Shown: in pieces, positions 1 to 64,000 of the stretch
Numbering within the stretch: the first letter of the stretch is position 1
How the letters are laid out: the number at the start of each line of letters is the position of its first letter
Origin: Methanobacteriales archaeon HGW-Methanobacteriales-1
GTDB taxonomy: Archaea; Methanobacteriota; Methanobacteria; Methanobacteriales; Methanobacteriaceae
Assembly: GCA_002839705.1 (NCBI GenBank)
Contig: PGYO01000002.1
Coordinates: forward strand, 62,001 to 126,000
Length of the DNA stretch: 64,000 nucleotides
Reading direction: 5' to 3'
Notes under the pieces: model-generated
Seen by the model: the letters and a program-made list of their open reading frames with translations, nothing else
What the model was told of the DNA's origin: nothing
Databases searched by the model: none
Position numbers and translations under genes: made by a program

Positions 1-19
1 TGAATTTAAATAACCTTTT

Positions 20-544
20 TTAAACACTTTCATCCTGTTCTGCAATACAAAAACCACATACTGCTCCTGGATTGTCCTTTTGGCTTTCTTTAACCGGGCA
101 AAAGTAGGTTTCACCCTCTAATTTAACCTCAAAACCTCCAGGAAATGGTGTTCCAGTGGGATGGATGGGTTCATCCAGGACAAAAGTGGTGTAAACTGAT
201 ATTATCATGTAAATTTTAAAAAATGAATGATTGAAATCCTCATTTATATCATTATTTGCTTTTTGCTCTTTTAATAAATCAAGAGCGGATTTAAACTCTT
301 CAAAGTCTAATTCTCCGGAATATTGGCCCTTATCATTTTTTAAATCAGTTATTCGTATGATAAAACCATCCACATAAGCTTTCACAAACTTTTTCCGGTA
401 ATCGGCCTGTATATAAATGGCATCTTCATGAATAAAATTACTGGCAGAGATAATATCAGATATACCTATGGGACGGGCCTTTTTTTGCAGGATTTTTAAT
501 AATTCCTGTTTAGATAATTCTTTTTCCCAGTTTAAATCCAGCAT
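20..544 (-). CDS. UPF0305 / DUF2115 family protein
   Basis: A 174-residue cytoplasmic protein of the archaeal DUF2115 (UPF0305) family, whose function is unknown. The family signature is in the C-terminal third: HPxGTPFPGGFEV at about residues 126-138, then YFCPVK and AVCGFCIAEQD. The three cysteines (one in FCPV, two in CGFC) could bind a metal, which is my inference. There is no signal peptide or membrane segment. The start is ATG at 544 behind AGTGATTT. The gene lies just downstream of hel308 on the same strand with a 73-nt gap, so the two may be cotranscribed. Confidence 0.85.
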   Translation of the reverse strand: MLDLNWEKELSKQELLKILQKKARPIGISDIISASNFIHEDAIYIQADYRKKFVKAYVDGFIIRITDLKNDKGQYSGELDFEEFKSALDLLKEQKANNDINEDFNHSFFKIYMIISVYTTFVLDEPIHPTGTPFPGGFEVKLEGETYFCPVKESQKDNPGAVCGFCIAEQDESV

Positions 545-617
545 AAAATCACTTTTATTTACTTTTTTATTTTTAGAATAAAATAAATTATAATTCTATT
601 TAATAAAATTTAACGAA

Positions 618-2690
618 TTATTCTCCACGAGCGAATCTTACAACAGCCTCTGATAATTTAGGCCCAATACCATCAACTTTTTGAAGTTCTTTTTCGGTAA
701 ATGGTCTTAAATCTTCTCCAAAGGTTTTAACCAAAGCACGGGCCCGTTTTCTTCCCAATCTCTTAACTCCCAGTACCAGAGGAATAAGCTCGTCTTTTAC
801 TCCATAATACAAACGTGCAGATAGTATTTCTAAATCCCGGGAATGTGCATAAATTCCAGAAACTTCGCAGATGTTCTTAAAGAACTTCACCATTAGTGAG
901 GCCTCATAGGCTGCCCTTCTGGTGGTGGCAGCATAAACATGGAATGCGTTTTCAATCTCATATTCATTACGCTCATCAATCCACTCCATAAGGGATGCTG
1001 TAGTGGCCTCCTGGTTACGCATATCCACGGCAAAGATTCCCTTAACAGATAGCTTCTCCCGAACAGGATCTTTGCTTTTACGGCCTTTAAATGATATTAA
1101 TGGCATGTCTGGAGTGCGGCACATCTGGTAAATCAACTGATTGAGGTCCAACTCTTCCATCTGAGCAGCATATTCTTTTAATTTCACTGCGGTTTCCACG
1201 GTGTAATTGGATTTTGCTATGAGTAAACCATAAGCAGTGGCCTTCAGTCCTTCGGGGGTGGCCTGCAATATTCCGTTTTGCATTAAAAAATTTACGGCTT
1301 CATTAATTTCAAATTCCAGACTATCCGCAGCGAAAGCACTCATATATGGGTTGTGTTGCATCTGGTAGCCATAAAATGTTTTAGTAAAGAATTCTTGAAT
1401 TTCTACAGGATTTTTGGCCAGAGTAGAGGCTACCTGGGCAATAATCTGCCTATAAACAGCGTCTTTATTTTCTATGAGCTTGGAATTAGTTGCTTCTACT
1501 TCTCCATTAACATAGAACTCCTGCAGGTTTTGAGCTTCATCCAGGGTCTTGGCAATCAAATAAGAATATCCCACATCGTCGTACTGGGGCCGACCGGCAC
1601 GCCCAGACATCTGTTCATAGTCAAATACTGGAATGTTTTGCGGGCCTTGAGATGTCCAGCGGGTATAATCTCTAATAACCACACTTCGGGATGGTAAATT
1701 AACTCCGTACATCAAACTAGGGGTGGCAGTAATCATTAATAAATTCCCTAAACGGAATTCGTCTTCAATGATTTCTTTTTGTTCATTGAAAAGGCCGGCA
1801 TGGTGAAAAGCCACTCCGTTTTCCGCACTCTCGGCTAACTTAAGGCAGATAGATGTGGGACGGGTTCCTTTCTTTTTAGGAACTTCCAGAATCTTGTCTG
1901 CAACTTCTCTAAAAGCTTTTTTCTTTTCTCGGGGAACTTTACGTTTTATTTTACCAGAAACGAATTTAGCCAATGATTCAGTAAAAAGACGGGTAGAAAC
2001 AAAGGCCAGTGCCTGAGCATCATCTTCAATAGATTTTTCCAGGATTTTCACTATCACATCATTTTTATTTTTAGTATTAAACATCTCGGTGTTGAGGATT
2101 TCTTTGTGCAAGGGTACCGGGCGGTAGTCATGCTCCACCACTTTAGCATCCAACCAGCCGCAAATCTCTTCCATGTTCCGTAATGTGGCAGATAAAGCAA
2201 TTATTCTCATTCCAGGGTTTATAATATTTGATCGGGTTATGGCACATTCTATGGTAGGGCCACGTGAATATTCACCAATCATGTGGAATTCATCCACAAT
2301 TAAAAGGTCCACTTCTCTAAGGGTGTTCCAGGAAAACCGGGTAATTGCATCAAACGATTCAAAAACCATTACTGACAAATCTGAAGAATTGGGATGTCTT
2401 CCTACCTTAATTCCATACTCTTCAAAGGCCTTAAACTCCTTTATCTTCTCGTTCTGAATGGAAATCAAAGGAACGGCATAAACTACCTTCCCACCACCTA
2501 TAAGTGTTTTCAATGCAGCCATCATTCCCAGCAGGGTTTTCCCACTGGCTGTGGGAATAGCCACAATAAAGTTCTGATTATCTTCCAGATATCCTGATTC
2601 AAGAACAGCTTTTTGGGCGGGGTTCAGTTGTTCTATATGGGGATAACAGCCCTGTAAAATTTCTCTTAAAGAATGGTCTAATGTTTCCAT
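618..2690 (-). CDS. hel308: ATP-dependent DNA helicase Hel308 (Hjm)
   Basis: A superfamily 2 helicase of 690 residues, the usual Hel308 length, that unwinds lagging strands at stalled forks. Walker A PTASGKT is at about residues 46-52. The Walker B motif reads DEFH, and motif VI reads GRAGRPQYDD. The ratchet domain follows, and the protein ends in a helix-hairpin-helix region (LGRKRARALVKTFG, then VDGIGPKLSEAV). The start is the ATG at 2690 (METLDHSLRE). It is a housekeeping repair gene in archaea, and no key residue appears missing. Confidence 0.95.
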   Translation of the reverse strand: METLDHSLREILQGCYPHIEQLNPAQKAVLESGYLEDNQNFIVAIPTASGKTLLGMMAALKTLIGGGKVVYAVPLISIQNEKIKEFKAFEEYGIKVGRHPNSSDLSVMVFESFDAITRFSWNTLREVDLLIVDEFHMIGEYSRGPTIECAITRSNIINPGMRIIALSATLRNMEEICGWLDAKVVEHDYRPVPLHKEILNTEMFNTKNKNDVIVKILEKSIEDDAQALAFVSTRLFTESLAKFVSGKIKRKVPREKKKAFREVADKILEVPKKKGTRPTSICLKLAESAENGVAFHHAGLFNEQKEIIEDEFRLGNLLMITATPSLMYGVNLPSRSVVIRDYTRWTSQGPQNIPVFDYEQMSGRAGRPQYDDVGYSYLIAKTLDEAQNLQEFYVNGEVEATNSKLIENKDAVYRQIIAQVASTLAKNPVEIQEFFTKTFYGYQMQHNPYMSAFAADSLEFEINEAVNFLMQNGILQATPEGLKATAYGLLIAKSNYTVETAVKLKEYAAQMEELDLNQLIYQMCRTPDMPLISFKGRKSKDPVREKLSVKGIFAVDMRNQEATTASLMEWIDERNEYEIENAFHVYAATTRRAAYEASLMVKFFKNICEVSGIYAHSRDLEILSARLYYGVKDELIPLVLGVKRLGRKRARALVKTFGEDLRPFTEKELQKVDGIGPKLSEAVVRFARGE

Positions 2691-2896
2691 GGTTATCAGC
2701 GCGTGATTAGTATTATTTTAATTAATTAAGCTTTTAGTGATTATAATAATTTTTTTAAAGTTAATAAAGATTATATTGTTTTTATTCTTAAGTTAGATTA
2801 ACTTTTAATTAAATTTAATTAAAATTTGAAAAATAAAAGTTTTTTAATATTTATTTAAAATAGAACTTAAAAAAGAACGAAAAAAGCAAACATATT

Positions 2897-3367
2897 TTAT
2901 TCTTTGATTTTTTCAGTTACTTTAATTTCTTCTATTCTAGTGGTGGGGTATTGGCCATTCTCATCCTTTTCCACACTTTTGACCATGTCCCATATAGTTA
3001 AAAGAGCAACACTGGCCCCAGTCAGTGCTTCCATCTCCACACCTGTTTTTCCAGCACATTTAACACTTACTGACGTCCAGATGCTTTCTTTCTCCACTTC
3101 AAAATCCACTTCGATTCCAGTGATACTCAAAGGGTGACACAGAGGAATCATATTAGACGTGTTTTTAACAGCATTTATGGCCGCGATTTGGGCGGTGGTA
3201 AGCACATTACCTTTTTTTATTTCTTGATTTTGAATTAAATCAATGGTCTGTGGATTTAAAAATATTCGGCCACTGGCAGTAGCACTTCTTTTCATGGAAG
3301 GTTTTTCTCCCACTTCTACCATGTGCACGCCCTTAGAGGTTAGGTGAGTAAAGTCTTTTCTGGACAT
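2897..3367 (-). CDS. moaC: Cyclic pyranopterin monophosphate synthase MoaC
   Basis: Converts 3',8-cyclo-dihydro-GTP to cyclic pyranopterin monophosphate in molybdopterin/tungstopterin synthesis, needed here for formylmethanofuran dehydrogenase. It is 156 residues, the family size. The diagnostic stretches are [18 protein letters not shown] near residue 16, IPLCHPL, and [13 protein letters not shown] followed by [10 protein letters not shown], which holds the catalytic lysine and aspartate. The start ATG at 3367 has AAGGA upstream. No other moa gene adjoins it, so the pathway is dispersed. Confidence 0.95.
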
Positions 3368-3448
3368 AATTTTTCCTTGTCAATTTCTTTTTTATAATAA
3401 TATTAATTAATATCTAAAATTCGTCTAATGAAAAAATTCAAATAATAT

Positions 3449-4519
3449 TCAGTATGGTATTTCCAGCTCTACAAACTCCATTGCTCTTTTTTGGGCCATT
3501 TCTCCCATTTTTTCTCTCATCTGAGGATCTTTAAGCAATTTATCCAGAGCTTCGGCCAGGGCCACAGGATTTTTTGGTTCTACCAGTATTCCCACATCTT
3601 CATTTACTAATTCTGGAATTCCACCTACATTAGTAGCCACTACTGGTTTCCCACTTGCCATTCCTTCTAAAAGAGCTATTCCAAAGCTTTCACTAACTGA
3701 GGGCAGGACCACTACATCTGCATCAGGAATTAGTTGTTCTATGTCACTTCGAGACCCGGTGAAAATGACGCTTTTCTGGTCTTCATATTCGGCCATCCCT
3801 TTAAGTTCCTGTAAGAGCGGACCGCCCCCAACAATAACCAGCTTTGAAGGTTCTTCCATGAGTTTTTTGGCTCTTAAAAGATGTTTAACTCCTTTTTGAG
3901 CAACTAAATTTCCCACAAAGAGAATAATTTGTTCATCATCTTCAATTCCCAGTTCTTTTCTAAGTTTCCCTTTATTCTGAGGATTGAATCGATTGGTATC
4001 TACACCGTTCCAGGTTATTTTTATTTTTTGCTCTAACTTAGGTATTTCTAACTCCAGAACTTTATCCTTAACTGCTTCACTCACTACGAAAACGCCTAGG
4101 GCATGATTAAGTATCAATTTGAAAATTGGCCTTAAAATTCGATTTGAGGATAGTAAGAATACATCAGAGCCATGAATAGTCACACAGAAGGGTACTCCTG
4201 TGATCATACTGGCCATTAATCCAATTAGTCCTGGAGGAGATAAATAATGCGCATGAATAAGGTTTATATCATTTTCTCTAACCATTTGAACTAATTTAAT
4301 GGTTCCGGTTAAGGAAAAAATCATTCCTCTCAGGCCCTTAATATTAGGGGCAGTGGCAGATTCCACATGAATACCTTCCAGGGATTGAATATTTTCATGG
4401 GGATAAGTGAGTACAAACACTTCATCTCCGTTTTCTATCAGTTTTTTTGATAATAAATAAACATAAGAAGAAATTCCACCTATATGTGGCGGGAAATGGC
4501 CTACCATAGCTATTTTCAT
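3449..4519 (-). CDS. Glycosyltransferase family 4
   Basis: A GT-B fold glycosyltransferase of 356 residues. The acceptor-side glycine loop is GHFPPHIGGISSYV at residues 7-20. The nucleotide-sugar half has the typical IILFVGNLVAQKGVKHLL strand and the donor-binding ESFGIALLEGMASGKPVVAT motif. Membrane segments are absent, so it probably works on the inner face of the membrane on a lipid-linked or cell-envelope acceptor; the substrate is unknown. The C-terminus is short, ending IPY soon after the last helix. The start ATG at 4519 follows AAGGTGAAA. It sits between moaC and cbiD with no obvious functional link. Confidence 0.88.
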   Translation of the reverse strand: MKIAMVGHFPPHIGGISSYVYLLSKKLIENGDEVFVLTYPHENIQSLEGIHVESATAPNIKGLRGMIFSLTGTIKLVQMVRENDINLIHAHYLSPPGLIGLMASMITGVPFCVTIHGSDVFLLSSNRILRPIFKLILNHALGVFVVSEAVKDKVLELEIPKLEQKIKITWNGVDTNRFNPQNKGKLRKELGIEDDEQIILFVGNLVAQKGVKHLLRAKKLMEEPSKLVIVGGGPLLQELKGMAEYEDQKSVIFTGSRSDIEQLIPDADVVVLPSVSESFGIALLEGMASGKPVVATNVGGIPELVNEDVGILVEPKNPVALAEALDKLLKDPQMREKMGEMAQKRAMEFVELEIPY

Positions 4520-4615
4520 TTTTTCACCTTAAACTATAGTTAAATAACAATATATGATTATTTTTTGTAAAGAATATTATAAAATTATATTTACTATTAA
4601 GAAAATGGTAAACTT

Positions 4616-5683
4616 TTATCTATTTGAATTTAAAACAGTTCCATTCATTCTAACAATAATTACTTCCAATTTTATATGATAACGATCTTTAATATTTTCT
4701 TTTATGGCCCATGCAATACTATTAAATACTTCTTTTTCTTTATGGGATTGAATTAATATATCAATCATATCTTCCGTGGTTTTGGAATTGAAGATTTCCT
4801 TTAAAGTATCTTGAGAAACTCCAGCAATTGCTGCATGAGCAGTTATTATTTCTCGGCGGCCATCAGCCACACTGTGTTTAGTATTGAATATTCCACCAGC
4901 TATTTTCACCAGCTTTCCAGCATGACCAAATAAAATGATTTTTTTAACCTTTTTTTCCACAGCCTGTTCTAACATGTAACCCACGTAATTGCTCATGTGA
5001 ATTATCTGATCCTTTTCAACATCCATAGACTGGAGGGCCAGTTTTTCCCCAATATTCCCTGGTACAAATATTAATTCTTCATATTCTTGGCCCAATGCAA
5101 TATCTATCTGGCATGAATTTGCTTTTTTAAATGATTCCAGAGACATGGGCCGGGCAATTCCAGTGGTGCCTAATATGGAAATTCCATTAATAATTCCTAA
5201 ACGGGGGTTCATGGTTCGAGATGCAATTTCTTTTCCCTTGGGAACAAAGATAGTAATTATTGCACCTTTTCCAGAAGGAAGATACTTTTGAATGTTGGCC
5301 CTAATCATTTTTTGAGGGACCGGATTAATTGCGGCCTGACCCACGGGTATTTGGAGTCCTGGTTTGGTGATAGTACCTATACCTTCACCTCCCTTAATGA
5401 TGATTCCTGGTTGAGAGGTGAGTTCAAGTTCGGCCCCAATTTCTAGATTGATGGTTACATCTGGATCAGGATATGGTTTTTTCACCACTGATGCATGAGC
5501 AATGTTTTTAGAAATTTTTTTAGCATCATATATTTCAATCTCCAGCTCGCCAGATGGAATAGAAATCTTAATGTGGTCGTGAATTTTATCTTTCAGAATG
5601 ATTTTCAAAGCAGCCAATGCAGCTGCAGTGGCAGCACTGCCGGTGGTTATTCCAAAAGATATTCCTTTATCTTTTTTACCCAT
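4616..5683 (-). CDS. cbiD: Cobalt-precorrin-5B C1-methyltransferase CbiD
   Basis: SAM-dependent C1 methylation in the anaerobic cobalamin/corrinoid pathway, which methanogens need for the Mtr methyltransferase. The length (355 aa) is typical. The N-terminus ISFGITTGSAATAAALAAL is the CbiD signature (usual form: R.G.TTG.cAaAA). A glycine-rich RxGIINGISILGTTGIARP stretch and FGHAGKLVKIAGGIFNTK follow. The only corrinoid gene nearby is none; cbiP lies 21 kb away, so the pathway genes are scattered. The start is the ATG at 5683. Confidence 0.93.
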   Translation of the reverse strand: MGKKDKGISFGITTGSAATAAALAALKIILKDKIHDHIKISIPSGELEIEIYDAKKISKNIAHASVVKKPYPDPDVTINLEIGAELELTSQPGIIIKGGEGIGTITKPGLQIPVGQAAINPVPQKMIRANIQKYLPSGKGAIITIFVPKGKEIASRTMNPRLGIINGISILGTTGIARPMSLESFKKANSCQIDIALGQEYEELIFVPGNIGEKLALQSMDVEKDQIIHMSNYVGYMLEQAVEKKVKKIILFGHAGKLVKIAGGIFNTKHSVADGRREIITAHAAIAGVSQDTLKEIFNSKTTEDMIDILIQSHKEKEVFNSIAWAIKENIKDRYHIKLEVIIVRMNGTVLNSNR

Positions 5684-5803
5684 ATTAAAAAAGTCCTAAA
5701 ATATGTTCATCAGTAAATCTTTCTTTAATTTAAATATTTTAATTATTGAATAAAATAAAAATCCTAAAATAAAAAAATAAGTATTTTTAAGAATAATTTA
5801 AAA

Positions 5804-6064
5804 TTATTCTTTTAATTCTTCTTTAAGGGCAGCCATTAGTTCTTCTTTACCAGGAGCTCCGACGAACTTAACTACGCCATTGATGGCAACAGCAGGAACT
5901 GCCATTAGTCCATAATTCACTGCTTTTTCCCGATCTTCCATGATATCGACTTTTTCGATTTCAATGGAATCTCCTAAATCTTTTTTAGCTTCTTCTACAA
6001 CTTCTACTGCCATAGGACAGTAAGGACATGTAGGGGATGTGAATACTTCGATTTTAACAACCAT
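5804..6064 (-). CDS. Small thioredoxin/glutaredoxin-like protein
   Basis: An 86-residue single-domain thioredoxin-fold disulfide reductase. The redox-active CPYC motif is at residues 13-16, and the cis-proline lies in the GLMAVPAVAINGV loop. Such short archaeal proteins combine glutaredoxin size with thioredoxin-like activity. A strong ribosome-binding site (GGAGGTT) precedes the ATG at 6064. No thioredoxin reductase is adjacent. The partner could be an F420- or NADPH-dependent reductase elsewhere, which is inference. Confidence 0.9.
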   Translation of the reverse strand: MVVKIEVFTSPTCPYCPMAVEVVEEAKKDLGDSIEIEKVDIMEDREKAVNYGLMAVPAVAINGVVKFVGAPGKEELMAALKEELKE

Positions 6065-6357
6065 GTTTTAACCTCCGTATGAGAATTGTAATATTTTAAT
6101 CTATTTAATTTAGTACAATATTTCTATCAAGAATTTAATTAATGACTATTTACATTTATAATCATTTGATTATTCCTTTAAAGAAATTTTAGTACTTATT
6201 TTTATTCAATGTTTTTATAATTCCCATAGAAATTATATAATTGTTTTTATTTGCTCTTTTTGAATAAATACTTATCTTTAAATTAGTTTTTATTAGTCCT
6301 TAATAAATTGAATAAAAATAAAAAATAATGAATAATTAATTGAAAATTAAAAAGAAA

Positions 6358-7275
6358 TTAAAAGTAGCTGCTTTGTGCTTTGCTGCTACTATTAGAATCT
6401 CCTATTCCCGCACCCATTGAATACCCTAGCTGGGATGTTATTCCACTTAAAATCTTTTCAAAGGTTGTTGGTGGTGACATAGTGATTATATTATAAGAAT
6501 CACCTATTCCCGATAAATCTGCTGCCTCTTGAATGGCTTTATCTTTACCTCCCAGTGAATCTACCAGTTTAATATTTAGGGCCTGTCTTCCAGTGTATAT
6601 TTTCCCTTCAGCAATACTTTTAACGTAATCTGTTGTTAAATTTCGATTATTAGCTACTAGGGATATAAAATAGTTATATTCTTCATCGACCATTGTTTGT
6701 AGCATTTTCTTTTCATCAGCTGTTAAATTCCTGTAATCTGCACCCATATCTTTGTACTGACCTGCTTTTAGTGAATATTTGTTTATCCCCATCTTTTTAT
6801 ACATTTCAGAAAGGTCTGACAACTGTAAAATTACTCCAATACTACCTACCCATGAGGATGGACTGGCTACTATTTTATCTGAGGCGGATGAGGCTAAATA
6901 AGCACCAGAAGTTCCACTATCACTTATCCAACTAACAACTGGTTTTTTTGAGTTTTTAATGGCTTGCATTATCTCTTCACTTGCTACAGGAGTTCCGCCT
7001 GGACTATTTACGTCTAATACTATGGCGCTGATAGATGAATCATCATTGGCTTCTTTAATTAAACTTTTAATATCATCTGGATTGGTATATGAGCTATCAC
7101 TGCTGCCATAGGCTATTTCTCCATAAATTGGTATAACTGCTATGGTGTCTCCGAGACCAATATTTCCTGATTCTAAGCTAGCAGATCCAATAAAAACACT
7201 TACTAAAATAAAAATCAGGAAAAAAGCAAGTAATATGCCTACGATTGCAAAAATTATTTTGGTGTTTTTTTCCAT
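6358..7275 (-). CDS. sppA: Signal peptide peptidase SppA, S49 family
   Basis: Membrane-anchored serine protease that degrades cleaved signal peptides, 305 residues. One N-terminal membrane segment spans about residues 8-30, and the catalytic domain faces outward. The nucleophile serine lies in SGTSGAYLAS, and the general-base lysine in KAGQYKDMG, giving the Ser/Lys dyad of short-form archaeal SppA. The DVNSPGG motif forms the oxyanion region. The start ATG at 7275 follows GTGATAA. The C-terminal tail is serine-rich and low in complexity. Confidence 0.93.
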   Translation of the reverse strand: MEKNTKIIFAIVGILLAFFLIFILVSVFIGSASLESGNIGLGDTIAVIPIYGEIAYGSSDSSYTNPDDIKSLIKEANDDSSISAIVLDVNSPGGTPVASEEIMQAIKNSKKPVVSWISDSGTSGAYLASSASDKIVASPSSWVGSIGVILQLSDLSEMYKKMGINKYSLKAGQYKDMGADYRNLTADEKKMLQTMVDEEYNYFISLVANNRNLTTDYVKSIAEGKIYTGRQALNIKLVDSLGGKDKAIQEAADLSGIGDSYNIITMSPPTTFEKILSGITSQLGYSMGAGIGDSNSSSKAQSSYF

Positions 7276-7649
7276 TTTATCACTGAGGATTATTATTTGA
7301 GATTTTATGTATTGTAAGATTTTAAATTATATTGTAATTTAATATTATAATCTAATTATTTTCACTTGTAATCTACTTTTGATTTATTTATTATACTATT
7401 TTATACCCATATGATCATAAATATATTTTAATAGTTTAATTCAAATTCATAAATCGAATTTTTGTAGGTTCTCAACTATTCATAATCTTAAATTTATCTT
7501 AATTAATCATATAATAATAAGATATTTGCTAATCAATATATAAACCATGAGAATATGATATATTAATTCCATAACTTTTCTCTGAAAAACAAATTCTCAA
7601 ATATTTTGATAAATAATATGAGAATGTTTTTAGTAAGACCGGTGATATA
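7276..7649. other. Spacer between divergent sppA and aroK
   Basis: A 374-base AT-rich spacer between divergent genes. On the plus strand AATATATAAAC at 7535-7545 is a good archaeal TATA box for the aroK operon. An imperfect inverted repeat, ATTCTCAAATATT at 7593-7605 and AATATGAGAAT at 7615-7625, lies between that TATA box and the aroK start. I see no gene here. Confidence 0.5.
7535..7545 (+). promoter_or_regulatory. Probable TATA box of the aroK-chorismate mutase-rps17e operon
   Basis: AATATATAAAC on the plus strand, about 105 nt before the TTG start of aroK, matches the archaeal TATA consensus. Transcription would begin near 7570, leaving a leader that contains the inverted repeat at 7593-7625. 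The call rests on sequence match and position only. Confidence 0.4.
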
Positions 7650-8507
7650 TTGAAAAAAACAGTTAGATCTCCAGGATCAGCTACAATTATAAACGCCATT
7701 TCAACTGGGAGTGGTTCTGCCTTTGGTATTCAACTTTATGTAACTGCAGAAGTTCAATTAACATCTTCTGAAATTGAATGTACTTCTGAAAGGCGAGTTA
7801 ATCCCAAACTAATGGAAATTTGTGTAAATAAAGTTATTCAACACTATTCTATTGATACCGGAGTAAAAGTTCATACAGATTCTACTTTGCCGGTGGCTTC
7901 TGGACTTTCAAGTAGTAGTGCCACCTCAAACGCTGTAGTAATGGCCACATCCAGTTTAATTGCTGAAGAATTTGACCTAAAACCAATGAATGACATGGAA
8001 ATCCTAAATACGGCTATTGATGCTTCATTAGATGCTGGAGTTACTATAACGGGTGCATTCGATGATGCCAGTGCTTCCTACTTTGGAGGACTTACCATAA
8101 CCAATAATCTGGAAAGAGAAATTATCCAGAGAAATGAAATGGAAAAACAAAACATATTAATATATATGCCTGACAGAAAGTCACTGACCGCACAATCCAA
8201 TGTTAATAGGATGAAACTTTTATCACCGCTGGTAGATATGGCCTATAAAAAAGCCATTCAGGGAGATATTTATAAAGCACTCACCTTAAATGGAATATTG
8301 TATAGTGCAGCACTTGGATTTGATTCAAACATTGCTCTCGATGCATTAGAAGCTGGTGCACTTGCATCCGGTTTATCTGGAACTGGTCCGTCCTTTGTGG
8401 CGGTGGTTAATGATGAATGTAACGATAGGGTTCATGAAGCTTTGAATAATTATCCTGGAAGAGTTATTGCTACACAAGTAGATAATAATGGGACCAAGGT
8501 GATATAA
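7650..8507 (+). CDS. aroK: Archaeal shikimate kinase (GHMP family)
   Basis: Phosphorylates shikimate with ATP in the chorismate pathway. This is the archaeal GHMP-kinase type, unrelated to bacterial AroK. The N-terminus [14 protein letters not shown] and the ATP loop [16 protein letters not shown] at about residues 88-103 are diagnostic, and the C-terminal [13 protein letters not shown] is the third GHMP motif. Length 285 is typical. The start is a TTG at 7650 behind CCGGTGAT. The stop overlaps the next start by one base (TAATG), so translation is coupled to chorismate mutase. aroA lies 46 kb away. Confidence 0.94.
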
Positions 8508-8803
8508 TGGATGAATCCCAGGCACAAAAGCTTCTTCAAGAATCAAGAGAAAAGATTGATATTATTGATACTGAAATACTTACTTTAATCAGTGAAAGAA
8601 CTGCTCTGGCAAAAAAAATCATCAATGCCAAAGTTATTTTAGGTATGGAGATTCAAGATAAGAAGCGAGAAGAACATATTCACATGAAAACTCGCAAAAT
8701 TGCCAGAGAATTTCAAATTGATGAAGATATGCTCAGTCAAATAATGAAAATATTGACGGACATAAATAAAAAAGAACAAGAACAATTGTTAAGGAGGAAA
8801 TAA
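8507..8803 (+). CDS. Chorismate mutase (AroQ class)
   Basis: A 98-residue all-helical AroQ-type chorismate mutase that converts chorismate to prephenate for Phe and Tyr synthesis. The N-terminal helix has the family pattern [20 protein letters not shown], with the active-site arginine near residue 14, then KKIINAK and a third helix. There is no regulatory or dehydratase domain. It begins within the aroK stop codon and is followed after one base by rps17e, making a tight three-gene operon. Confidence 0.92.
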
Positions 8804-8804
8804 A

Positions 8805-9002
8805 ATGGGAAATATAAGAACTTCACACGTAAAAAGATTGTCTAAAGAACTAATCGAAACTCACCAAGGTAAATTTACCACGGATTTTGATGAAAACAAA
8901 AAACTGGTAGAAGAGTTTTCAACTGTAAGTACCAAGCACTTACGAAACAAAATCGCAGGATATGTCACTCGATTAGTTAGAAACGAAGCAAAACAAGCTT
9001 AA
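8805..9002 (+). CDS. rps17e: 30S ribosomal protein S17e
   Basis: A 65-residue archaeal/eukaryotic-type small-subunit protein, short like other archaeal S17e proteins. It starts [18 protein letters not shown] and ends in a basic tail ([20 protein letters not shown]). AAGGAGG lies immediately upstream, at the end of the chorismate mutase gene, which is one base away. Cotranscription with aroK and chorismate mutase links aromatic amino acid synthesis to a ribosomal protein. Confidence 0.95.
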
Positions 9003-9028
9003 TTAACTTAAGCGTAGTTTTATAATTT

Positions 9029-9065
9029 ATTTGCCTAATATTTGATTTTATCAATTCAGGCAAAT
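9029..9065 (+). terminator. Hairpin after rps17e
   Basis: ATTTGCCT at 9029-9036 pairs with AGGCAAAT at 9058-9065, and TTGA/TCAA can extend the inner stem. It sits 27 nt after the rps17e stop. No long T-run follows at once, so it may be a 3'-end stabiliser instead of a true terminator. Confidence 0.35.
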
Positions 9066-9296
9066 ATGATTTAAAACATATAATAATTTTTACTAATCTA
9101 TTAATCATTTTTTTATTGGTTTAAAAATAATTTTAAGCTTTTAATAAGGTTAATAATTATATTTATTTAAAATTATAACTATAATTTAACATATCTACTT
9201 AGATTTTATAATTTTTATATAATTCATTTACAAATTTTACATTAATTTACAAAGTTTATAATAATAAATTATTAGTCACCAAGGTTGTGAAGGTTA

Positions 9297-10517
9297 ATGG
9301 AATTAATAGTGACCAAATTCGGAGGAACATCTATAGGAAACGGTAAACGGATAAAAAAAGCAGCTCAAGCAGTGGTCAATGAGTACATGAAGGGAAAGAA
9401 GGTTGTGGTGGTTGTTTCTGCCATTAATAAGACTACTGATGAACTGCTCCATATAGTTGATGAAGCTATGGAGGATGCCGTTACCGAAAAACAACTGGCA
9501 GAAATTGTTTCTATGGGTGAAATGACCAGTGTACGCATATTTGCTTCTGCAATAGAGTCATTAGGAGTAAAATCCGAATATATAGATCCTTTTATGGACC
9601 AATGGCCTATCATAACTGATAATAATCTTTTAAGTGCTAAAGTAGATTTTAAAGCTACAGAAGATAAATCACTGGAACTTATGAAAATGATGGACCAGGG
9701 AATCATTCCCGTGGTCTGTGGATTTTTAGGAAGAGATCCTCATGGTTACATAACTACTTTAGGAAGGGGAGGAAGTGACATAACAGCTTTCCTTTTAGGG
9801 CACTGCCTTAATGCGGATGATGTTATAATTGTCACGGATGTAGGTGGAGTAATGTCTACAGACCCTAACAAGCTACAAAGTGCCCAGAAACTGGATAAAA
9901 TTTCTGTCGAAGAAATGCGAGATCTGGCCACGCACGGTGCCCAAGTACTCCATCCTCACGCCTTGAAATACAAGGATCCTAAAATTAATGCAAAAATCAT
10001 TGGTTTTGAACATGGAGATCTTTCTGCTCATGGGACAGAAATTTTAGGTCCCTCAAAAAATGAAATGCTTAAAACAACCACTTTAAATTCAGAACCTATT
10101 TCTGTCATTGCGGTGGTTGGGGAAGAAATACTCAATAAACCCGGAGTTCTAGCAGAGCTAACTGATATACTGTCTGAAAATGAAATCAATATATTTGGTA
10201 TTTCTACTGGCCAGAATTCAATAACTTTATTTGTTAACAAAAAACACGCTGATGATGCCCATCGGATATTACACGATGTAGTGGTGAAAAACGATAATTT
10301 AAGTTCTCTTTCATTGGGAAGAGAAATAGCAATGATTAGCATTGCCAGTCCGGATTTTATTGATACACCAGGAATTATATCGGATATTACAGAGCCTCTG
10401 AGAGCAAATGATCTGAATATTGTTGAAATATCATCTTCACAAACATCAGTTGTTATTTTTGTAGAATGGAAGGATGGCGAAAAAGCTTATGAATTTGTAA
10501 GGAGTGTCTTGGAATGA
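9297..10517 (+). CDS. lysC: Aspartate kinase
   Basis: Phosphorylates aspartate, the first step to lysine, threonine and methionine. Length is 406 residues. The kinase domain opens with [11 protein letters not shown] at residues 5-15, and the aspartate/ATP site [12 protein letters not shown] is near residue 155. Two ACT domains follow (about 265-335 and 345-405), the likely site of end-product inhibition. The start ATG at 9297 follows GAAGGTTA. The stop overlaps the dapA start by four bases, so the two are translationally coupled. Confidence 0.95.
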
Positions 10518-11407
10518 GTTTTGAAGGTACTATTGTGGCCATGGTGACTCCATTTACCTCAGAAGATGAGGTAGATGAAGAGGGCATGCGCGAAAACATA
10601 AATTATCTAATAGAAAATGGTGTGGATGGTATTCTGGTTGCAGGAACCACGGGTGAATCAGCAACCATTACCCACGAAGAACAAAGGAACATGATTGATG
10701 TTCTAATTGACGAGGTAAATGGAAGGGTTAAAACCATTGCTGGTGCAGGCAGCAACTCGACCAAAGAAGCCTTAAGCCTAGTTAAATACGCTGAAAATTC
10801 TGGAGCAGACGCTGCTCTTGTTATTACGCCTTATTATAATAAACCACAGCCTCATGGTCTGGTAGAACATTATAAAATCTTAGCAGAATCTACAGAAGTT
10901 CCCATAATTGTTTATAATGTTCCATCTCGAACTGGAACTGATATTGACGTGGAATCTATTGGACAAATTGCAGGCATTGACAATATTGTGGCCATAAAAG
11001 AAGCCAATCCCGATATGGACAAAGTTTCTATGATTTACAGGAAACTCCTGGATTTGGGATTGGAAGATGAGTTCAATATTTTATCTGGAAATGATGATCT
11101 TACACTTCCTATGATTTCCATGGGGGCCAAAGGTGTTATTTCTGTAGTGGCCAATGTTGACCCGGCTAGAATGAGTCAGATGGTTAATCAAGCTTTGGAA
11201 GGAGATTTTAATGCGGCTGCCCAGACCCACTATGAATTATATGAACTTATGAAAGCTTTATTTGTAGAAAGCAATCCAGTACCTTCTAAAGAGTGCTTGA
11301 ATTTAATGGGAAGGCCAGCAGGTCATGTCAGAATGCCTCTTGCTCCTTTAAAAGAGGAAAGCAAAGAAAAACTCGCTGCAGCTTTAAAAGATCTTTCTTT
11401 AATTTAA
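10514..11407 (+). CDS. dapA: 4-hydroxy-tetrahydrodipicolinate synthase
   Basis: Condenses pyruvate with aspartate semialdehyde in lysine synthesis; a TIM-barrel class I aldolase of 297 residues. Visible signatures are [16 protein letters not shown] at about residues 41-56, the catalytic tyrosine in YYNKPQPHG and [11 protein letters not shown], and the Schiff-base lysine in [13 protein letters not shown] at 10514 lies inside the lysC stop (ATGA overlap). It is followed by a 473-base spacer before dapB, so the pathway is split into at least two transcription units. Confidence 0.96.
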
Positions 11408-11880
11408 AATCTTTTCATTGATTTTTTTAAAGGATTTTTTTAAGACTTTTCCTTAATTTAATTAGATTTCTTTTTTTAATTTTTTCTTCATCTTTTTTGT
11501 AATTAAATTTGAATTAATTTATTTTATTTACATTATCAAAATAGATTAATTTGATAATAAAACTTTTTAAGTAGATTATAAAGATAATTTAATGAATCAA
11601 GACGATTCTATCAATTTCAAATTTAATATATTAATTATATCAAGTTGAAAATAAAAATGAGCATATTTTGAGAAGAGAAGTTAATTCTTATAAATAAAAG
11701 TATTTTACAAAAACTATTAAACAAATTATTTACCAAATTTAATATAAAAAATCTAATATAAAATTAAATAATTCAATATAAATTCATTTGGCAATTTTAT
11801 TATAGTTTTTATTCATTGGAAACTTTAATATTCAATAAATATTTTAAATAATTAACTATTATCTTCATTGGAGTGATAAA
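11408..11880. other. AT-rich spacer between dapA and dapB
   Basis: A 473-base spacer with several oligo-T runs directly after dapA (about 11425-11500), which would suit archaeal T-tract termination. The rest is AT-rich with no convincing open frame or RNA. GGAGTGATAA just before 11881 is the dapB ribosome-binding site. Any dapB promoter must lie here, but many AT-rich stretches could serve. Confidence 0.4.
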
Positions 11881-12702
11881 ATGATAAAAGTGGCAGTAAC
11901 CGGTGCATGTGGAAGAATGGGTTCTAAAATAATAAAAACTATTCTACAACAGGAAGATATGGAAGTAGTAGCAGCTATAGAAGCTCCTCAAAGTCCTTTA
12001 GAAGGTAAAGATGTGGGTGAAGCAATAGGAGTAGGTCCGCTCGGTGTAAAAATTACCGCAGCAGAAAATTTAGCTAAAGCCCTAAAGGAAAGTAGGGCCC
12101 AAGTCCTGGTGGACTTTACCATAGCCACTGCAGCCATAAAAACCATAAAAACCACGGCTAGTTGCGGTGTAAGTCTGATAGTAGGTACCACTGGCTTTTC
12201 AGAAGAACAACTAGTCGAAATAAAAGATTCCGTTTCTGAGAATAATGTTAAAGCAGTTATTTCTCCCAATATGGCTATTGGGGTCAATGTATTCTTTAAA
12301 ATTCTCAAGGATTTAGCTCCGATTCTAGCAGATTATGATGTGGAGATAATCGAGGCCCATCACAAGCATAAAAAGGACTCTCCATCTGGAACGGCGGTTA
12401 GAGCATTTGAAATCATTTCTGAAGAAACTGATAGAAATCCTGTGGATGTAGGAGTTTATGGAAGACATGGCCTGATAGGTGAGCGTACTAAAGATGAAAT
12501 CGGAGTTCACGCTGTTAGAGGAGGAGACATTGTCGGTGACCATACAGTTATCTTTGCTGGTGAGGGTGAAAGACTGGAAATTATCCACCGGGCCCATAGC
12601 AGACAATCATTTGTCAGTGGAGTCATAAAAGCCATCAGATTCATTCCAACTGCTGAGGAAGGAAAAATTAATGACATGGCTGATGTATTAGGTATTAAAT
12701 GA
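11881..12702 (+). CDS. dapB: 4-hydroxy-tetrahydrodipicolinate reductase
   Basis: NAD(P)H-dependent reductase of lysine synthesis, 273 residues. The Rossmann motif VTGACGRMGSKI is at residues 6-17, the dinucleotide loop VGTTGFSEEQ follows, and the catalytic EAHHKHKKDSPSGTA motif is at about residues 157-171. The start is the ATG at 11881 with GGAGTGAT upstream. asd follows 75 nt downstream on the same strand, consistent with one dapB-asd unit. Confidence 0.96.
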   Translation: MIKVAVTGACGRMGSKIIKTILQQEDMEVVAAIEAPQSPLEGKDVGEAIGVGPLGVKITAAENLAKALKESRAQVLVDFTIATAAIKTIKTTASCGVSLIVGTTGFSEEQLVEIKDSVSENNVKAVISPNMAIGVNVFFKILKDLAPILADYDVEIIEAHHKHKKDSPSGTAVRAFEIISEETDRNPVDVGVYGRHGLIGERTKDEIGVHAVRGGDIVGDHTVIFAGEGERLEIIHRAHSRQSFVSGVIKAIRFIPTAEEGKINDMADVLGIK

Positions 12703-12777
12703 ATTAATATTCAATAGGTATATAAAATACATATTAATAAAACATAATTAAAGATAGCAATTATTTTGGTGATAAAA

Positions 12778-13821
12778 ATGGTAAATGTAGGTATTCTTGG
12801 TGCAACAGGAATGGTAGGCCAAAGATTCATTGAATTACTGGCTGAACATCCAAAATTTGAAATTACAGCATTGACAGCATCTCAAAGATCAGCAGGAAAA
12901 AAATATGAAGATGCCACAACCTGGTATCTGGACAGTAACATGCCGGAGTCTGTAAAAAATATCACCGTAGTTGATACTGACCCATCTCAAGTTGATGATG
13001 TAGATATAGTCTTTTCAGCACTGCCTACAGAAAATGCTGCTATTGTCGAACCAAAATTCGCTGAAAAACATATTGTAGCATCTAATGCCAGTGCCATGAG
13101 AATGGAAGATGATATTCCTCTAGTTATTCCTGAAGTAAATCCGGAATATCTAGATTTAATAGAAATCCAGCAGAAAAATAGGGGATGGGATGGATTCATA
13201 GTCACTAATCCTAACTGTTCTACTATTGCCCTTACCATCACTTTAAAACCAATTTACGACCAGTTTGATATTAAAAGAGTTTATGTATCTACCATGCAGG
13301 CTGTTTCAGGTGCTGGATATAATGGGGTGCCTTCTATGGCTATTGTAGATAATTTAGTTCCATTTATTGGTGGGGAAGAAGAAAAAATGGAAACCGAAAC
13401 GCAGCACCTTCTGGGAAGTCTGGAAGATGGTGTGGTTACTCCTGCATCATTTGGAGTAAGTGCTTCCTGTCACCGAGTAGCAGTAATAGATGGACACACT
13501 GAAGCTGTTTTCATTGAAACAGAAGATAAATGTGACATTGATGAAATTCATGCTACTATGGATCAGTTCCGAGGTATGCCTCAGAAATTAGATCTTTACT
13601 CAGCCCCTGAAAAACCTATCGTGATTCGTTCTGAAGATAACCGACCTCAACCTCGTATGGACCGTAATCAGGGTGATGGAATGGCAGTAACTGTAGGAAG
13701 ATTAAGAGAAGATGCTGCATTTGAAAATAGTTTTAGATATGTTTTAGTGGGCCACAATACTATTCGTGGAGCTGCTGGAGCATCCATACTCAATGCAGAA
13801 TTAATTAATGAAATCATATAA
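12778..13821 (+). CDS. asd: Aspartate-semialdehyde dehydrogenase
   Basis: Reduces aspartyl phosphate to aspartate semialdehyde, the branch point for lysine, threonine and methionine. It is the archaeal/fungal-type enzyme of 347 residues. NAD(P) motif [13 protein letters not shown] is at the N-terminus; the active-site cysteine is in [10 protein letters not shown]; the late histidine is in [14 protein letters not shown] chose the ATG at 12778 because TTGGTGAT just before it is the ribosome-binding site; the in-frame TTG at 12766 would place that site inside the gene. Confidence 0.95.
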
Positions 13822-13920
13822 ATTTACATTTAATCATGATTTCATAATTTATTTTTTTATAATTAATTATTTTTATAAGGATTATAAATCATTTATAAGA
13901 GTATTTAAAAGGAGAATTCC

Positions 13921-14490
13921 ATGTTTGAGGTTATTGGGGCTAATTTATACCACATGGATCTTGATGTATTCTATTTTTTCAATTTATACAGTTATAATTT
14001 AATTTTAGATTTATTAATGCCTTTAATCACTATTGCTGGAACACAAATATTTTGGATTATAATTTGTATCGGGTTGTATGTTTTTGGCGCTCAGAAAGGG
14101 AAACAAACAGCTTTTCTTTGTATAATTGCATTATTCATTGCTTTTTTTGCCAGTGAAATATTGAAATTTATTTTGGCCCGTCCTAGACCCTATGAAGTTC
14201 TAAGTGGTGCCAGACATTTAATGGATGTTGCAGGTTACTCATTACCCTCGGGTCATACTACTACTGCTTTTGCTGCTTTTACCGTTATAGGAATTAAATA
14301 TCGGTATTTGTATATTTTTTTAGGATTTGCAGTGTTAGTTGCAATTTCCAGAATTTACATGGGGCTCCATTATCCTTCTGATGTATTGGCTGGTGCTCTT
14401 TTAGGAATATTTTGTTCATTAATAGTTTTAAAGTATGAAGGAAAACTTATAAGAACTAAAAACAAGATATTAAATAAAAATAGTCAGTAA
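13921..14490 (+). CDS. PAP2-family membrane phosphatase
   Basis: A 189-residue integral membrane phosphatase of the PAP2 superfamily with about five helices. The three catalytic motifs are present: KFILARPRP (about 81-89), PSGHTTTAFA (about 111-120) and SRIYMGLHYPSD (about 142-153). Likely substrates are polyprenyl pyrophosphates or lipid phosphates at the outer membrane face; for archaea, recycling of the lipid carrier for glycan synthesis is plausible. The start ATG at 13921 follows AAGGAGAATTCC. It stands alone after asd. Confidence 0.9.
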   Translation: MFEVIGANLYHMDLDVFYFFNLYSYNLILDLLMPLITIAGTQIFWIIICIGLYVFGAQKGKQTAFLCIIALFIAFFASEILKFILARPRPYEVLSGARHLMDVAGYSLPSGHTTTAFAAFTVIGIKYRYLYIFLGFAVLVAISRIYMGLHYPSDVLAGALLGIFCSLIVLKYEGKLIRTKNKILNKNSQ

Positions 14491-14569
14491 AGCTTAAACA
14501 AACTTAAGATAATTGTTATAATAACTTATAAAAATATAATAAATTGTCATAAACGATTCAAGTGATAGC

Positions 14570-15091
14570 ATGCGATTCATGAAAGACCCGGAAAAAGATC
14601 AACTAAAACGTCTGGTAAAGGCATGCATGTTAGAGATAAGCAAACTTAAGATGGATCTCAAAAAATGCAGTGAGACCAACCAAGAATGTAAAAAAGTCAC
14701 GCAATTACAACATGAAATCGAAAAAAAGGAAGAGCGTATTAAAGAGCTGGAAAATTTTCTCAAAGAAAAGGATAAAACTATTAATAATCTTAAAAATGAT
14801 TTAAGCGATAAAAATGATTATATTAAAGATTTAAAAGAGATAAAGGTGTATTTCGAGGCTTTGACTGCAAAACCAAAAAGAGACCTTACTTCTTTCCAAT
14901 CTCAAGTTTATTTATTATTACCTTCAGAAAAGTCAAATACTCATAAAATGCACGCTTTTATTAAAAAAGTAGGATTCAGTGAACTTTCTTATGATAATAT
15001 GTTCCATATATTACGTAATCTTGAAAGAAAGGGATATTTCAAGTCTTATCAAATAAATGAAGAAACAATCTGGGAGAAAATCCAAAAATAA
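14570..15091 (+). CDS. Coiled-coil protein with possible winged-helix C-terminus
   Basis: I do not recognise this 173-residue protein. Residues about 10-100 form a strongly charged coiled coil (repeated Lys/Glu/Leu heptads, IEKKEERIKELENFLKEKD). The last 70 residues look globular: a helix-rich segment with a final ERKGYFKSYQINEETIW that resembles the wing of a winged-helix domain. There is no signal or membrane segment. The start ATG at 14570 follows GTGATAGC; a second ATG at 14579 is possible. A DNA-binding or structural role is only a guess. Confidence 0.6.
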   Translation: MRFMKDPEKDQLKRLVKACMLEISKLKMDLKKCSETNQECKKVTQLQHEIEKKEERIKELENFLKEKDKTINNLKNDLSDKNDYIKDLKEIKVYFEALTAKPKRDLTSFQSQVYLLLPSEKSNTHKMHAFIKKVGFSELSYDNMFHILRNLERKGYFKSYQINEETIWEKIQK

Positions 15092-15179
15092 TATAAGAAT
15101 TAATTTATTTTATTTTAATATATATTATATTTTATATCCTTTATTTTACTTAATTTATCTATTAGCTATTTTAATCATT

Positions 15180-15872
15180 TTATATTATCCATTTAATGAA
15201 AGCTCGTACGGGTGAAGCTTCGCATTTAATAGGCAGAGGAATACAGAAAAACTCTAGATTTTCCGTGTTGTGTGGTATTAATTCCAGATTTTTAAGGTTT
15301 TCTACTATCCATATGTCATTAAGAAGTAATTTTTCATGAATTAAGGTTTTTCCTAAAGTATCAACACTGGGAGCATCTATACCTAACCCAGTTATCTCTT
15401 TTTTAATAAGAAATTCGGCTGATTCTTCTGATAAATAGGGATTTTGAGTGAAATAATTATTTAAACCCCAATTTTTGCTCCAGTTGGTTTTTACTACTAC
15501 TATATCTCCTTTTTTAACATTTTTAAATTCTGAGACATTAATTTGTCTGTATGAACTTCCTTTTTTTGCTTTCAAAACATCTTTTGATGAATTATCTAAA
15601 ATATTAACAGGTTTATTTAAACTATTTGTTGTATCAATTAGATTTAGAGGACCTATTAGTTCATAAAGTTTTATTTCATCAATTTTTCTTCCATCAGAAT
15701 AAAAATGGTAGGGAGAATCAATATGTGTGCCGGTATGCAGTCCAGTTTTTATTAAAGAAATTGTAAATCCATCTTTTTCACTATTTAAAATTTCTTCTAG
15801 TGAAAAATCAGGATCCTGTGGAAATACTGGCATTTTATCTACCAGTGTTTGGCTTAAATCTAAAATTTTCAA
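15180..15872 (-). CDS. Cyclase family protein (kynurenine formamidase-like)
   Basis: A 230-residue metal-dependent hydrolase of the cyclase superfamily (Pfam Cyclase). The metal-binding signature HTGTHIDSPYHF is at about residues 46-57, preceded by LDLSQTLVDKMPVFPQDP. The late acidic region IDAPSVDT and IHEKLL also matches the family. Members hydrolyse formyl-kynurenine or isatin; the substrate here is unknown and no tryptophan-degradation gene adjoins. The start is the ATG at 15872. Confidence 0.88.
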   Translation of the reverse strand: MKILDLSQTLVDKMPVFPQDPDFSLEEILNSEKDGFTISLIKTGLHTGTHIDSPYHFYSDGRKIDEIKLYELIGPLNLIDTTNSLNKPVNILDNSSKDVLKAKKGSSYRQINVSEFKNVKKGDIVVVKTNWSKNWGLNNYFTQNPYLSEESAEFLIKKEITGLGIDAPSVDTLGKTLIHEKLLLNDIWIVENLKNLELIPHNTENLEFFCIPLPIKCEASPVRAFIKWII

Positions 15873-15955
15873 TTATTACCCTCTAATTAAATGTATTATT
15901 TTTAAAATAAAAATATGGAGAATTATTTATGATCATTAAATTAATTTTGCACGGA

Positions 15956-17311
15956 TTATAATGAATACTGTATTAATTTTTCAGTAATTTTTGATTTTTT
16001 AGGATTCCAGCTTCTTATAACTCCGAATGAGTTTAAATAACTAGAACTATCTGCAGTTACCCAGCCTCTACCTTTAATCCATATTTGGGCCCAAACATGG
16101 GTGTAAACATTTCCACTAACAACAAATTTGCAGGTACCTCGAACATACCTTGCAGGAAGGCCAGATGTACGCGCCAGGGCTACTATTAAGTGTGCTTGAT
16201 CTGCACAGTTACCTAAGCGCTTTTTTAAAGTATTTGCTGCGCCGTATTTTGTTCGATAATAAAAAGAATAATCTACATGGTCTCTTACCCAGTTGAATAT
16301 CTTGGTTCCAGTCTCATAGGGCGTACTGCCTTTCAGATTGGTGGCTACATAAACGATATTGGCATTAGTAATTTGGCAGTATTTAGTTTCTTTAAGATAT
16401 TTACGCATAGTTGATGGAATATACCATCTAGAATTTTTCAAGGATTTATAATATTTTAATTTAGAACTAATATATTTATATTTTGATTGAAGGCTATTGT
16501 ATTGAATTTGAAGCTTTTTTAAAGTTGTAGTGTTTTTAGTTTTCTTAATAGTTGCAGCTAACTTACCCTTACTAATCTTTGTTGATTTCAATCGTGAATA
16601 TAAACTGGATATGGTTTTATCAACATAACTAGAACTGAATTTACGGGCAGTTTTTGGTATTTGACTGACTAAATATACACTTTTTGGCATTTTTCCATAA
16701 ATTTTATAGTATCTAGCAATTTTGGAGAACATATAAATCATATTATAGTAATCCAGATTTCCATGGGTCGAACTAATGTATGGAAGGATTTTATGATAGG
16801 TATACATATAATTACTAGTTTTTAGGGCCAGTGCACGGTATTGACTTAGGGTATAACTGGTGGAAAATCTGGAAACACTATATGTTCGTCCAGATACATT
16901 AAAAAGAGTTACATTATTAGATCCAGTTATAAAAGAACTTACGGCATAGAGATATTGGGAAATACTAATTACTTTAACTTCCGTGTTTACGGTGTCGGGA
17001 AGTTTCTTATTTTTCTCAATATAATTAGCAACTTGTGTACTGGAATTAAGGATTTCAGATTTGCTTAGACTTGAATCGGGTTCATCACTTGAATTGGTGA
17101 TATTTGTAATATTGGTGTTATTGGTGCTGGAGTTTACAATTCCCTCATCTGCTTGAACAGTTTCTATTGAAGCAGCACTTAGAATAAAAATTGCCATAAA
17201 AAAAACTATTAAAGTTGATTTTGAAATATTATTAAGAATTTCTAATCTTCTTAAAAAAGAATAATCCTTTAAATCTATCTTTTTTAGATTTTTTTCAATT
17301 TTAGCTTTCAT
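15956..17311 (-). CDS. Secreted transglutaminase-like cysteine peptidase with pseudomurein-binding repeats
   Basis: A 451-residue exported protein. A hydrophobic signal/anchor spans about residues 33-52, ending near VQA-DEG. A short linker rich in Asn-X-Ser/Thr sequons follows (about 59-75). Two or three repeats then resemble pseudomurein-binding repeats (YIEKNKKLPD with ISISQYLYAVSSFI; IYGKMPKSVYLVSQ). A coiled-coil-like stretch leads to the catalytic domain with Cys369 (RLGNCADQAH), His405 (THVWAQIW) and Asp421 (TADSSS). This plan resembles phage and archaeal pseudomurein endoisopeptidases (PeiW/PeiP), which cut the peptide bridges of pseudomurein. A host autolysin used in growth or division is the likely role. 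Start ATG at 17311. Confidence 0.8.
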   Translation of the reverse strand: MKAKIEKNLKKIDLKDYSFLRRLEILNNISKSTLIVFFMAIFILSAASIETVQADEGIVNSSTNNTNITNITNSSDEPDSSLSKSEILNSSTQVANYIEKNKKLPDTVNTEVKVISISQYLYAVSSFITGSNNVTLFNVSGRTYSVSRFSTSYTLSQYRALALKTSNYMYTYHKILPYISSTHGNLDYYNMIYMFSKIARYYKIYGKMPKSVYLVSQIPKTARKFSSSYVDKTISSLYSRLKSTKISKGKLAATIKKTKNTTTLKKLQIQYNSLQSKYKYISSKLKYYKSLKNSRWYIPSTMRKYLKETKYCQITNANIVYVATNLKGSTPYETGTKIFNWVRDHVDYSFYYRTKYGAANTLKKRLGNCADQAHLIVALARTSGLPARYVRGTCKFVVSGNVYTHVWAQIWIKGRGWVTADSSSYLNSFGVIRSWNPKKSKITEKLIQYSL

Positions 17312-17487
17312 TTTAACACTATCTCTTATTATACTCTTTATATTACTTATGAAATAAGTATTTTTAGTAAGGTGATTTCATAAAATAGCAAGTACTAATA
17401 TATTTTATATTATGATAATCATTAGAATATTATTTAGTATTTAATTGAAGACTAATTTTAATTATTATTCATGAAAATTTTATTAGA

Positions 17488-17502
17488 AAACTATTTATAG
17501 AA
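17488..17502 (+). promoter_or_regulatory. Probable promoter of the thermosome gene
   Basis: AAACTATTTATAGAA on the plus strand fits an archaeal TATA element. Transcription would start near 17520, about 60 nt before the GTG start. The assignment is by position and sequence only; no heat-shock operator was recognised. Confidence 0.35.
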
Positions 17503-17580
17503 CCTCTAACCCAGTGATAATAGCATAAAGCATTAAAATAAATTGAAAATAAAACAATTATAATTTTAGAGGTGATTATC

Positions 17581-19215
<1,635 letters not shown>

Positions 19216-19216
19216 T

Positions 19217-19247
19217 TTAAAGGTGAAAACCTTTAATACATTTTTTT
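19217..19247 (+). terminator. Thermosome terminator hairpin
   Basis: TTAAAGGT at 19217-19224 pairs perfectly with ACCTTTAA at 19229-19236 around a GAAA tetraloop. A seven-T run follows at about 19241-19247. This lies two bases after the thermosome stop and looks like an intrinsic terminator, supported by archaeal T-tract termination. Confidence 0.7.
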
Positions 19248-19641
19248 ATTTAAAATGAAAATACTTTTTTTTAAATTTACGTATAATTCTGTCTTTATTA
19301 TTAAATTATAATTTTAAATAGATTTTAGGAGAAATTTTTAGCTGATCTTTTCATCTTTTAAAGAATTGATAATTGTATATTAAATATTAATATAATTTTC
19401 TTGATCATATTCTTAACAGTTTTAAAAAATTTATTTAAAAAATCTTATAAAATCAATTTCGAATATTTTTTTAACACCTATTATTAAAGAGAACGCTTTC
19501 ATTATTCCATTAATTACCCTAGTTTCTTGTTTATTCTTCGAGGTTATGATATTATTATTTAGCTTGTTGTATTAAAAAGAAAAACTAAGATAAATAGTAT
19601 ATATATATATCTTATTTTAACATAGTTAGTTATGTGATATA
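19248..19641. other. Spacer before the rhodanese gene
   Basis: About 390 AT-rich bases without a convincing gene. An alternating TA stretch near 19599-19612 is the most likely TATA element for the rhodanese gene, about 30-40 nt before its start. I see nothing else. Confidence 0.35.
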
Positions 19642-19983
19642 ATGGTAAATAATCAAATATTCAAAGATATAACTCCTCAAGAATCTAGTCAAATTATAAA
19701 AGATAATATTAATAATCCTGAATTTTTTTTATTGGATGTTAGAACCCCTGCGGAATTCCAAAGCGGTCATCTGGAAGGGGCAGTAAATGTGGATTATCAG
19801 AGTAATTTTAAGGTTGAAATTGAGCAGATGGATAAAGAAAAAAAATATTTATTATATTGTAAATCGGGTATTCGAAGTGCCAATGCCCTGGAAATAATGC
19901 GCCATTTCGGATTTAATGAAGTTTATAATATGTTGGGTGGTATAACTTACTGGGCTGATGAAGGTCGGCCAGTGCTTAGATAA
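19642..19983 (+). CDS. Single-domain rhodanese-like sulfurtransferase
   Basis: A 113-residue single rhodanese domain in the cytoplasm. The substrate loop FLLDVRTPAEFQSGHLEGAVNV is followed by the active-site cysteine in YCKSGIRSANAL and the closing MLGGITYWADEGRPV. It should carry persulfide sulfur for thiolation or iron-sulfur work; the partner is unknown. The start ATG at 19642 follows GTGATATA. It stands between the thermosome and an unknown conserved gene. Confidence 0.92.
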   Translation: MVNNQIFKDITPQESSQIIKDNINNPEFFLLDVRTPAEFQSGHLEGAVNVDYQSNFKVEIEQMDKEKKYLLYCKSGIRSANALEIMRHFGFNEVYNMLGGITYWADEGRPVLR

Positions 19984-20086
19984 TAATGACGATTAAATGT
20001 ATCAAACACCTTATAAAAACATTATTTTAAAAATCACTATAATAAATATCTATTTTTTATAAAAACTTCTTATAATGGTGAATTTA

Positions 20087-20854
20087 ATGAAACAATATTT
20101 AATAACACCTGCCGCTGGTAAACGTTTAATTGCTAAAGCATTGGTCAAAGACAATCATGTAAATAAAGCTCTTAAATCTGGCACCATAGTCATAATTGCT
20201 GGCACAACAAATGGATACGTTGCAGAGGAAATTTTATCAAAAATTGATCAAAATAATGAGTTTTCAACAAAAAGATTCTTTAGAGGAATTATATTGCCAC
20301 CATCAAAACCAAGAAGAGAAGATGGAAGGCTATCTGATAATAAAGGATTTCCTGGTGATGTAATCATAACTCAGGGGAAGTGGCAAAAAGGAAAAACCAT
20401 ATTTGATGTGGTGGATGATCTAGGTGAGGGTGATGTTATTTTCAAAGGTGCTAATCTTTTGGATTTATCCCGAAATCAGGTAGGGATATATATTGGTCAT
20501 CCAAAGGGAGGAACCATTGGAGTAGCTTTACAGGCACATATAGGTCGCAGAGTAAAGCTTATTTTACCAGTGGGACTGGAAAAAAGGGTTGATATTGATA
20601 TTAATAAAATTGCAAATAAACTGAATCAGCCAGGGATATCTGGCCCGCGTATACTTCCGGTTACAGGTGATGTTTTCACAGAAATTGATGCTATTAAAAT
20701 GTTATCTGGCGCCGATGCAGAATTAGTGGCTGCAGGTGGTGTAGCCGGTGCTGAAGGGAGTGTTTGGTTGCTTATTAGTGGCAATGACGAAGAAATTAAA
20801 TCTGCTGAGGATTTAATAAATTCAGTTTCTAATGAACCGCTTTTTAGTTTGTGA
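20087..20854 (+). CDS. Conserved protein of unknown function
   Basis: I do not recognise a named family for this 255-residue soluble protein. It looks like an alpha/beta protein with an N-terminal [16 protein letters not shown] strand-loop-helix and two glycine-rich stretches ([39 protein letters not shown]), which suggest phosphate or nucleotide binding. [20 protein letters not shown] follows near the C-terminus. No transmembrane segments. I chose the ATG at 20087 because GGTGAA at 20077-20082 fits as its ribosome-binding site; an ATG at 20075 overlaps that site. It is a good candidate for a methanogen-conserved orphan enzyme. Confidence 0.7.
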
Positions 20855-21060
20855 TTATGAAGAATTAGAATAATCATATTAGAATTAATAATTATAATTG
20901 AACATGTCAGAAAATAAAATTTAAAAAAAATAGAGTATTTACTTAAAAATACTTTAAGAAACTACTTTAAAGATATAATTAATTTTAAAAAAATAAATTT
21001 TAAAATATAAAAAATATCATTAATCTTTTTAGTTAATGATTTTTTATTATATACAAAAAT

Positions 21061-22224
<1,164 letters not shown>

Positions 22225-23265
22225 TTAAGCCATCCTTATTTTATCTTTAAATTTAGCATAAACGGCATAATCGACGTAACGTTTTTCTTTAATCATATCT
22301 TGAACCTTCGGGGCTAAATTCTGTTTTTCTTCAATTTTATCATTAACTGTAATACTGAAGGCATCGCTTCCAGCACCAGAACCATAAGAAACAGCTAATA
22401 TTCTGTCTCCAGCTTTTGCTTCATCTAATATGGCAGCCAGTCCTAGTGGGGTGGCTCCAGAGTAAGTGTTTCCAATAACTGGGGTTAAAAGTCCGTGTTG
22501 AACTTGTTCCTTGTTAAAACCTAATTTTTTAGCTGCTTTTAAGTAAAACTTACCATTAGGTTGGTGAAATACTGCATAATCGTAATCAGATGCATCAGTT
22601 CCCATTTTTTCAAACATTCCATTAGCTGCAGCGAGTACGTGTTTGAAAAAAGCTGGTTCTCCAGTAAATCTCCCTCCATGACTGGGGTAAGGCATTCCTT
22701 CCCTTCGGTAAAAGTCGGGAGTATCAGTAGTAAAACTGTATGTAGATTCAAAATCGGCTATGGTGTCTTTTTTACCTATTATGTAGGCTGCTCCACCTGC
22801 AGATGCCGTGTATTCTAAGGCATCTCCTGGTGCTCCTTGAGCAGTATCTGCTCCAACAGCCAGACCGTATTCAACCATATCCGAATCTACTAGGCCCATA
22901 CACGCTTGCATACCAGCTGTACCAGCTTTACATGCAAATTCCATATCTGCAGCGGTTAATTCTGGTGCTGCGCTAACAGCTTCTGCTACTATGGTAGCAG
23001 TTGGTTTTACAGCATATGGGTGAGATTCTGAACCAACATAAACTGCTCCAATTTTTTTAGGATCTATTTCTGCTCTTTTCATGGCGTATCTTGCAGCTTC
23101 CACTGATATAGTGGCTGTATCTTCGTCAGGGGCCGGGACAGATTTCTCTGTTACTACCAATCCTCTGGAAATAGCTTTAGGATCATCTCCCCATACACGT
23201 GCTATTTCTTCAACTTTTATTCTATATGAAGGTACATAGACTCCATATCCAACAATTCCTGCCAT
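22225..23265 (-). CDS. Hydroxymethylglutaryl-CoA synthase (archaeal)
   Basis: Joins acetyl-CoA and acetoacetyl-CoA to HMG-CoA for isoprenoid lipid synthesis. It is a thiolase-fold enzyme of about 346 residues starting [26 protein letters not shown]. The catalytic cysteine is in [14 protein letters not shown] at about residue 112, the catalytic glutamate near residue 80 and the histidine in FHQPNGK. I prefer the ATG at 23265; upstream in-frame ATG and GTG codons (23271, 23274) overlap the GGTTGTGAT ribosome-binding region. First gene of an operon with thiolase. Confidence 0.93.
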
Positions 23266-23274
23266 TAACATCAC

Positions 23275-23802
23275 AACCTTAATTAAACAATCCTTTTATT
23301 ATTAATTTTTAAGGATGGTTTTTGATTTTTTTAAAATATTTTAAAATTTCTGATTAATATTAAATTTAATCAATTCTTCAAAAGTTTGATATCAAGTTTT
23401 AAAATAATATTTCTTCTAACTTTTGTATTTGTTTATTATTTTAATATTTAATTTCTTAATTAGTAAAGAATATCTTGGTATCAAACTTATACTTTTTCTT
23501 ATATATAATTGTAGGTTATAATACTCTATTTTTAATAAAAAAAGAAATAGGTTTATAATACTGCTTAATTTGGTATTTGACAATATTTACTCACAAAATT
23601 ATTTTTTTAAACTAAACTTATTTAAATAAATTTTTTTGATTTATTGTTCTTAATTTTTTTAAAAATATACTCTTGTAATCAAGTTGAAATTGTTTCAGAT
23701 TATCATAATGATTATTTAAGAAAAATTAAGAACATGACAGTAAAAATAAACCTACAAAAATCATCAAAATAAAAGCAATAATAGAAATTTAAACAAGTAA
23801 AG
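23275..23802. other. AT-rich spacer between HMG-CoA synthase and tRNA genes
   Basis: About 530 bases of very AT-rich sequence with no convincing coding frame on either strand. It must hold the promoter of the minus-strand HMG-CoA synthase operon near 23290-23340 and the 3' end of the tRNA-Gly transcript near 23780. I could not single out a TATA box. Confidence 0.35.
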
Positions 23803-23876
23803 TGCGGCTGCCGGGATTTGAACCCGGGCTGTAGGCTTGGAAGGCCCAAGTACTAACCAGACTATACTACAGCCGC
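23803..23876 (-). tRNA. tRNA-Gly (anticodon TCC)
   Basis: Folds into a cloverleaf on the minus strand. The acceptor GCGGCTG pairs with CAGCCGC. The D arm is GTAT...GTAC and the anticodon stem TGGGC/GCCTA carries the loop CTTCCAA, anticodon TCC. The T arm is CCGGGTTCAAATCCCGG with discriminator A. CCA is not encoded. It lies three bases from the second tRNA-Gly gene. Confidence 0.95.
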
Positions 23877-23879
23877 TGA

Positions 23880-23953
23880 TGCGGCGTCCGGGATTTGAAC
23901 CCGGGTCACTGACGTGGCAGGCCAGAGTCTTAACCAGGCTGGACTAACACCGC
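23880..23953 (-). tRNA. tRNA-Gly (anticodon GCC)
   Basis: Minus-strand cloverleaf. The acceptor GCGGTGT pairs with ACGCCGC, with one G-T wobble. The anticodon stem CTGGC/GTCAG carries the loop CTGCCAC, anticodon GCC, and the T arm is CCGGGTTCAAATCCCGG with discriminator A. No encoded CCA. With the TCC gene next to it, this pair reads all four glycine codons. Confidence 0.95.
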
Positions 23954-23984
23954 ATGTTTTCGCATACCAACATTTGAGTTTATC

Positions 23985-23998
23985 CTATATAAAGTTTT
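23985..23998 (-). promoter_or_regulatory. Promoter of the tandem tRNA-Gly genes
   Basis: Read on the minus strand this is AAAACTTTATATAG, a near-ideal archaeal TATA box, centred about 37 bases before the 5' end of tRNA-Gly(GCC). One promoter would drive both tRNAs. Confidence 0.65.
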
Positions 23999-24347
23999 AG
24001 GTTTAATTAATTCTATTAAACTAAATGTGCTTTTTTTGGCCATAATATGCTATTATCATTTTTAAATAATTTAATTTTTATTAACAAAGAATCTATTTAG
24101 AAAACTTTATATATTGAAATAAGGAAATCTACTTCCGAATAATAAATTGAAGCTTATTTAATGTAATTATTTATAATCAAATAAAACTAATTAATTTAAT
24201 TAAACTATTAGTTAGTTAATATTTAATTTAACATTAAGTACTAAATTTAAATTAATTTATTTAACTATCATCAAATAACTGTATTCAAAAAATTTCTATT
24301 AAATACTGATTAATAATGATTTTACAAATATGGGGGTAATAAAACGA
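23999..24347. other. Spacer before the SLC13-type transporter
   Basis: About 350 AT-rich bases. CTTTATATATT at about 24105-24115 on the plus strand is a good TATA box and would give the transporter a leader of roughly 200 nt. GGGGGTAA at 24332-24339 is a ribosome-binding site for an ATG at 24348. I see no gene in the remainder. Confidence 0.45.
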
Positions 24348-24394
24348 ATGTTAAAAAAATTGGACTTCCTCTGGCGATCATTCTCGCAATCATA

Positions 24395-25726
24395 GTGATG
24401 TTGATTCCCCTACCAGGTTTAAGTTATGCTGGACATGCGGCCATTGCATTATTAATTTTCGCGGTCATTATGTGGGCCACGGAAGCTACTCATCTGGCTG
24501 TTACTTCGCTTATAATCTTGTTTATTCAACCTATTATGGGAATAGAGAGTTTTAATAATGCTGTAATTGGATTTGCAAATCCCATACTCTTTTTAATGAT
24601 TGGTGGATTCATAATGGCCGAAGCAATCAGAAAAAGTGGACTTGCTCAGCGTTTAACCTATCTTATGCTATCTAAACTGGGAACTTCACCAAGTAAGGGA
24701 TTATTTGTAAGTGTATTCTCTACAGGTATTTTATCGGCATGGATTGAAAATGTAGTTGCGTTTGCTATGCTTTTACCTATTATTAAAGAAATTGTACTTC
24801 TTATGGGTGTTACTGATCCAGAAAAAGGTAAAAGTAATTATGCTAAAGCTATGATTTTAGGAGCTTCTTTTGGATCTCTGGCTGGAGGTTTTGGTACGGA
24901 GATAGGAACTGCACCAAACTTGATGGCTGCAGCATATACTGGAATTCCTTTTGTGAACTGGATGATATTTGGATTCCCACTGGCCATTATGTTAATGGCA
25001 TTTATTTGGTTTGGTCTTGCTAGGATTTTTCCCAGTGAAGTTAAAGGTATTGTTGGAGGAGACTCAGTTCTCACTGAAAAACTTTCCAAAATGGGGAATA
25101 TAAGCAGAAACGAAAAAATAAGCCTGACAATATTATTATTTGCCATTTTCCTATGGGTAAGTGCAAGTTATACTGGAATTGACAGCTATTCTGTGGCATT
25201 AATTGGTGCAGTATTATTTATTTTATCAGGAGTAATAAGCTGGAAAGATGCTCAGAAAAATGTGGACTGGGGATTAATTGTGTTCTTTGGAGGAGCACTA
25301 TCTCTCGGAGCAGCACTTCTCAATACTGGAGCTGCTGAATGGTTAATTAATGATTTAATCAGTTTAATGGGAAATAATCCATCCACCATAGCAGTTATGT
25401 TGGTTTTAATGGTTATTGCTGTATGTATTACTCAGATAATGTCTAATATTGCTCTTTCTGCAATACTGATACCATTATCTGTGATTTTAGCTCAATCACA
25501 GGGATTAGCTGTGGGTACCTATGCTGTTCCGGTGGCTATTGCATGTTCACTTTCATTCATGTTCCCTATGGCCGATCCAACTGTGGCTATGGCCTATGGT
25601 TCTGGTTACGTGAGTGTGAAGGAGATATTCAAAGCAGGATTGCCAATGGTTATAGTTGGAATTGTATTAACTGCGATTGTGATGTTGGGCGTTCTGACAT
25701 TTGCTCCATCTTTGTTAGGTACTTAA
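24395..25726 (+). CDS. SLC13/DASS-family anion transporter, apparent 5' frameshift
   Basis: Sodium-coupled anion or dicarboxylate transporter of the divalent anion:Na+ symporter type, 443 residues with roughly 11-12 membrane helices. The duplicated hairpin motifs are visible: [19 protein letters not shown], the SAWIENVVA Asn loop, and [13 protein letters not shown]. Substrate unknown. The open frame begins at a GTG at 24395, but the same frame stays open upstream without a start codon. An ATG at 24348 with GGGGGTAA upstream reads M-L-K-K and would continue as [13 protein letters not shown] if the run of seven A at 24353-24359 had eight. So the true gene probably starts at 24348 with a one-base deletion, real or from sequencing. 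Confidence 0.82.
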
Positions 25727-25839
25727 AAAAATAAATTGGAACTTAATCAATTTATTTATTTTTTATTTTTAAAATCAAATTTAGATTAATAATTTATTTA
25801 ACTAAAATTGAATAGAAAGACTAGTATTGAGGGTAAAAC

Positions 25840-26289
25840 ATGTACAAAAAAATATTATTACCTACTGATGGATCTGAACACGCCAAAAAAGCGGGGGAAC
25901 ATGCTATAATGATTGCCAATGCAGGCTTGGCCGATTTGGTTGTTTTAAGTGTAGTAGATGCGGGATATCTTGATGCACTCGTTGAAGAAGATTTAAAACA
26001 AAAACTGGACAACTCTTTAAAAAAAGAAGGTAAAGAAGCTGTTGAAAACTTTTCAGCACAGTTAATGGAAAGCAAATGTCAGGGTGTTTGTCAGCAGAAT
26101 GTTAAATTAACAACGGAAATAAAAGAAGGGAATCCTGCAGAAATAATTCTGAAAACTATTGTGGAAGATGATATTGATTTGGTGGTAATCGGAAGTTCTG
26201 GAAAACATGCTTTAACAAAATTTGTGTATGGAAGCGTCACTGACAAGGTTGTAAGATCTGCTGAGTGTCCGGTTCTGGTTATAAAATAA
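25840..26289 (+). CDS. Universal stress protein (UspA family)
   Basis: A 149-residue single Usp domain, probably a dimeric ATP-binding protein. The N-terminus [21 protein letters not shown] and the C-terminal ATP loop [33 protein letters not shown] match the G-2x-G-9x-G-S/T pattern. The start ATG at 25840 follows GAGGGT. It lies 113 bases after the anion transporter on the same strand, a common transporter-Usp pairing that suggests a regulatory link. Confidence 0.92.
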
Positions 26290-26356
26290 ATTTTTTTTAA
26301 AAAATTCAAATTAATTCAATAACATTTATTCAATTTTTTTTATATTTGATAATATT

Positions 26357-27886
26357 TCATTTTATTTTTGTAATTAAATTATTTATAAAATCCATATCTA
26401 CATTTTCTTCTACAATCTGGGCCAATTTATCAATAGAAAATTGTTTGCTGGTTTCAAAAGGATCTTCACCAAAACCTAGGGGTTTTAATCCTTTTTTAAT
26501 CCTTAATTGGTCGGTAAATACTCTTCTGAAGTTGAAATTGTGGAAAATTCCATGGAAATAAGTTCCAAAAACCATTCCGGAGATTGCTCCATCAAATCCA
26601 GAATCTAGTGTATTTCCACAGCCTTTGCTGACCTTGAACAAGGGACTTGTATCTTTTATATCAGTAATTCCTTCGTGGAGTTCATATCCTTTTACGGATT
26701 CATCCTGAATATTTTTAAAAATGGATCTATCAATAACATCTGCTTCACTTTGGGTAATAATTTTAGGAACAGTTCCAAATTTACTTTCTATATTTAAAAG
26801 GCCTAAACCATTAACACTACCATATTTGGACTCTTTGTTTTCCTCATCGACTATTTTATCCCCAAGCATCTGATATCCTCCACATATTCCCATAATTGGA
26901 AGTTGTTTAGATAATTCACGGATTTTATCGGCGGAACCGGATTTTTCTAGTTCAACCATATCATTAATAGTGTTTCTGGTTCCAGGTATGATAATTGCAT
27001 CTAAATTATCCAGACTTTCTCCAAGTTCGATTAATCTAATTCCTAAATCGTCTTCATATTCTAAAGGATCAATATCTGTGAAATTAGAAATTCGGGGAAG
27101 TCTTATCACCCCAATATTAATATTTCCCTGGCCCCTGTATTTTCTCTCAGATAGTGAAGCAGAATCTTCTTCAGGTAATTTTAAACTGGGCTCATAAGGA
27201 AGAACTCCCAGAACTGGAACTCCCACAATTTCTTCTATTTGTTCAATTCCAGGCATTAAAATATCAAGGTTTCCCCTGAACTTGTTTATAACTATTCCTT
27301 TGATTCTGCTACGGTCTTTTTCATCGAGAAGAGAAAAAGTACCAGCAATGGAAGCGAAAACTCCGCCACGATCAATGTCCGCCACCAGAATGACATCAGC
27401 ATCGGCTAGATGAGCAATTTCCATGTTGGCTAGGTCCCGATTTCTCATGTTTATTTCAGCTGGAGATCCTGCACCTTCGATTACAATGATTTCGTATTCT
27501 TTTTTTAGATATTCCAAAGATTCCTCAATTGCTTTAAGTGCATGTTCCCTAAAATTCTGCTGATAATGATAAAAATTCATATCTCCGGCAGGTTGGCCGT
27601 GAACTATTACTTGGGAAACAAAATCTTCTTTTGGCTTTAAAAGTATGGGATTCATGTGGTAAGACGGATCAACACCTGCGGCTTCGGCCTGCAAGACCTG
27701 AGCTATGGCTATTTCTCTGTTTTCTTTAGTAGTATATGAGTTGAGGGACATATTCTGTGATTTAAAAGGAGCTACTTTGTAACCCATTTTAGAAAATATT
27801 CTACACAATGCTGCCACCATCACACTTTTACCGGCATTGGAAGAAGTTCCCTGTACCATTATACATTTTGAAGTTAATTGAGACAT
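26357..27886 (-). CDS. cbiP: Cobyric acid synthase
   Basis: Glutamine-dependent amidotransferase that amidates side chains b, d, e and g of adenosylcobyrinic acid diamide, 509 residues. The N-terminal synthetase domain opens MVQGTSSNAGKSVMVAAL with its P-loop at about residues 11-21 and continues through VIEGAGSPAEIN and ADIDRGGVFASI. The C-terminal class I glutaminase domain has its nucleophile cysteine in GICGGYQMLG near residue 334 and the late histidine in YFHGIFHN. AGGGGTT precedes the ATG at 27886. Confidence 0.94.
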   Translation of the reverse strand: MSQLTSKCIMVQGTSSNAGKSVMVAALCRIFSKMGYKVAPFKSQNMSLNSYTTKENREIAIAQVLQAEAAGVDPSYHMNPILLKPKEDFVSQVIVHGQPAGDMNFYHYQQNFREHALKAIEESLEYLKKEYEIIVIEGAGSPAEINMRNRDLANMEIAHLADADVILVADIDRGGVFASIAGTFSLLDEKDRSRIKGIVINKFRGNLDILMPGIEQIEEIVGVPVLGVLPYEPSLKLPEEDSASLSERKYRGQGNINIGVIRLPRISNFTDIDPLEYEDDLGIRLIELGESLDNLDAIIIPGTRNTINDMVELEKSGSADKIRELSKQLPIMGICGGYQMLGDKIVDEENKESKYGSVNGLGLLNIESKFGTVPKIITQSEADVIDRSIFKNIQDESVKGYELHEGITDIKDTSPLFKVSKGCGNTLDSGFDGAISGMVFGTYFHGIFHNFNFRRVFTDQLRIKKGLKPLGFGEDPFETSKQFSIDKLAQIVEENVDMDFINNLITKIK

Positions 27887-28213
27887 TGAAAACCCCTATT
27901 AATAAATAATTTTTATTTTGAAAAATATTCTTCTATTTTAATTTTCATAATATTAAGATTTAATTAAATTAGAAACAATTATTTTGCTATTTTAATCTTC
28001 ATATATTTAATATTTTAATTTTAGAAAATAATTCAGGAAATCTTGTGTTAGTAATTTATTTTTTTTCTTATGGAATCAATTAGTATTATTAATGGCTTAT
28101 TTAGGCAGATGAATTTGCAGATGAATATTTTTAAATAAAATCATAGATATAATAGATTACAGATAATTATTAATAAAAATATTTAATTTTATTGGGGGAT
28201 CCTGGAGGTATGA
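27887..28213. other. Divergent spacer between cbiP and the PAS protein
   Basis: 327 AT-rich bases between divergent genes. GGAGGTA at 28204-28210 is the ribosome-binding site of the PAS gene. Possible TATA elements exist on both strands but none stands out. I see no gene. Confidence 0.35.
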
Positions 28214-30184
28214 ATGATGGATAATGATGAATTTGATGAATATTTCAAAACTATTTTCCATAATAGTGGGACCGCAGGCATTATCTATGAGGAAAAAATA
28301 GTAGTCATGGCCAATGATCAATGTCAGGAATTATTTGGATATGAATCTGAAGATATGATCGGCAAAAATTTATTTGATCTTGTTTTTGAAGAAGATTTCG
28401 GAATATTTGAGCAGTGCTGTGAATCAGGAGTTTGTTCAGAAGAAGCAGGTCAAAATGATGAGATAAGAATCATTACCCGCAAAAATAAAGTTAAAAACGC
28501 TATTATTAGAGTATCATCCATCCCTAATACTTCTAAATGTTACATTTCTTTTTTAGATATTAATGATCAGAGAATTGTTGAAAAAACCCTGGCAAGAAGC
28601 CAGGGAAACTTCAATGCCATCACAGAATCAGCCATTGATGGAATAATTACGGTGAATATTGAGGGTAATATTGTATATAGTAACCCTAGCTTTAGAAAAA
28701 TCTTTGGATATTCTTCCGATGAAATTTTAGGTAAAAGCGTTAGCATATTAATGCCTGAAAGATTCAGAGACGGTTTTATTTCAAAAATGACTCATTTCCA
28801 ACAAACAGGTGAGCACATTCTTGTTGGGAAAATATTTGAAAGTGTAGGCCTTAAAAAAAATGGGGAAGAGTTTCCATTTGAAATGTCAATAACCTACTGG
28901 AAATCTGGTGAAGAAAAATACCAGACTTCTATTGTAAGAGATATAACTGCAAGAAAAGGAGTTGAAAAGTCTTTAAAGGATAGTGAAGAACTATTCAAAG
29001 AAGTTTTCAACAAAGTAAATGACATAATGACTTTGATTGAGATAGATGTGAATGGCCGTGCCGGAAATTTCATTAAAGTTAATGATGTGGCTGTGGAAAA
29101 ACTGGGTTACACTCGGGAAGAATTTGCTAAGATGACTCCTAAAAATATTGGTTCCACTGCACCAAATAACCGGGAACGTATAAATGAACTGATAAATGAT
29201 GGTAGAGTTACTTTTCAAAGAACTTATTTCACTAAAGATGGTAATTCCCTACCAGTAGAAATTAATTCACATATATTCGATTTTAAAGGTAAAAAAGTAG
29301 CTTTGTCTGTGGCCAGAGATATTACCGACCGAGAAAAAGCTGAAAAATCATTAAAAGAAAGTGAAGAAAGATTAAAAGATTTGTTTGACAATGCTTCTGA
29401 TTTAATTCAAATGATAAGGCCTGATGGGACTTTTTTATATGTAAATAATTCTTGGAAGGAGTCTTTAGGATATTCTGATGATGAAATTGAAAAAATGACT
29501 ATTTTTGATATTATTCATCCAGATCACATGGAGCAATGTCAAAATGCATTTCAAAGAGTTATGCAAGGACAGAGAGAAGACAAAATTGAAACGGGCTTTT
29601 TGACCAAAAGTGGTGATGAAATCATATTAGATGGCAATATAAATGCTAAGCTAGACTCAGAAGGAAATGTTATATATTCTCGTGCTATTTTTAGAGATAT
29701 AACTGAAAGAAAAAAATCCGAAGTTGAAATTGAAAGATTAGTAAGTATTGTTAAGTCTTCTGGTGATGCCATAGTAGTTTATTCTTTAGATGGTACTGTT
29801 TTGGATTGGAATCCAGCGGCTGAACAAATATTTGGTTATGTTGCTGATGAGATTAAAGGTAAAGAAGTTTCTATTTTAATGAAACCTGAGAAATGGGAAG
29901 AAAATCTAAAGAACATTGAAAATATTAAAAATGGTGAAAGTGTTTCCCATTTTGAAACTACTCGCATAAGAAAAGATGGCCAGGAATTTGATGTTTCCAT
30001 AACATTATCCCCCGTAAGAGATATTGATGGGGAAATTATTGGCATATCTACAATTGCTCGTGACATTACTGAGGCTAAAAAAGCTGATGATGCACTAAAA
30101 GCCAGTGAAGAAAAGTACAGGCGAATTGTAGAGAAATTTATCCAAAATGCTCTGGCTTTGATTGGTGAAATTAATAAAGTATAA
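28214..30184 (+). CDS. Multi-PAS sensor protein without output domain
   Basis: A 656-residue soluble protein built of about five PAS domains at roughly 8-120, 128-250, 255-375, 380-500 and 505-625. Each carries the N-x-FGY-x-x-EI-GK core (for example FRKIFGYSSDEILGKS) and ends in the PAC-type RDITxRK boundary. It ends only 30 residues after the last boundary (SEEKYRRIVEKF...). No histidine-kinase, receiver, GGDEF or DNA-binding domain is visible and there is no membrane segment. It probably senses a ligand or redox state and passes it on by protein contact. Start ATG at 28214 or 28217 behind GGAGGTA. Confidence 0.85.
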   Translation: MMDNDEFDEYFKTIFHNSGTAGIIYEEKIVVMANDQCQELFGYESEDMIGKNLFDLVFEEDFGIFEQCCESGVCSEEAGQNDEIRIITRKNKVKNAIIRVSSIPNTSKCYISFLDINDQRIVEKTLARSQGNFNAITESAIDGIITVNIEGNIVYSNPSFRKIFGYSSDEILGKSVSILMPERFRDGFISKMTHFQQTGEHILVGKIFESVGLKKNGEEFPFEMSITYWKSGEEKYQTSIVRDITARKGVEKSLKDSEELFKEVFNKVNDIMTLIEIDVNGRAGNFIKVNDVAVEKLGYTREEFAKMTPKNIGSTAPNNRERINELINDGRVTFQRTYFTKDGNSLPVEINSHIFDFKGKKVALSVARDITDREKAEKSLKESEERLKDLFDNASDLIQMIRPDGTFLYVNNSWKESLGYSDDEIEKMTIFDIIHPDHMEQCQNAFQRVMQGQREDKIETGFLTKSGDEIILDGNINAKLDSEGNVIYSRAIFRDITERKKSEVEIERLVSIVKSSGDAIVVYSLDGTVLDWNPAAEQIFGYVADEIKGKEVSILMKPEKWEENLKNIENIKNGESVSHFETTRIRKDGQEFDVSITLSPVRDIDGEIIGISTIARDITEAKKADDALKASEEKYRRIVEKFIQNALALIGEINKV

Positions 30185-30599
30185 TTAATATTTTTAATTT
30201 AATAACCAACCAAGTCATAAATTTTTTAGAAATATTTTTTTTAATAATTCATTAAAAACATATAATAATAAATAGAATAATCATTATTATATTATTAATC
30301 GATTTTATCATCAATAATTGATTTTGTATTAATCTTCTAAATTTTCTCCAGTTTTTGAGAAATATTTATATATAATTTCAATTCACATAACAAAACTTTA
30401 TATATAAAATATTAAAATAAGTTAAGGTAAGTAAAACATTTGAAGTGATAAAAGCAAAAGATAACATCTTGAAAAGAGAGATAAATATAATAATATAGAA
30501 AACTAAAATTACAGAAATAAACTTATTATTTAAAACTAGATTTTTTTAAAAAAAAATTTTATAAATATTATTCAAGCCAATGGAGGCACTGGAATAGAA
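30185..30599. other. Spacer upstream of lonB with promoter
   Basis: 415 AT-rich bases. CTTTATATATA at 30396-30406 is a near-consensus TATA box on the plus strand. A start near 30430 would leave a leader of about 170 nt before lonB. I see no small gene here. Confidence 0.4.
30396..30406 (+). promoter_or_regulatory. Probable TATA box of lonB
   Basis: CTTTATATATA on the plus strand is close to the archaeal consensus and lies about 200 bases before the lonB ATG. The long leader is unusual but the match is strong. A second weaker TATA-like stretch, TTTATATATAA, is at about 30366-30376. Confidence 0.5.
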
Positions 30600-32522
30600 A
30601 TGACAACCACCATAGAAGCATCAGATATCAAAAAAACGGATGAAAAAAATTCAGAAGTTACTCAAGATGATGTTTATAAAACCTCTAAAGACATAGAGGT
30701 TCCGAAAATGCTAATTGACCAAATTATTGGTCAGGACGAGGCTGTGGAAACACTAAGAAAGGCTGCTAAACAGCGCCGAAATGTACTTCTAATTGGAGAG
30801 CCAGGTGTAGGAAAGTCAATGATTGCCCGGGCTATGGCCGAACTTCTCCCTCCAGAAGAATTACAGGATATTTTAGTATACCCTAATATGGAAGATTCAA
30901 ATAATCCCCTAATCGGAGCAGTTCCTGCTGGTGAAGGCAAAAAAATTGTAATGAACCACAAAAACAAGTCCAAAGGTCAGGATGAGAAGAAAAATCTGCT
31001 CATGATGATGGTTTTTGCAGTTATCCTAATTATTGGGTTTATGATGAATCAAATTTTAATTGCCATAATTGCCATGGCATTTGTTTTCATGGCTTTTCTA
31101 CAAATGAGGCCAAGATCCACTGTAATGGTCCCAAAATTACTGGTCAACAGTGAAAACAAAACTATTGCTCCGTTTATCGACGGTACTGGTGCCCATTCAG
31201 GTGCTTTATTAGGGGATGTCCGGCACGACCCTTACCAGTCTGGTGGACTGGGAACACCCGCTCACGAAAGAGTAGAATCTGGAATGATTCACCGAGCACA
31301 CAATGGTGTTCTTTATGTGGATGAAATAGGAACCATGAAGATGAAAACCCAGCAAGAGCTTTTAACTGCTATGCAAGAAGGAATGTACTCTATAACTGGT
31401 CAAAGTGAGACTAGTAGTGGGGCCATGGTCCGATCTCAAGCGGTTCCTTGTGACTTTGTGCTGGTAGCATCAGGAAATATTCAGGTTTTAGAAGGAATGC
31501 ACATAGCACTACGATCTCGTATTAGAGGATATGGATACGAAGTATTCATGAGAGATTCCATGCCAGATACTCCTGAAAACCGGCAAAGTCTGGTGCAATT
31601 TGTGGCCCAAGAAGTGGAAAATGATGGAAGAATACCTCACTTTAATAAAGAAGCTGTTAATGAAATAATTCGAGAAGCACAACGAAGATCTGGTAAAAAA
31701 GAGTCTTTAACTCTTAAATTAAGAGATTTAGGTGGTCTAATAAGAGCTGCAGGTGATATTGCTAAGGGTGAATCTGCTGAATTTGTTACTGCGGAACACG
31801 TCTCTAATGCTAAAAAATTGGCCAGAACTTTAGAACAGCAAATTGCTGATAGATACATTGTTCAAAAGAAAAAATACAGTGTATTCAAATCAGAAGGTGG
31901 AGAAATTGGCCGGGTAAATGGTTTAGCAATTATTGGTGATAGAAGTGGTATTATACTTCCAATAGCTGCTGAGGCTGCTCCTGCTCAAAGTAAAGATGAA
32001 GGTAAAATTATTGCTACTGGTAAACTGGGAGAGATTGCATTGGAAGCTGTTCAAAACGTAAGTGCTTTGATTAAAAAGTACACTGGAACAGATATTTCCA
32101 ACTACGATATTCACATACAGTTCTTACAGGCCTATGACGGTGTGGAAGGTGACAGTGCTAGTGTATCTATTGCCACAGCAGTAATTTCTGCCTTAGAAGA
32201 AATTCCTATTGACCAATCTGTTGCTCTAACCGGATCTCTAAGTATTCGTGGAGATGTTCTACCAGTTGGTGGAGTAACTGGAAAAATAGAAGCCGCCGCT
32301 GAGGCTGGAATCAAAAAAGTCCTTATTCCTAAATCTAATATGGATGATGTACTACTAGAAAAACGATACGAAGAACAAATCGAAGTGATTCCGGTGGAAA
32401 CCTTAGGGGATGTTATTAAATACGCACTTCTTGGAAAAGGAAAGACTGGGTTTGTTGAAAAAATGCAAAAAATTAGTGAAATAGTACCAAAGACTATTTT
32501 AAAGAACCCTACTACTCACTAA
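30600..32522 (+). CDS. lonB: ATP-dependent protease LonB, membrane-anchored
   Basis: Archaeal Lon protease of 640 residues that degrades misfolded and regulated membrane or cytosolic proteins. Walker A GEPGVGKS is at residues 66-73. Two adjoining membrane helices (about 133-149 and 151-168) interrupt the AAA+ domain, as is typical of LonB. Walker [11 protein letters not shown] follows. The C-terminal protease domain carries the catalytic serine in [10 protein letters not shown] and lysine in [10 protein letters not shown]. The start ATG at 30600 follows a GGAGGCACTGGA stretch. It stands as a single-gene unit. Confidence 0.95.
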
Positions 32523-32695
32523 TTTTTTTATTTATTTTTTAAATATCTTTTTTAATTACGCTTTTTTTAATACAATCCATTTTAAATAATTAAAAATAAT
32601 TTATAAATTAGATTTAGCTTTTATTTAGTTTTTAATTATTTACTTTTAAAAACAAAAAGAAAAAAATACTTATTTGAATTTTTATTAGAATTATT

Positions 32696-33553
32696 TTATT
32701 TTAATACGTTTGCAATCAAAGGAGCAACGGAAAGAGAACTCACATCAGATGATAAAGTATCTGTTGCTAAAACATCTTCTACTCCGGTTGCAAAAATCTT
32801 TAAAAGAGCATCTTCTACTAATACTGGATGCACACAGGTCACAGTAACGCTTTGGGCCTGGTGTTCTTTCAATATGTTTGATGCATTAACAATGGTCCCA
32901 CCAGTACTTATAATATCATCAATTATCACTGCTTGACGTCCTTCCACATCCAGACTATTAACTCTGGTTTCTACTGTATCTGGGGATATTCTGGTTTTTT
33001 CCATATGGTCACAAGGACAATTTAATATATCTGATATTTCTTTAGCGTGAGGTAAGGCCCCTTTGTCTGGTGCTATTATCACCGGATCATCTAAATTTTC
33101 ACTGATATACTCCGCAATAAGAGGCATGGCTGAAATTTCGGTTACTGGAATATTGAAGAAGTCAGTGACTTTATTTTCATGGAGGTTGACTGAGAAAAGT
33201 TCAGTGGCCCCGGCATATTCAATAAAATCAGCAGTAATTGATGCAGAAACTGCTTCACCGTCTTTAAAACGTTTTTCTTGTCTTCCATAACCAAAATAAG
33301 GAATCACTACTTTAATCTCTTCTGCACCTAAACTTTTAAGATTTTTTAAAATAAAAAATAATTCCATTAAATTTTCATCCTGAGGATATCCTGTGGACTG
33401 GACTACTACTACTTCTTTTTCGATTTCTTCCTTAAAACGAATGTAACGTTCCCCATCAGGGAATTTTCGAGTTTCAACAGGACAAAGATAATCATCAAGT
33501 TCTTTTGCAACTTTAGCTGCTAGTTTTTGAGATGCTGAACCACCTATTATCAA
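32696..33553 (-). CDS. prs: Ribose-phosphate pyrophosphokinase (PRPP synthase)
   Basis: Makes PRPP from ribose 5-phosphate and ATP for nucleotide, histidine and methanopterin synthesis. It is an archaeal short-form enzyme of 285 residues. The ATP loop RFKDGEAVSA, the NLHENKVTDFF flexible-loop region and the PRPP-binding VIIDDIISTGGTIVNA are present. I chose the TTG at 33553 (MIIGGSASQKL) because GGGTGGTAA directly upstream is the ribosome-binding site; an in-frame TTG at 33574 would put that site inside the gene. Confidence 0.93.
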   Translation of the reverse strand: MIIGGSASQKLAAKVAKELDDYLCPVETRKFPDGERYIRFKEEIEKEVVVVQSTGYPQDENLMELFFILKNLKSLGAEEIKVVIPYFGYGRQEKRFKDGEAVSASITADFIEYAGATELFSVNLHENKVTDFFNIPVTEISAMPLIAEYISENLDDPVIIAPDKGALPHAKEISDILNCPCDHMEKTRISPDTVETRVNSLDVEGRQAVIIDDIISTGGTIVNASNILKEHQAQSVTVTCVHPVLVEDALLKIFATGVEDVLATDTLSSDVSSLSVAPLIANVLK

Positions 33554-33915
33554 AATTACCACCCAATATATCAATAAAATATTTTTAAAACTACTATTTT
33601 CAACAAATATTAAAATAATTTCACTAAACTGTTATTATATTGAAATTAAATATTAGAAATGCTTTGTATTTATTTACTTCTATATGTTCAAATGCTTACA
33701 AATAATTTACTTAGAATAAATTTATATTTGTTAACTTTATTAATAAGCATCTTTAATAGTTACATGTTTATTAAGAATTTCATAAGACTTAAATTTAAAA
33801 CAAATATCTTATAAAAAAATATTATTAAAGTTTTTATTCACTGATAAAACTGAAATAGAGATTATCTCAATTAGAGTATAATATCTTTTAGATTTAATTT
33901 GATAGAGGTGTGATT
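33554..33915. other. Divergent spacer between prs and hypA
   Basis: About 360 AT-rich bases between divergent genes. GAGGTG at 33905-33910 is the hypA ribosome-binding site. No gene or clear regulatory repeat was seen. Confidence 0.35.
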
Positions 33916-34305
33916 ATGCATGAATTATCTATGGCCGATGCCATTGTGAAAACAGTAATTGAATCTGCGGAAAAAAATGACGCAATTGAAGTGCTGGAAG
34001 TAACAGTGGAGATTGGGCAAATGACCATGCTCAACCCAGAGCAAATAATGTTCATGGTTGAAGTTTTGAGCGAAGATACTATTTTAAAAGGTGCTAAATT
34101 CAATATGGAAGAAATTCCCATTGAAATTAAATGTGAATCCTGTAATTTTGAGGGAAAAATTGATTTTGAAGGAATAGATCACTACGCACCAATAATAAAC
34201 TGCCCAGCATGTGAGGGCAGGGAATTGTCCATTACTGCAGGCCGAGAATGCAATGTAAAAAATATTAAAATCGAACAGAGGGAAGAAGATGCACAAGATA
34301 GCTGA
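33916..34305 (+). CDS. hypA: Hydrogenase nickel-incorporation protein HypA
   Basis: Nickel metallochaperone for [NiFe] hydrogenases, about 129 residues. It begins MHELSMADAIV, whose His2 and Glu3 bind nickel. The zinc domain uses CESC (about residues 74-77) and CPAC (about 97-100). I chose the ATG at 33916, since the nickel ligands must be at the N-terminus; an in-frame GTG at 33910 would bury them. It overlaps hypB by 17 bases. The two should serve all hydrogenases in the cell, including the exported one at 57.9 kb. Confidence 0.95.
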   Translation: MHELSMADAIVKTVIESAEKNDAIEVLEVTVEIGQMTMLNPEQIMFMVEVLSEDTILKGAKFNMEEIPIEIKCESCNFEGKIDFEGIDHYAPIINCPACEGRELSITAGRECNVKNIKIEQREEDAQDS

Positions 34306-34942
34306 AGTCGAGATACAACACGATATCATGGTGGCTAATCGAAAATTAGCCCAGAAAAATCAAAAAATCCTGGATAACTCTAATGTTTTTGGAGTTGACG
34401 TTTTAGGAGCTATTGGGTCTGGTAAAACATCTTTGATTGAACAGTTAATTCAAGAAATAAAATATCCTGTAGCAGTTATTGCGGGGGATGTTATAAGTAA
34501 ATTCGATGCTGGTCGATTTGAGAGATATGATGTTCCGGTCATAGGATTAAACACGGGTAAGGAGTGTCATTTAGATGCACACTTAGTTGAACATGCCTTC
34601 CATGATTTACCACTAGATGAAGTGGATATTTTATTCATTGAAAATGTTGGAAACTTAATCTGCCCAGTGGATTTTGATTTAGGGGCCCACATGAGGATGG
34701 TAGTTATAAGTGTCAGTGAAGGCGATGACACAGTGGAGAAACACCCATTAATATTTAAAGATGCTGACCTGGTGGTAATCAATAAAATAGACATTGCTGA
34801 AGCTGTTGGTGCTGATTCTGATAAAATGGTGGCTGATGTTGTAAAATTAAATCCAGATGTTCAAGTTATAAAAACAAGTTTAAAGACTGGTGAAGGATTT
34901 AAAGATATAATGGAAGCTTTAGAAAAGGCTAAAAATGAATAA
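34289..34942 (+). CDS. hypB: Hydrogenase maturation GTPase HypB
   Basis: SIMIBI-class GTPase, 217 residues, that drives nickel transfer with HypA. P-loop GAIGSGKT is at residues 40-47. The nickel-binding pair is in GKECHLDAHLVEHA. The IENVGNLICP loop is Walker-B-like and NKID gives guanine specificity. There is no N-terminal polyhistidine tract, as usual for archaea. It is translationally coupled to hypA by a 17-base overlap; hypCDEF are not nearby. Confidence 0.95.
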   Translation: MHKIAEVEIQHDIMVANRKLAQKNQKILDNSNVFGVDVLGAIGSGKTSLIEQLIQEIKYPVAVIAGDVISKFDAGRFERYDVPVIGLNTGKECHLDAHLVEHAFHDLPLDEVDILFIENVGNLICPVDFDLGAHMRMVVISVSEGDDTVEKHPLIFKDADLVVINKIDIAEAVGADSDKMVADVVKLNPDVQVIKTSLKTGEGFKDIMEALEKAKNE

Positions 34943-35072
34943 GATTTAATTGTATCTTATTTAAATATTTTATTTATAAAAATATTTTAAAATAGGCTCA
35001 TTATCAATATTATTAAACATATTTTATTAAAAAAGACAAATTCTCTAATTTAACTTCGGTTTGGTGATTTAA

Positions 35073-36104
35073 GTGAAAATCTGGATAGATTTAACCAATG
35101 CTCCTCATGTGCGATTTTTTAAAAATATAATTGAGTATTTTCAGGACCAGGGTGACGAAGTCATCGTCACCGGCCGTAAATTTGGGGACATTCATAATCT
35201 CATGGATTTATTTGGATTTGAATTTATTTCTATTGGTAAACACGGAGTTACGCTGGGTCAAAAACTTGAAGAAAGTACATTGAGGGCTCATGAGCTTTCT
35301 AAGCTAATTATAAAAGAAAAACCAGATGTTGCTATTTCTAAACATTCTATAGAACTTCCCCGAGTTACTTTTGGTCTGAATATTCCTAGTGTGTATGTTT
35401 TGGATAATGAACACGCACTAGCAGCTAATAAATTAACTTTGCCGCTCTGTAACAGGATTATTATGCCTCAAGCAATTGATATGTGGACTCTTTTGAGAGT
35501 AGGGGCTGATCCTAATAAAATAATTAGTTACAAAGGAACTTCAGAAATTATTCATTTTAAAAATTTTGAGTATAATGAAAATATATTTGAAGATTTAGAA
35601 TTAAACTTGAAAAAGGAAAAAACTATTTTGATGAGGCCTGAACCTTCACTAGCTTCTTATCTTGATGCAGACTGCAAAAAATCTGTTTTAACTCCAGTAG
35701 TAGATAGCTTAGAAGAACATGCTAATATTTTAGTAATTCCTAGGTTTAAAGAGCAAGAAGAAATATTTAGTGATTATGAAAATGTGACAATTATCAAACC
35801 GCCTGTGGACACATTTAGTTTGATTAAAAAATGTGACTTAATAATTGGGGCTGGCGGGACAATGAATCGGGAAGCAGCTATTGTCGGCACTCCAGTTATT
35901 TCTTGTTATCCTGGCAAAACACTTTCGGTGGACCAGTTTTATATAGATCAAAATCGTATGTTCAGATCCAATAATTTGGAAGAAATTGTGGACATGGCCT
36001 TGAAATTAATGCTTAATAAAGACAATTCTAAGCATTTAGTGGTGGATGATCTTTTTGAAATTATAATTGACAATGTATATGATGTTGCTGGAAAAAATAG
36101 ATGA
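35073..36104 (+). CDS. DUF354 family protein (glycosyltransferase-like)
   Basis: A 343-residue soluble protein of the archaeal DUF354 family, related in fold to GT-B glycosyltransferases such as UDP-GlcNAc epimerases. The family start MKIWIDLTNAPHVRFFKNII is clear. The nucleotide-binding half contains KKCDLIIGAGGTMNREAAIVGTP. The reaction is not established; a role in surface glycan synthesis is likely by family context. The start is a GTG at 35073 behind GGTGATTTAA. It stands alone between hypB and tRNA-Ala. Confidence 0.85.
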   Translation: MKIWIDLTNAPHVRFFKNIIEYFQDQGDEVIVTGRKFGDIHNLMDLFGFEFISIGKHGVTLGQKLEESTLRAHELSKLIIKEKPDVAISKHSIELPRVTFGLNIPSVYVLDNEHALAANKLTLPLCNRIIMPQAIDMWTLLRVGADPNKIISYKGTSEIIHFKNFEYNENIFEDLELNLKKEKTILMRPEPSLASYLDADCKKSVLTPVVDSLEEHANILVIPRFKEQEEIFSDYENVTIIKPPVDTFSLIKKCDLIIGAGGTMNREAAIVGTPVISCYPGKTLSVDQFYIDQNRMFRSNNLEEIVDMALKLMLNKDNSKHLVVDDLFEIIIDNVYDVAGKNR

Positions 36105-36252
36105 TTTAAAATTTTTATTTTCAATATGAATTTCATTAATAATTTAAAAATAGCAAATAGAATTAAGAAAAGTAATAAACTCAGTTTGTAATTAATTTTT
36201 CAGGATATTATTAATTTCAGGATATTTTAAAAATAGCATTAAAATTAGTAAA

Positions 36253-36325
<73 letters not shown>

Positions 36326-36355
36326 ACTGTGCATTAACATATGAACTTAGATTTC

Positions 36356-36369
36356 TTTATATTTAAAGT
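36356..36369 (-). promoter_or_regulatory. Promoter of tRNA-Ala
   Basis: On the minus strand this reads ACTTTAAATATAAA, a TATA-type element centred about 37 bases before the tRNA 5' end, the same spacing as for the tRNA-Gly pair. Confidence 0.5.
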
Positions 36370-36437
36370 TAATGCTTTTTATCTTTATAATTTATTTGTT
36401 TAATTTTGACTTGTAAAGGCCAAAGTTTGGTGTTTTG

Positions 36438-36941
36438 ATGGATAATATTCGAATAAGAACTGCAAAAGAGGATGATTTTAAGGCTATATCTCAAATAGCT
36501 AATAATTGTAGGCCTATGGTATCTGAAAGAATTTCTATTTACCATATTTTCACTAAATTTTTTCAAAATACAGTTTTTATTGCTGAAAAGGTTCAAAATA
36601 ATAATGTAAAAATGATCGGGTTTTTAATTGGATTTATTTCTCAATTAAATCGTTCTGAATGTTATATTCATCTTCTGTGTGTTGATCCCAAACATAGGGG
36701 CGAAAGCGCGGCTTTTAATTTAATTCAAAACTTCTTTGATGTTGTATCTCAAATGGGTTGTAAAAAAGTTTATTTAATTACCAAACCCATTAATCAAAAA
36801 GCAATATCTTTCTATAAAAAACTGGGGTTTAATACGGAAGTTCCAGACTCTAAAATAGTTAAATTTGGAAATTTAAATGTATTTAAGGATTATGATGGCT
36901 TTGGAGAGCATATGATTGTTTTTGGAAAGGATATTGAATAA
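36438..36941 (+). CDS. GNAT-family N-acetyltransferase
   Basis: A single GNAT domain of 167 residues. It has the N-terminal IRTAKEDDFKAISQIANNC strand-helix. The acetyl-CoA loop is at CVDPKHRGESAAFNLIQNFF, where the canonical Q/R-x-x-G-x-G/A reads HRGESA. FYKKLGF follows near residue 130. The acceptor is unknown. I chose ATG at 36438 with TTTGGTG upstream; a TTG at 36435 is a poorer choice. It reads away from the tRNA-Ala gene. Confidence 0.88.
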   Translation: MDNIRIRTAKEDDFKAISQIANNCRPMVSERISIYHIFTKFFQNTVFIAEKVQNNNVKMIGFLIGFISQLNRSECYIHLLCVDPKHRGESAAFNLIQNFFDVVSQMGCKKVYLITKPINQKAISFYKKLGFNTEVPDSKIVKFGNLNVFKDYDGFGEHMIVFGKDIE

Positions 36942-37267
36942 ATTCAGGATATGGATATGATATGGGATTTTTTAAGATTAATTTTTAAGGTTAAGTTATA
37001 AAATAATTAATTGAAAGCTGGTTAATTGCCAACTTATGTATTTTCAATAGAATATTTAAATTTGTGAAATAGTTTTTATATTATTAAGTATAAGTAAATC
37101 TTAAATCGTTGTTTAATATCATTTATAATATTCAATTAATATCACAAAATAATTCTGAAATTCATAAAATATTTCAAAAATTTAGAAAAAATTATTCAAA
37201 TCATTTGTAATTTAATATTATATGATTTACAATCTGGAACAATTATTAATTTTCATGGAGGCATAAA
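36942..37267. other. AT-rich spacer before the membrane protein gene
   Basis: 326 bases without a convincing gene. GGAGG at 37257-37261 is the ribosome-binding site of the next gene. TTTTTATATTATTAAG near 37074-37089 could be its TATA box. Confidence 0.35.
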
Positions 37268-38347
37268 TTGGCTTTAATAGCTCAAAATCATCTTCAACTA
37301 ATCATAGAATTTGGCTTGATACTTTATTTTGGTGTCATATTCTTCATAAATCTAGCTCCGATTTCTTTAAGTGCAGTATTGTTATTTGCACTGTTTTTAG
37401 GAACCGCACTTTCGGTTTTATTTGGAATTGATGCCATATTCCTTTTTGTGAGCTTTGGCCAGAGTGAATTTTCACACCCATTCGGGCCCCTGGCCTTACT
37501 AGCTATAGTAACTGCCCTAGCTGCGTTACCTATGATGAGGGAAGCTGGAATTGGTGTGGGAAGACTTAAATTGTTTATTTATATGATTCTCATAGCCCTT
37601 ACAGTATTTGGTGGTTTGGTTCACAGGTCATTTTTAATTTTGTGGATAATCGGCTTAATAATCGGGTTTTACATTATTTCTAAATCGTTCCGTCAACAGT
37701 CAGTTTTATCTATTAAAAAGGCAGTTGCTTTTGTAGGTGTGATTATAGCTGCTTTCGGAGCCCTAGAAATTTTTTCTAAAATTCTTTCAATGCCAGTTTT
37801 AAGTCCTTTGCTTAGAATTTCAAGAATTGAACAAAATTCAGACACCGGAATGAGCCTAGTTATTCATAACACTACTCTACTGGGCCATATTCCGACTTCT
37901 GCTTACTGGGGAGCCTCTAGTTTAGGTTTTGCAGATGGGTATATTACTTTACCAATAAATTTAATTACCAGTTTTGGTTTGCCTTTCCCAGTATTCTATG
38001 GATTACTGGTTAACAAAAAGGATGCAATAGATTACATGCTGCCAGGTATATTTGGGTGGGGCTATGACTTTGGTTATCTTACATTGTTCTTCCTTTTACT
38101 TTGGTGCCTTGCTGTAATTATAATTGGATTTAAGATGCTAGCCATCTATAGGGAAAAAAGAGAAAATGGTAGTAGGAGATTTTTGGGAAGAGAAGCTCTT
38201 CTTATTGGATCATTAACTGCTTTTATAGCACAAGCATTGGTTGGTTTATTTATCATGAATCGTACAATCAATGGAATGGCATTATTAACATTCATTTTCC
38301 TTAGTGCATTAGTTGTTGGTCATATCATTACTGTAAAAAGGGATTAA
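37268..38347 (+). CDS. Uncharacterised polytopic membrane protein
   Basis: I do not recognise this 359-residue protein. It has about nine hydrophobic segments covering residues 8-175 and 230-355. One hydrophilic loop lies at about 176-215 (SRIEQNSDTGMSLVIHN). The start is a TTG at 37268, supported by GGAGG six bases upstream. It is followed at 50-base spacing by DUF1890 and DUF1894 genes on the same strand, so the three probably form one operon. A methanogen-specific membrane function is likely but unproven. Confidence 0.75.
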   Translation: MALIAQNHLQLIIEFGLILYFGVIFFINLAPISLSAVLLFALFLGTALSVLFGIDAIFLFVSFGQSEFSHPFGPLALLAIVTALAALPMMREAGIGVGRLKLFIYMILIALTVFGGLVHRSFLILWIIGLIIGFYIISKSFRQQSVLSIKKAVAFVGVIIAAFGALEIFSKILSMPVLSPLLRISRIEQNSDTGMSLVIHNTTLLGHIPTSAYWGASSLGFADGYITLPINLITSFGLPFPVFYGLLVNKKDAIDYMLPGIFGWGYDFGYLTLFFLLLWCLAVIIIGFKMLAIYREKRENGSRRFLGREALLIGSLTAFIAQALVGLFIMNRTINGMALLTFIFLSALVVGHIITVKRD

Positions 38348-38397
38348 AAATATAAATTTGCTGAATCATAGTATCACTAAGTATGGGAGAGAAAATC

Positions 38398-38859
38398 ATG
38401 AAAAAGGCACTTATACTTCTGGGCTGTCCGGAATCACCGGCTCAAACCCCAATGGCACTTTATGCATCTTATAAGCTTAAAAAAACAGGATATGATGTTA
38501 CAATGGTTAGTAATCCTTCTGCAATGAGACTACTAGACGTTTCAGATCCAGAAGAGGTTTATGTTCAAAATAAAACTGATATTGAATCCTGTCTTGAAAA
38601 CTTAAATGAAGGGGATTTTGACCTTCTCTTAGGTTTTGTTCACAAGGATGCTGCAGTGGCTTATTTTGTAACTTTTTATCATATTTTAAAAACCAAATCC
38701 ATGGCATTAATCTTTGAAAAAGATGCTGCTTTGTTGGAAGACTTTGAAAAGCAGGTTGCTGAAAATACCGAGGCCCAGATAGTTTCTGCGAGGGCTTATC
38801 ACAATCCAACACCTATCCGAGTCAAGTTGGATAAGGCTATTGGGAGTTTGGAGGATTAA
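38398..38859 (+). CDS. DUF1890 family protein
   Basis: A 153-residue soluble protein of the methanogen-restricted DUF1890 family (COG4065). It begins MKKALILLGCPESPAQTPMALY, and CPESP resembles a ligand or cofactor loop. YDVTMVSNPSAMRLLDVSDPE then gives a Rossmann-like alpha/beta pattern. The function is not known. I chose the ATG at 38398, since GGGAGAG lies just before it; an in-frame ATG at 38383 precedes that site. The stop is two bases from the DUF1894 start, so the pair is cotranslated. Confidence 0.85.
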   Translation: MKKALILLGCPESPAQTPMALYASYKLKKTGYDVTMVSNPSAMRLLDVSDPEEVYVQNKTDIESCLENLNEGDFDLLLGFVHKDAAVAYFVTFYHILKTKSMALIFEKDAALLEDFEKQVAENTEAQIVSARAYHNPTPIRVKLDKAIGSLED

Positions 38860-38861
38860 AA

Positions 38862-39170
38862 ATGTCATTTTGCCTGGAAACTTATCTTCAACAATCTGAT
38901 GATTATGATATTTTAGTTAAACAAACAGGATTCAAGGACTGTGCTAAACTTATAGAAGAAAAGGCCAAAAGCATTGTTTATATCAATCCTGGTGAAAAAA
39001 TACTTGGCGCCCGTATTATTGGCCTACCACCTATTCCCATTGGTGTTGATGATGAGAAAGGAACAGTCATGATGCCTTATACTAAACCATGTTACGGTAC
39101 TGCAGTGGTGGAATTACCGGTTGATGTGGAAGAGATTGATAAGATCAAAGCAGTTGCTATTAAGAAATAG
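38862..39170 (+). CDS. DUF1894 family protein
   Basis: A 102-residue soluble protein of the methanogen-specific DUF1894 family (COG4080). It contains the ILGARIIGLPPIPIGVDDEK segment and MPYTKPCYGTAVVELPV, with three cysteines at residues 4, 28 and 79. No function is established. GGAGGATTAAA at the end of the DUF1890 gene is the ribosome-binding site. Tight coupling to DUF1890 and to the preceding membrane protein suggests a shared process. Confidence 0.85.
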   Translation: MSFCLETYLQQSDDYDILVKQTGFKDCAKLIEEKAKSIVYINPGEKILGARIIGLPPIPIGVDDEKGTVMMPYTKPCYGTAVVELPVDVEEIDKIKAVAIKK

Positions 39171-39284
39171 ATTTTTTATATTTTTCTTTGATTTTTATTA
39201 ATTTTTTAAATAAATTTTTTTAAAAATCTATTTATTAGGTTTTAGTTGATAAATTTAATTTCGATGGCTTTATGGTGAAAAGAT

Positions 39285-39713
39285 ATGTCAACAGCAAGTA
39301 GAAAAGAAAGAGAGAAAGCCGCGAGGCGTAATGATATTATTTCTGCGGCGGAAGAACTATTTTTTTCAAATAATTATGACAATGTTTCTATGAATGATAT
39401 TGCCAAGAAAGTAGAATTAAGTAAAGCTACTCTTTACCTGTATTTTGATAATAAAGAATCTCTTTTTTTTGTAATTGTATTGCAAGGCATTAAAATAATG
39501 AATTCTGCCATTAATAAGTCGACAATGCTTAAATCCTATGATGTCGCGTTTTGCTGCTGAGGCTATGGGTATAAATATGTTAAAAACAGCAGAAAATGCA
39601 GGAATGGAATTAAAATTTTGTACTGAGGATAATCCTACTCCAATTACTCCCATGGCCATTTTATTAATAGATTGACTTATTTGGAATTGGCCCAAAAAAT
39701 AGAAACTGTATGA
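39285..39713 (+). pseudogene. Decayed TetR-family regulator
   Basis: The 5' part encodes an intact TetR DNA-binding domain: RRNDIISAAEELFFSNNYDN, then MNDIAKKVELSKATLYLYFDNKESLF at about residues 14-60. The frame stops at 39558-39560. A second frame from about 39541 resumes with typical TetR ligand-domain text (AAEAMGINMLKTAENAGMELKF) and stops at a TGA after LLID. A third frame ends RLTYLELAQKIETV at 39711-39713. At about 140 codons in total, against about 200 in the family, there must also be an internal deletion. The DNA-binding half might still be expressed as a 91-residue fragment. Confidence 0.75.
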
Positions 39714-39746
39714 TTCATAAATAGGTGATAAGATAATGGTGATTTC

Positions 39747-40613
39747 ATGTCAGAAATTATTTTATATTCAAATTATTCAAATTCAAAGGATATTGGTGAC
39801 CTTTTAACTAAAAATAATTATATTCCAGATGAAACAATTGAGAATGTGGTTTTTTTAGCATTATCACTAAAAAAACCAATACTCATTGAAGGTCCTCCTG
39901 GTACAGGGAAAACAGAACTTTCTAAATCTGTTTCTAAAGCATTTGAAAGGGATTTTTTCAGAATACAATGCTATGAAGGCATAACCTTTGAACAAATAGT
40001 GGGTGAATGGAATTACCAGAAACAGCTTTTGCATCTGGAAATGTCAAAACTTGCTGAAAACAATGATAATGAAAAAGACATTTTTAACAATGAATTTTTC
40101 ATAAAAAGACCCCTTCTTTCAGCTTTTATGAATGATAGGCCTTCAGTTATATTAATTGATGAAATTGATAAGGCAGACGAAGAAGTGGAAAGCTTCTTAC
40201 TTCAGGCCCTTGGTGAAAAGCAAATAACCGTGAATGATCTGGGAACATTCGATCTACAAAATGATTTAATGTTTATTTTGACATCAAACTCTCAAAGGCA
40301 ACTTTTAGATGAAACTAAAGATCGTTGTTTGTATTTATATATTGATTATCCTTCTTTTGATCGGGAATTAGAAATTGTAAAATCACAGCTACCAAATGCT
40401 TCTCCCGAACTAATTAAACTGGTTGTGAAAGCTATGCAAAAAATTCGGACCATGAATTTAACTAAAAAACCTTCTATTCGAGGCACGGTTGATTGGGTTA
40501 GAAGTTTGATCTTATTTAATAAAACCAATTTAGATGAGGATTCTCTCAAAAAAACCATTAATGTAGTCATTAAAAACGAGGAAGATAAAAATAAAGTTTT
40601 AGATAATCTTTAA
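39747..40613 (+). CDS. MoxR-type AAA+ ATPase
   Basis: A 288-residue MoxR-family AAA+ ATPase that likely acts as a metal- or cofactor-insertion chaperone with a VWA partner. Walker [10 protein letters not shown] is at about residues 48-56, Walker [10 protein letters not shown] at about 134-142, and sensor 1 FILTSNSQR follows. The next gene encodes a VWA protein of the CoxE type, the usual MoxR partner. The ATG at 39747 follows a GGTGATTTC site. The enzyme they activate is unknown. Confidence 0.92.
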
Positions 40614-40661
40614 TTACACATTAGATATTTTTAATTGAGTTGAAGTAATTAAAAAGATAAT

Positions 40662-41870
40662 TTGGATAAATCAAGTGAAAAAATGATGAAAGATATACTC
40701 CAATTTTCGCAGATGCTTAGGGATAATGGAATACCTGCCAGTGTTCGAAGTACAAAAAACGCTTGTGAGGCCATTCCTTTGATTGAAAGTAATAGTGCTG
40801 ATTTAAAGGAGGTTTTAGCTTCTATCTATCTTAAAGACTACCGACAAAGGAATAAGTTTGATAAATTGTATGATCAATGTTTCCAGGGAACTGGTGAACT
40901 GGAAAAACCCCTAGAAGATTCAATTTCCTCTGAAAATAAAGGAAAATTCATCAAATCAATGAAGTTGGACAGTCCACAGAAGTCTTTTCATTCTGAAACT
41001 AAGTATGTATACACCAATTATCAGTTTAATTCCTTGAAGGACACTCTTTCAGATGATCTAAAGATAGAATACTTGGAAAATACTTTAGGTGGGAAAAATA
41101 ACTCAAATAATATTAATATGGATTCTAATTTGCTTCAAAGTAATTTGACCAGCCTAAATGCACTTCAACCCGAGTTAATAGAACTTTGCCAGCAATTGGG
41201 CCGTAAATTAGCATCAAAAAGGGCCAGAAGAAATAAACTGGCTAAAAAACAGACTCCTGATATCCGTAAAAGTATCCGCAAAAACTTAAAAAATGGGGGA
41301 ACCTTACTGGAGTTGGTAAAGAGTAAACCAAAAATAAAGAAACAAAATCATTACTTTCTAAGTGATGTCAGTATTTCCTGTGACTGGATAAGTCTGTGGT
41401 TTTTTTGTATGATTTATGTGGCTCAAAATACTTTTCACAAGACCAGGGCCTTTGAATTTGACAATAAAACTGCTGAAATCACATCTGCTCTAGATGAGCT
41501 GAATTTAATTAACGCTTTTCTCAATGTATTAGAGATAAGGCAGAAAAATTCCATGATTCAAGGAAAATCCAATATGTACACCTCTTTTGAAAGTTTCTTA
41601 GAACAGGCCAATTTGAACAGTAAGTCATATGTGATGATTTTAAGTGATTGTAGAGACTGGGCCGGTCCTAAAATCGATGGTAAGCAGGCTAGTGCAGAAA
41701 TAATCAGGGAAATTTCTAAAAAAGCTAAGAAAGTTTTAATATTGAATCCTGAACCTAAATTAAAATGGGATGTGGCTGATAGTTGTATTTCTCTTTATGG
41801 TGATGCTGGTGCAGAAATTCATGAAGTACGGAATTTAGAACAGCTAGCCAATTTGATAAGCTCTATTTAA
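40662..41870 (+). CDS. CoxE-like VWA-domain protein
   Basis: A 402-residue soluble protein partnered with the MoxR ATPase 48 bases upstream. The N-terminal half starts FSQMLRDNGIPASVRSTKNA and runs through the YDQCF region typical of CoxE proteins. The VWA fold is at about 225-400, but the MIDAS aspartate motif is degenerate: SDVSISCDWISLW stands where D-x-S-x-S-M is expected. ILSDCRDWAG holds a later acidic site. Start TTG at 40662; an ATG at 40683 is an alternative. Confidence 0.8.
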   Translation: MDKSSEKMMKDILQFSQMLRDNGIPASVRSTKNACEAIPLIESNSADLKEVLASIYLKDYRQRNKFDKLYDQCFQGTGELEKPLEDSISSENKGKFIKSMKLDSPQKSFHSETKYVYTNYQFNSLKDTLSDDLKIEYLENTLGGKNNSNNINMDSNLLQSNLTSLNALQPELIELCQQLGRKLASKRARRNKLAKKQTPDIRKSIRKNLKNGGTLLELVKSKPKIKKQNHYFLSDVSISCDWISLWFFCMIYVAQNTFHKTRAFEFDNKTAEITSALDELNLINAFLNVLEIRQKNSMIQGKSNMYTSFESFLEQANLNSKSYVMILSDCRDWAGPKIDGKQASAEIIREISKKAKKVLILNPEPKLKWDVADSCISLYGDAGAEIHEVRNLEQLANLISSI

Positions 41871-41985
41871 TATTATTATCTTTTTTTATCAAAAAATAAT
41901 AGATTATTTTAAATGGAAAAAATAACTTAATAATTTTATTAAATTTAATATCCGGATATATTGAAAATTAAAATGGAGGCATTTA

Positions 41986-42918
41986 ATGAGTGAATCAAAA
42001 CTAAGGCCCGCAGACCGAGTAGAAATTACAGTTCTGGTTGATAATTATATTGAGCTTTTTTTAGGTCAAAGTTCTCAAATAGATCGAAGGCCTGCATTTT
42101 CTACAGAAGATATTTGCATGGCAGAACACGGATTGGCCTGCATCATAAAAGTTTTTGAAGGTTCTGAGGAACATACCATACTCATGGATTTTGGAATATC
42201 AGATAAATCATTATTACACAATGCAAAGGCTTTAAATATTGATTTAGAAAAAATTGATGCAACTGTTTTAAGCCACGGACATTTTGATCACACTGGGGGA
42301 ATTTTTGAGTTTTTTAATCACTTTAAAGACACTCCACTTATAATCCATCCCGATGCTTTTTTAGAACGCCGTTTAAATAACCCTGCTTTAAGTCCGGTTG
42401 AAATACCTAAACTTGAAGAAGAATCATTAAAAGAAGCGGGAGCTGTAATTGTTAAATCAGAGGGCCCAACTTTAACTGCTTCTGATTTAGTTCTGGTTAC
42501 TGGCCAGGTGGAAAGGAAAACTTCCTTTGAAAAAGGTTTTCCATGGGCTGAGGCCAAAATTAATGGTGAATGGGTAGTAGATCCTATTAATGATGACCAG
42601 GGAATTGTCATCAATCTCAAACACAAAGGCCTGATTGTTATTAGTGGTTGTGCCCATGCAGGAATTATTAATACTGCAAAATATTCTCAAAAAATTGCCC
42701 AGAATGACAATGTTCATGCGGTTTTAGGTGGTTTCCATCTTACCGGGCCATTATTTGAATCAATAATTAAGCCTACTATTGATGAGATGAAAAAGATAAA
42801 TCCTGATTATGTGGTGCCCATGCACTGCACTGGATGGGATGCTATTAATCAATTCAAAGCAGAAATGTCGGATCAAGTTATTTTAAATACAGTAGGGACT
42901 ACTTATATTTTTGATTAA
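41986..42918 (+). CDS. MBL-fold metallohydrolase (COG1237 type)
   Basis: A metallo-beta-lactamase-fold hydrolase of 310 residues. The binuclear-zinc motif is LSHGHFDHTGGI at about residues 92-103, with later ligands in SGCAHAG (about 220) and the C-terminal PMHCTGWDA. The VEITVLVDNYIELFLG start is the COG1237 pattern. Relatives are often labelled as dihydropterin-RFAP synthase because of work on an M. jannaschii homologue, so a role in methanopterin synthesis is possible. The ATG at 41986 follows GGAGGCATTTA. Confidence 0.85.
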   Translation: MSESKLRPADRVEITVLVDNYIELFLGQSSQIDRRPAFSTEDICMAEHGLACIIKVFEGSEEHTILMDFGISDKSLLHNAKALNIDLEKIDATVLSHGHFDHTGGIFEFFNHFKDTPLIIHPDAFLERRLNNPALSPVEIPKLEEESLKEAGAVIVKSEGPTLTASDLVLVTGQVERKTSFEKGFPWAEAKINGEWVVDPINDDQGIVINLKHKGLIVISGCAHAGIINTAKYSQKIAQNDNVHAVLGGFHLTGPLFESIIKPTIDEMKKINPDYVVPMHCTGWDAINQFKAEMSDQVILNTVGTTYIFD

Positions 42919-43067
42919 TTTTTTAATTTACTAAAATCATAGCTAATTAAACTAAAAAATTATTTAATTAATATTCATCAATAAACAATTACTAAATATA
43001 AAAACCAAAGTCTATTTCATTAAAGATACATTATAATAAATTATTAATAATTCATTAGAGGCCTAAT

Positions 43068-44027
43068 ATGTTAACAACAGTCGTGGGAAGTTACCCTGCA
43101 CATCCTCAGCCACCTAAATCTTTTACAGAAAAACTATCAAAACTTGTTGGTAATTATGATGAATATAAACCAGCCATAGCTCTAGCAGTGTCCGATCAGA
43201 TAAAAGCTGGATTGGATTTAGTTTCTGATGGTCAGGTTAGAGGGGATATGATTGAAATTTTTGCCCGTGCTATTCCAGGAATGGTCATAGAGGACAATAC
43301 CTGTAAAATAAAAAACAAAATAAGCCCTCCCTTAAAGTCTATTGGTGCTGAAGACCTTAAATTGGCCATTAAAATCATGGAAAATACATTAGCTGAAATG
43401 AATCGTCCTGAAAAAGATTTGGCCCAAAAAGGAGTTAAAGGTATAATAACTGGCCCTACGACCATGGTTTATTCTTCACGATTGGATGGATTTTATAGCA
43501 TTGAAAAAAAAGATAAGGCTATTCTTGACATGGCCCAGGCCCTTAAAAAAGAAGCTAAATATCTGGAAGATGCTGGTGCGTCTTTAATTCAGTTAGACGA
43601 GCCTTTTATTTCCACAGGAATGGTTAATGTGGCCACAGCCCGTAAAGCGGTGGAAATAATCTCTAAAAATTTAAAAGTTCCTGTTGCTATGCATGTTTGT
43701 GGGAACGTGGAACAGGTATTTGATAAAATTTTGAAATTTAAAGTGGACATTATTGACTGTGAATTTGCAGGAATTGATAAAAATATTTCAGTTTTAGAGA
43801 ATCAAAGCAGTTTGCATGGCAAAAAAATCGGATTTGGAAGTGTAGATACCAAAAAAGAATCCATAGAAACCGTGGAAGAGATAAAAGAATTAATTAAAAA
43901 GGGAATGGATGTCATTGGCCCTGAAAATATGTTGGTAGATCCAGATTGTGGAATGAGGATGTTGCCTCATGAATCTGCCTTTTCTAAATTGAAAAATATG
44001 GTAGAAGCGACTAAAAGTTTATCATAG
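43068..44027 (+). CDS. metE: Archaeal methionine synthase (MetE-like, cobalamin methyl donor)
   Basis: Short archaeal MetE-type enzyme of 319 residues that methylates homocysteine, probably from a methylcobalamin corrinoid protein and not from folate. It matches only the C-terminal half of bacterial MetE. It opens TTVVGSYPAHPQPP; the zinc ligands are in MHVCGN, the glutamate of CEFAG and DPDCGMRMLP. GAGGCCTA precedes the ATG at 43068. It sits upstream of thyA and mch, with an acyltransferase gene between. Confidence 0.88.
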   Translation: MLTTVVGSYPAHPQPPKSFTEKLSKLVGNYDEYKPAIALAVSDQIKAGLDLVSDGQVRGDMIEIFARAIPGMVIEDNTCKIKNKISPPLKSIGAEDLKLAIKIMENTLAEMNRPEKDLAQKGVKGIITGPTTMVYSSRLDGFYSIEKKDKAILDMAQALKKEAKYLEDAGASLIQLDEPFISTGMVNVATARKAVEIISKNLKVPVAMHVCGNVEQVFDKILKFKVDIIDCEFAGIDKNISVLENQSSLHGKKIGFGSVDTKKESIETVEEIKELIKKGMDVIGPENMLVDPDCGMRMLPHESAFSKLKNMVEATKSLS

Positions 44028-44101
44028 GGTTTCTTAAAGAGTAAAATGTGTTCATTATCTATCATATATGAAATGTTCTTTATTTATTGGGAGAATTATA
44101 C

Positions 44102-45208
44102 ATGAGAAAATATTACCTTGATAATCTACGTTGGCTTATAATTTTGATTTTATTCCCATATCACGTATTAATCATATACAGTGGTATTGGATCCTATTAT
44201 TTCCATGTTGCCAACTCAGCTGTTGCCAATGCTTTCATTCTAACTTTTGCACCTTGGTTTATGCAATTACTCTTTGCCATTGCAGGAATCGCCACTTATT
44301 ACTCATTAAAAAAGAGAGATGCAAAGGAGTATCTGAGTGAAAGAGTGTCAAAACTCCTTCTTCCAACAGTGGCGGGTGTTATTTTGGTCATACCCCTAAG
44401 TATCTATTTTGGCTATCTTTACAGTGGTTACACTGGAAGCTTCCTGAGCCTGTGGATGGATCTATTTACCAATGGGCTATATTACCTAAAGATTGGACTA
44501 CTTGTAGGTCCATTATGGTTCCTGTTATATCTTTTTATAATATCTCTGATTGCACTCCCCCTTATCATGAAATATAAAAATGGAAAATGGAGAATCCCTA
44601 TAGAAAAGGTAACAATACCAAAATTGTTATTAATGATAATTCCACTGACCATTGGAAGTTTTTTCCTGAACTTATATCCTGAAAAAAGCTTATTACAGTT
44701 CTTTTTACTGTTTATTTTCGGTTACTTCGTACTGTCTGATGATAGCATCCAAGAAAAATTGGAGGATAAAAGATGGCCGCTTTTCATCTCATTTATGGCT
44801 TTAATTATTATATATCTAGTGATGACTGTGCCTAGTATAGGTTCTGCAGTAAACACTGCTAGTGCCTCCACCTTCACAGTTGCCTCCCTTTTGTCCATGT
44901 TTTTAGTAAAATTATATGTAAATACTATTATGTGGCTTGGAGTTCTGGGTATAATGGGGATGGGTAAACATTATCTGGAATTTAAAAACTCAAAAACACT
45001 GTATCTTTCGGCTGTATCCTTTCCTATATACATATTCCATATAACCTGGATCAATATGTTTGCATATTACCTCATAAACTGGATACCCAACCAGATGGTC
45101 TTACAAGTAATCCTCACTATGGGTCTTAGTTTTATATTTACCATAGCAACCATTGAAGTGATTAGAAGAATCAAAGGAATCAGATTCCTTTTTGGAATCA
45201 GGGGTTGA
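44102..45208 (+). CDS. Acyltransferase-3 family membrane protein
   Basis: A polytopic membrane O-acyltransferase of about 368 residues with ten hydrophobic helices. The family start is clear (RKYYLDNLRWLIILILFPYHVLII), with the conserved histidine in FPYHV. LLFAIAGIATYYSL and FYI-like late helices (FPIYIFHITW) follow. It would acylate a glycan or lipid in the envelope; substrate unknown. I chose the ATG at 44102 with GGGAGAAT upstream; a TTG at 44087 is less likely. Confidence 0.85.
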   Translation: MRKYYLDNLRWLIILILFPYHVLIIYSGIGSYYFHVANSAVANAFILTFAPWFMQLLFAIAGIATYYSLKKRDAKEYLSERVSKLLLPTVAGVILVIPLSIYFGYLYSGYTGSFLSLWMDLFTNGLYYLKIGLLVGPLWFLLYLFIISLIALPLIMKYKNGKWRIPIEKVTIPKLLLMIIPLTIGSFFLNLYPEKSLLQFFLLFIFGYFVLSDDSIQEKLEDKRWPLFISFMALIIIYLVMTVPSIGSAVNTASASTFTVASLLSMFLVKLYVNTIMWLGVLGIMGMGKHYLEFKNSKTLYLSAVSFPIYIFHITWINMFAYYLINWIPNQMVLQVILTMGLSFIFTIATIEVIRRIKGIRFLFGIRG

Positions 45209-45356
45209 AGATTAAAATTGTCAAACCAAACCGAAAAATTTAGGTTTTTAAATTTTCTATATTTTTAAGAATAAATTTGCAATATTTATATAACTCTCAG
45301 TGAAAATATTATTGATAATTTTTTAGGATAATTTGATTTAATTAGGAGGCGAACTA

Positions 45357-46037
45357 ATGGCTACTTTAATTGAAGTTTCAGAGATTGCAGAGGGCTGGGA
45401 AAAACTGGTCAAGAAAATTATGAAAGAAGGGGCCGAAATTAGGGATGAGCGAGGCTCTCTCACTAAAGAACTTTTAAATGTCATGGTTTCCATTAAAAAT
45501 CCATTGGGAAAGGCACAATCAAATAATTTTTATCTTAATAACTTAACTGATAAATTAGCAAGTATAAAAGATATAAGGGTTCCTGAAGGCTATTTCTGGC
45601 GAGGAGAAAAGTTAGAAACTTATTCTGAACAGTTTATTAGTGCTGACCTCCAGGGATTTATATATACCTATGGAAATCGTCTCAGAGCACATTTTAATGA
45701 TGTTGATCAAATTCAAGAAGCAATAGATCGCTTAAAAAATTGTCAAGAATCAAGAAGGGCCATTTCAGTTACCTGGGACCCTAATATGGATACTAAAAGC
45801 GATGAAGTACCCTGCATGATTTTGGTGGACTTTAAAATCCGAGATAATAAACTTCAAACCACGGCTTTATGGAGATCCCATGATATTTATGGGGCCTGGT
45901 TCCCTAATGCTGTCGGATTGACCTATCTGGCCCAGTATGTTGCTGGGGAAGTGGGACTGGATTTAGGTTCGGTTACTATTCATTCCATTAGTGCCCATAT
46001 CTATGAAGTTAACTTCAATGAGGCCCATAATTATTAA
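45357..46037 (+). CDS. thyA: Archaeal thymidylate synthase
   Basis: Methylates dUMP to dTMP, in methanogens presumably with a methanopterin carrier. It is the short archaeal ThyA of 226 residues. The nucleophile cysteine is in VPCMILVDF and the nucleotide-binding ALWRSHDIYGAWFPN motif follows; YGNRLR is also conserved. GGAGGCGAACTA precedes the ATG at 45357. mch lies directly downstream, which fits the shared C1 carrier. Confidence 0.92.
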   Translation: MATLIEVSEIAEGWEKLVKKIMKEGAEIRDERGSLTKELLNVMVSIKNPLGKAQSNNFYLNNLTDKLASIKDIRVPEGYFWRGEKLETYSEQFISADLQGFIYTYGNRLRAHFNDVDQIQEAIDRLKNCQESRRAISVTWDPNMDTKSDEVPCMILVDFKIRDNKLQTTALWRSHDIYGAWFPNAVGLTYLAQYVAGEVGLDLGSVTIHSISAHIYEVNFNEAHNY

Positions 46038-46208
46038 GTGTACAAATTAAATTATCTAAAATAAATTTTTAAACATTATTCTTCATTTTCTATTTTTTAA
46101 AACAATTATTTTTAATAAAATCAAATAGTAAACTAATTAAGATTAAAATTCCTAAAATCATGATGATAAAATAATGTTTATTCAAAATTCTTATTGAGGT
46201 GAATTTAG

Positions 46209-47171
46209 ATGGTTAGTGTTAATTTAGAAGCAAAAAAAACCGTAGATGAAATGATTGCAAAAGCTGACTCGCTTAATATTAAAGTAGAAAAATTGGACAA
46301 TGGTTCTACTGTAATTGACTGTGGAGTGAATGTATCTGGAAGTTTAAAGGCAGGAGAATTATACACCAAGGTATGTCTTGGAGGACTGGCCGAAGTGGGA
46401 ATATCTATTCCTGGAGACTTATCAGAAAGCTTTGCCTTACCATCTGTTAAAATTAAAACCAATTCCCCAGCTATTTCCACTTTAGGAGCACAAAAAGCTG
46501 GATGGTCTGTAAGTGTAGGAGACTTCTTTGCCTTAGGTTCTGGACCTGCTCGTGCTTTAGCTAAAAAACCAGCGGAAACTTATAAAGAAATTGGATATGA
46601 AGACGACGCCGATATAGGTATTTTAACCTTAGAAGCAGACAAGCTCCCTGGAACTGATGTTACTGATAAAATTGCTGAAGATTGCGGTATATCCTCAGAA
46701 AACGTCTTTGTCCTGGTAGCCCCTACTTCTTCTCTGGTTGGATCCATTCAAATTGCAGGAAGAGTTGTAGAAAACGGTACCTACAAAATGCTGGAAGCAC
46801 TTCACTTTGATGTCACTAAAGTGAAATTCGCTGCAGGTATTGCTCCTATTGCACCAGTTGACCCGGACGGCCTTAAAGCTATGGGAAAAACCAACGATGC
46901 TGTTTTATTCGGTGGAAGAACTTACTACTACATTGAATCTGAAGAAGGCGACGATATTAAAGCACTAGCTGAACAATTACCATCCTCTGCATCTGAAGGA
47001 TACGGAAAGCCATTCTATGACATATTCAAAGAAGCTGAATACGATTTCTACAAAATAGACAAAGGCATGTTTGCCCCGGCTGAAGTGGTTATTAACGACC
47101 TGCGGACTGGAGAACTATTTAGAGCAGGATCTGTTAATGTAGATCTTCTAAAGAAGTCCTTTGGATTATAA
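46209..47171 (+). CDS. mch: Methenyltetrahydromethanopterin cyclohydrolase
   Basis: Third enzyme of CO2 reduction to methane: it dehydrates formyl-H4MPT to methenyl-H4MPT, and is an abundant cytosolic enzyme. It is 320 residues, the family length. Conserved runs include VSVNLEAKKTVDEMI at the start, AGELYTKVCLGGLAEVG, KAGWSVSVGDFFALGSGPAR and the C-terminal DKGMFAPAEVVINDLRTGE. GAGGTGAATTTAG precedes the ATG at 46209. Confidence 0.97.
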   Translation: MVSVNLEAKKTVDEMIAKADSLNIKVEKLDNGSTVIDCGVNVSGSLKAGELYTKVCLGGLAEVGISIPGDLSESFALPSVKIKTNSPAISTLGAQKAGWSVSVGDFFALGSGPARALAKKPAETYKEIGYEDDADIGILTLEADKLPGTDVTDKIAEDCGISSENVFVLVAPTSSLVGSIQIAGRVVENGTYKMLEALHFDVTKVKFAAGIAPIAPVDPDGLKAMGKTNDAVLFGGRTYYYIESEEGDDIKALAEQLPSSASEGYGKPFYDIFKEAEYDFYKIDKGMFAPAEVVINDLRTGELFRAGSVNVDLLKKSFGL

Positions 47172-47366
47172 TTTGATATATCATTAATAAATTTAAAATA
47201 AATTTTAAATTAGTTTATTTTAAATTTTAATTCTTTTATTATCTTAGTTTTTAATTTTCCGGATTTTGTATAATTTTTTTAAAAATAAAAGTAAAATATA
47301 TTAAATTATTTTAGTTCAAAATAAAAGAAATAAAAAAAGAATTTTATTTAATAGTTTTATCTATTT

Positions 47367-48085
47367 TTAATGCACTAAATGATTTATTTTACCTACACCA
47401 TTGATTTGTTTTGTTATCTGAGGATTTCCAAAGTAATTTACTTGTCCTGCCCCGCTTATTATAGCATTTAACGTTTTAGTAGCATTTACCGTGGCTTTTC
47501 CTGCCCCGTTTATAGTAATTGTTGTACTTTGACTTAATAAAGTGGAGCATTAAATTCACCGGCCCCATTTATTGTTATGGTCTGTGTATCTACTTTTCCA
47601 CCTGCATTAAGTTTCCCAGCGCCAGAAATAGTTAAAACTAATGTATTTATATTAACATTTGTTAAATTACCCTCTGCCGCTCCATTCACAAATAAATTTA
47701 AGTTATCAGTGCTTATATTATCCGCACTTAATTTTCCAGCCCCTGAAATATCTATAGAACTTATATTTTTAACAGTTAAGTGGAATTTCACGGGTTTAGT
47801 TGGTGTTGGGGTACTTGCATTGTCATAAGAAATTTGAAGCCTGTTATCTTTAACTGTGGTTTTTATATGTGGAATTACATTGTCTTCTGCTTCTATAGTC
47901 AATGATTCTGTGTTTCCCTGGGTTATTATTAGTGTGCCGATACCATCAAGTGCAACTTGATTAAATCCACTTACTTTTGGTGTTTCATTAATCACATTTC
48001 CAGATCCGGTTCCTCCACTCCCAATACAACCTGATGCCGCAACTACTACTCCTAAAATAAAAATCAAAAACAGATATTTTTTCAA
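47367..48085 (-). pseudogene. GIN-domain (DUF2807) lipoprotein, frameshifted
   Basis: The open part (47534-48085) encodes 183 residues: a lipoprotein signal with a lipobox-like VAASGC near residue 20, then the repetitive beta-helix GIN domain with ISGAGKLxA and INGAGEFNA repeats. The frame stops at 47534-47536. The same repeat pattern goes on in the next frame (TITINGAGKATVNAT, AIISGAGQVNY, GNPQITKQINGVG) and stops naturally at 47367-47369. One missing base near 47547 would restore the full protein of about 239 residues. Likely an extracellular anchored beta-helix protein. Confidence 0.75.
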
Positions 48086-48286
48086 ATAATCCCTCCCCTT
48101 TTTGGATTTATTTACCTATATTTATTCAAGTAATAACAATTAAATTTTTAGACGTGAATTTATGGGCATAGATAATTCCCTAGAATACAAAAGAGTAATT
48201 GATTAAAAAATAAAAATAATTTAATTAGAAAATACTAACTTTAGAAATAAATTAGAAAATTATTAAATCTAAAATAGAGGCATTTG

Positions 48287-48697
48287 ATGAAAATTATCAC
48301 TGATGAAATTGATATTGAAACTTCTAAAAGGCTGGAGATAATAGATATAAGTTTTAAAATTGCTGAAATTGTTAAATCATGTGGAATAAAAAATGGATTG
48401 CTCAATATATTCACCAGACATTCCACATCGGCCATTGTCATTAATGAAAATGAGCCTAGGTTAATTAAAGACTTTGAAAATATTTTAATGAAAATCGTAC
48501 CTGAAAATGAGACTTATGGTCACAATACTATCGATAATAATGCGGCGGCCCATCTGCGATCATTTTTACTGGGTGGCAGTCAGTCCATACCATTGAATAA
48601 TGGCCAGCTAGATTTAGGGACATGGCAAAGTATCTTTTTTGTAGAATTAGATGGTCCCAGAAACAGAAAAGTTAAAATTACAATCATGGGCCAGTAA
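48287..48697 (+). CDS. YjbQ / UPF0047 family protein
   Basis: A 136-residue protein of the UPF0047 (YjbQ) family, linked in bacteria to a low thiamine-phosphate synthase activity. The conserved motifs are present: FTRHSTSAIVINENEP (about 44-59), YGHNTIDNNAAAHLRSFLLG and LGTWQSIFFVELDGPRNR. I chose the ATG at 48287 behind AGAGGCATT; a TTG at 48284 adjoins it. It is a single gene converging with pheT. Confidence 0.9.
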   Translation: MKIITDEIDIETSKRLEIIDISFKIAEIVKSCGIKNGLLNIFTRHSTSAIVINENEPRLIKDFENILMKIVPENETYGHNTIDNNAAAHLRSFLLGGSQSIPLNNGQLDLGTWQSIFFVELDGPRNRKVKITIMGQ

Positions 48698-48783
48698 TAT
48701 ATTAAATGATTTATTATTCAATTCTTTCAATTAAAAAAATAAATAAAATAATTAATAAATAGATAATTCATTTCAATGAATAT

Positions 48784-50445
48784 CTACTTTCCAACTAATT
48801 GTAGCTCAAAGGCCACAATTGGATATTCCATATTGAAATTGGTTATGACTTCGGGGTGTATTTCTCCAAAGAAACCTTCAATACTATTTTTTCCATCAAC
48901 ATGCCCACCATTCACTTTAGCACAGCGGCCATTTATAAAAGAAGGGTGGTCAAAGGGTTCTATATTTAAAGTGTAGCCAGTATTTTCTAAAAATGAGGCC
49001 ACGGTAGATTTTATTTCAGTGAAATTAGCATGGGAATGAATTATGGCACCAGCTATTTTTTTGTTGACTTTGGTGCAGGTTTCAGCTCCTTCATCAATAT
49101 AGATAACATCACCAATTTCAAATATTCTCTGTGGCAGTTCTTCGTGCTTATTATCTTCTAAAAACTCCATTAATCCATTTAAAAGACTTTTACGAATCAT
49201 GGTCCGGTCCTGGGAAATAGGTTGTGAAACTTCCACCCTTTCGTCCTCTTCCAACCTCAAATTATGATAATGTTTTTCTTCACTGGTCAACATTAAGCTC
49301 ATAATTTCCTGGAAGCCCAGGCCCACCATAACTTCTCTTAAGAGATTGTCTGAGGTGTACCACTTATTTTCATTAGCTATAGTGGCAATATCAGGTAAAT
49401 ATGATTCAATATTATTGAAACAATATTCCACTGCCACATTTTCAATTAAATCTGCTTCATGGAGGATATCAACCCGGTAAGCTGGAATAGTAACTATTAA
49501 TTCGTCTTCTGAAATTATTTCAGCGTCCATTCTGGCTTTAGCAATTAGATCTTTAATTTTATCAGCATCCAGATCCAGGCCACTGTATTGACATGTTTTG
49601 ACCACTCCTAAAGTCTTGGTCTTTGGTGTAAAATCTGGAGTAATAACCGTTCGATCAGGATAGACAATTTGCAGTGATTCTATTTCACCACCTACTTCTC
49701 CAAAGGAAGCACAGATAATGTTTAAGGCATAGTCCACTGCCTTTTGATCAGTTCCAGTCACATCAACCAGAACATTTTCTGTCTCTTCGGTTAGTTTAGT
49801 AAGCTCACCATTAATTATAGGTGGCATGGACAGGACATTGTTATCTTTATCTGTAATAACGGGATATGCTTCAAATTTTTCCATTAAATGGGCGTATTTC
49901 ACACCTTTAGGATGTTCCTGAAGCACTTCTAAGGGAGTCATTTCGGATATGGACTCCAGGGGGGTGAAACAGATTTCATCGCCTTTCATGGCATTATAAT
50001 AGAATGGGCCTTCAATAACATCTAAATTATGGATTCCAATGGCTACTTTTTTCCTATCTCTACCAATTACCCAGTGAAGATCTTCCTGGAATTCCATGAT
50101 TTGTTTTAGCTTTTTTTCATCCATTTTAATGTTTTTTATGAGGGCAAAACTGATATATGGGCGAATATTAGTTATTTTCTCATCCACAAAAACTTCAAGA
50201 CCTGAATCTTTTACTGGATAAATGGGCATTCCTTTTTCTATGCCTAAAAATCCCTTTAAACTCCGGGCCACTCCTTCTACAGATAATTGGTCTGGTCGGT
50301 TGGGAAAGAATTCTACTTTAATGCTTTCGTCATCAAAGTCTTCAATATCGCTTCCCATCATGGGTAAAATGTCAATAAGTTTTTCTTTGCTTATTTCAAT
50401 GCCTAAATCTTCTAAATCTTTATAATCAAATGTTATAACTGGCAT
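48784..50445 (-). CDS. pheT: Phenylalanyl-tRNA synthetase beta subunit
   Basis: Beta chain of the alpha2beta2 enzyme that charges tRNA-Phe, 553 residues as in archaea and eukaryotes (no N-terminal tRNA-binding domain of the bacterial type). It starts [27 protein letters not shown]. The B3/B4 editing domain lies at about residues 90-270, and the B5 domain and catalytic-like core follow with [16 protein letters not shown] and [23 protein letters not shown] precedes the ATG at 50445. pheS is not in the window. Confidence 0.93.
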
Positions 50446-50515
50446 TTAATTTCTCCTAATATGATTATTTAATAAAATTTTAATGAAATAAATTTTAATG
50501 ATTAAAATAATTTGA

Positions 50516-50893
50516 CTACATTCCGGATAATATCATTATAAAGAATAGGGACTCTATAGTGAAGTGCAATGCGCGGTGATAAAGCCAACCATAATCGGTT
50601 CCCACCAATTCATGATAAATATCAATTACCATGTGGATTAAGGCCCCTAATACTCCTATTTCAAAGGAAAACAACCCTAGAGGAATGAAAAATATCACAG
50701 AAAGCACAATAAAATGGAAAACGGCCTCCATGCTCTCATGAACTAGCCACATTCGAATATTAGATGAAACGGTTTTTCTTATAATTCCCGCGAAAAGAAC
50801 GTAAAAATCAAAGAACAATTTCCAAAACACACGGCTATGGATCTCATCACTGATGGCCAGGACAACTGCTATATAAAACCACAATAATTCCAT
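50516..50893 (-). CDS. Small His-rich membrane protein, unknown
   Basis: I do not recognise this 125-residue protein. It has an N-terminal hydrophobic segment (residues 3-15) and at least two or three further helices. Several histidines and glutamates lie near or in the membrane: [10 protein letters not shown] (about 51-60), [12 protein letters not shown] and [11 protein letters not shown]. That pattern resembles membrane-bound metal-dependent hydrolases, which is inference. GGTGAA precedes the ATG at 50893. It is convergent with nothing and shares its strand with pheT. Confidence 0.65.
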
Positions 50894-51385
50894 TATTTTT
50901 CACCACAGACATCTAGTAAATATTTCTTCAATTTGAGAACATCAATAAAACAGTTTAAAACAGTTGATTGTTACTTTGCATTTGATATTATATCATTTAC
51001 TTATTTAGGATTTAACTTTAGAATTTTAACTAGTTTCTACTAACTTTGGTTTAATAATTATTTTAATGGGCTCTACTTAAATATAATTTTAATGTATATT
51101 TTATTTTATTTAAATAAAATTTTTGTAAACCTATAAAACAAGTATTTAGATCATGTTTTGTAAACATTGATATTATAAAATTAGATATTATATAATGTAA
51201 GTTAGAATAACAATAAATTAGATTTATGTTAATTGCAATTCTATATTATTAATTGAAATTCAGATATTAAAATTCAAATATTTTATTAAATGGCTTATAA
51301 ATTAAAGAGATTATAGTATTAAGATATCAATTTAAAATTAATTTAAAAATATTATTATTCAAAATACCTCAGGAGAGAGAGGAAA
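50894..51385. other. AT-rich divergent spacer before valS
   Basis: 492 bases between the divergent small membrane protein gene and valS. AGGAGAGAGAGG at 51370-51381 is the valS ribosome-binding site. Several AT-only stretches could be TATA boxes, but none is distinct. I see no T-box or other leader structure. Confidence 0.4.
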
Positions 51386-54058
51386 ATGACAGTTGATGAT
51401 ATTCCAAAGGATTACGACCACAAAAAAGAAGAATATTGGCAGACAATATGGCAAAAAAATCAACTTCACAAGTTCATTGGTGATGGAACCCGCCCTAGAT
51501 ACATAATTGACACCCCACCACCATATCCAACTGGTTCTATTCACATGGGCCACGTTTTAAACTGGGCTTACATCGATATGAATGCTCGTTTTAAAAGAAT
51601 GAATGGCTTTGATGTGATGTTTCCACAAGGATGGGATTGTCACGGCCTTCCCACAGAAGTGAAAGTGGAAGAGACTCATAATATTAAGAAAAATGACGTT
51701 TCTCGTGAAGAATTTAGGCAAATGTGTGTAGATTTGACCAAAGACAATATTGCCATGATGAAAACTCAGATGCAATCCATGGGATTTTCACAGGACTGGA
51801 GCAGGGAATTTGTAACCATGACTCCAGAATACATGTACAAAACCCAGCTTTCCTTCCTTAAAATGTTTGAAAAGGGTTTGATTTACCAGGGAATTCACCC
51901 GGTTAACTGGTGTCCTCGTTGTGAGACGGCCATTGCCTTTGCTGAGGTGGAATATCAGGAAAATGAAACTTACTTAAACTATCTGGAGTTTCCATCAGAA
52001 GATGGTGAAAATGGAGTAATGATTGCTACCACTCGTCCAGAACTATTATCTGCATGTGTGGCTGTGGTTGTACATCCAGATGATGAAAGGTACCATGATT
52101 TAGCTGGTAAAAAGGTTCAAGTCCCTATATTTAATAGAAATGTAAAAATAATCACTGATACTGAGGTAGACCCTGAATTTGGTACAGGGGCAGTTATGAT
52201 CTGTACCTTTGGTGATAAAACTGATGTCTCATGGGTCAATAAATATGGTCTGGATATTATTGAGGCCATTGATGAACAGGGCATTATGCAAGAAGTTTCA
52301 GGAAAATATGCAGGTCTTACCATTAAAGAATGCAAAGAAAAAATCATAGCTGACCTTAAAAATGAAGGTTATCTTAAAAAACAGGAAAATATTGAGCAGA
52401 ATGTTGGTTTATGTTGGAGATGTAAAACTCCAATTGAAATACTGGTTAAAAATCAATGGTTTGTAGCTGTTAAAGAACTTATTAATGATATAAAGGAAGT
52501 TTCAGATGAGATAAAATGGACTCCTGAATATATGGAAACACGGCTCTTAAATTGGACAGGTTCTATGGATTGGGATTGGTGTATTTCCCGTCAAAGAATT
52601 TTTGCAACCCCTGTTCCTGTCTGGTATTGTAGCGAGTGTGGAAAAGTTAATATAGCGACAGTTGATATGTTACCCGTTGATCCGACTCAAGATAAACCAG
52701 AATGTAGCTGTGAATGTGGCAATAATGAATTTGTTGGAGAAACTGATGTTCTTGATACTTGGATGGACAGTTCAATCAGTCCTCTTTCTATAACTGGCTG
52801 GCCAGATGAGAAATTTAAAAATTATTATCCTACCGCTTTAAGGCCACAGGGACATGATATATTAAGGACATGGGCATTTTATACTATCCTTAGATGCAAA
52901 TCACTTACTGGAAAAAGACCTTTTGACGAAATAGTTGTTAATGGAATGGTTTTTGGTGAAGACGGCCATAAAATGAGTAAATCACGAGGAAATGTAATTT
53001 CAACAGAAGCCATTTTAGAAGATTATGGTGCTGATGCCCTTAGACTATGGGCTGCAAACAGTGTTCCAGGATCAGATGTTCCATTTGCATGGAAAGATGT
53101 AAAATATGGCTATAAATTTATAAGAAAGTTTTGGAACGCATTTAGATTCATTAACATGCATATTGAAGGTTTTAAGTTAAGTATGAGTGAAGAAGAAATT
53201 CTAAAAAATCTAAATCCTATGGATAAATGGATATTATCCAAATTAAACAGGATAGTTGAGGATATCACTGATTCAATCGAGTCTTACAACTTTGCAAATG
53301 CTGTAAATAAAATTCAGACTTTCATATGGCACGATTTCTGTGATGAGTACATAGAAGCTGTAAAATACAGGCTTTATGGAGATTCTCCTGAACTTGTAAA
53401 ATCAAAAGAAGCTGCTCAGTACACTCTTCAAACAGTTATATTAACTTCATTAAAAATTTTAGCTCCATTAACACCTCATTTTACAGAGGAAATATATCAA
53501 TACATGGATGATAATAATATAAGTATCCACCAAACATTATGGCCTGAATTTAAAGAGAAATTAGTTGATAATGAATCAGAAGATATTGGAAAAATTGGTG
53601 TAGAATTAATAGGAGAATTAAGAAGGTTTAAATCATCAAAAGGAATATCTTTAAACACTCCCCTTAAAACTGTAAATATATACACATCTAAATCAGATTT
53701 AATTAACAAAATAGAATTATTAGTCCCTGATATTAAAGGTACAATGAGAGTAACTGATTTGAATTTAATGTCTGGAAAGCCAGATATTAAAGAAAAAGTA
53801 GTTGAAATTATCCCTCAAATGGCAAAAATAGGCCCTGAATTTAAAGGAGATGCTCCAAAAATTGTGAAATATTTACAATCAGAAAATATGAACGAAATTG
53901 TAGCGACTCTGGATAAAGAAGGAGAAATTTTAGTGGAAAACTATAAATTAACATGGAAACATATTGAAGCTAAAAAAGAAGTTGTGGGTAAAACTGGTGA
54001 AAAAGTAGAAGTGATTCATGCTGCTAATTTAGATGTTATTATTGAAATAATTGTTTAA
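51386..54058 (+). CDS. valS: Valyl-tRNA synthetase
   Basis: Class I synthetase that charges tRNA-Val, 890 residues as in archaeal ValS. The HIGH motif is in [17 protein letters not shown] at about residues 42-58, and [17 protein letters not shown] follows. The CP1 editing domain contains [26 protein letters not shown] is near residue 532, and the [20 protein letters not shown] run is the ValS type. The anticodon-binding helical domain and a C-terminal coiled part end the protein. It is followed after 16 bases by aroA. IleS was considered and rejected on length and motifs. Confidence 0.94.
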
Positions 54059-54074
54059 AACTTAAAGTGATTCC

Positions 54075-55349
54075 ATGGAGCTTGAAATTCAAAAAACAGA
54101 ATCAATTGAAGGAATATTAAAAGCACCTCCTTCCAAAAGTTATACTCACAGAGCAATTATAATATCCTCTCTTGCAGATGGAAAATCCCTATTAAAATAT
54201 CCCCTCCTTTCAGAAGACACTCTTGCATCCATAAAAGCTTGTAACTCATTTGGATGTGATATTAAAGAAAAGGAAAATGATTGCATTGTGCGTGGAACTG
54301 GTGGAATTTTAGAAACGCCAGAAGATGTGCTTGATCTTAAAAATTCTGGTACAACACTTAGAATAATGACTACTGTGTCTTCTCTTGCTCCAAATTATGC
54401 GGTTTTAACTGGTGACAGTTCTCTTAGAACCAGACCAATGCAAGATTTGCTGGATGCTCTTAAAAATCTTGGAATTAGAGCATTTTCCATTAGAGGAAAT
54501 GGAAAACCTCCAATTTGTATTAAAGGCGGATTTAAAGGCGGTACAACTAACATAAAAGGTAATGTTAGTTCTCAGTTTATTTCTTCACTACTTATAGCTG
54601 CCCCTTATGCTGAAAATCCTGTTGATATAAATGTAAAAGGAGATTTTATTTCCAAACCATATGTTGATATGACCACAGATGTTATGAAAAAGTTTGGGGT
54701 TAATCTGGATTATGATAGGAAAAATAATTCATTCCATGTGGAACCCCAAACCTACAAAAGCAGAGATTATACTATTGAAGGAGATTATTCTTCAGCATCA
54801 TACATTATTGGGGCTGCAGCAGCACTCAAATCAAATGTAAAAATAAAAAATCTTTTTAAAGATTCAAAACAAGGCGATAAACAGATATTAGATATTGTTA
54901 AAGAAATGGGTGCTGAGGTTAACTTTAAAAAAGATGAAGTAGTAATACGTGGACATGGGAAACTTAATGGTGTTGAAGTGAATCTGGAAAATGCACCAGA
55001 CTTACTACCAACAGTTGCAGCACTTGGAGCAATAGCTGAAGGTGTTACAACGATTAAAAACGTGGCACATGCTCGATTTAAAGAAACTGACAGGATTCAC
55101 ACTTGTGCTCTAGAACTTTCAAAGATTGGAGTCAACGTTAAAGAAAAAGAAGACGGCCTCATAATTAAAGGTGGAGCTAATGGCGGGATTGTTAAATCCC
55201 ATGGAGATCACAGGTTAGTAATGGCTCTTTCACTTGTTGGACTTAAAGTTGGCAACTTAAGAATAGAAAATGCTTCAGTTTACGATGTATCTTTCCCAAA
55301 ATTCCCAGAAGGCATGAAGGAACTTGGATGTAAAATTAATCAGGTTTAA
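54075..55349 (+). CDS. aroA: 3-phosphoshikimate 1-carboxyvinyltransferase (EPSP synthase)
   Basis: Adds the enolpyruvyl group of PEP to shikimate 3-phosphate, 424 residues. The N-terminal [20 protein letters not shown] motif at about residues 17-36 binds substrate. [28 protein letters not shown] and the C-terminal [12 protein letters not shown] complete the active site. It is coupled to valS with a 16-base gap (GTGATTCC ribosome-binding site inside it). aroK is 46 kb away, so the shikimate genes are dispersed. Confidence 0.95.
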
Positions 55350-55399
55350 CTGCATAAAAAATGTTGATATATCTGTAAAATACAATATAGGTTGAAAAA

Positions 55400-55885
55400 A
55401 TGGTGCAAAAGAAAAAGGGAACAAAAATTGTCATTCTTGGATCAGCAGATTCTGGAAAAACAACCACAATAGAAAATCTCTTAAACCGAAAAAAAGAAAA
55501 AATTACCAAAATTGAGTGTAAAGGAACAACAGTAGCACTTGATTATGGAAACACGATAATCAACGGCCAAAGATTCCATATATTCGCCACTCCTGGCCAA
55601 GAAAGATTCCAATTTATGCGTGAAATCCTTTCAAACGGGTTAGACGGTGCAATCGTAGTTATAGACAACTCTGAAGGTGTTACAAACACAGATATAAAAA
55701 TATTAGAAAATTTAAATTCAAGCAACGTTCCTTATGTAATATTCAGCAATAAACAAGACATATCACCTGGAAAAATCGAATCAACACATATAAATCCTGA
55801 TATTCCTGTAATTCCAACCACTGCAACAACTGGAGAAGGAATTCAGGAAGGTTTGAACATTCTTTTAGATTTAATGGAAAATTAA
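55400..55885 (+). CDS. Small Ras-like GTPase (COG2229 type)
   Basis: A 161-residue small GTPase. The P-loop GSADSGKTTT is at about residues 14-23, switch II is FATPGQERFQFM, and the guanine-specificity motif is SNKQD. TTATTGEG is the late G5-like motif. It resembles the SRP-receptor-beta-like archaeal GTPases of COG2229, which may regulate cell surface or motility. No MglB/roadblock partner is adjacent. The ATG at 55400 follows a weak GGTTGAAA site. Confidence 0.88.
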   Translation: MVQKKKGTKIVILGSADSGKTTTIENLLNRKKEKITKIECKGTTVALDYGNTIINGQRFHIFATPGQERFQFMREILSNGLDGAIVVIDNSEGVTNTDIKILENLNSSNVPYVIFSNKQDISPGKIESTHINPDIPVIPTTATTGEGIQEGLNILLDLMEN

Positions 55886-55935
55886 TTCATAAAAATTTAT
55901 TTTTACCAAACTTTTATTTTATTTAACAAGAAAAC

Positions 55936-56856
55936 ATGTCATCAATTATTTTAGGCCCCTCGACCATTGCCAGCCAATTTTGGTGTGAAATGGCAGTGGA
56001 TTTAAGGCGAAAATATGGAGAAATTTCCACGCCAGAAAAAGAAAAAGGCACTGAAATCCATAAAGACCGTTTTCTTGAAGTTTTAGAAGAAATCGTTGTT
56101 GATATCAAAACCCCTGGCGATAAACTTCATTCTAATGTTCACAATATTCTCGTAGGGTTGGAACTTTACAAAAAAGAAGGTTTAACCCGTGAACTTCCCA
56201 TAGTATCCAAATTTAATTCTGCACTTATAATGGGAATCATTGATGAAGTAAAAGAGATAGAAGAAATTGAAATTCATAATAATAAACAGGTTAAAGCTAA
56301 AAAAACACAAGTAGTAGAAATGAAAACGCGTAAAAGTCTGAATCCACCGTCAGCTCAGCAGATAATTCGTGATAAAATGCAGGGGATGATTTACTGGTAT
56401 GGGCTTAACTCCATGATTAATAAAAAGACTGAAATGGGAGATTTCTGGCAAGTATATGGTGTTGATTTAATAGAAAATGATTTCAATGAACTAATTTTAA
56501 GCGAGGAATATATGAAAAGCCTTGAAATTCCCCAAAATCAATGGAACACATATGGAACTCTTCTTTCAGTGGGAAATTTAATTAATAAAATGCTTAAAAA
56601 GGCCAGTGAGTTACCGTCGCTATCAAAAACTATTGAAATTAATTATATACATCAAAAAACACTTCATGAAGTTCACAAAGAAAGATACCGATTTGACGAA
56701 CGGTTTTTTTCACGTGGAATGAAATGGGCACTTGAATATTGGGCAGGAAAAAGAGAACCCGTTTCTGTTGGAGATGCAAATAATTGGAAATGCAATTTTT
56801 GTAGTTATTACACTGTTTGTCCTTCAATACACAAAAAATGGAAAGAAGGTGAATAA
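55936..56856 (+). CDS. Fe-S PD-(D/E)XK nuclease (Cas4/Exo5-like)
   Basis: A 306-residue nuclease of the RecB/Cas4/Dem1 type. One cysteine, Cys17 ([14 protein letters not shown]), near the N-terminus pairs with a C-terminal trio in [14 protein letters not shown] (about 287-298), forming a probable [4Fe-4S] cluster. The PD-(D/E)XK core is the aspartate of [10 protein letters not shown] and the glutamate and lysine of [19 protein letters not shown]-like helix motif is present as MQGMIYWYG. No cas gene or CRISPR array is near, so it is more likely a repair exonuclease than Cas4. It overlaps nth by eight bases. Confidence 0.82.
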
Positions 56857-57484
56857 AATTCAAAAGAAGATCAAAGATATCATGGGAAGACTTGAAAAAT
56901 ATGTTGCTGAACCTGCAGAAAATCCAAATCCATTTAGAGTGTTGATTACAACAATTTTATCCCAGAGAACACGTGATGAAAACACTGATGAAGCTGCAGC
57001 TGCCCTTTTTTCTGTTTATAAAACACCTGAAGAAATTGCAAATGCTCCAACTGAGGAAATCGAAAAATTAATAAAAAAGGCCGGTTTTTTTAGAGTTAAA
57101 GCAAAGCGAGTTAAGGAAGTTTCAAGAATTATCCATGAAGACTATGATGATGTTGTTCCATGTAATATAAACGAATTATTAGGGCTTCCAGGGGTTGGAA
57201 GGAAAACTGCAAACTGTGTTATAGTTTATGGATTTAGAAAAAATGCCATTCCCGTGGATGTGCATGTGCACCGGATTTCAAACCGTTTAGGGCTTGTTGA
57301 TACAAAAAGTCCTGATGAAACAGAGTTTGAGCTTGCAAAAATTGTTCCTGAATGTTATTGGCTTGATTTAAATGAGAAATTTGTGCGTTTTGGGCAGGAT
57401 ATCTGCAGGCCAATTGGGCCAAAACATGAGGAATGTCCTATAGCTGATTTATGTGACTTTTATAAGGAAATTCAAAAGAATTAA
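56849..57484 (+). CDS. nth: Endonuclease III (nth)
   Basis: DNA glycosylase/AP lyase of base-excision repair, 211 residues. The helix-hairpin-helix [19 protein letters not shown] holds the catalytic lysine, and the catalytic aspartate is in [10 protein letters not shown]. The C-terminal cluster loop normally reads C-x6-C-x2-C-x5-C; here the second position is histidine (TGC at 57404, CAT at 57425, TGT at 57434 and 57452). I chose GTG at 56849 (overlapping the upstream gene by eight bases), since the frame runs into MGRLEKY; an ATG at 56882 is an alternative. Catalytic residues look intact. Confidence 0.9.
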
Positions 57485-57910
57485 TCTTATTAACTCTTGC
57501 CAATCACATCAAATTATTTTTAAATAGAAAAAAATGCAGTAAACCATTTTAATTTCATATTTATAGATAAACTCTTTTTTGATACTTTTTTATTTCTTTT
57601 GTTTTCAGTTTATTTTTAAAAGTTCGATTTATAATTGTTATGATACTATAATACTACAATTTCTGTGTTTATTTTAAAATATATCTTTAAAAAATATTGT
57701 ATAATTTATTTAATACATTTATAATAAAATTAAAATAAAATATCATACAAAGATCCCAAATTTGTTCTATTATATAAGTTTTTTCTATTAATTCAAATAG
57801 AAAAGTATTAAAAGAGGATTAATGATAATACGAAGTAATACATGAATTTAAAATGGATAATATGACATGAAAAAAGTAATACATAGGTAGTAATACATAG
57901 GTGATTTTGT
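57485..57910. other. Spacer and leader upstream of the exported hydrogenase
   Basis: A 426-base spacer. CTATTATATAAGTT at 57767-57780 is a good TATA box, with a start near 57805. In the leader, three copies of AGTAATACAT lie at 57834-57843, 57875-57884 and 57889-57898; the last two are continued by AGG and are 14 bases apart. A seven-codon open frame, ATG at 57822 to TGA at 57845, has GAGGA just before it. GGTGAT at 57900-57905 is the hydrogenase ribosome-binding site. Confidence 0.55.
57768..57780 (+). promoter_or_regulatory. Probable promoter of the hydrogenase-Tat cluster
   Basis: TATTATATAAGTT on the plus strand matches the archaeal TATA consensus, about 135 bases before the small-subunit start. 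A start near 57805 would include the repeats and the mini open frame in the leader. The call rests on sequence alone. Confidence 0.45.
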
Positions 57911-58846
57911 ATGAAACAAGAATTTAAAAAAATATTGGATCATCCAATAGATAGGAGAACATTCCTGAAAGCTGTAGGTGCAGGAACCGTGGCAACACTG
58001 TTTGGTGGACAATCAACCATGGAAGAAGTCTTTGCAGCTTCTCCAAAGGTAGGAATAGTCCAGCTTGGAACTTGTGCAGGATGTCAGGTTTCCTTAACAG
58101 AATTTGGGATAGATATGAGGTACATTAGCTCTTCAAACCCAACAATTGCCGACATACTACCAACAATAGATATAAAATATGCACCACTTTTAGTAGATGT
58201 TCTAGCTGAATCATTTGAAAATATTAGCTCCCTTGATATTTGTATAATTGAGGGTGTTGCAGGCCCCACAGTTGAGTCTTCAGAACTTCTGGATCACGCC
58301 AGATCGATTTCAACTAAGGTTGTTGCATTAGGAGACTGTGCATCATACGGCGGAGTCCCTGGTTTGAATTCAAGAAAAGGTCTTTTAGATCTTCACCCAA
58401 TAAACGAGGTAATATCAGTAGATGCATACATCAGAGGATGTCCACCACAACCAGAACAAATATGGTACATGGTAACTGGTGGAGCTATTGGCGAAGCAAT
58501 AAAACCTGGAAGAGTATGTGATCCATGTATCTATGATCCTGAAGGCCCTCAAGCAAGTGAACTAGGCCAGCCCGGATGTAAAAAACATCTCGGATGTCAG
58601 GGTCACGATAGTCCATGGCAATGTGGAGCTACAAGAAGCACTGGTGGAAAAGCACCATGTACACTGGTTGATGATATTTGTATAGGATGTTACAGAGACC
58701 AGTATCCCGTAACACCATATTATGTTAAAGGTCAAGTACAAATGAGAAATCGATATGGGGCTGGAAACCAAACCCCTAGTGGAAATACAACAAACGCAAC
58801 CACAAATACAACACTAAATAAAACAGGAATGATAGGCAAGAGGTGA
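57911..58846 (+). CDS. Exported [NiFe] hydrogenase small subunit, Tat signal
   Basis: Electron-transfer subunit of an exported uptake/evolving hydrogenase, 311 residues. The Tat signal has the twin arginine at residues 15-16 (DRRTFLKAVGAG), a hydrophobic run to 33 and a likely cleavage after FAA near 43. Twelve cysteines fit three Fe-S clusters: CAGC at 55-58, GDC and RGCPPQ for the proximal cluster; eight more in the C-terminal half, ending DDICIGC. It lacks the C-terminal membrane anchor of many group 1 small subunits. The last 27 residues are a flexible tail with five Asn-X-Thr sequons. It resembles the secreted hydrogenase of the M. maripaludis MIC island in context. Confidence 0.92.
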   Translation: MKQEFKKILDHPIDRRTFLKAVGAGTVATLFGGQSTMEEVFAASPKVGIVQLGTCAGCQVSLTEFGIDMRYISSSNPTIADILPTIDIKYAPLLVDVLAESFENISSLDICIIEGVAGPTVESSELLDHARSISTKVVALGDCASYGGVPGLNSRKGLLDLHPINEVISVDAYIRGCPPQPEQIWYMVTGGAIGEAIKPGRVCDPCIYDPEGPQASELGQPGCKKHLGCQGHDSPWQCGATRSTGGKAPCTLVDDICIGCYRDQYPVTPYYVKGQVQMRNRYGAGNQTPSGNTTNATTNTTLNKTGMIGKR

Positions 58847-58851
58847 TTTAA

Positions 58852-60351
58852 ATGGCAGTTGAAATAAAACCCGTAACAAGAATTGAAGGCGATGGAAAAC
58901 TTGAACTAGAAACCTACTTGGACGAAGCTGGAAAATTAAAAGTAAAAAATCTTCTAACACCAAATGACGGAACTATAAATTTACCAACAGATAATGCTGC
59001 AAGATATCCAAAATTCTGTGTCACAGAATTTAGAGGATTTGAAAAATTTGCAGTTGGAGAACAGCCAGACACTGTTACAAAGCTAGTTCCAAGAATATGC
59101 GGTGTTTGCCCAGTGCCTCAAAACATGGCGAGTACATGTGCAGTTGAGGCTGCTTATGGCACCAATATAGTTAACAATGCAAAAGCAGTGCGAAGATTCA
59201 TGCTTGCAGTGCATACAGTACACAGTCATCTACTGCACTTTTTTGTACTAGCTGGAAAGGACATTCTACCACAGAGTATAATAGATCAAGAACTTCCTAA
59301 CATAATTAGTGCCCACAATAAAGCACAGGCTTGTGTAGCAGTATTTGGAGGAAAACCTGTTCATCCTGCATCATGTATTCCTGGAGGACAGACTAAAGTT
59401 CCAAACAGTACAGAAATTGGACAGATCAGAGCACGAATGCAAGAAATACAAAGTTATGCAACTTCCCTTTTAGGTGCATTAAAAGGTGCACTATTGAACC
59501 TACCAAACGACTTTGGTGTAAGACCTAGTAACTACTTGAGTTCTGGTGTTCCTTTCTATAGTGGTGTTTCTGGATCATTTTCATACTTTGGATCATCAGG
59601 AGGAGTTGTAATCAGAAATCCTTCAAATCCAACTGACTTCAATTCAGCTACTATAGTTCCATTTAACCCAGCGAATGTGAAAGAAGAAATCATAACACCC
59701 TACGGAAGCGTTATAAATCTTCCAACAAACTACAGTTACACTAAAAGACCATATTACACCCACAACGGCGTAAACTATGTATGTGAAGTAGGACCTCTTG
59801 CAAGACTCGCAGTAGCATATAAGGCTGGTGACAGCGTTGTAAAATCAACTGTAGATAGCATTGCAAGTAATTGGGGTGTTGGTGCAAACGATATATTATC
59901 CCCATCAACCAGGAACAGACATATAACCCGGCTTATAGAAACCGTGATAATGATTGACAGAATTTTAAATGGCGGTTGGTCAAACATAGCCCAAGTAGAT
60001 AGTTACTCACCTCCAAACGAGAAAGCCGGAACTGGTATGGGTATAGTTGAAGCACCTCGTGGAACATTGATACACAGCATAAAAGTAGGATCTGATTTAA
60101 AAACTGCATCATATGACTGTATGGTACCGACTACAGCAAACACTGGAGCTATGGAAGAAGCTGTTGCAGATGATCTCGTGGAGATAAGACCTGAAACAAT
60201 AGAATTACTAGGGCGTGAACCAACAGAAGACGAAAAACTGCTTTTAGGAGATGCAAGCCGAAGCATAAGAGGATTTGATCCATGTTGTTCATGTTCCTCT
60301 CACATGATAGAAATTAAAAACCCAGATGGCACTAAAAAACGCCACCTTTGA
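58852..60351 (+). CDS. Exported [NiFe] hydrogenase large subunit
   Basis: Catalytic subunit carrying the Ni-Fe centre, 499 residues. Nickel ligands are C83 and C86 in RICGVCPVPQN and the C-terminal pair in DPCCSCSSH (about residues 476-484). A 15-residue extension follows His484 and should be cleaved by the maturation protease encoded next. There is no signal peptide: it would be carried out with the small subunit after folding, as in Tat-exported hydrogenases. GAGGTGAT precedes the ATG at 58852, six bases after the small-subunit stop. Confidence 0.93.
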   Translation: MAVEIKPVTRIEGDGKLELETYLDEAGKLKVKNLLTPNDGTINLPTDNAARYPKFCVTEFRGFEKFAVGEQPDTVTKLVPRICGVCPVPQNMASTCAVEAAYGTNIVNNAKAVRRFMLAVHTVHSHLLHFFVLAGKDILPQSIIDQELPNIISAHNKAQACVAVFGGKPVHPASCIPGGQTKVPNSTEIGQIRARMQEIQSYATSLLGALKGALLNLPNDFGVRPSNYLSSGVPFYSGVSGSFSYFGSSGGVVIRNPSNPTDFNSATIVPFNPANVKEEIITPYGSVINLPTNYSYTKRPYYTHNGVNYVCEVGPLARLAVAYKAGDSVVKSTVDSIASNWGVGANDILSPSTRNRHITRLIETVIMIDRILNGGWSNIAQVDSYSPPNEKAGTGMGIVEAPRGTLIHSIKVGSDLKTASYDCMVPTTANTGAMEEAVADDLVEIRPETIELLGREPTEDEKLLLGDASRSIRGFDPCCSCSSHMIEIKNPDGTKKRHL

Positions 60352-60369
60352 TTTATTTTTTGTGGAAAA

Positions 60370-60852
60370 ATGATCTGTGTAGTTGGCTTTGGAAATTTAT
60401 TGCTTGGAGATGATGGAGTAGGAATAAGAATAATCCAGAGACTTAAAATGATGAATCTTCCAAATTATGTGGATGTAATAGATGCTGGAGCCTGTGGGGC
60501 AATCCTATTCAGCCTAATTGAAAAATATGACAAAATAATTGTGGTGGACGCTGTTAGATCCAATCATGAAATTGAAAGAATCATTTTAATGAAGGCATCT
60601 GAAATAATGAAAGCAAATGAAAGATATTATTTTTCTGGACATGATTTAAATCTGTTAGATATATTTTCAATGATAGAATCTATCTATTCAGACAATCTAT
60701 TGGATAAAATATGTATTATTGGCGTTAAAATCCAAAAAATTGAAGAATCATTAGAACTTTCAGAAAAAATTATGAAAAGTATGGAAAAAACTGTGAATTT
60801 GATTACAACTAACTTCCTAAATGAGGGTGATGAAATATGGAAGAACCACTGA
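60370..60852 (+). CDS. Hydrogenase maturation protease
   Basis: A 160-residue HyaD/HycI-type endopeptidase that trims the large-subunit C-terminus once nickel is in place. The start VVGFGNLLLGDDGVGIRI is diagnostic. The three metal ligands correspond to Asp15 (glutamate in HybD), the aspartate in IIVVDAVRS and the histidine in FSGHDLNLLD. It probably processes only the large subunit encoded upstream. It overlaps tatC by 16 bases, which ties export to maturation. Confidence 0.93.
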   Translation: MICVVGFGNLLLGDDGVGIRIIQRLKMMNLPNYVDVIDAGACGAILFSLIEKYDKIIVVDAVRSNHEIERIILMKASEIMKANERYYFSGHDLNLLDIFSMIESIYSDNLLDKICIIGVKIQKIEESLELSEKIMKSMEKTVNLITTNFLNEGDEIWKNH

Positions 60853-61577
60853 TTGCGCATTTCGACGAACTGAGAAGTAGATTAATAAGAATTGCTATTG
60901 TAATTATTGCAATATCTGCTGTTACGTTCCCATTTGCCAATCAAATTCTTATTAGAATTCAGAATGATTTACTACCTGAAGGAATGCGTTTAATTGTAAT
61001 AGGTCCATTAGAAGCCATATGGGCACAAATAGAAGTATGTATGCTTGTTGCATTTGTAATTGCTCTCCCATATATCATCTATGAAACTATGAAATTCTTA
61101 AAACCCGCTCTTAAAGGTTCTGAGAATTCTTTTTTAATAAAAACAATACCTCCCGCATTGATACTTTTTGGAATTGGAGCTATATTTACTTACAAAATTG
61201 TGCTTGTAGTAACACTTAAATTCCTTATTGGTTATGCAACATCCTCAGGTGTTATACCTCTTTTAAGTTTAGGAGATTTCATATCATTTATACTCCTAAT
61301 GATTTTGGTATTTGGGCTACTCTTTGAATTACCCCTTGTTTGTTGTGCTCTTGCATCACTTGATCTAATTGATTCTGATACTCTTACAGGTAACAGGAAA
61401 GGAGCTTACGTCGGTATTTTGATTATTGCAGGAATTTTAACACCTGACCCCACACCATTTACTCAGCTTATTGTCACATTACCAATGATCATTCTCTTTG
61501 AAATAAGTGTTCTTTTGATTAAATACATGCACAGAGATAAGAAAATGGAGGTTACAAATGATGCATCCGTTGGTTAA
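60837..61577 (+). CDS. tatC: Twin-arginine translocase TatC
   Basis: Core membrane receptor of the Tat pathway, 246 residues with six transmembrane helices. The N-terminal HFDELRSRLIRI motif that binds the twin arginine is at about residues 8-19. MKFLKPALKGSENSFL, the FGLLFELPLVC helix and the periplasmic-to-helix ILTPDPTPFTQLIVTLPM motif are all conserved. The start ATG at 60837 lies inside the protease gene. With tatA next to it, the pair would export the folded hydrogenase. Confidence 0.94.
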   Translation: MEEPLIAHFDELRSRLIRIAIVIIAISAVTFPFANQILIRIQNDLLPEGMRLIVIGPLEAIWAQIEVCMLVAFVIALPYIIYETMKFLKPALKGSENSFLIKTIPPALILFGIGAIFTYKIVLVVTLKFLIGYATSSGVIPLLSLGDFISFILLMILVFGLLFELPLVCCALASLDLIDSDTLTGNRKGAYVGILIIAGILTPDPTPFTQLIVTLPMIILFEISVLLIKYMHRDKKMEVTNDASVG

Positions 61578-61589
61578 GGAGGTGAAAAA

Positions 61590-61859
61590 ATGATTGGTGG
61601 ACTTGGAATGCCAGAACTTTTAATAATCCTTTTTGTGATCCTGCTCCTTTTTGGTTCAAAGAAACTTCCAGAACTTGCAAAAGGAATGGGTAAAGCATTG
61701 GGAGAGTTTAAAAGAACTCAACGTGAGTCAGAGTTTAAAATAAAAGAAGAACCAAAAGACGCAGAGGTAATAGAGAAAAAAGAGGAAATAAAAACTGAAT
61801 CTAAAGAAGAAACAGTACAAACAACTGAAACAACTGAAAAATCAGAAACAAAAGCATGA
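61590..61859 (+). CDS. tatA: Sec-independent translocase TatA
   Basis: Pore-forming Tat subunit, 89 residues. The short N-terminal helix ([15 protein letters not shown], residues 8-22) is followed by the [22 protein letters not shown] amphipathic helix that marks TatA/E. The tail from residue 43 is a charged Glu/Lys/Thr run. AAGGAGGTGAA is a strong ribosome-binding site for the ATG at 61590. It lies 12 bases after tatC. Confidence 0.95.
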
Positions 61860-61861
61860 AA

Positions 61862-61965
61862 AATAGAATATTCTTTAATGAACGTTTAAACTGTTTATTA
61901 GTTTGTCTATAATCCAATAGAATATTCTTTAATGAACGTTTAAACTGTTTATTAGTTTGTCTATA
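61862..61965 (+). repeat. Two tandem copies of a 50-bp sequence after tatA
   Basis: Bases 61862-61911 and 61916-61965 are identical over 50 positions, a period of 54. The copies start two bases after the tatA stop, and the block fills most of the 161-base gap before the carbonic anhydrase gene. Only two copies exist, so it is not a CRISPR. It looks like a recent duplication or a regulatory or recombination site. Confidence 0.9.
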
Positions 61966-62020
61966 TAATTTTTTAGTCTATGTACTATTTATAGCATACA
62001 ATTAAACAGAGGTTAACAAA

Positions 62021-62683
62021 ATGAATAACAAATACCTTATCTTAATTTCAGTTTGTCTGGCCATCATTGTATTGGCCACATCTTTATATGGGCTTTCTAA
62101 AACCCCAAACATTTCTACAAGCCCAATAACATCATGGAATTCACAAATTACGTCTCCACAAATCAGTGCCACTTCATTTGTGGATCCTTCAGCCAGAGTA
62201 ATCGGAGACGTGACTATTGGAAGTAATGTTTTCATTGGTCCATTTGCATCAGTGCGTGGTGATGAGGGATCACCTATTTATATTGGTGATAGTTCAAACA
62301 TCCAAGATGGTGTGATTATACATGGTCTTAAAGACCCCCGAGTAACTGTTGGAGGTAAAAACTATTCTGTCTACGTTGGAAAAGAAGTTTCAATGGCACA
62401 TGGCAGTATAATTCACGGTCCTGTCTTTATTGACGACAAAAGTTTTATTGGCTTTGGTGCAGTGATATTCAAAGCAAATATAGGTAAAAATTGTGTGATA
62501 CTACACAATGCAGTGGTGACAAATAACGTAAATATAGCCGATGGTAAATATGTACCAGCCGGTGCAATAATCGACGACCAAGCAAAAGCAGATGCACTAA
62601 CAGAAGTTCCAGAAACTCTCAAAGAACTACCTCCAGACGTAGTAAAAGTCAATAAAGAACTGACAAACACATACAAACGCTAA
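62021..62683 (+). CDS. Exported gamma-class carbonic anhydrase
   Basis: Left-handed beta-helix carbonic anhydrase, 220 residues, interconverting CO2 and bicarbonate. An N-terminal signal/anchor (residues 5-24) and a Ser/Thr-rich linker precede the helix, so it is outside the cell. The metal ligands are His101 (DGVIIHG), His127 and His132 (SMAHGSIIHGPV), matching the Cam pattern H81, H117, H122, but the first gap is ten residues shorter because Cam's acidic loop with Glu84 is missing. RGDE at 79-82 holds the conserved arginine. GAGGTTAAC precedes the ATG at 62021. It ends a unit with the hydrogenase-Tat genes. Confidence 0.9.
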   Translation: MNNKYLILISVCLAIIVLATSLYGLSKTPNISTSPITSWNSQITSPQISATSFVDPSARVIGDVTIGSNVFIGPFASVRGDEGSPIYIGDSSNIQDGVIIHGLKDPRVTVGGKNYSVYVGKEVSMAHGSIIHGPVFIDDKSFIGFGAVIFKANIGKNCVILHNAVVTNNVNIADGKYVPAGAIIDDQAKADALTEVPETLKELPPDVVKVNKELTNTYKR

Positions 62684-62759
62684 TGGGATATTAACTCAGT
62701 TTAACATGTTCCCCCCATTATTTTTTTTAATGATAAATGAGTTAATAATATCCCATTAG
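62680..62759 (+). terminator. Long hairpin closing the hydrogenase-Tat-carbonic anhydrase unit
   Basis: A 19-base arm at 62680-62698 and a 22-base arm at 62738-62759 are inverted repeats with one three-base bulge, around a loop of about 39 bases. A T-rich stretch follows at about 62760-62773. It begins at the last coding bases of the carbonic anhydrase gene. It could be a terminator, a 3' stabiliser, or a scar of an inserted element. Confidence 0.5.
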
Positions 62760-63277
62760 TTTTTTAGTTTTTTTGGCATGATCTTATTTTAATTGACTTT
62801 AAAAGTGAATGAACTTCGTAAATAATAGATTTGATAATAAAAATTCTAAAACATCTCAGAATATAATTCTCAAAAAAAGCCCCCTAAAAAAAGGATGATT
62901 CAAAAATTATTAATTAGATAAGACTTTTTTATAACAATGCATTTAAAGTATTTATAACCGATAGTATCTGCTTAAACAGTAAAATTATACCTTAAAATAT
63001 GTTTTTCCTAATCTAAACTTTAAATAAATAACTGATAAAAAAAATTAATCTCAAAATTCAAGATACACTATTACTAAATTCAGTATCCTTACTTAAATTT
63101 GTTAGATATATATACATTGAACAATTAATAATATGACTAGAATCTGATTAATATCATAATCAAAAATAAATAATATTTGGATTTCTATTTACATATAATA
63201 ATTTTCATTATTAAAAAATAAGTTATATACTTTTTCAAAATAATAGTGTTAGCAGCCATGATTTTGGTTTTGTTATT
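62760..63277. other. Spacer between carbonic anhydrase and the PAS protein
   Basis: About 520 AT-rich bases without a convincing gene. GTTATATACT at 63222-63231 is a good TATA box about 50 bases before the PAS gene start. I found no tRNA, repeat or integrase remnant in this stretch. Confidence 0.4.
63221..63231 (+). promoter_or_regulatory. Probable TATA box of the second PAS protein gene
   Basis: AGTTATATACT on the plus strand is an archaeal-type TATA element. A start near 63252 would give a leader of about 26 nt to the ATG at 63278, which has no clear ribosome-binding site. Confidence 0.4.
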
Positions 63278-64000
63278 ATGCAGTATAAAAAAAAGAAAAA
63301 ACGTCAAGATGTAGATGAATCTAAGAAATCAGAAGACATCTTTGTAGAAGATGATAATTTCAATGAAAAAATGCATTTAAATGAGGTTTTTAAAGAATCT
63401 GAAGGAAGATATAAGTTTCCTATTAATAATTCTAAAGTTCCAATGAACATCTTCTCTGAAGATATGAAGATTTTGGATGTAAATAAAAGACTAATTCAAC
63501 TCTCAGGATATTCTAAAAAAGAGCTTTTATCCATGAAATTGAAAGATATATACCCTGAATCAGCTGAAATCTTGAGTGAAGGAATAAAAAAGATAATTGA
63601 AGCTAAAAAATTTCCTATTTTTGAAGTTAATTTACATACTAAAAAGGGGAAGATTATACCTGTTGAAATAGTTGTCACTGAACTTAAAAATTATGGTCCA
63701 AAAAGTGTTTTCCAAGGTACTGTGAGAGATAGTGACGCGCTTATACAAATAGAAAAAGCTTTAACTGATATTGAAAAAAGTTTTAAAACGTTAGTTGAGA
63801 CTTCCTTTGATATTATCCTGCTTTTTGATCGAGACTGCAGAACTCTTTATGTGAATCCAACAATTGAAAAGCTAAGTGGTATTCCTCCAGAGGATTTTAT
63901 TGGCAAAAAGTTTGTACAACTTGGTTTATCTGATGATTTAGTTAATCTGTATAAAGAGACTGTTTATAAAGTTTTTGAAACCAAAACCGATGATCGTGTT
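63278..64000 (+). CDS. PAS-domain sensor protein (partial, runs off the window)
   Basis: The first 241 codons of a PAS protein that continues past the window end. A lysine-rich N-terminus (MQYKKKKKRQDVDESKKS) leads to a first PAS at about residues 55-150 with LDVNKRLIQLSGYSKKELLS. A short helical linker follows. A second PAS begins near 165 (ETSFDIILLFDRDCRTLYVN). No membrane segment appears in the visible part. Its output domain cannot be seen. It is the second multi-PAS protein here, after the one at 28.2 kb. Confidence 0.85.
   Translation, partial: MQYKKKKKRQDVDESKKSEDIFVEDDNFNEKMHLNEVFKESEGRYKFPINNSKVPMNIFSEDMKILDVNKRLIQLSGYSKKELLSMKLKDIYPESAEILSEGIKKIIEAKKFPIFEVNLHTKKGKIIPVEIVVTELKNYGPKSVFQGTVRDSDALIQIEKALTDIEKSFKTLVETSFDIILLFDRDCRTLYVNPTIEKLSGIPPEDFIGKKFVQLGLSDDLVNLYKETVYKVFETKTDDRV

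Follow-up and report, generated by a model that had tools for sequence, protein, structure and literature searches.

FohE, a Cam-like gamma-carbonic anhydrase encoded in the MIC core of a Methanobacteriales archaeon

A gene for a carbonic anhydrase stands at the end of a gene cluster that encodes a Tat-signalled [NiFe]-hydrogenase. We examined this fohE locus in a 64,000-nucleotide stretch of a Methanobacteriales genome (contig PGYO01000002.1, hereafter the window) and asked what the product might do for the hydrogenase. Methanogens cause costly corrosion of steel, for which the MIC hydrogenase genes are so far the validated genetic link (PMC12667266). An earlier note on this DNA had taken the pairing of hydrogenase and gamma-carbonic anhydrase to be undescribed, and the enzyme to be perhaps a new accessory of the system. 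That claim was mistaken, since the pairing was published in 2018 and the protein was named FohE in 2025. Tsurumaru et al. (2018; PMC6181927) described MMOS7_11640, a gamma-carbonic anhydrase encoded in the 12-kb MIC island of Methanococcus maripaludis OS7. It carries a Sec signal and, along with both subunits of the hydrogenase, is one of only three proteins that proteomics found to be specific to the culture filtrate of the corrosive strain; the authors discussed it as supplying bicarbonate for FeCO3 (PMC6181927). The 2025 FEMS Microbes paper that introduced the name reported FohE in every one of the nine MIC cores then known, built a Cam-based model of it, remarked on Glu82, described a split form (FohE/FohE') in IM1, Yes71-06b and Yes49-02, and proposed that FohE localises FohB, besides having possible carbonic anhydrase activity (PMC12667266). 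A FohE-type gamma-carbonic anhydrase is also listed in PMC9698937. The fohE gene of the window is a new occurrence of this known pairing, and the value of the locus therefore lies in five further cores, in the evidence from selection and linkage, and in a prediction for low CO2. None of the five is recognisable among the nine cores listed in the 2025 paper (PMC12667266). New elements are the linkage in five of five genomes, purifying selection, a clade of its own near Cam and CcmM, terminator-like hairpins and an insertion site between nth and recJ.

The MIC core and its insertion site

The gene order fohB-fohA-fohD-tatC-tatA-fohE, all on one strand with fohE last, is that of the 'MIC core' of iron-corroding methanogens (Table 1). 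Pfam matches for the five neighbours confirm the membership of fohE in a hydrogenase-Tat unit that the earlier note had put forward, and the reading frame it described agrees exactly with the intact one found here. fohE lies directly downstream of fohA-fohD-tatC-tatA, and the order is identical in the four other cores (L004, L005, L089 and L090). Five N-X-S/T sequons lie in the C-terminal part of FohB (residues 286, 292, 295, 299 and 303).

Table 1. Features of the MIC core and of fohE, in window coordinates
Feature	Coordinates	Strand	Evidence or remark
fohB, MIC [NiFe]-hydrogenase small subunit; Tat signal, hydrophilic C-terminus	57911..58846	+	Pfam Oxidored_q6, NiFe_hyd_SSU_C, TAT_signal
fohA, MIC [NiFe]-hydrogenase large subunit	58852..60351	+	Pfam NiFeSe_Hases 4.7e-53
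fohD, hydrogenase maturation protease	60370..60852	+	Pfam HycI 3e-20; TIGR00072 above cut-off
tatC, 16-bp overlap with fohD	60837..61577	+	Pfam TatC 7.5e-55
tatA	61590..61859	+	Pfam TatA_B_E 4.6e-18
Perfect tandem duplication (54-bp unit, 1.9 copies) between tatA and fohE	61862..61965	+	
fohE, predicted exported Cam-type gamma-carbonic anhydrase, intact ORF, 220 aa	62021..62683	+	ORF, profile, PDB, alignment, model
fohE residues 3-25, predicted N-terminal export/anchor helix	62027..62095	+	AF2 helix 3-25
Glu82 codon (Cam Glu62)	62264..62266	+	Alignment, invariant column
His101 codon (Cam His81), first zinc ligand	62321..62323	+	Alignment
Lys104 codon, third residue past first zinc His, at the place of Cam Glu84	62330..62332	+	Alignment
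His127 codon (Cam His117), second zinc ligand	62399..62401	+	Alignment
His132 codon (Cam His122), third zinc ligand	62414..62416	+	Alignment
Asn211 codon (Cam Asn202)	62651..62653	+	Alignment
Long hairpin, then T tracts, at the fohE stop	62680..62773	+	-24 kcal/mol, z -5.5
PAS-domain protein, 850 aa, last gene of the inserted block, runs beyond the window end	63278..64000	+	Full length in L091

The gap between tatA and fohE measures 161 bp in the window and 91-226 bp across the five cores. Its 54-bp repeat is present in two copies in the window and three in the near-identical locus of nzgw21 (L004), and is absent from the other cores. The gap folds with a z of -3.3, which is due to this duplication, and a terminator scan of the window gave no terminator-like match within it. 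Terminator-like hairpins follow fohE in three genomes (z -5.5 in the window, -3.0 in L089 and -6.6 in L005), and from its sequence the hairpin in the window is likely to mark the transcription end of the MIC core. A scan for sigma-70-type promoters, which is ill-suited to an archaeon, performed no better than on shuffled sequences; candidate archaeal TATA boxes were seen by eye upstream of fohE in AT-rich DNA, but not all of the genomes conserve them.

In many relatives that lack FohA (for example G145, G149, G003, G001 and G010), nth and recJ are convergent and lie about 0.3 kb or less apart. In the window genome the distance is 8.4 kb, and the block between them, inserted exactly between the two convergent genes, consists of the MIC core and the PAS gene (window 57485-64000; L091 9483-17902). 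No description of this site was found in the available text of the two MIC papers (PMC6181927; PMC12667266). The MIC block and recJ of nzgw21 are 97-99.98% identical to those of the window genome, and the genes upstream about 67% (L004 ~5000-17250 compared with L091). A contig of G140 and one of UBA587 (G142), genomes assigned to different genera, share 99% identity over 7.2 kb that include the MIC core (L089 4295-11492; L090 5507-12689). In both genomes the core is accompanied by an additional nth, which matches the nth of the window at 91% identity, against 63-65% for the other nth of each genome. This pattern of sequence identity suggests that the MIC block and DNA on its flanks were recently transferred together; alternatively, the shared blocks may stem from MAG contigs that are chimeric or contaminated.

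Fold, active site and relatives of FohE

The fohE product matches the hexapeptide repeats of Pfam (3.1e-14) and, far above chance, the NCBIfam families for carbonic anhydrase (NF040597, 206.6 bits) and CcmM (NF053794, 209.9 bits), neither score reaching the equivalog cut-off of its model (380 and 550 bits, respectively). A PDB sequence search retrieved Cam with an E of ~3e-51 over residues 28-219. The AlphaFold2 model (pLDDT 89.8, pTM 0.81) superimposes on Cam at 1.3-1.6 Å and on CcmM in its oxidized, active form at 1.0-1.1 Å, so that Pfam, PDB search and model agree on the left-handed beta-helix of a gamma-carbonic anhydrase. The protein ends at residue 220, and the RbcS-like C-terminal repeats of CcmM are absent. 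Its N-terminus is a single hydrophobic helix in the model, with a hydropathy maximum of 2.5 in a 19-residue window, which is consistent with the predicted export that the earlier note had proposed.

That note had also described a Cam-like protein that keeps the three zinc histidines and lacks the acidic loop with Glu84, and both halves of this description stand. Eleven Cam active-site residues (W19, R59, D61, E62, N73, Q75, D76, H81, H117, H122 and N202) are retained in the alignment, and the catalytic set R59, D61, E62, N73, Q75, D76 and N202 is complete. A halophilic gamma-carbonic anhydrase gained activity once the E62, Q75 and N202 of Cam were introduced (PMC7199487), and FohE naturally has the equivalents of all three. 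Glu84, Glu88 and Glu89 are absent along with the loop, Tyr200 is replaced by Lys, and the motif at the first zinc histidine reads HGLK where Cam has HALE. The first and second zinc histidines are spaced by 27 residues, compared with 37 in Cam and 18 in a large group with a shorter loop; FohE thus lacks the CamH-type spacing, CamH being represented here by these 18-residue-loop homologues. Because the acidic loop with Glu84 is absent, we class FohE as a Cam-like gamma-carbonic anhydrase, the FohE of a MIC core, rather than as a canonical Cam, and we infer its catalysis and its assembly as a trimer. The lysine at the Glu84 position is not specific to FohE and is found in L006, L011, L012, L015 and L016 also. 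The missing glutamate is no proof of lost activity, since the CamH subclass lacks E84, Cam variants carrying Asp or His at this position are active (PMC7199487), and E84 is missing from several active gamma-carbonic anhydrases (PMC8000050). No measurement of FohE activity was found in the literature searched.

The tree unites four FohE sequences in a clade of their own (99/95) whose sister is L006 (98/93), and these together group with Cam and CcmM at 93/86, just below the star threshold; the separate gamma-carbonic anhydrase homologue of the window genome (L002) is a distant row. L006 (9953-10597 on MAG contig DYDG01000017.1, labelled Marinifilum) is a Cam homologue that shares with FohE the 27-residue loop with its Lys and is likely exported, but it differs in having a twin-arginine-like leader instead of a Sec-like one and in its identity to FohE of 50-52%, and no MIC hydrogenase or Tat genes were found near it. 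An exported-like Cam-type enzyme with this loop therefore exists outside the MIC core. The neighbours of L006 are ordinary housekeeping-like genes.

Amongst characterised proteins, Cam of Methanosarcina thermophila (1QRL, 1THJ) shares the fold (TM 0.84-0.90), the zinc ligands, W19, E62, Q75 and N202, but is 44% identical to FohE, which unlike Cam is linked to a hydrogenase. The N-terminal domain of CcmM from the beta-carboxysome (3KWC) has a loop of near-equal, intermediate length and a C-terminal helix, but it carries a Glu at position 84 (HGLE, loop and motif being compared with two cyanobacterial CcmM sequences), is followed by RbcS-like repeats and is intracellular. According to the published description, the FohE proteins of OS7 (MMOS7_11640) and Mic1c10 resemble that of the window in their position after tatA, an export signal, three zinc histidines, a Glu82 of the same number and a Loop 2 shorter than that of Cam; the window gene stands intact in a different host genome, in contrast to the split genes of IM1, Yes71-06b and Yes49-02 (PMC12667266). 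Several Cam-like genes lie directly after what look by eye like DASS- or SulP-type anion transporters (L008 1661-3770, L012 8523-10558 and L011 4214-6310), hinting at pairs of carbonic anhydrase and bicarbonate transporter.

Linkage, selection and the possible role of FohE

Of the 152 genomes of the class searched, five have FohA (E<=1e-60). The survey of related clusters that the earlier note had suggested found a linked FohE in all five, so in none is the carbonic anhydrase gene absent. Outside these genomes the sole gamma-carbonic anhydrase match at E<=1e-20 is one partial match of 46%. Pairwise dN/dS is 0.19-0.25 for fohE compared with 0.08-0.13 for fohA and fohB, and fohE is under purifying selection. 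No beta-class carbonic anhydrase (PF00484) was found in the window genome. The viral contigs searched contained no FohE-type enzyme, and among the best plasmid matches listed there were only CcmM, ordinary gamma-carbonic anhydrases and PaaY.

On balance we lean towards the reading that exported FohE, as part of the MIC core, hydrates CO2 locally and provides H+ for FohAB and HCO3- for FeCO3. FohE would cross the membrane, probably via Sec, and FohAB via the linked Tat system; once outside, FohE would form a trimer with a metal bound by three histidines between subunits and accelerate the reaction CO2 + H2O <-> HCO3- + H+. As FohAB draws on Fe(0) for electrons and uses up protons in making H2, the local pH would climb, and fast hydration would deliver protons to the hydrogenase and bicarbonate to FeCO3 and restrain this rise, the CO2 buffer keeping pace. 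With siderite as product, the computed overall balance is 4 Fe + 5 CO2 + 2 H2O -> 4 FeCO3 + CH4, so four-fifths of the CO2 must be hydrated. On enzyme cathodes with formate dehydrogenase, the local pH rises by about 2 units when carbonic anhydrase is left out, and added carbonic anhydrase holds this rise down through faster CO2 hydration (PMC13397495). If our explanation is right, the two systems are alike in that a redox enzyme consumes protons and the carbonic anhydrase at its side buffers the local pH, although the cathode is an engineered device with proteins unrelated to FohE and FohAB. We favour catalysis linked to the hydrogenase over its rivals because carbonic anhydrase residues are conserved, linkage is restricted to FohAB, and secretion has been published, for the OS7 orthologue only (PMC6181927); sequence, predicted fold, selection and the terminator-like hairpins after fohE lend this reading further support. 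As with catalysis, we infer the direction of the reaction and the benefit to the hydrogenase. The strongest point against this reading is the published split forms: the third zinc histidine would be lost in IM1 and the two Yes isolates (PMC12667266) and in a frameshifted copy of UBA587. The missing Glu84 and acidic loop and the replacement of Tyr200 by Lys also count against catalysis.

How much an enzyme could add depends on CO2, as a rough estimate indicates. It uses textbook constants, with k as 0.037 per s and D as 1.9e-5 cm2/s. By this estimate, which leaves out HCO3- as a proton donor, uncatalysed hydration would supply (in mol H+ per cm2 per s) 5.7e-9 at 6.8 mM CO2, 8.4e-10 at 1 mM and 8.4e-11 at 0.1 mM, and corrosion at 1 mm/yr would demand 8.9e-10. 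The supply at 6.8 mM is about six times this demand, so carbonic anhydrase may add little in CO2-rich cultures, and the estimate suggests that FohE matters only at low dissolved CO2. Any fohE phenotype is accordingly predicted to be confined to low dissolved CO2; with a small effect expected under 20% CO2 and a stronger one in CO2-poor water, an experiment at high CO2 could miss it.

A bolder proposal, which we put forward tentatively and with some doubt, is that FohE acts in nature as the pH-stat of an enzyme on a metal electrode, tuned by its lysine and by the lack of the Glu84 shuttle to pass protons to external buffer beside FohAB, and needed for fast corrosion at low CO2. If true, it would be the natural counterpart of the engineered cathode with dehydrogenase and carbonic anhydrase. 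Should FohE set the delivery of H+ and bicarbonate to the hydrogenase, the CO2 level and carbonic anhydrase inhibitors would become handles on corrosion, and the site that lacks Glu84 a test of proton shuttling in gamma-carbonic anhydrases.

It is unlikely, in our judgement, that the beneficiary is instead the inorganic carbon supply of the cell, with extracellular FohE interconverting HCO3- and CO2 and the hydrogenase not directly served. FeCO3 formation and rising pH would drain CO2, the reaction is reversible, carbon supply through bicarbonate uptake is suggested as one role in PMC6181927, and related bacterial Cam genes lie beside the anion-transporter-like genes noted above (L008, L011 and L012, by eye). 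However, save for the single partial match, FohE occurs only with FohAB among the 152 genomes, which speaks against a general carbon supply because such a role would not need the linkage, and the genome has the separate gamma-carbonic anhydrase homologue, with no obvious export signal (L002).

We give an equally low chance to a role of FohE in localising or modifying FohB, as proposed in PMC12667266; its target might be, for instance, the N-glycosylated tail of FohB, and any carbonic anhydrase activity would then be a side function or have disappeared. Sugar acyltransferases share the fold superfamily, FohB has the five C-terminal sequons listed above, and split FohE/FohE' persists in some Methanobacteria (PMC12667266), but the carbonic anhydrase residues of FohE are conserved and the tree places it among Cam and CcmM. 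Moreover, it is not obvious how an exported protein would obtain CoA or nucleotide sugars. That fohE is a passenger that rides with a mobile cluster and contributes little is improbable: its dN/dS exceeds that of fohA and fohB and broken copies exist (UBA587; PMC12667266), but it is under purifying selection, is kept in every core seen and was detected in the OS7 secretome (PMC6181927).

The fohE of UBA587 contig C3 has a 1-nt deletion just past the second zinc histidine codon (L090 13097-13120), and contig C1 (L014) opens with another fohE 3' end, which is in frame; with this end at a contig edge the assembly is ambiguous, and we did not accept the split gene as proof of a two-part protein. 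The position of the deletion fits the place of the published IM1-type split. An apparent gamma-carbonic anhydrase pseudogene with four stops (G000:C4) proved to be an alignment effect, since an ordinary 165-aa gamma-carbonic anhydrase homologue reads open there. An in-frame TAG in the fohA of G140 and UBA587 (L089 5882-7369; L090 9629-11116) was likewise discarded as a recoded codon: it lies within the C-terminal extension normally removed by the maturation protease and merely trims the tail by four residues.
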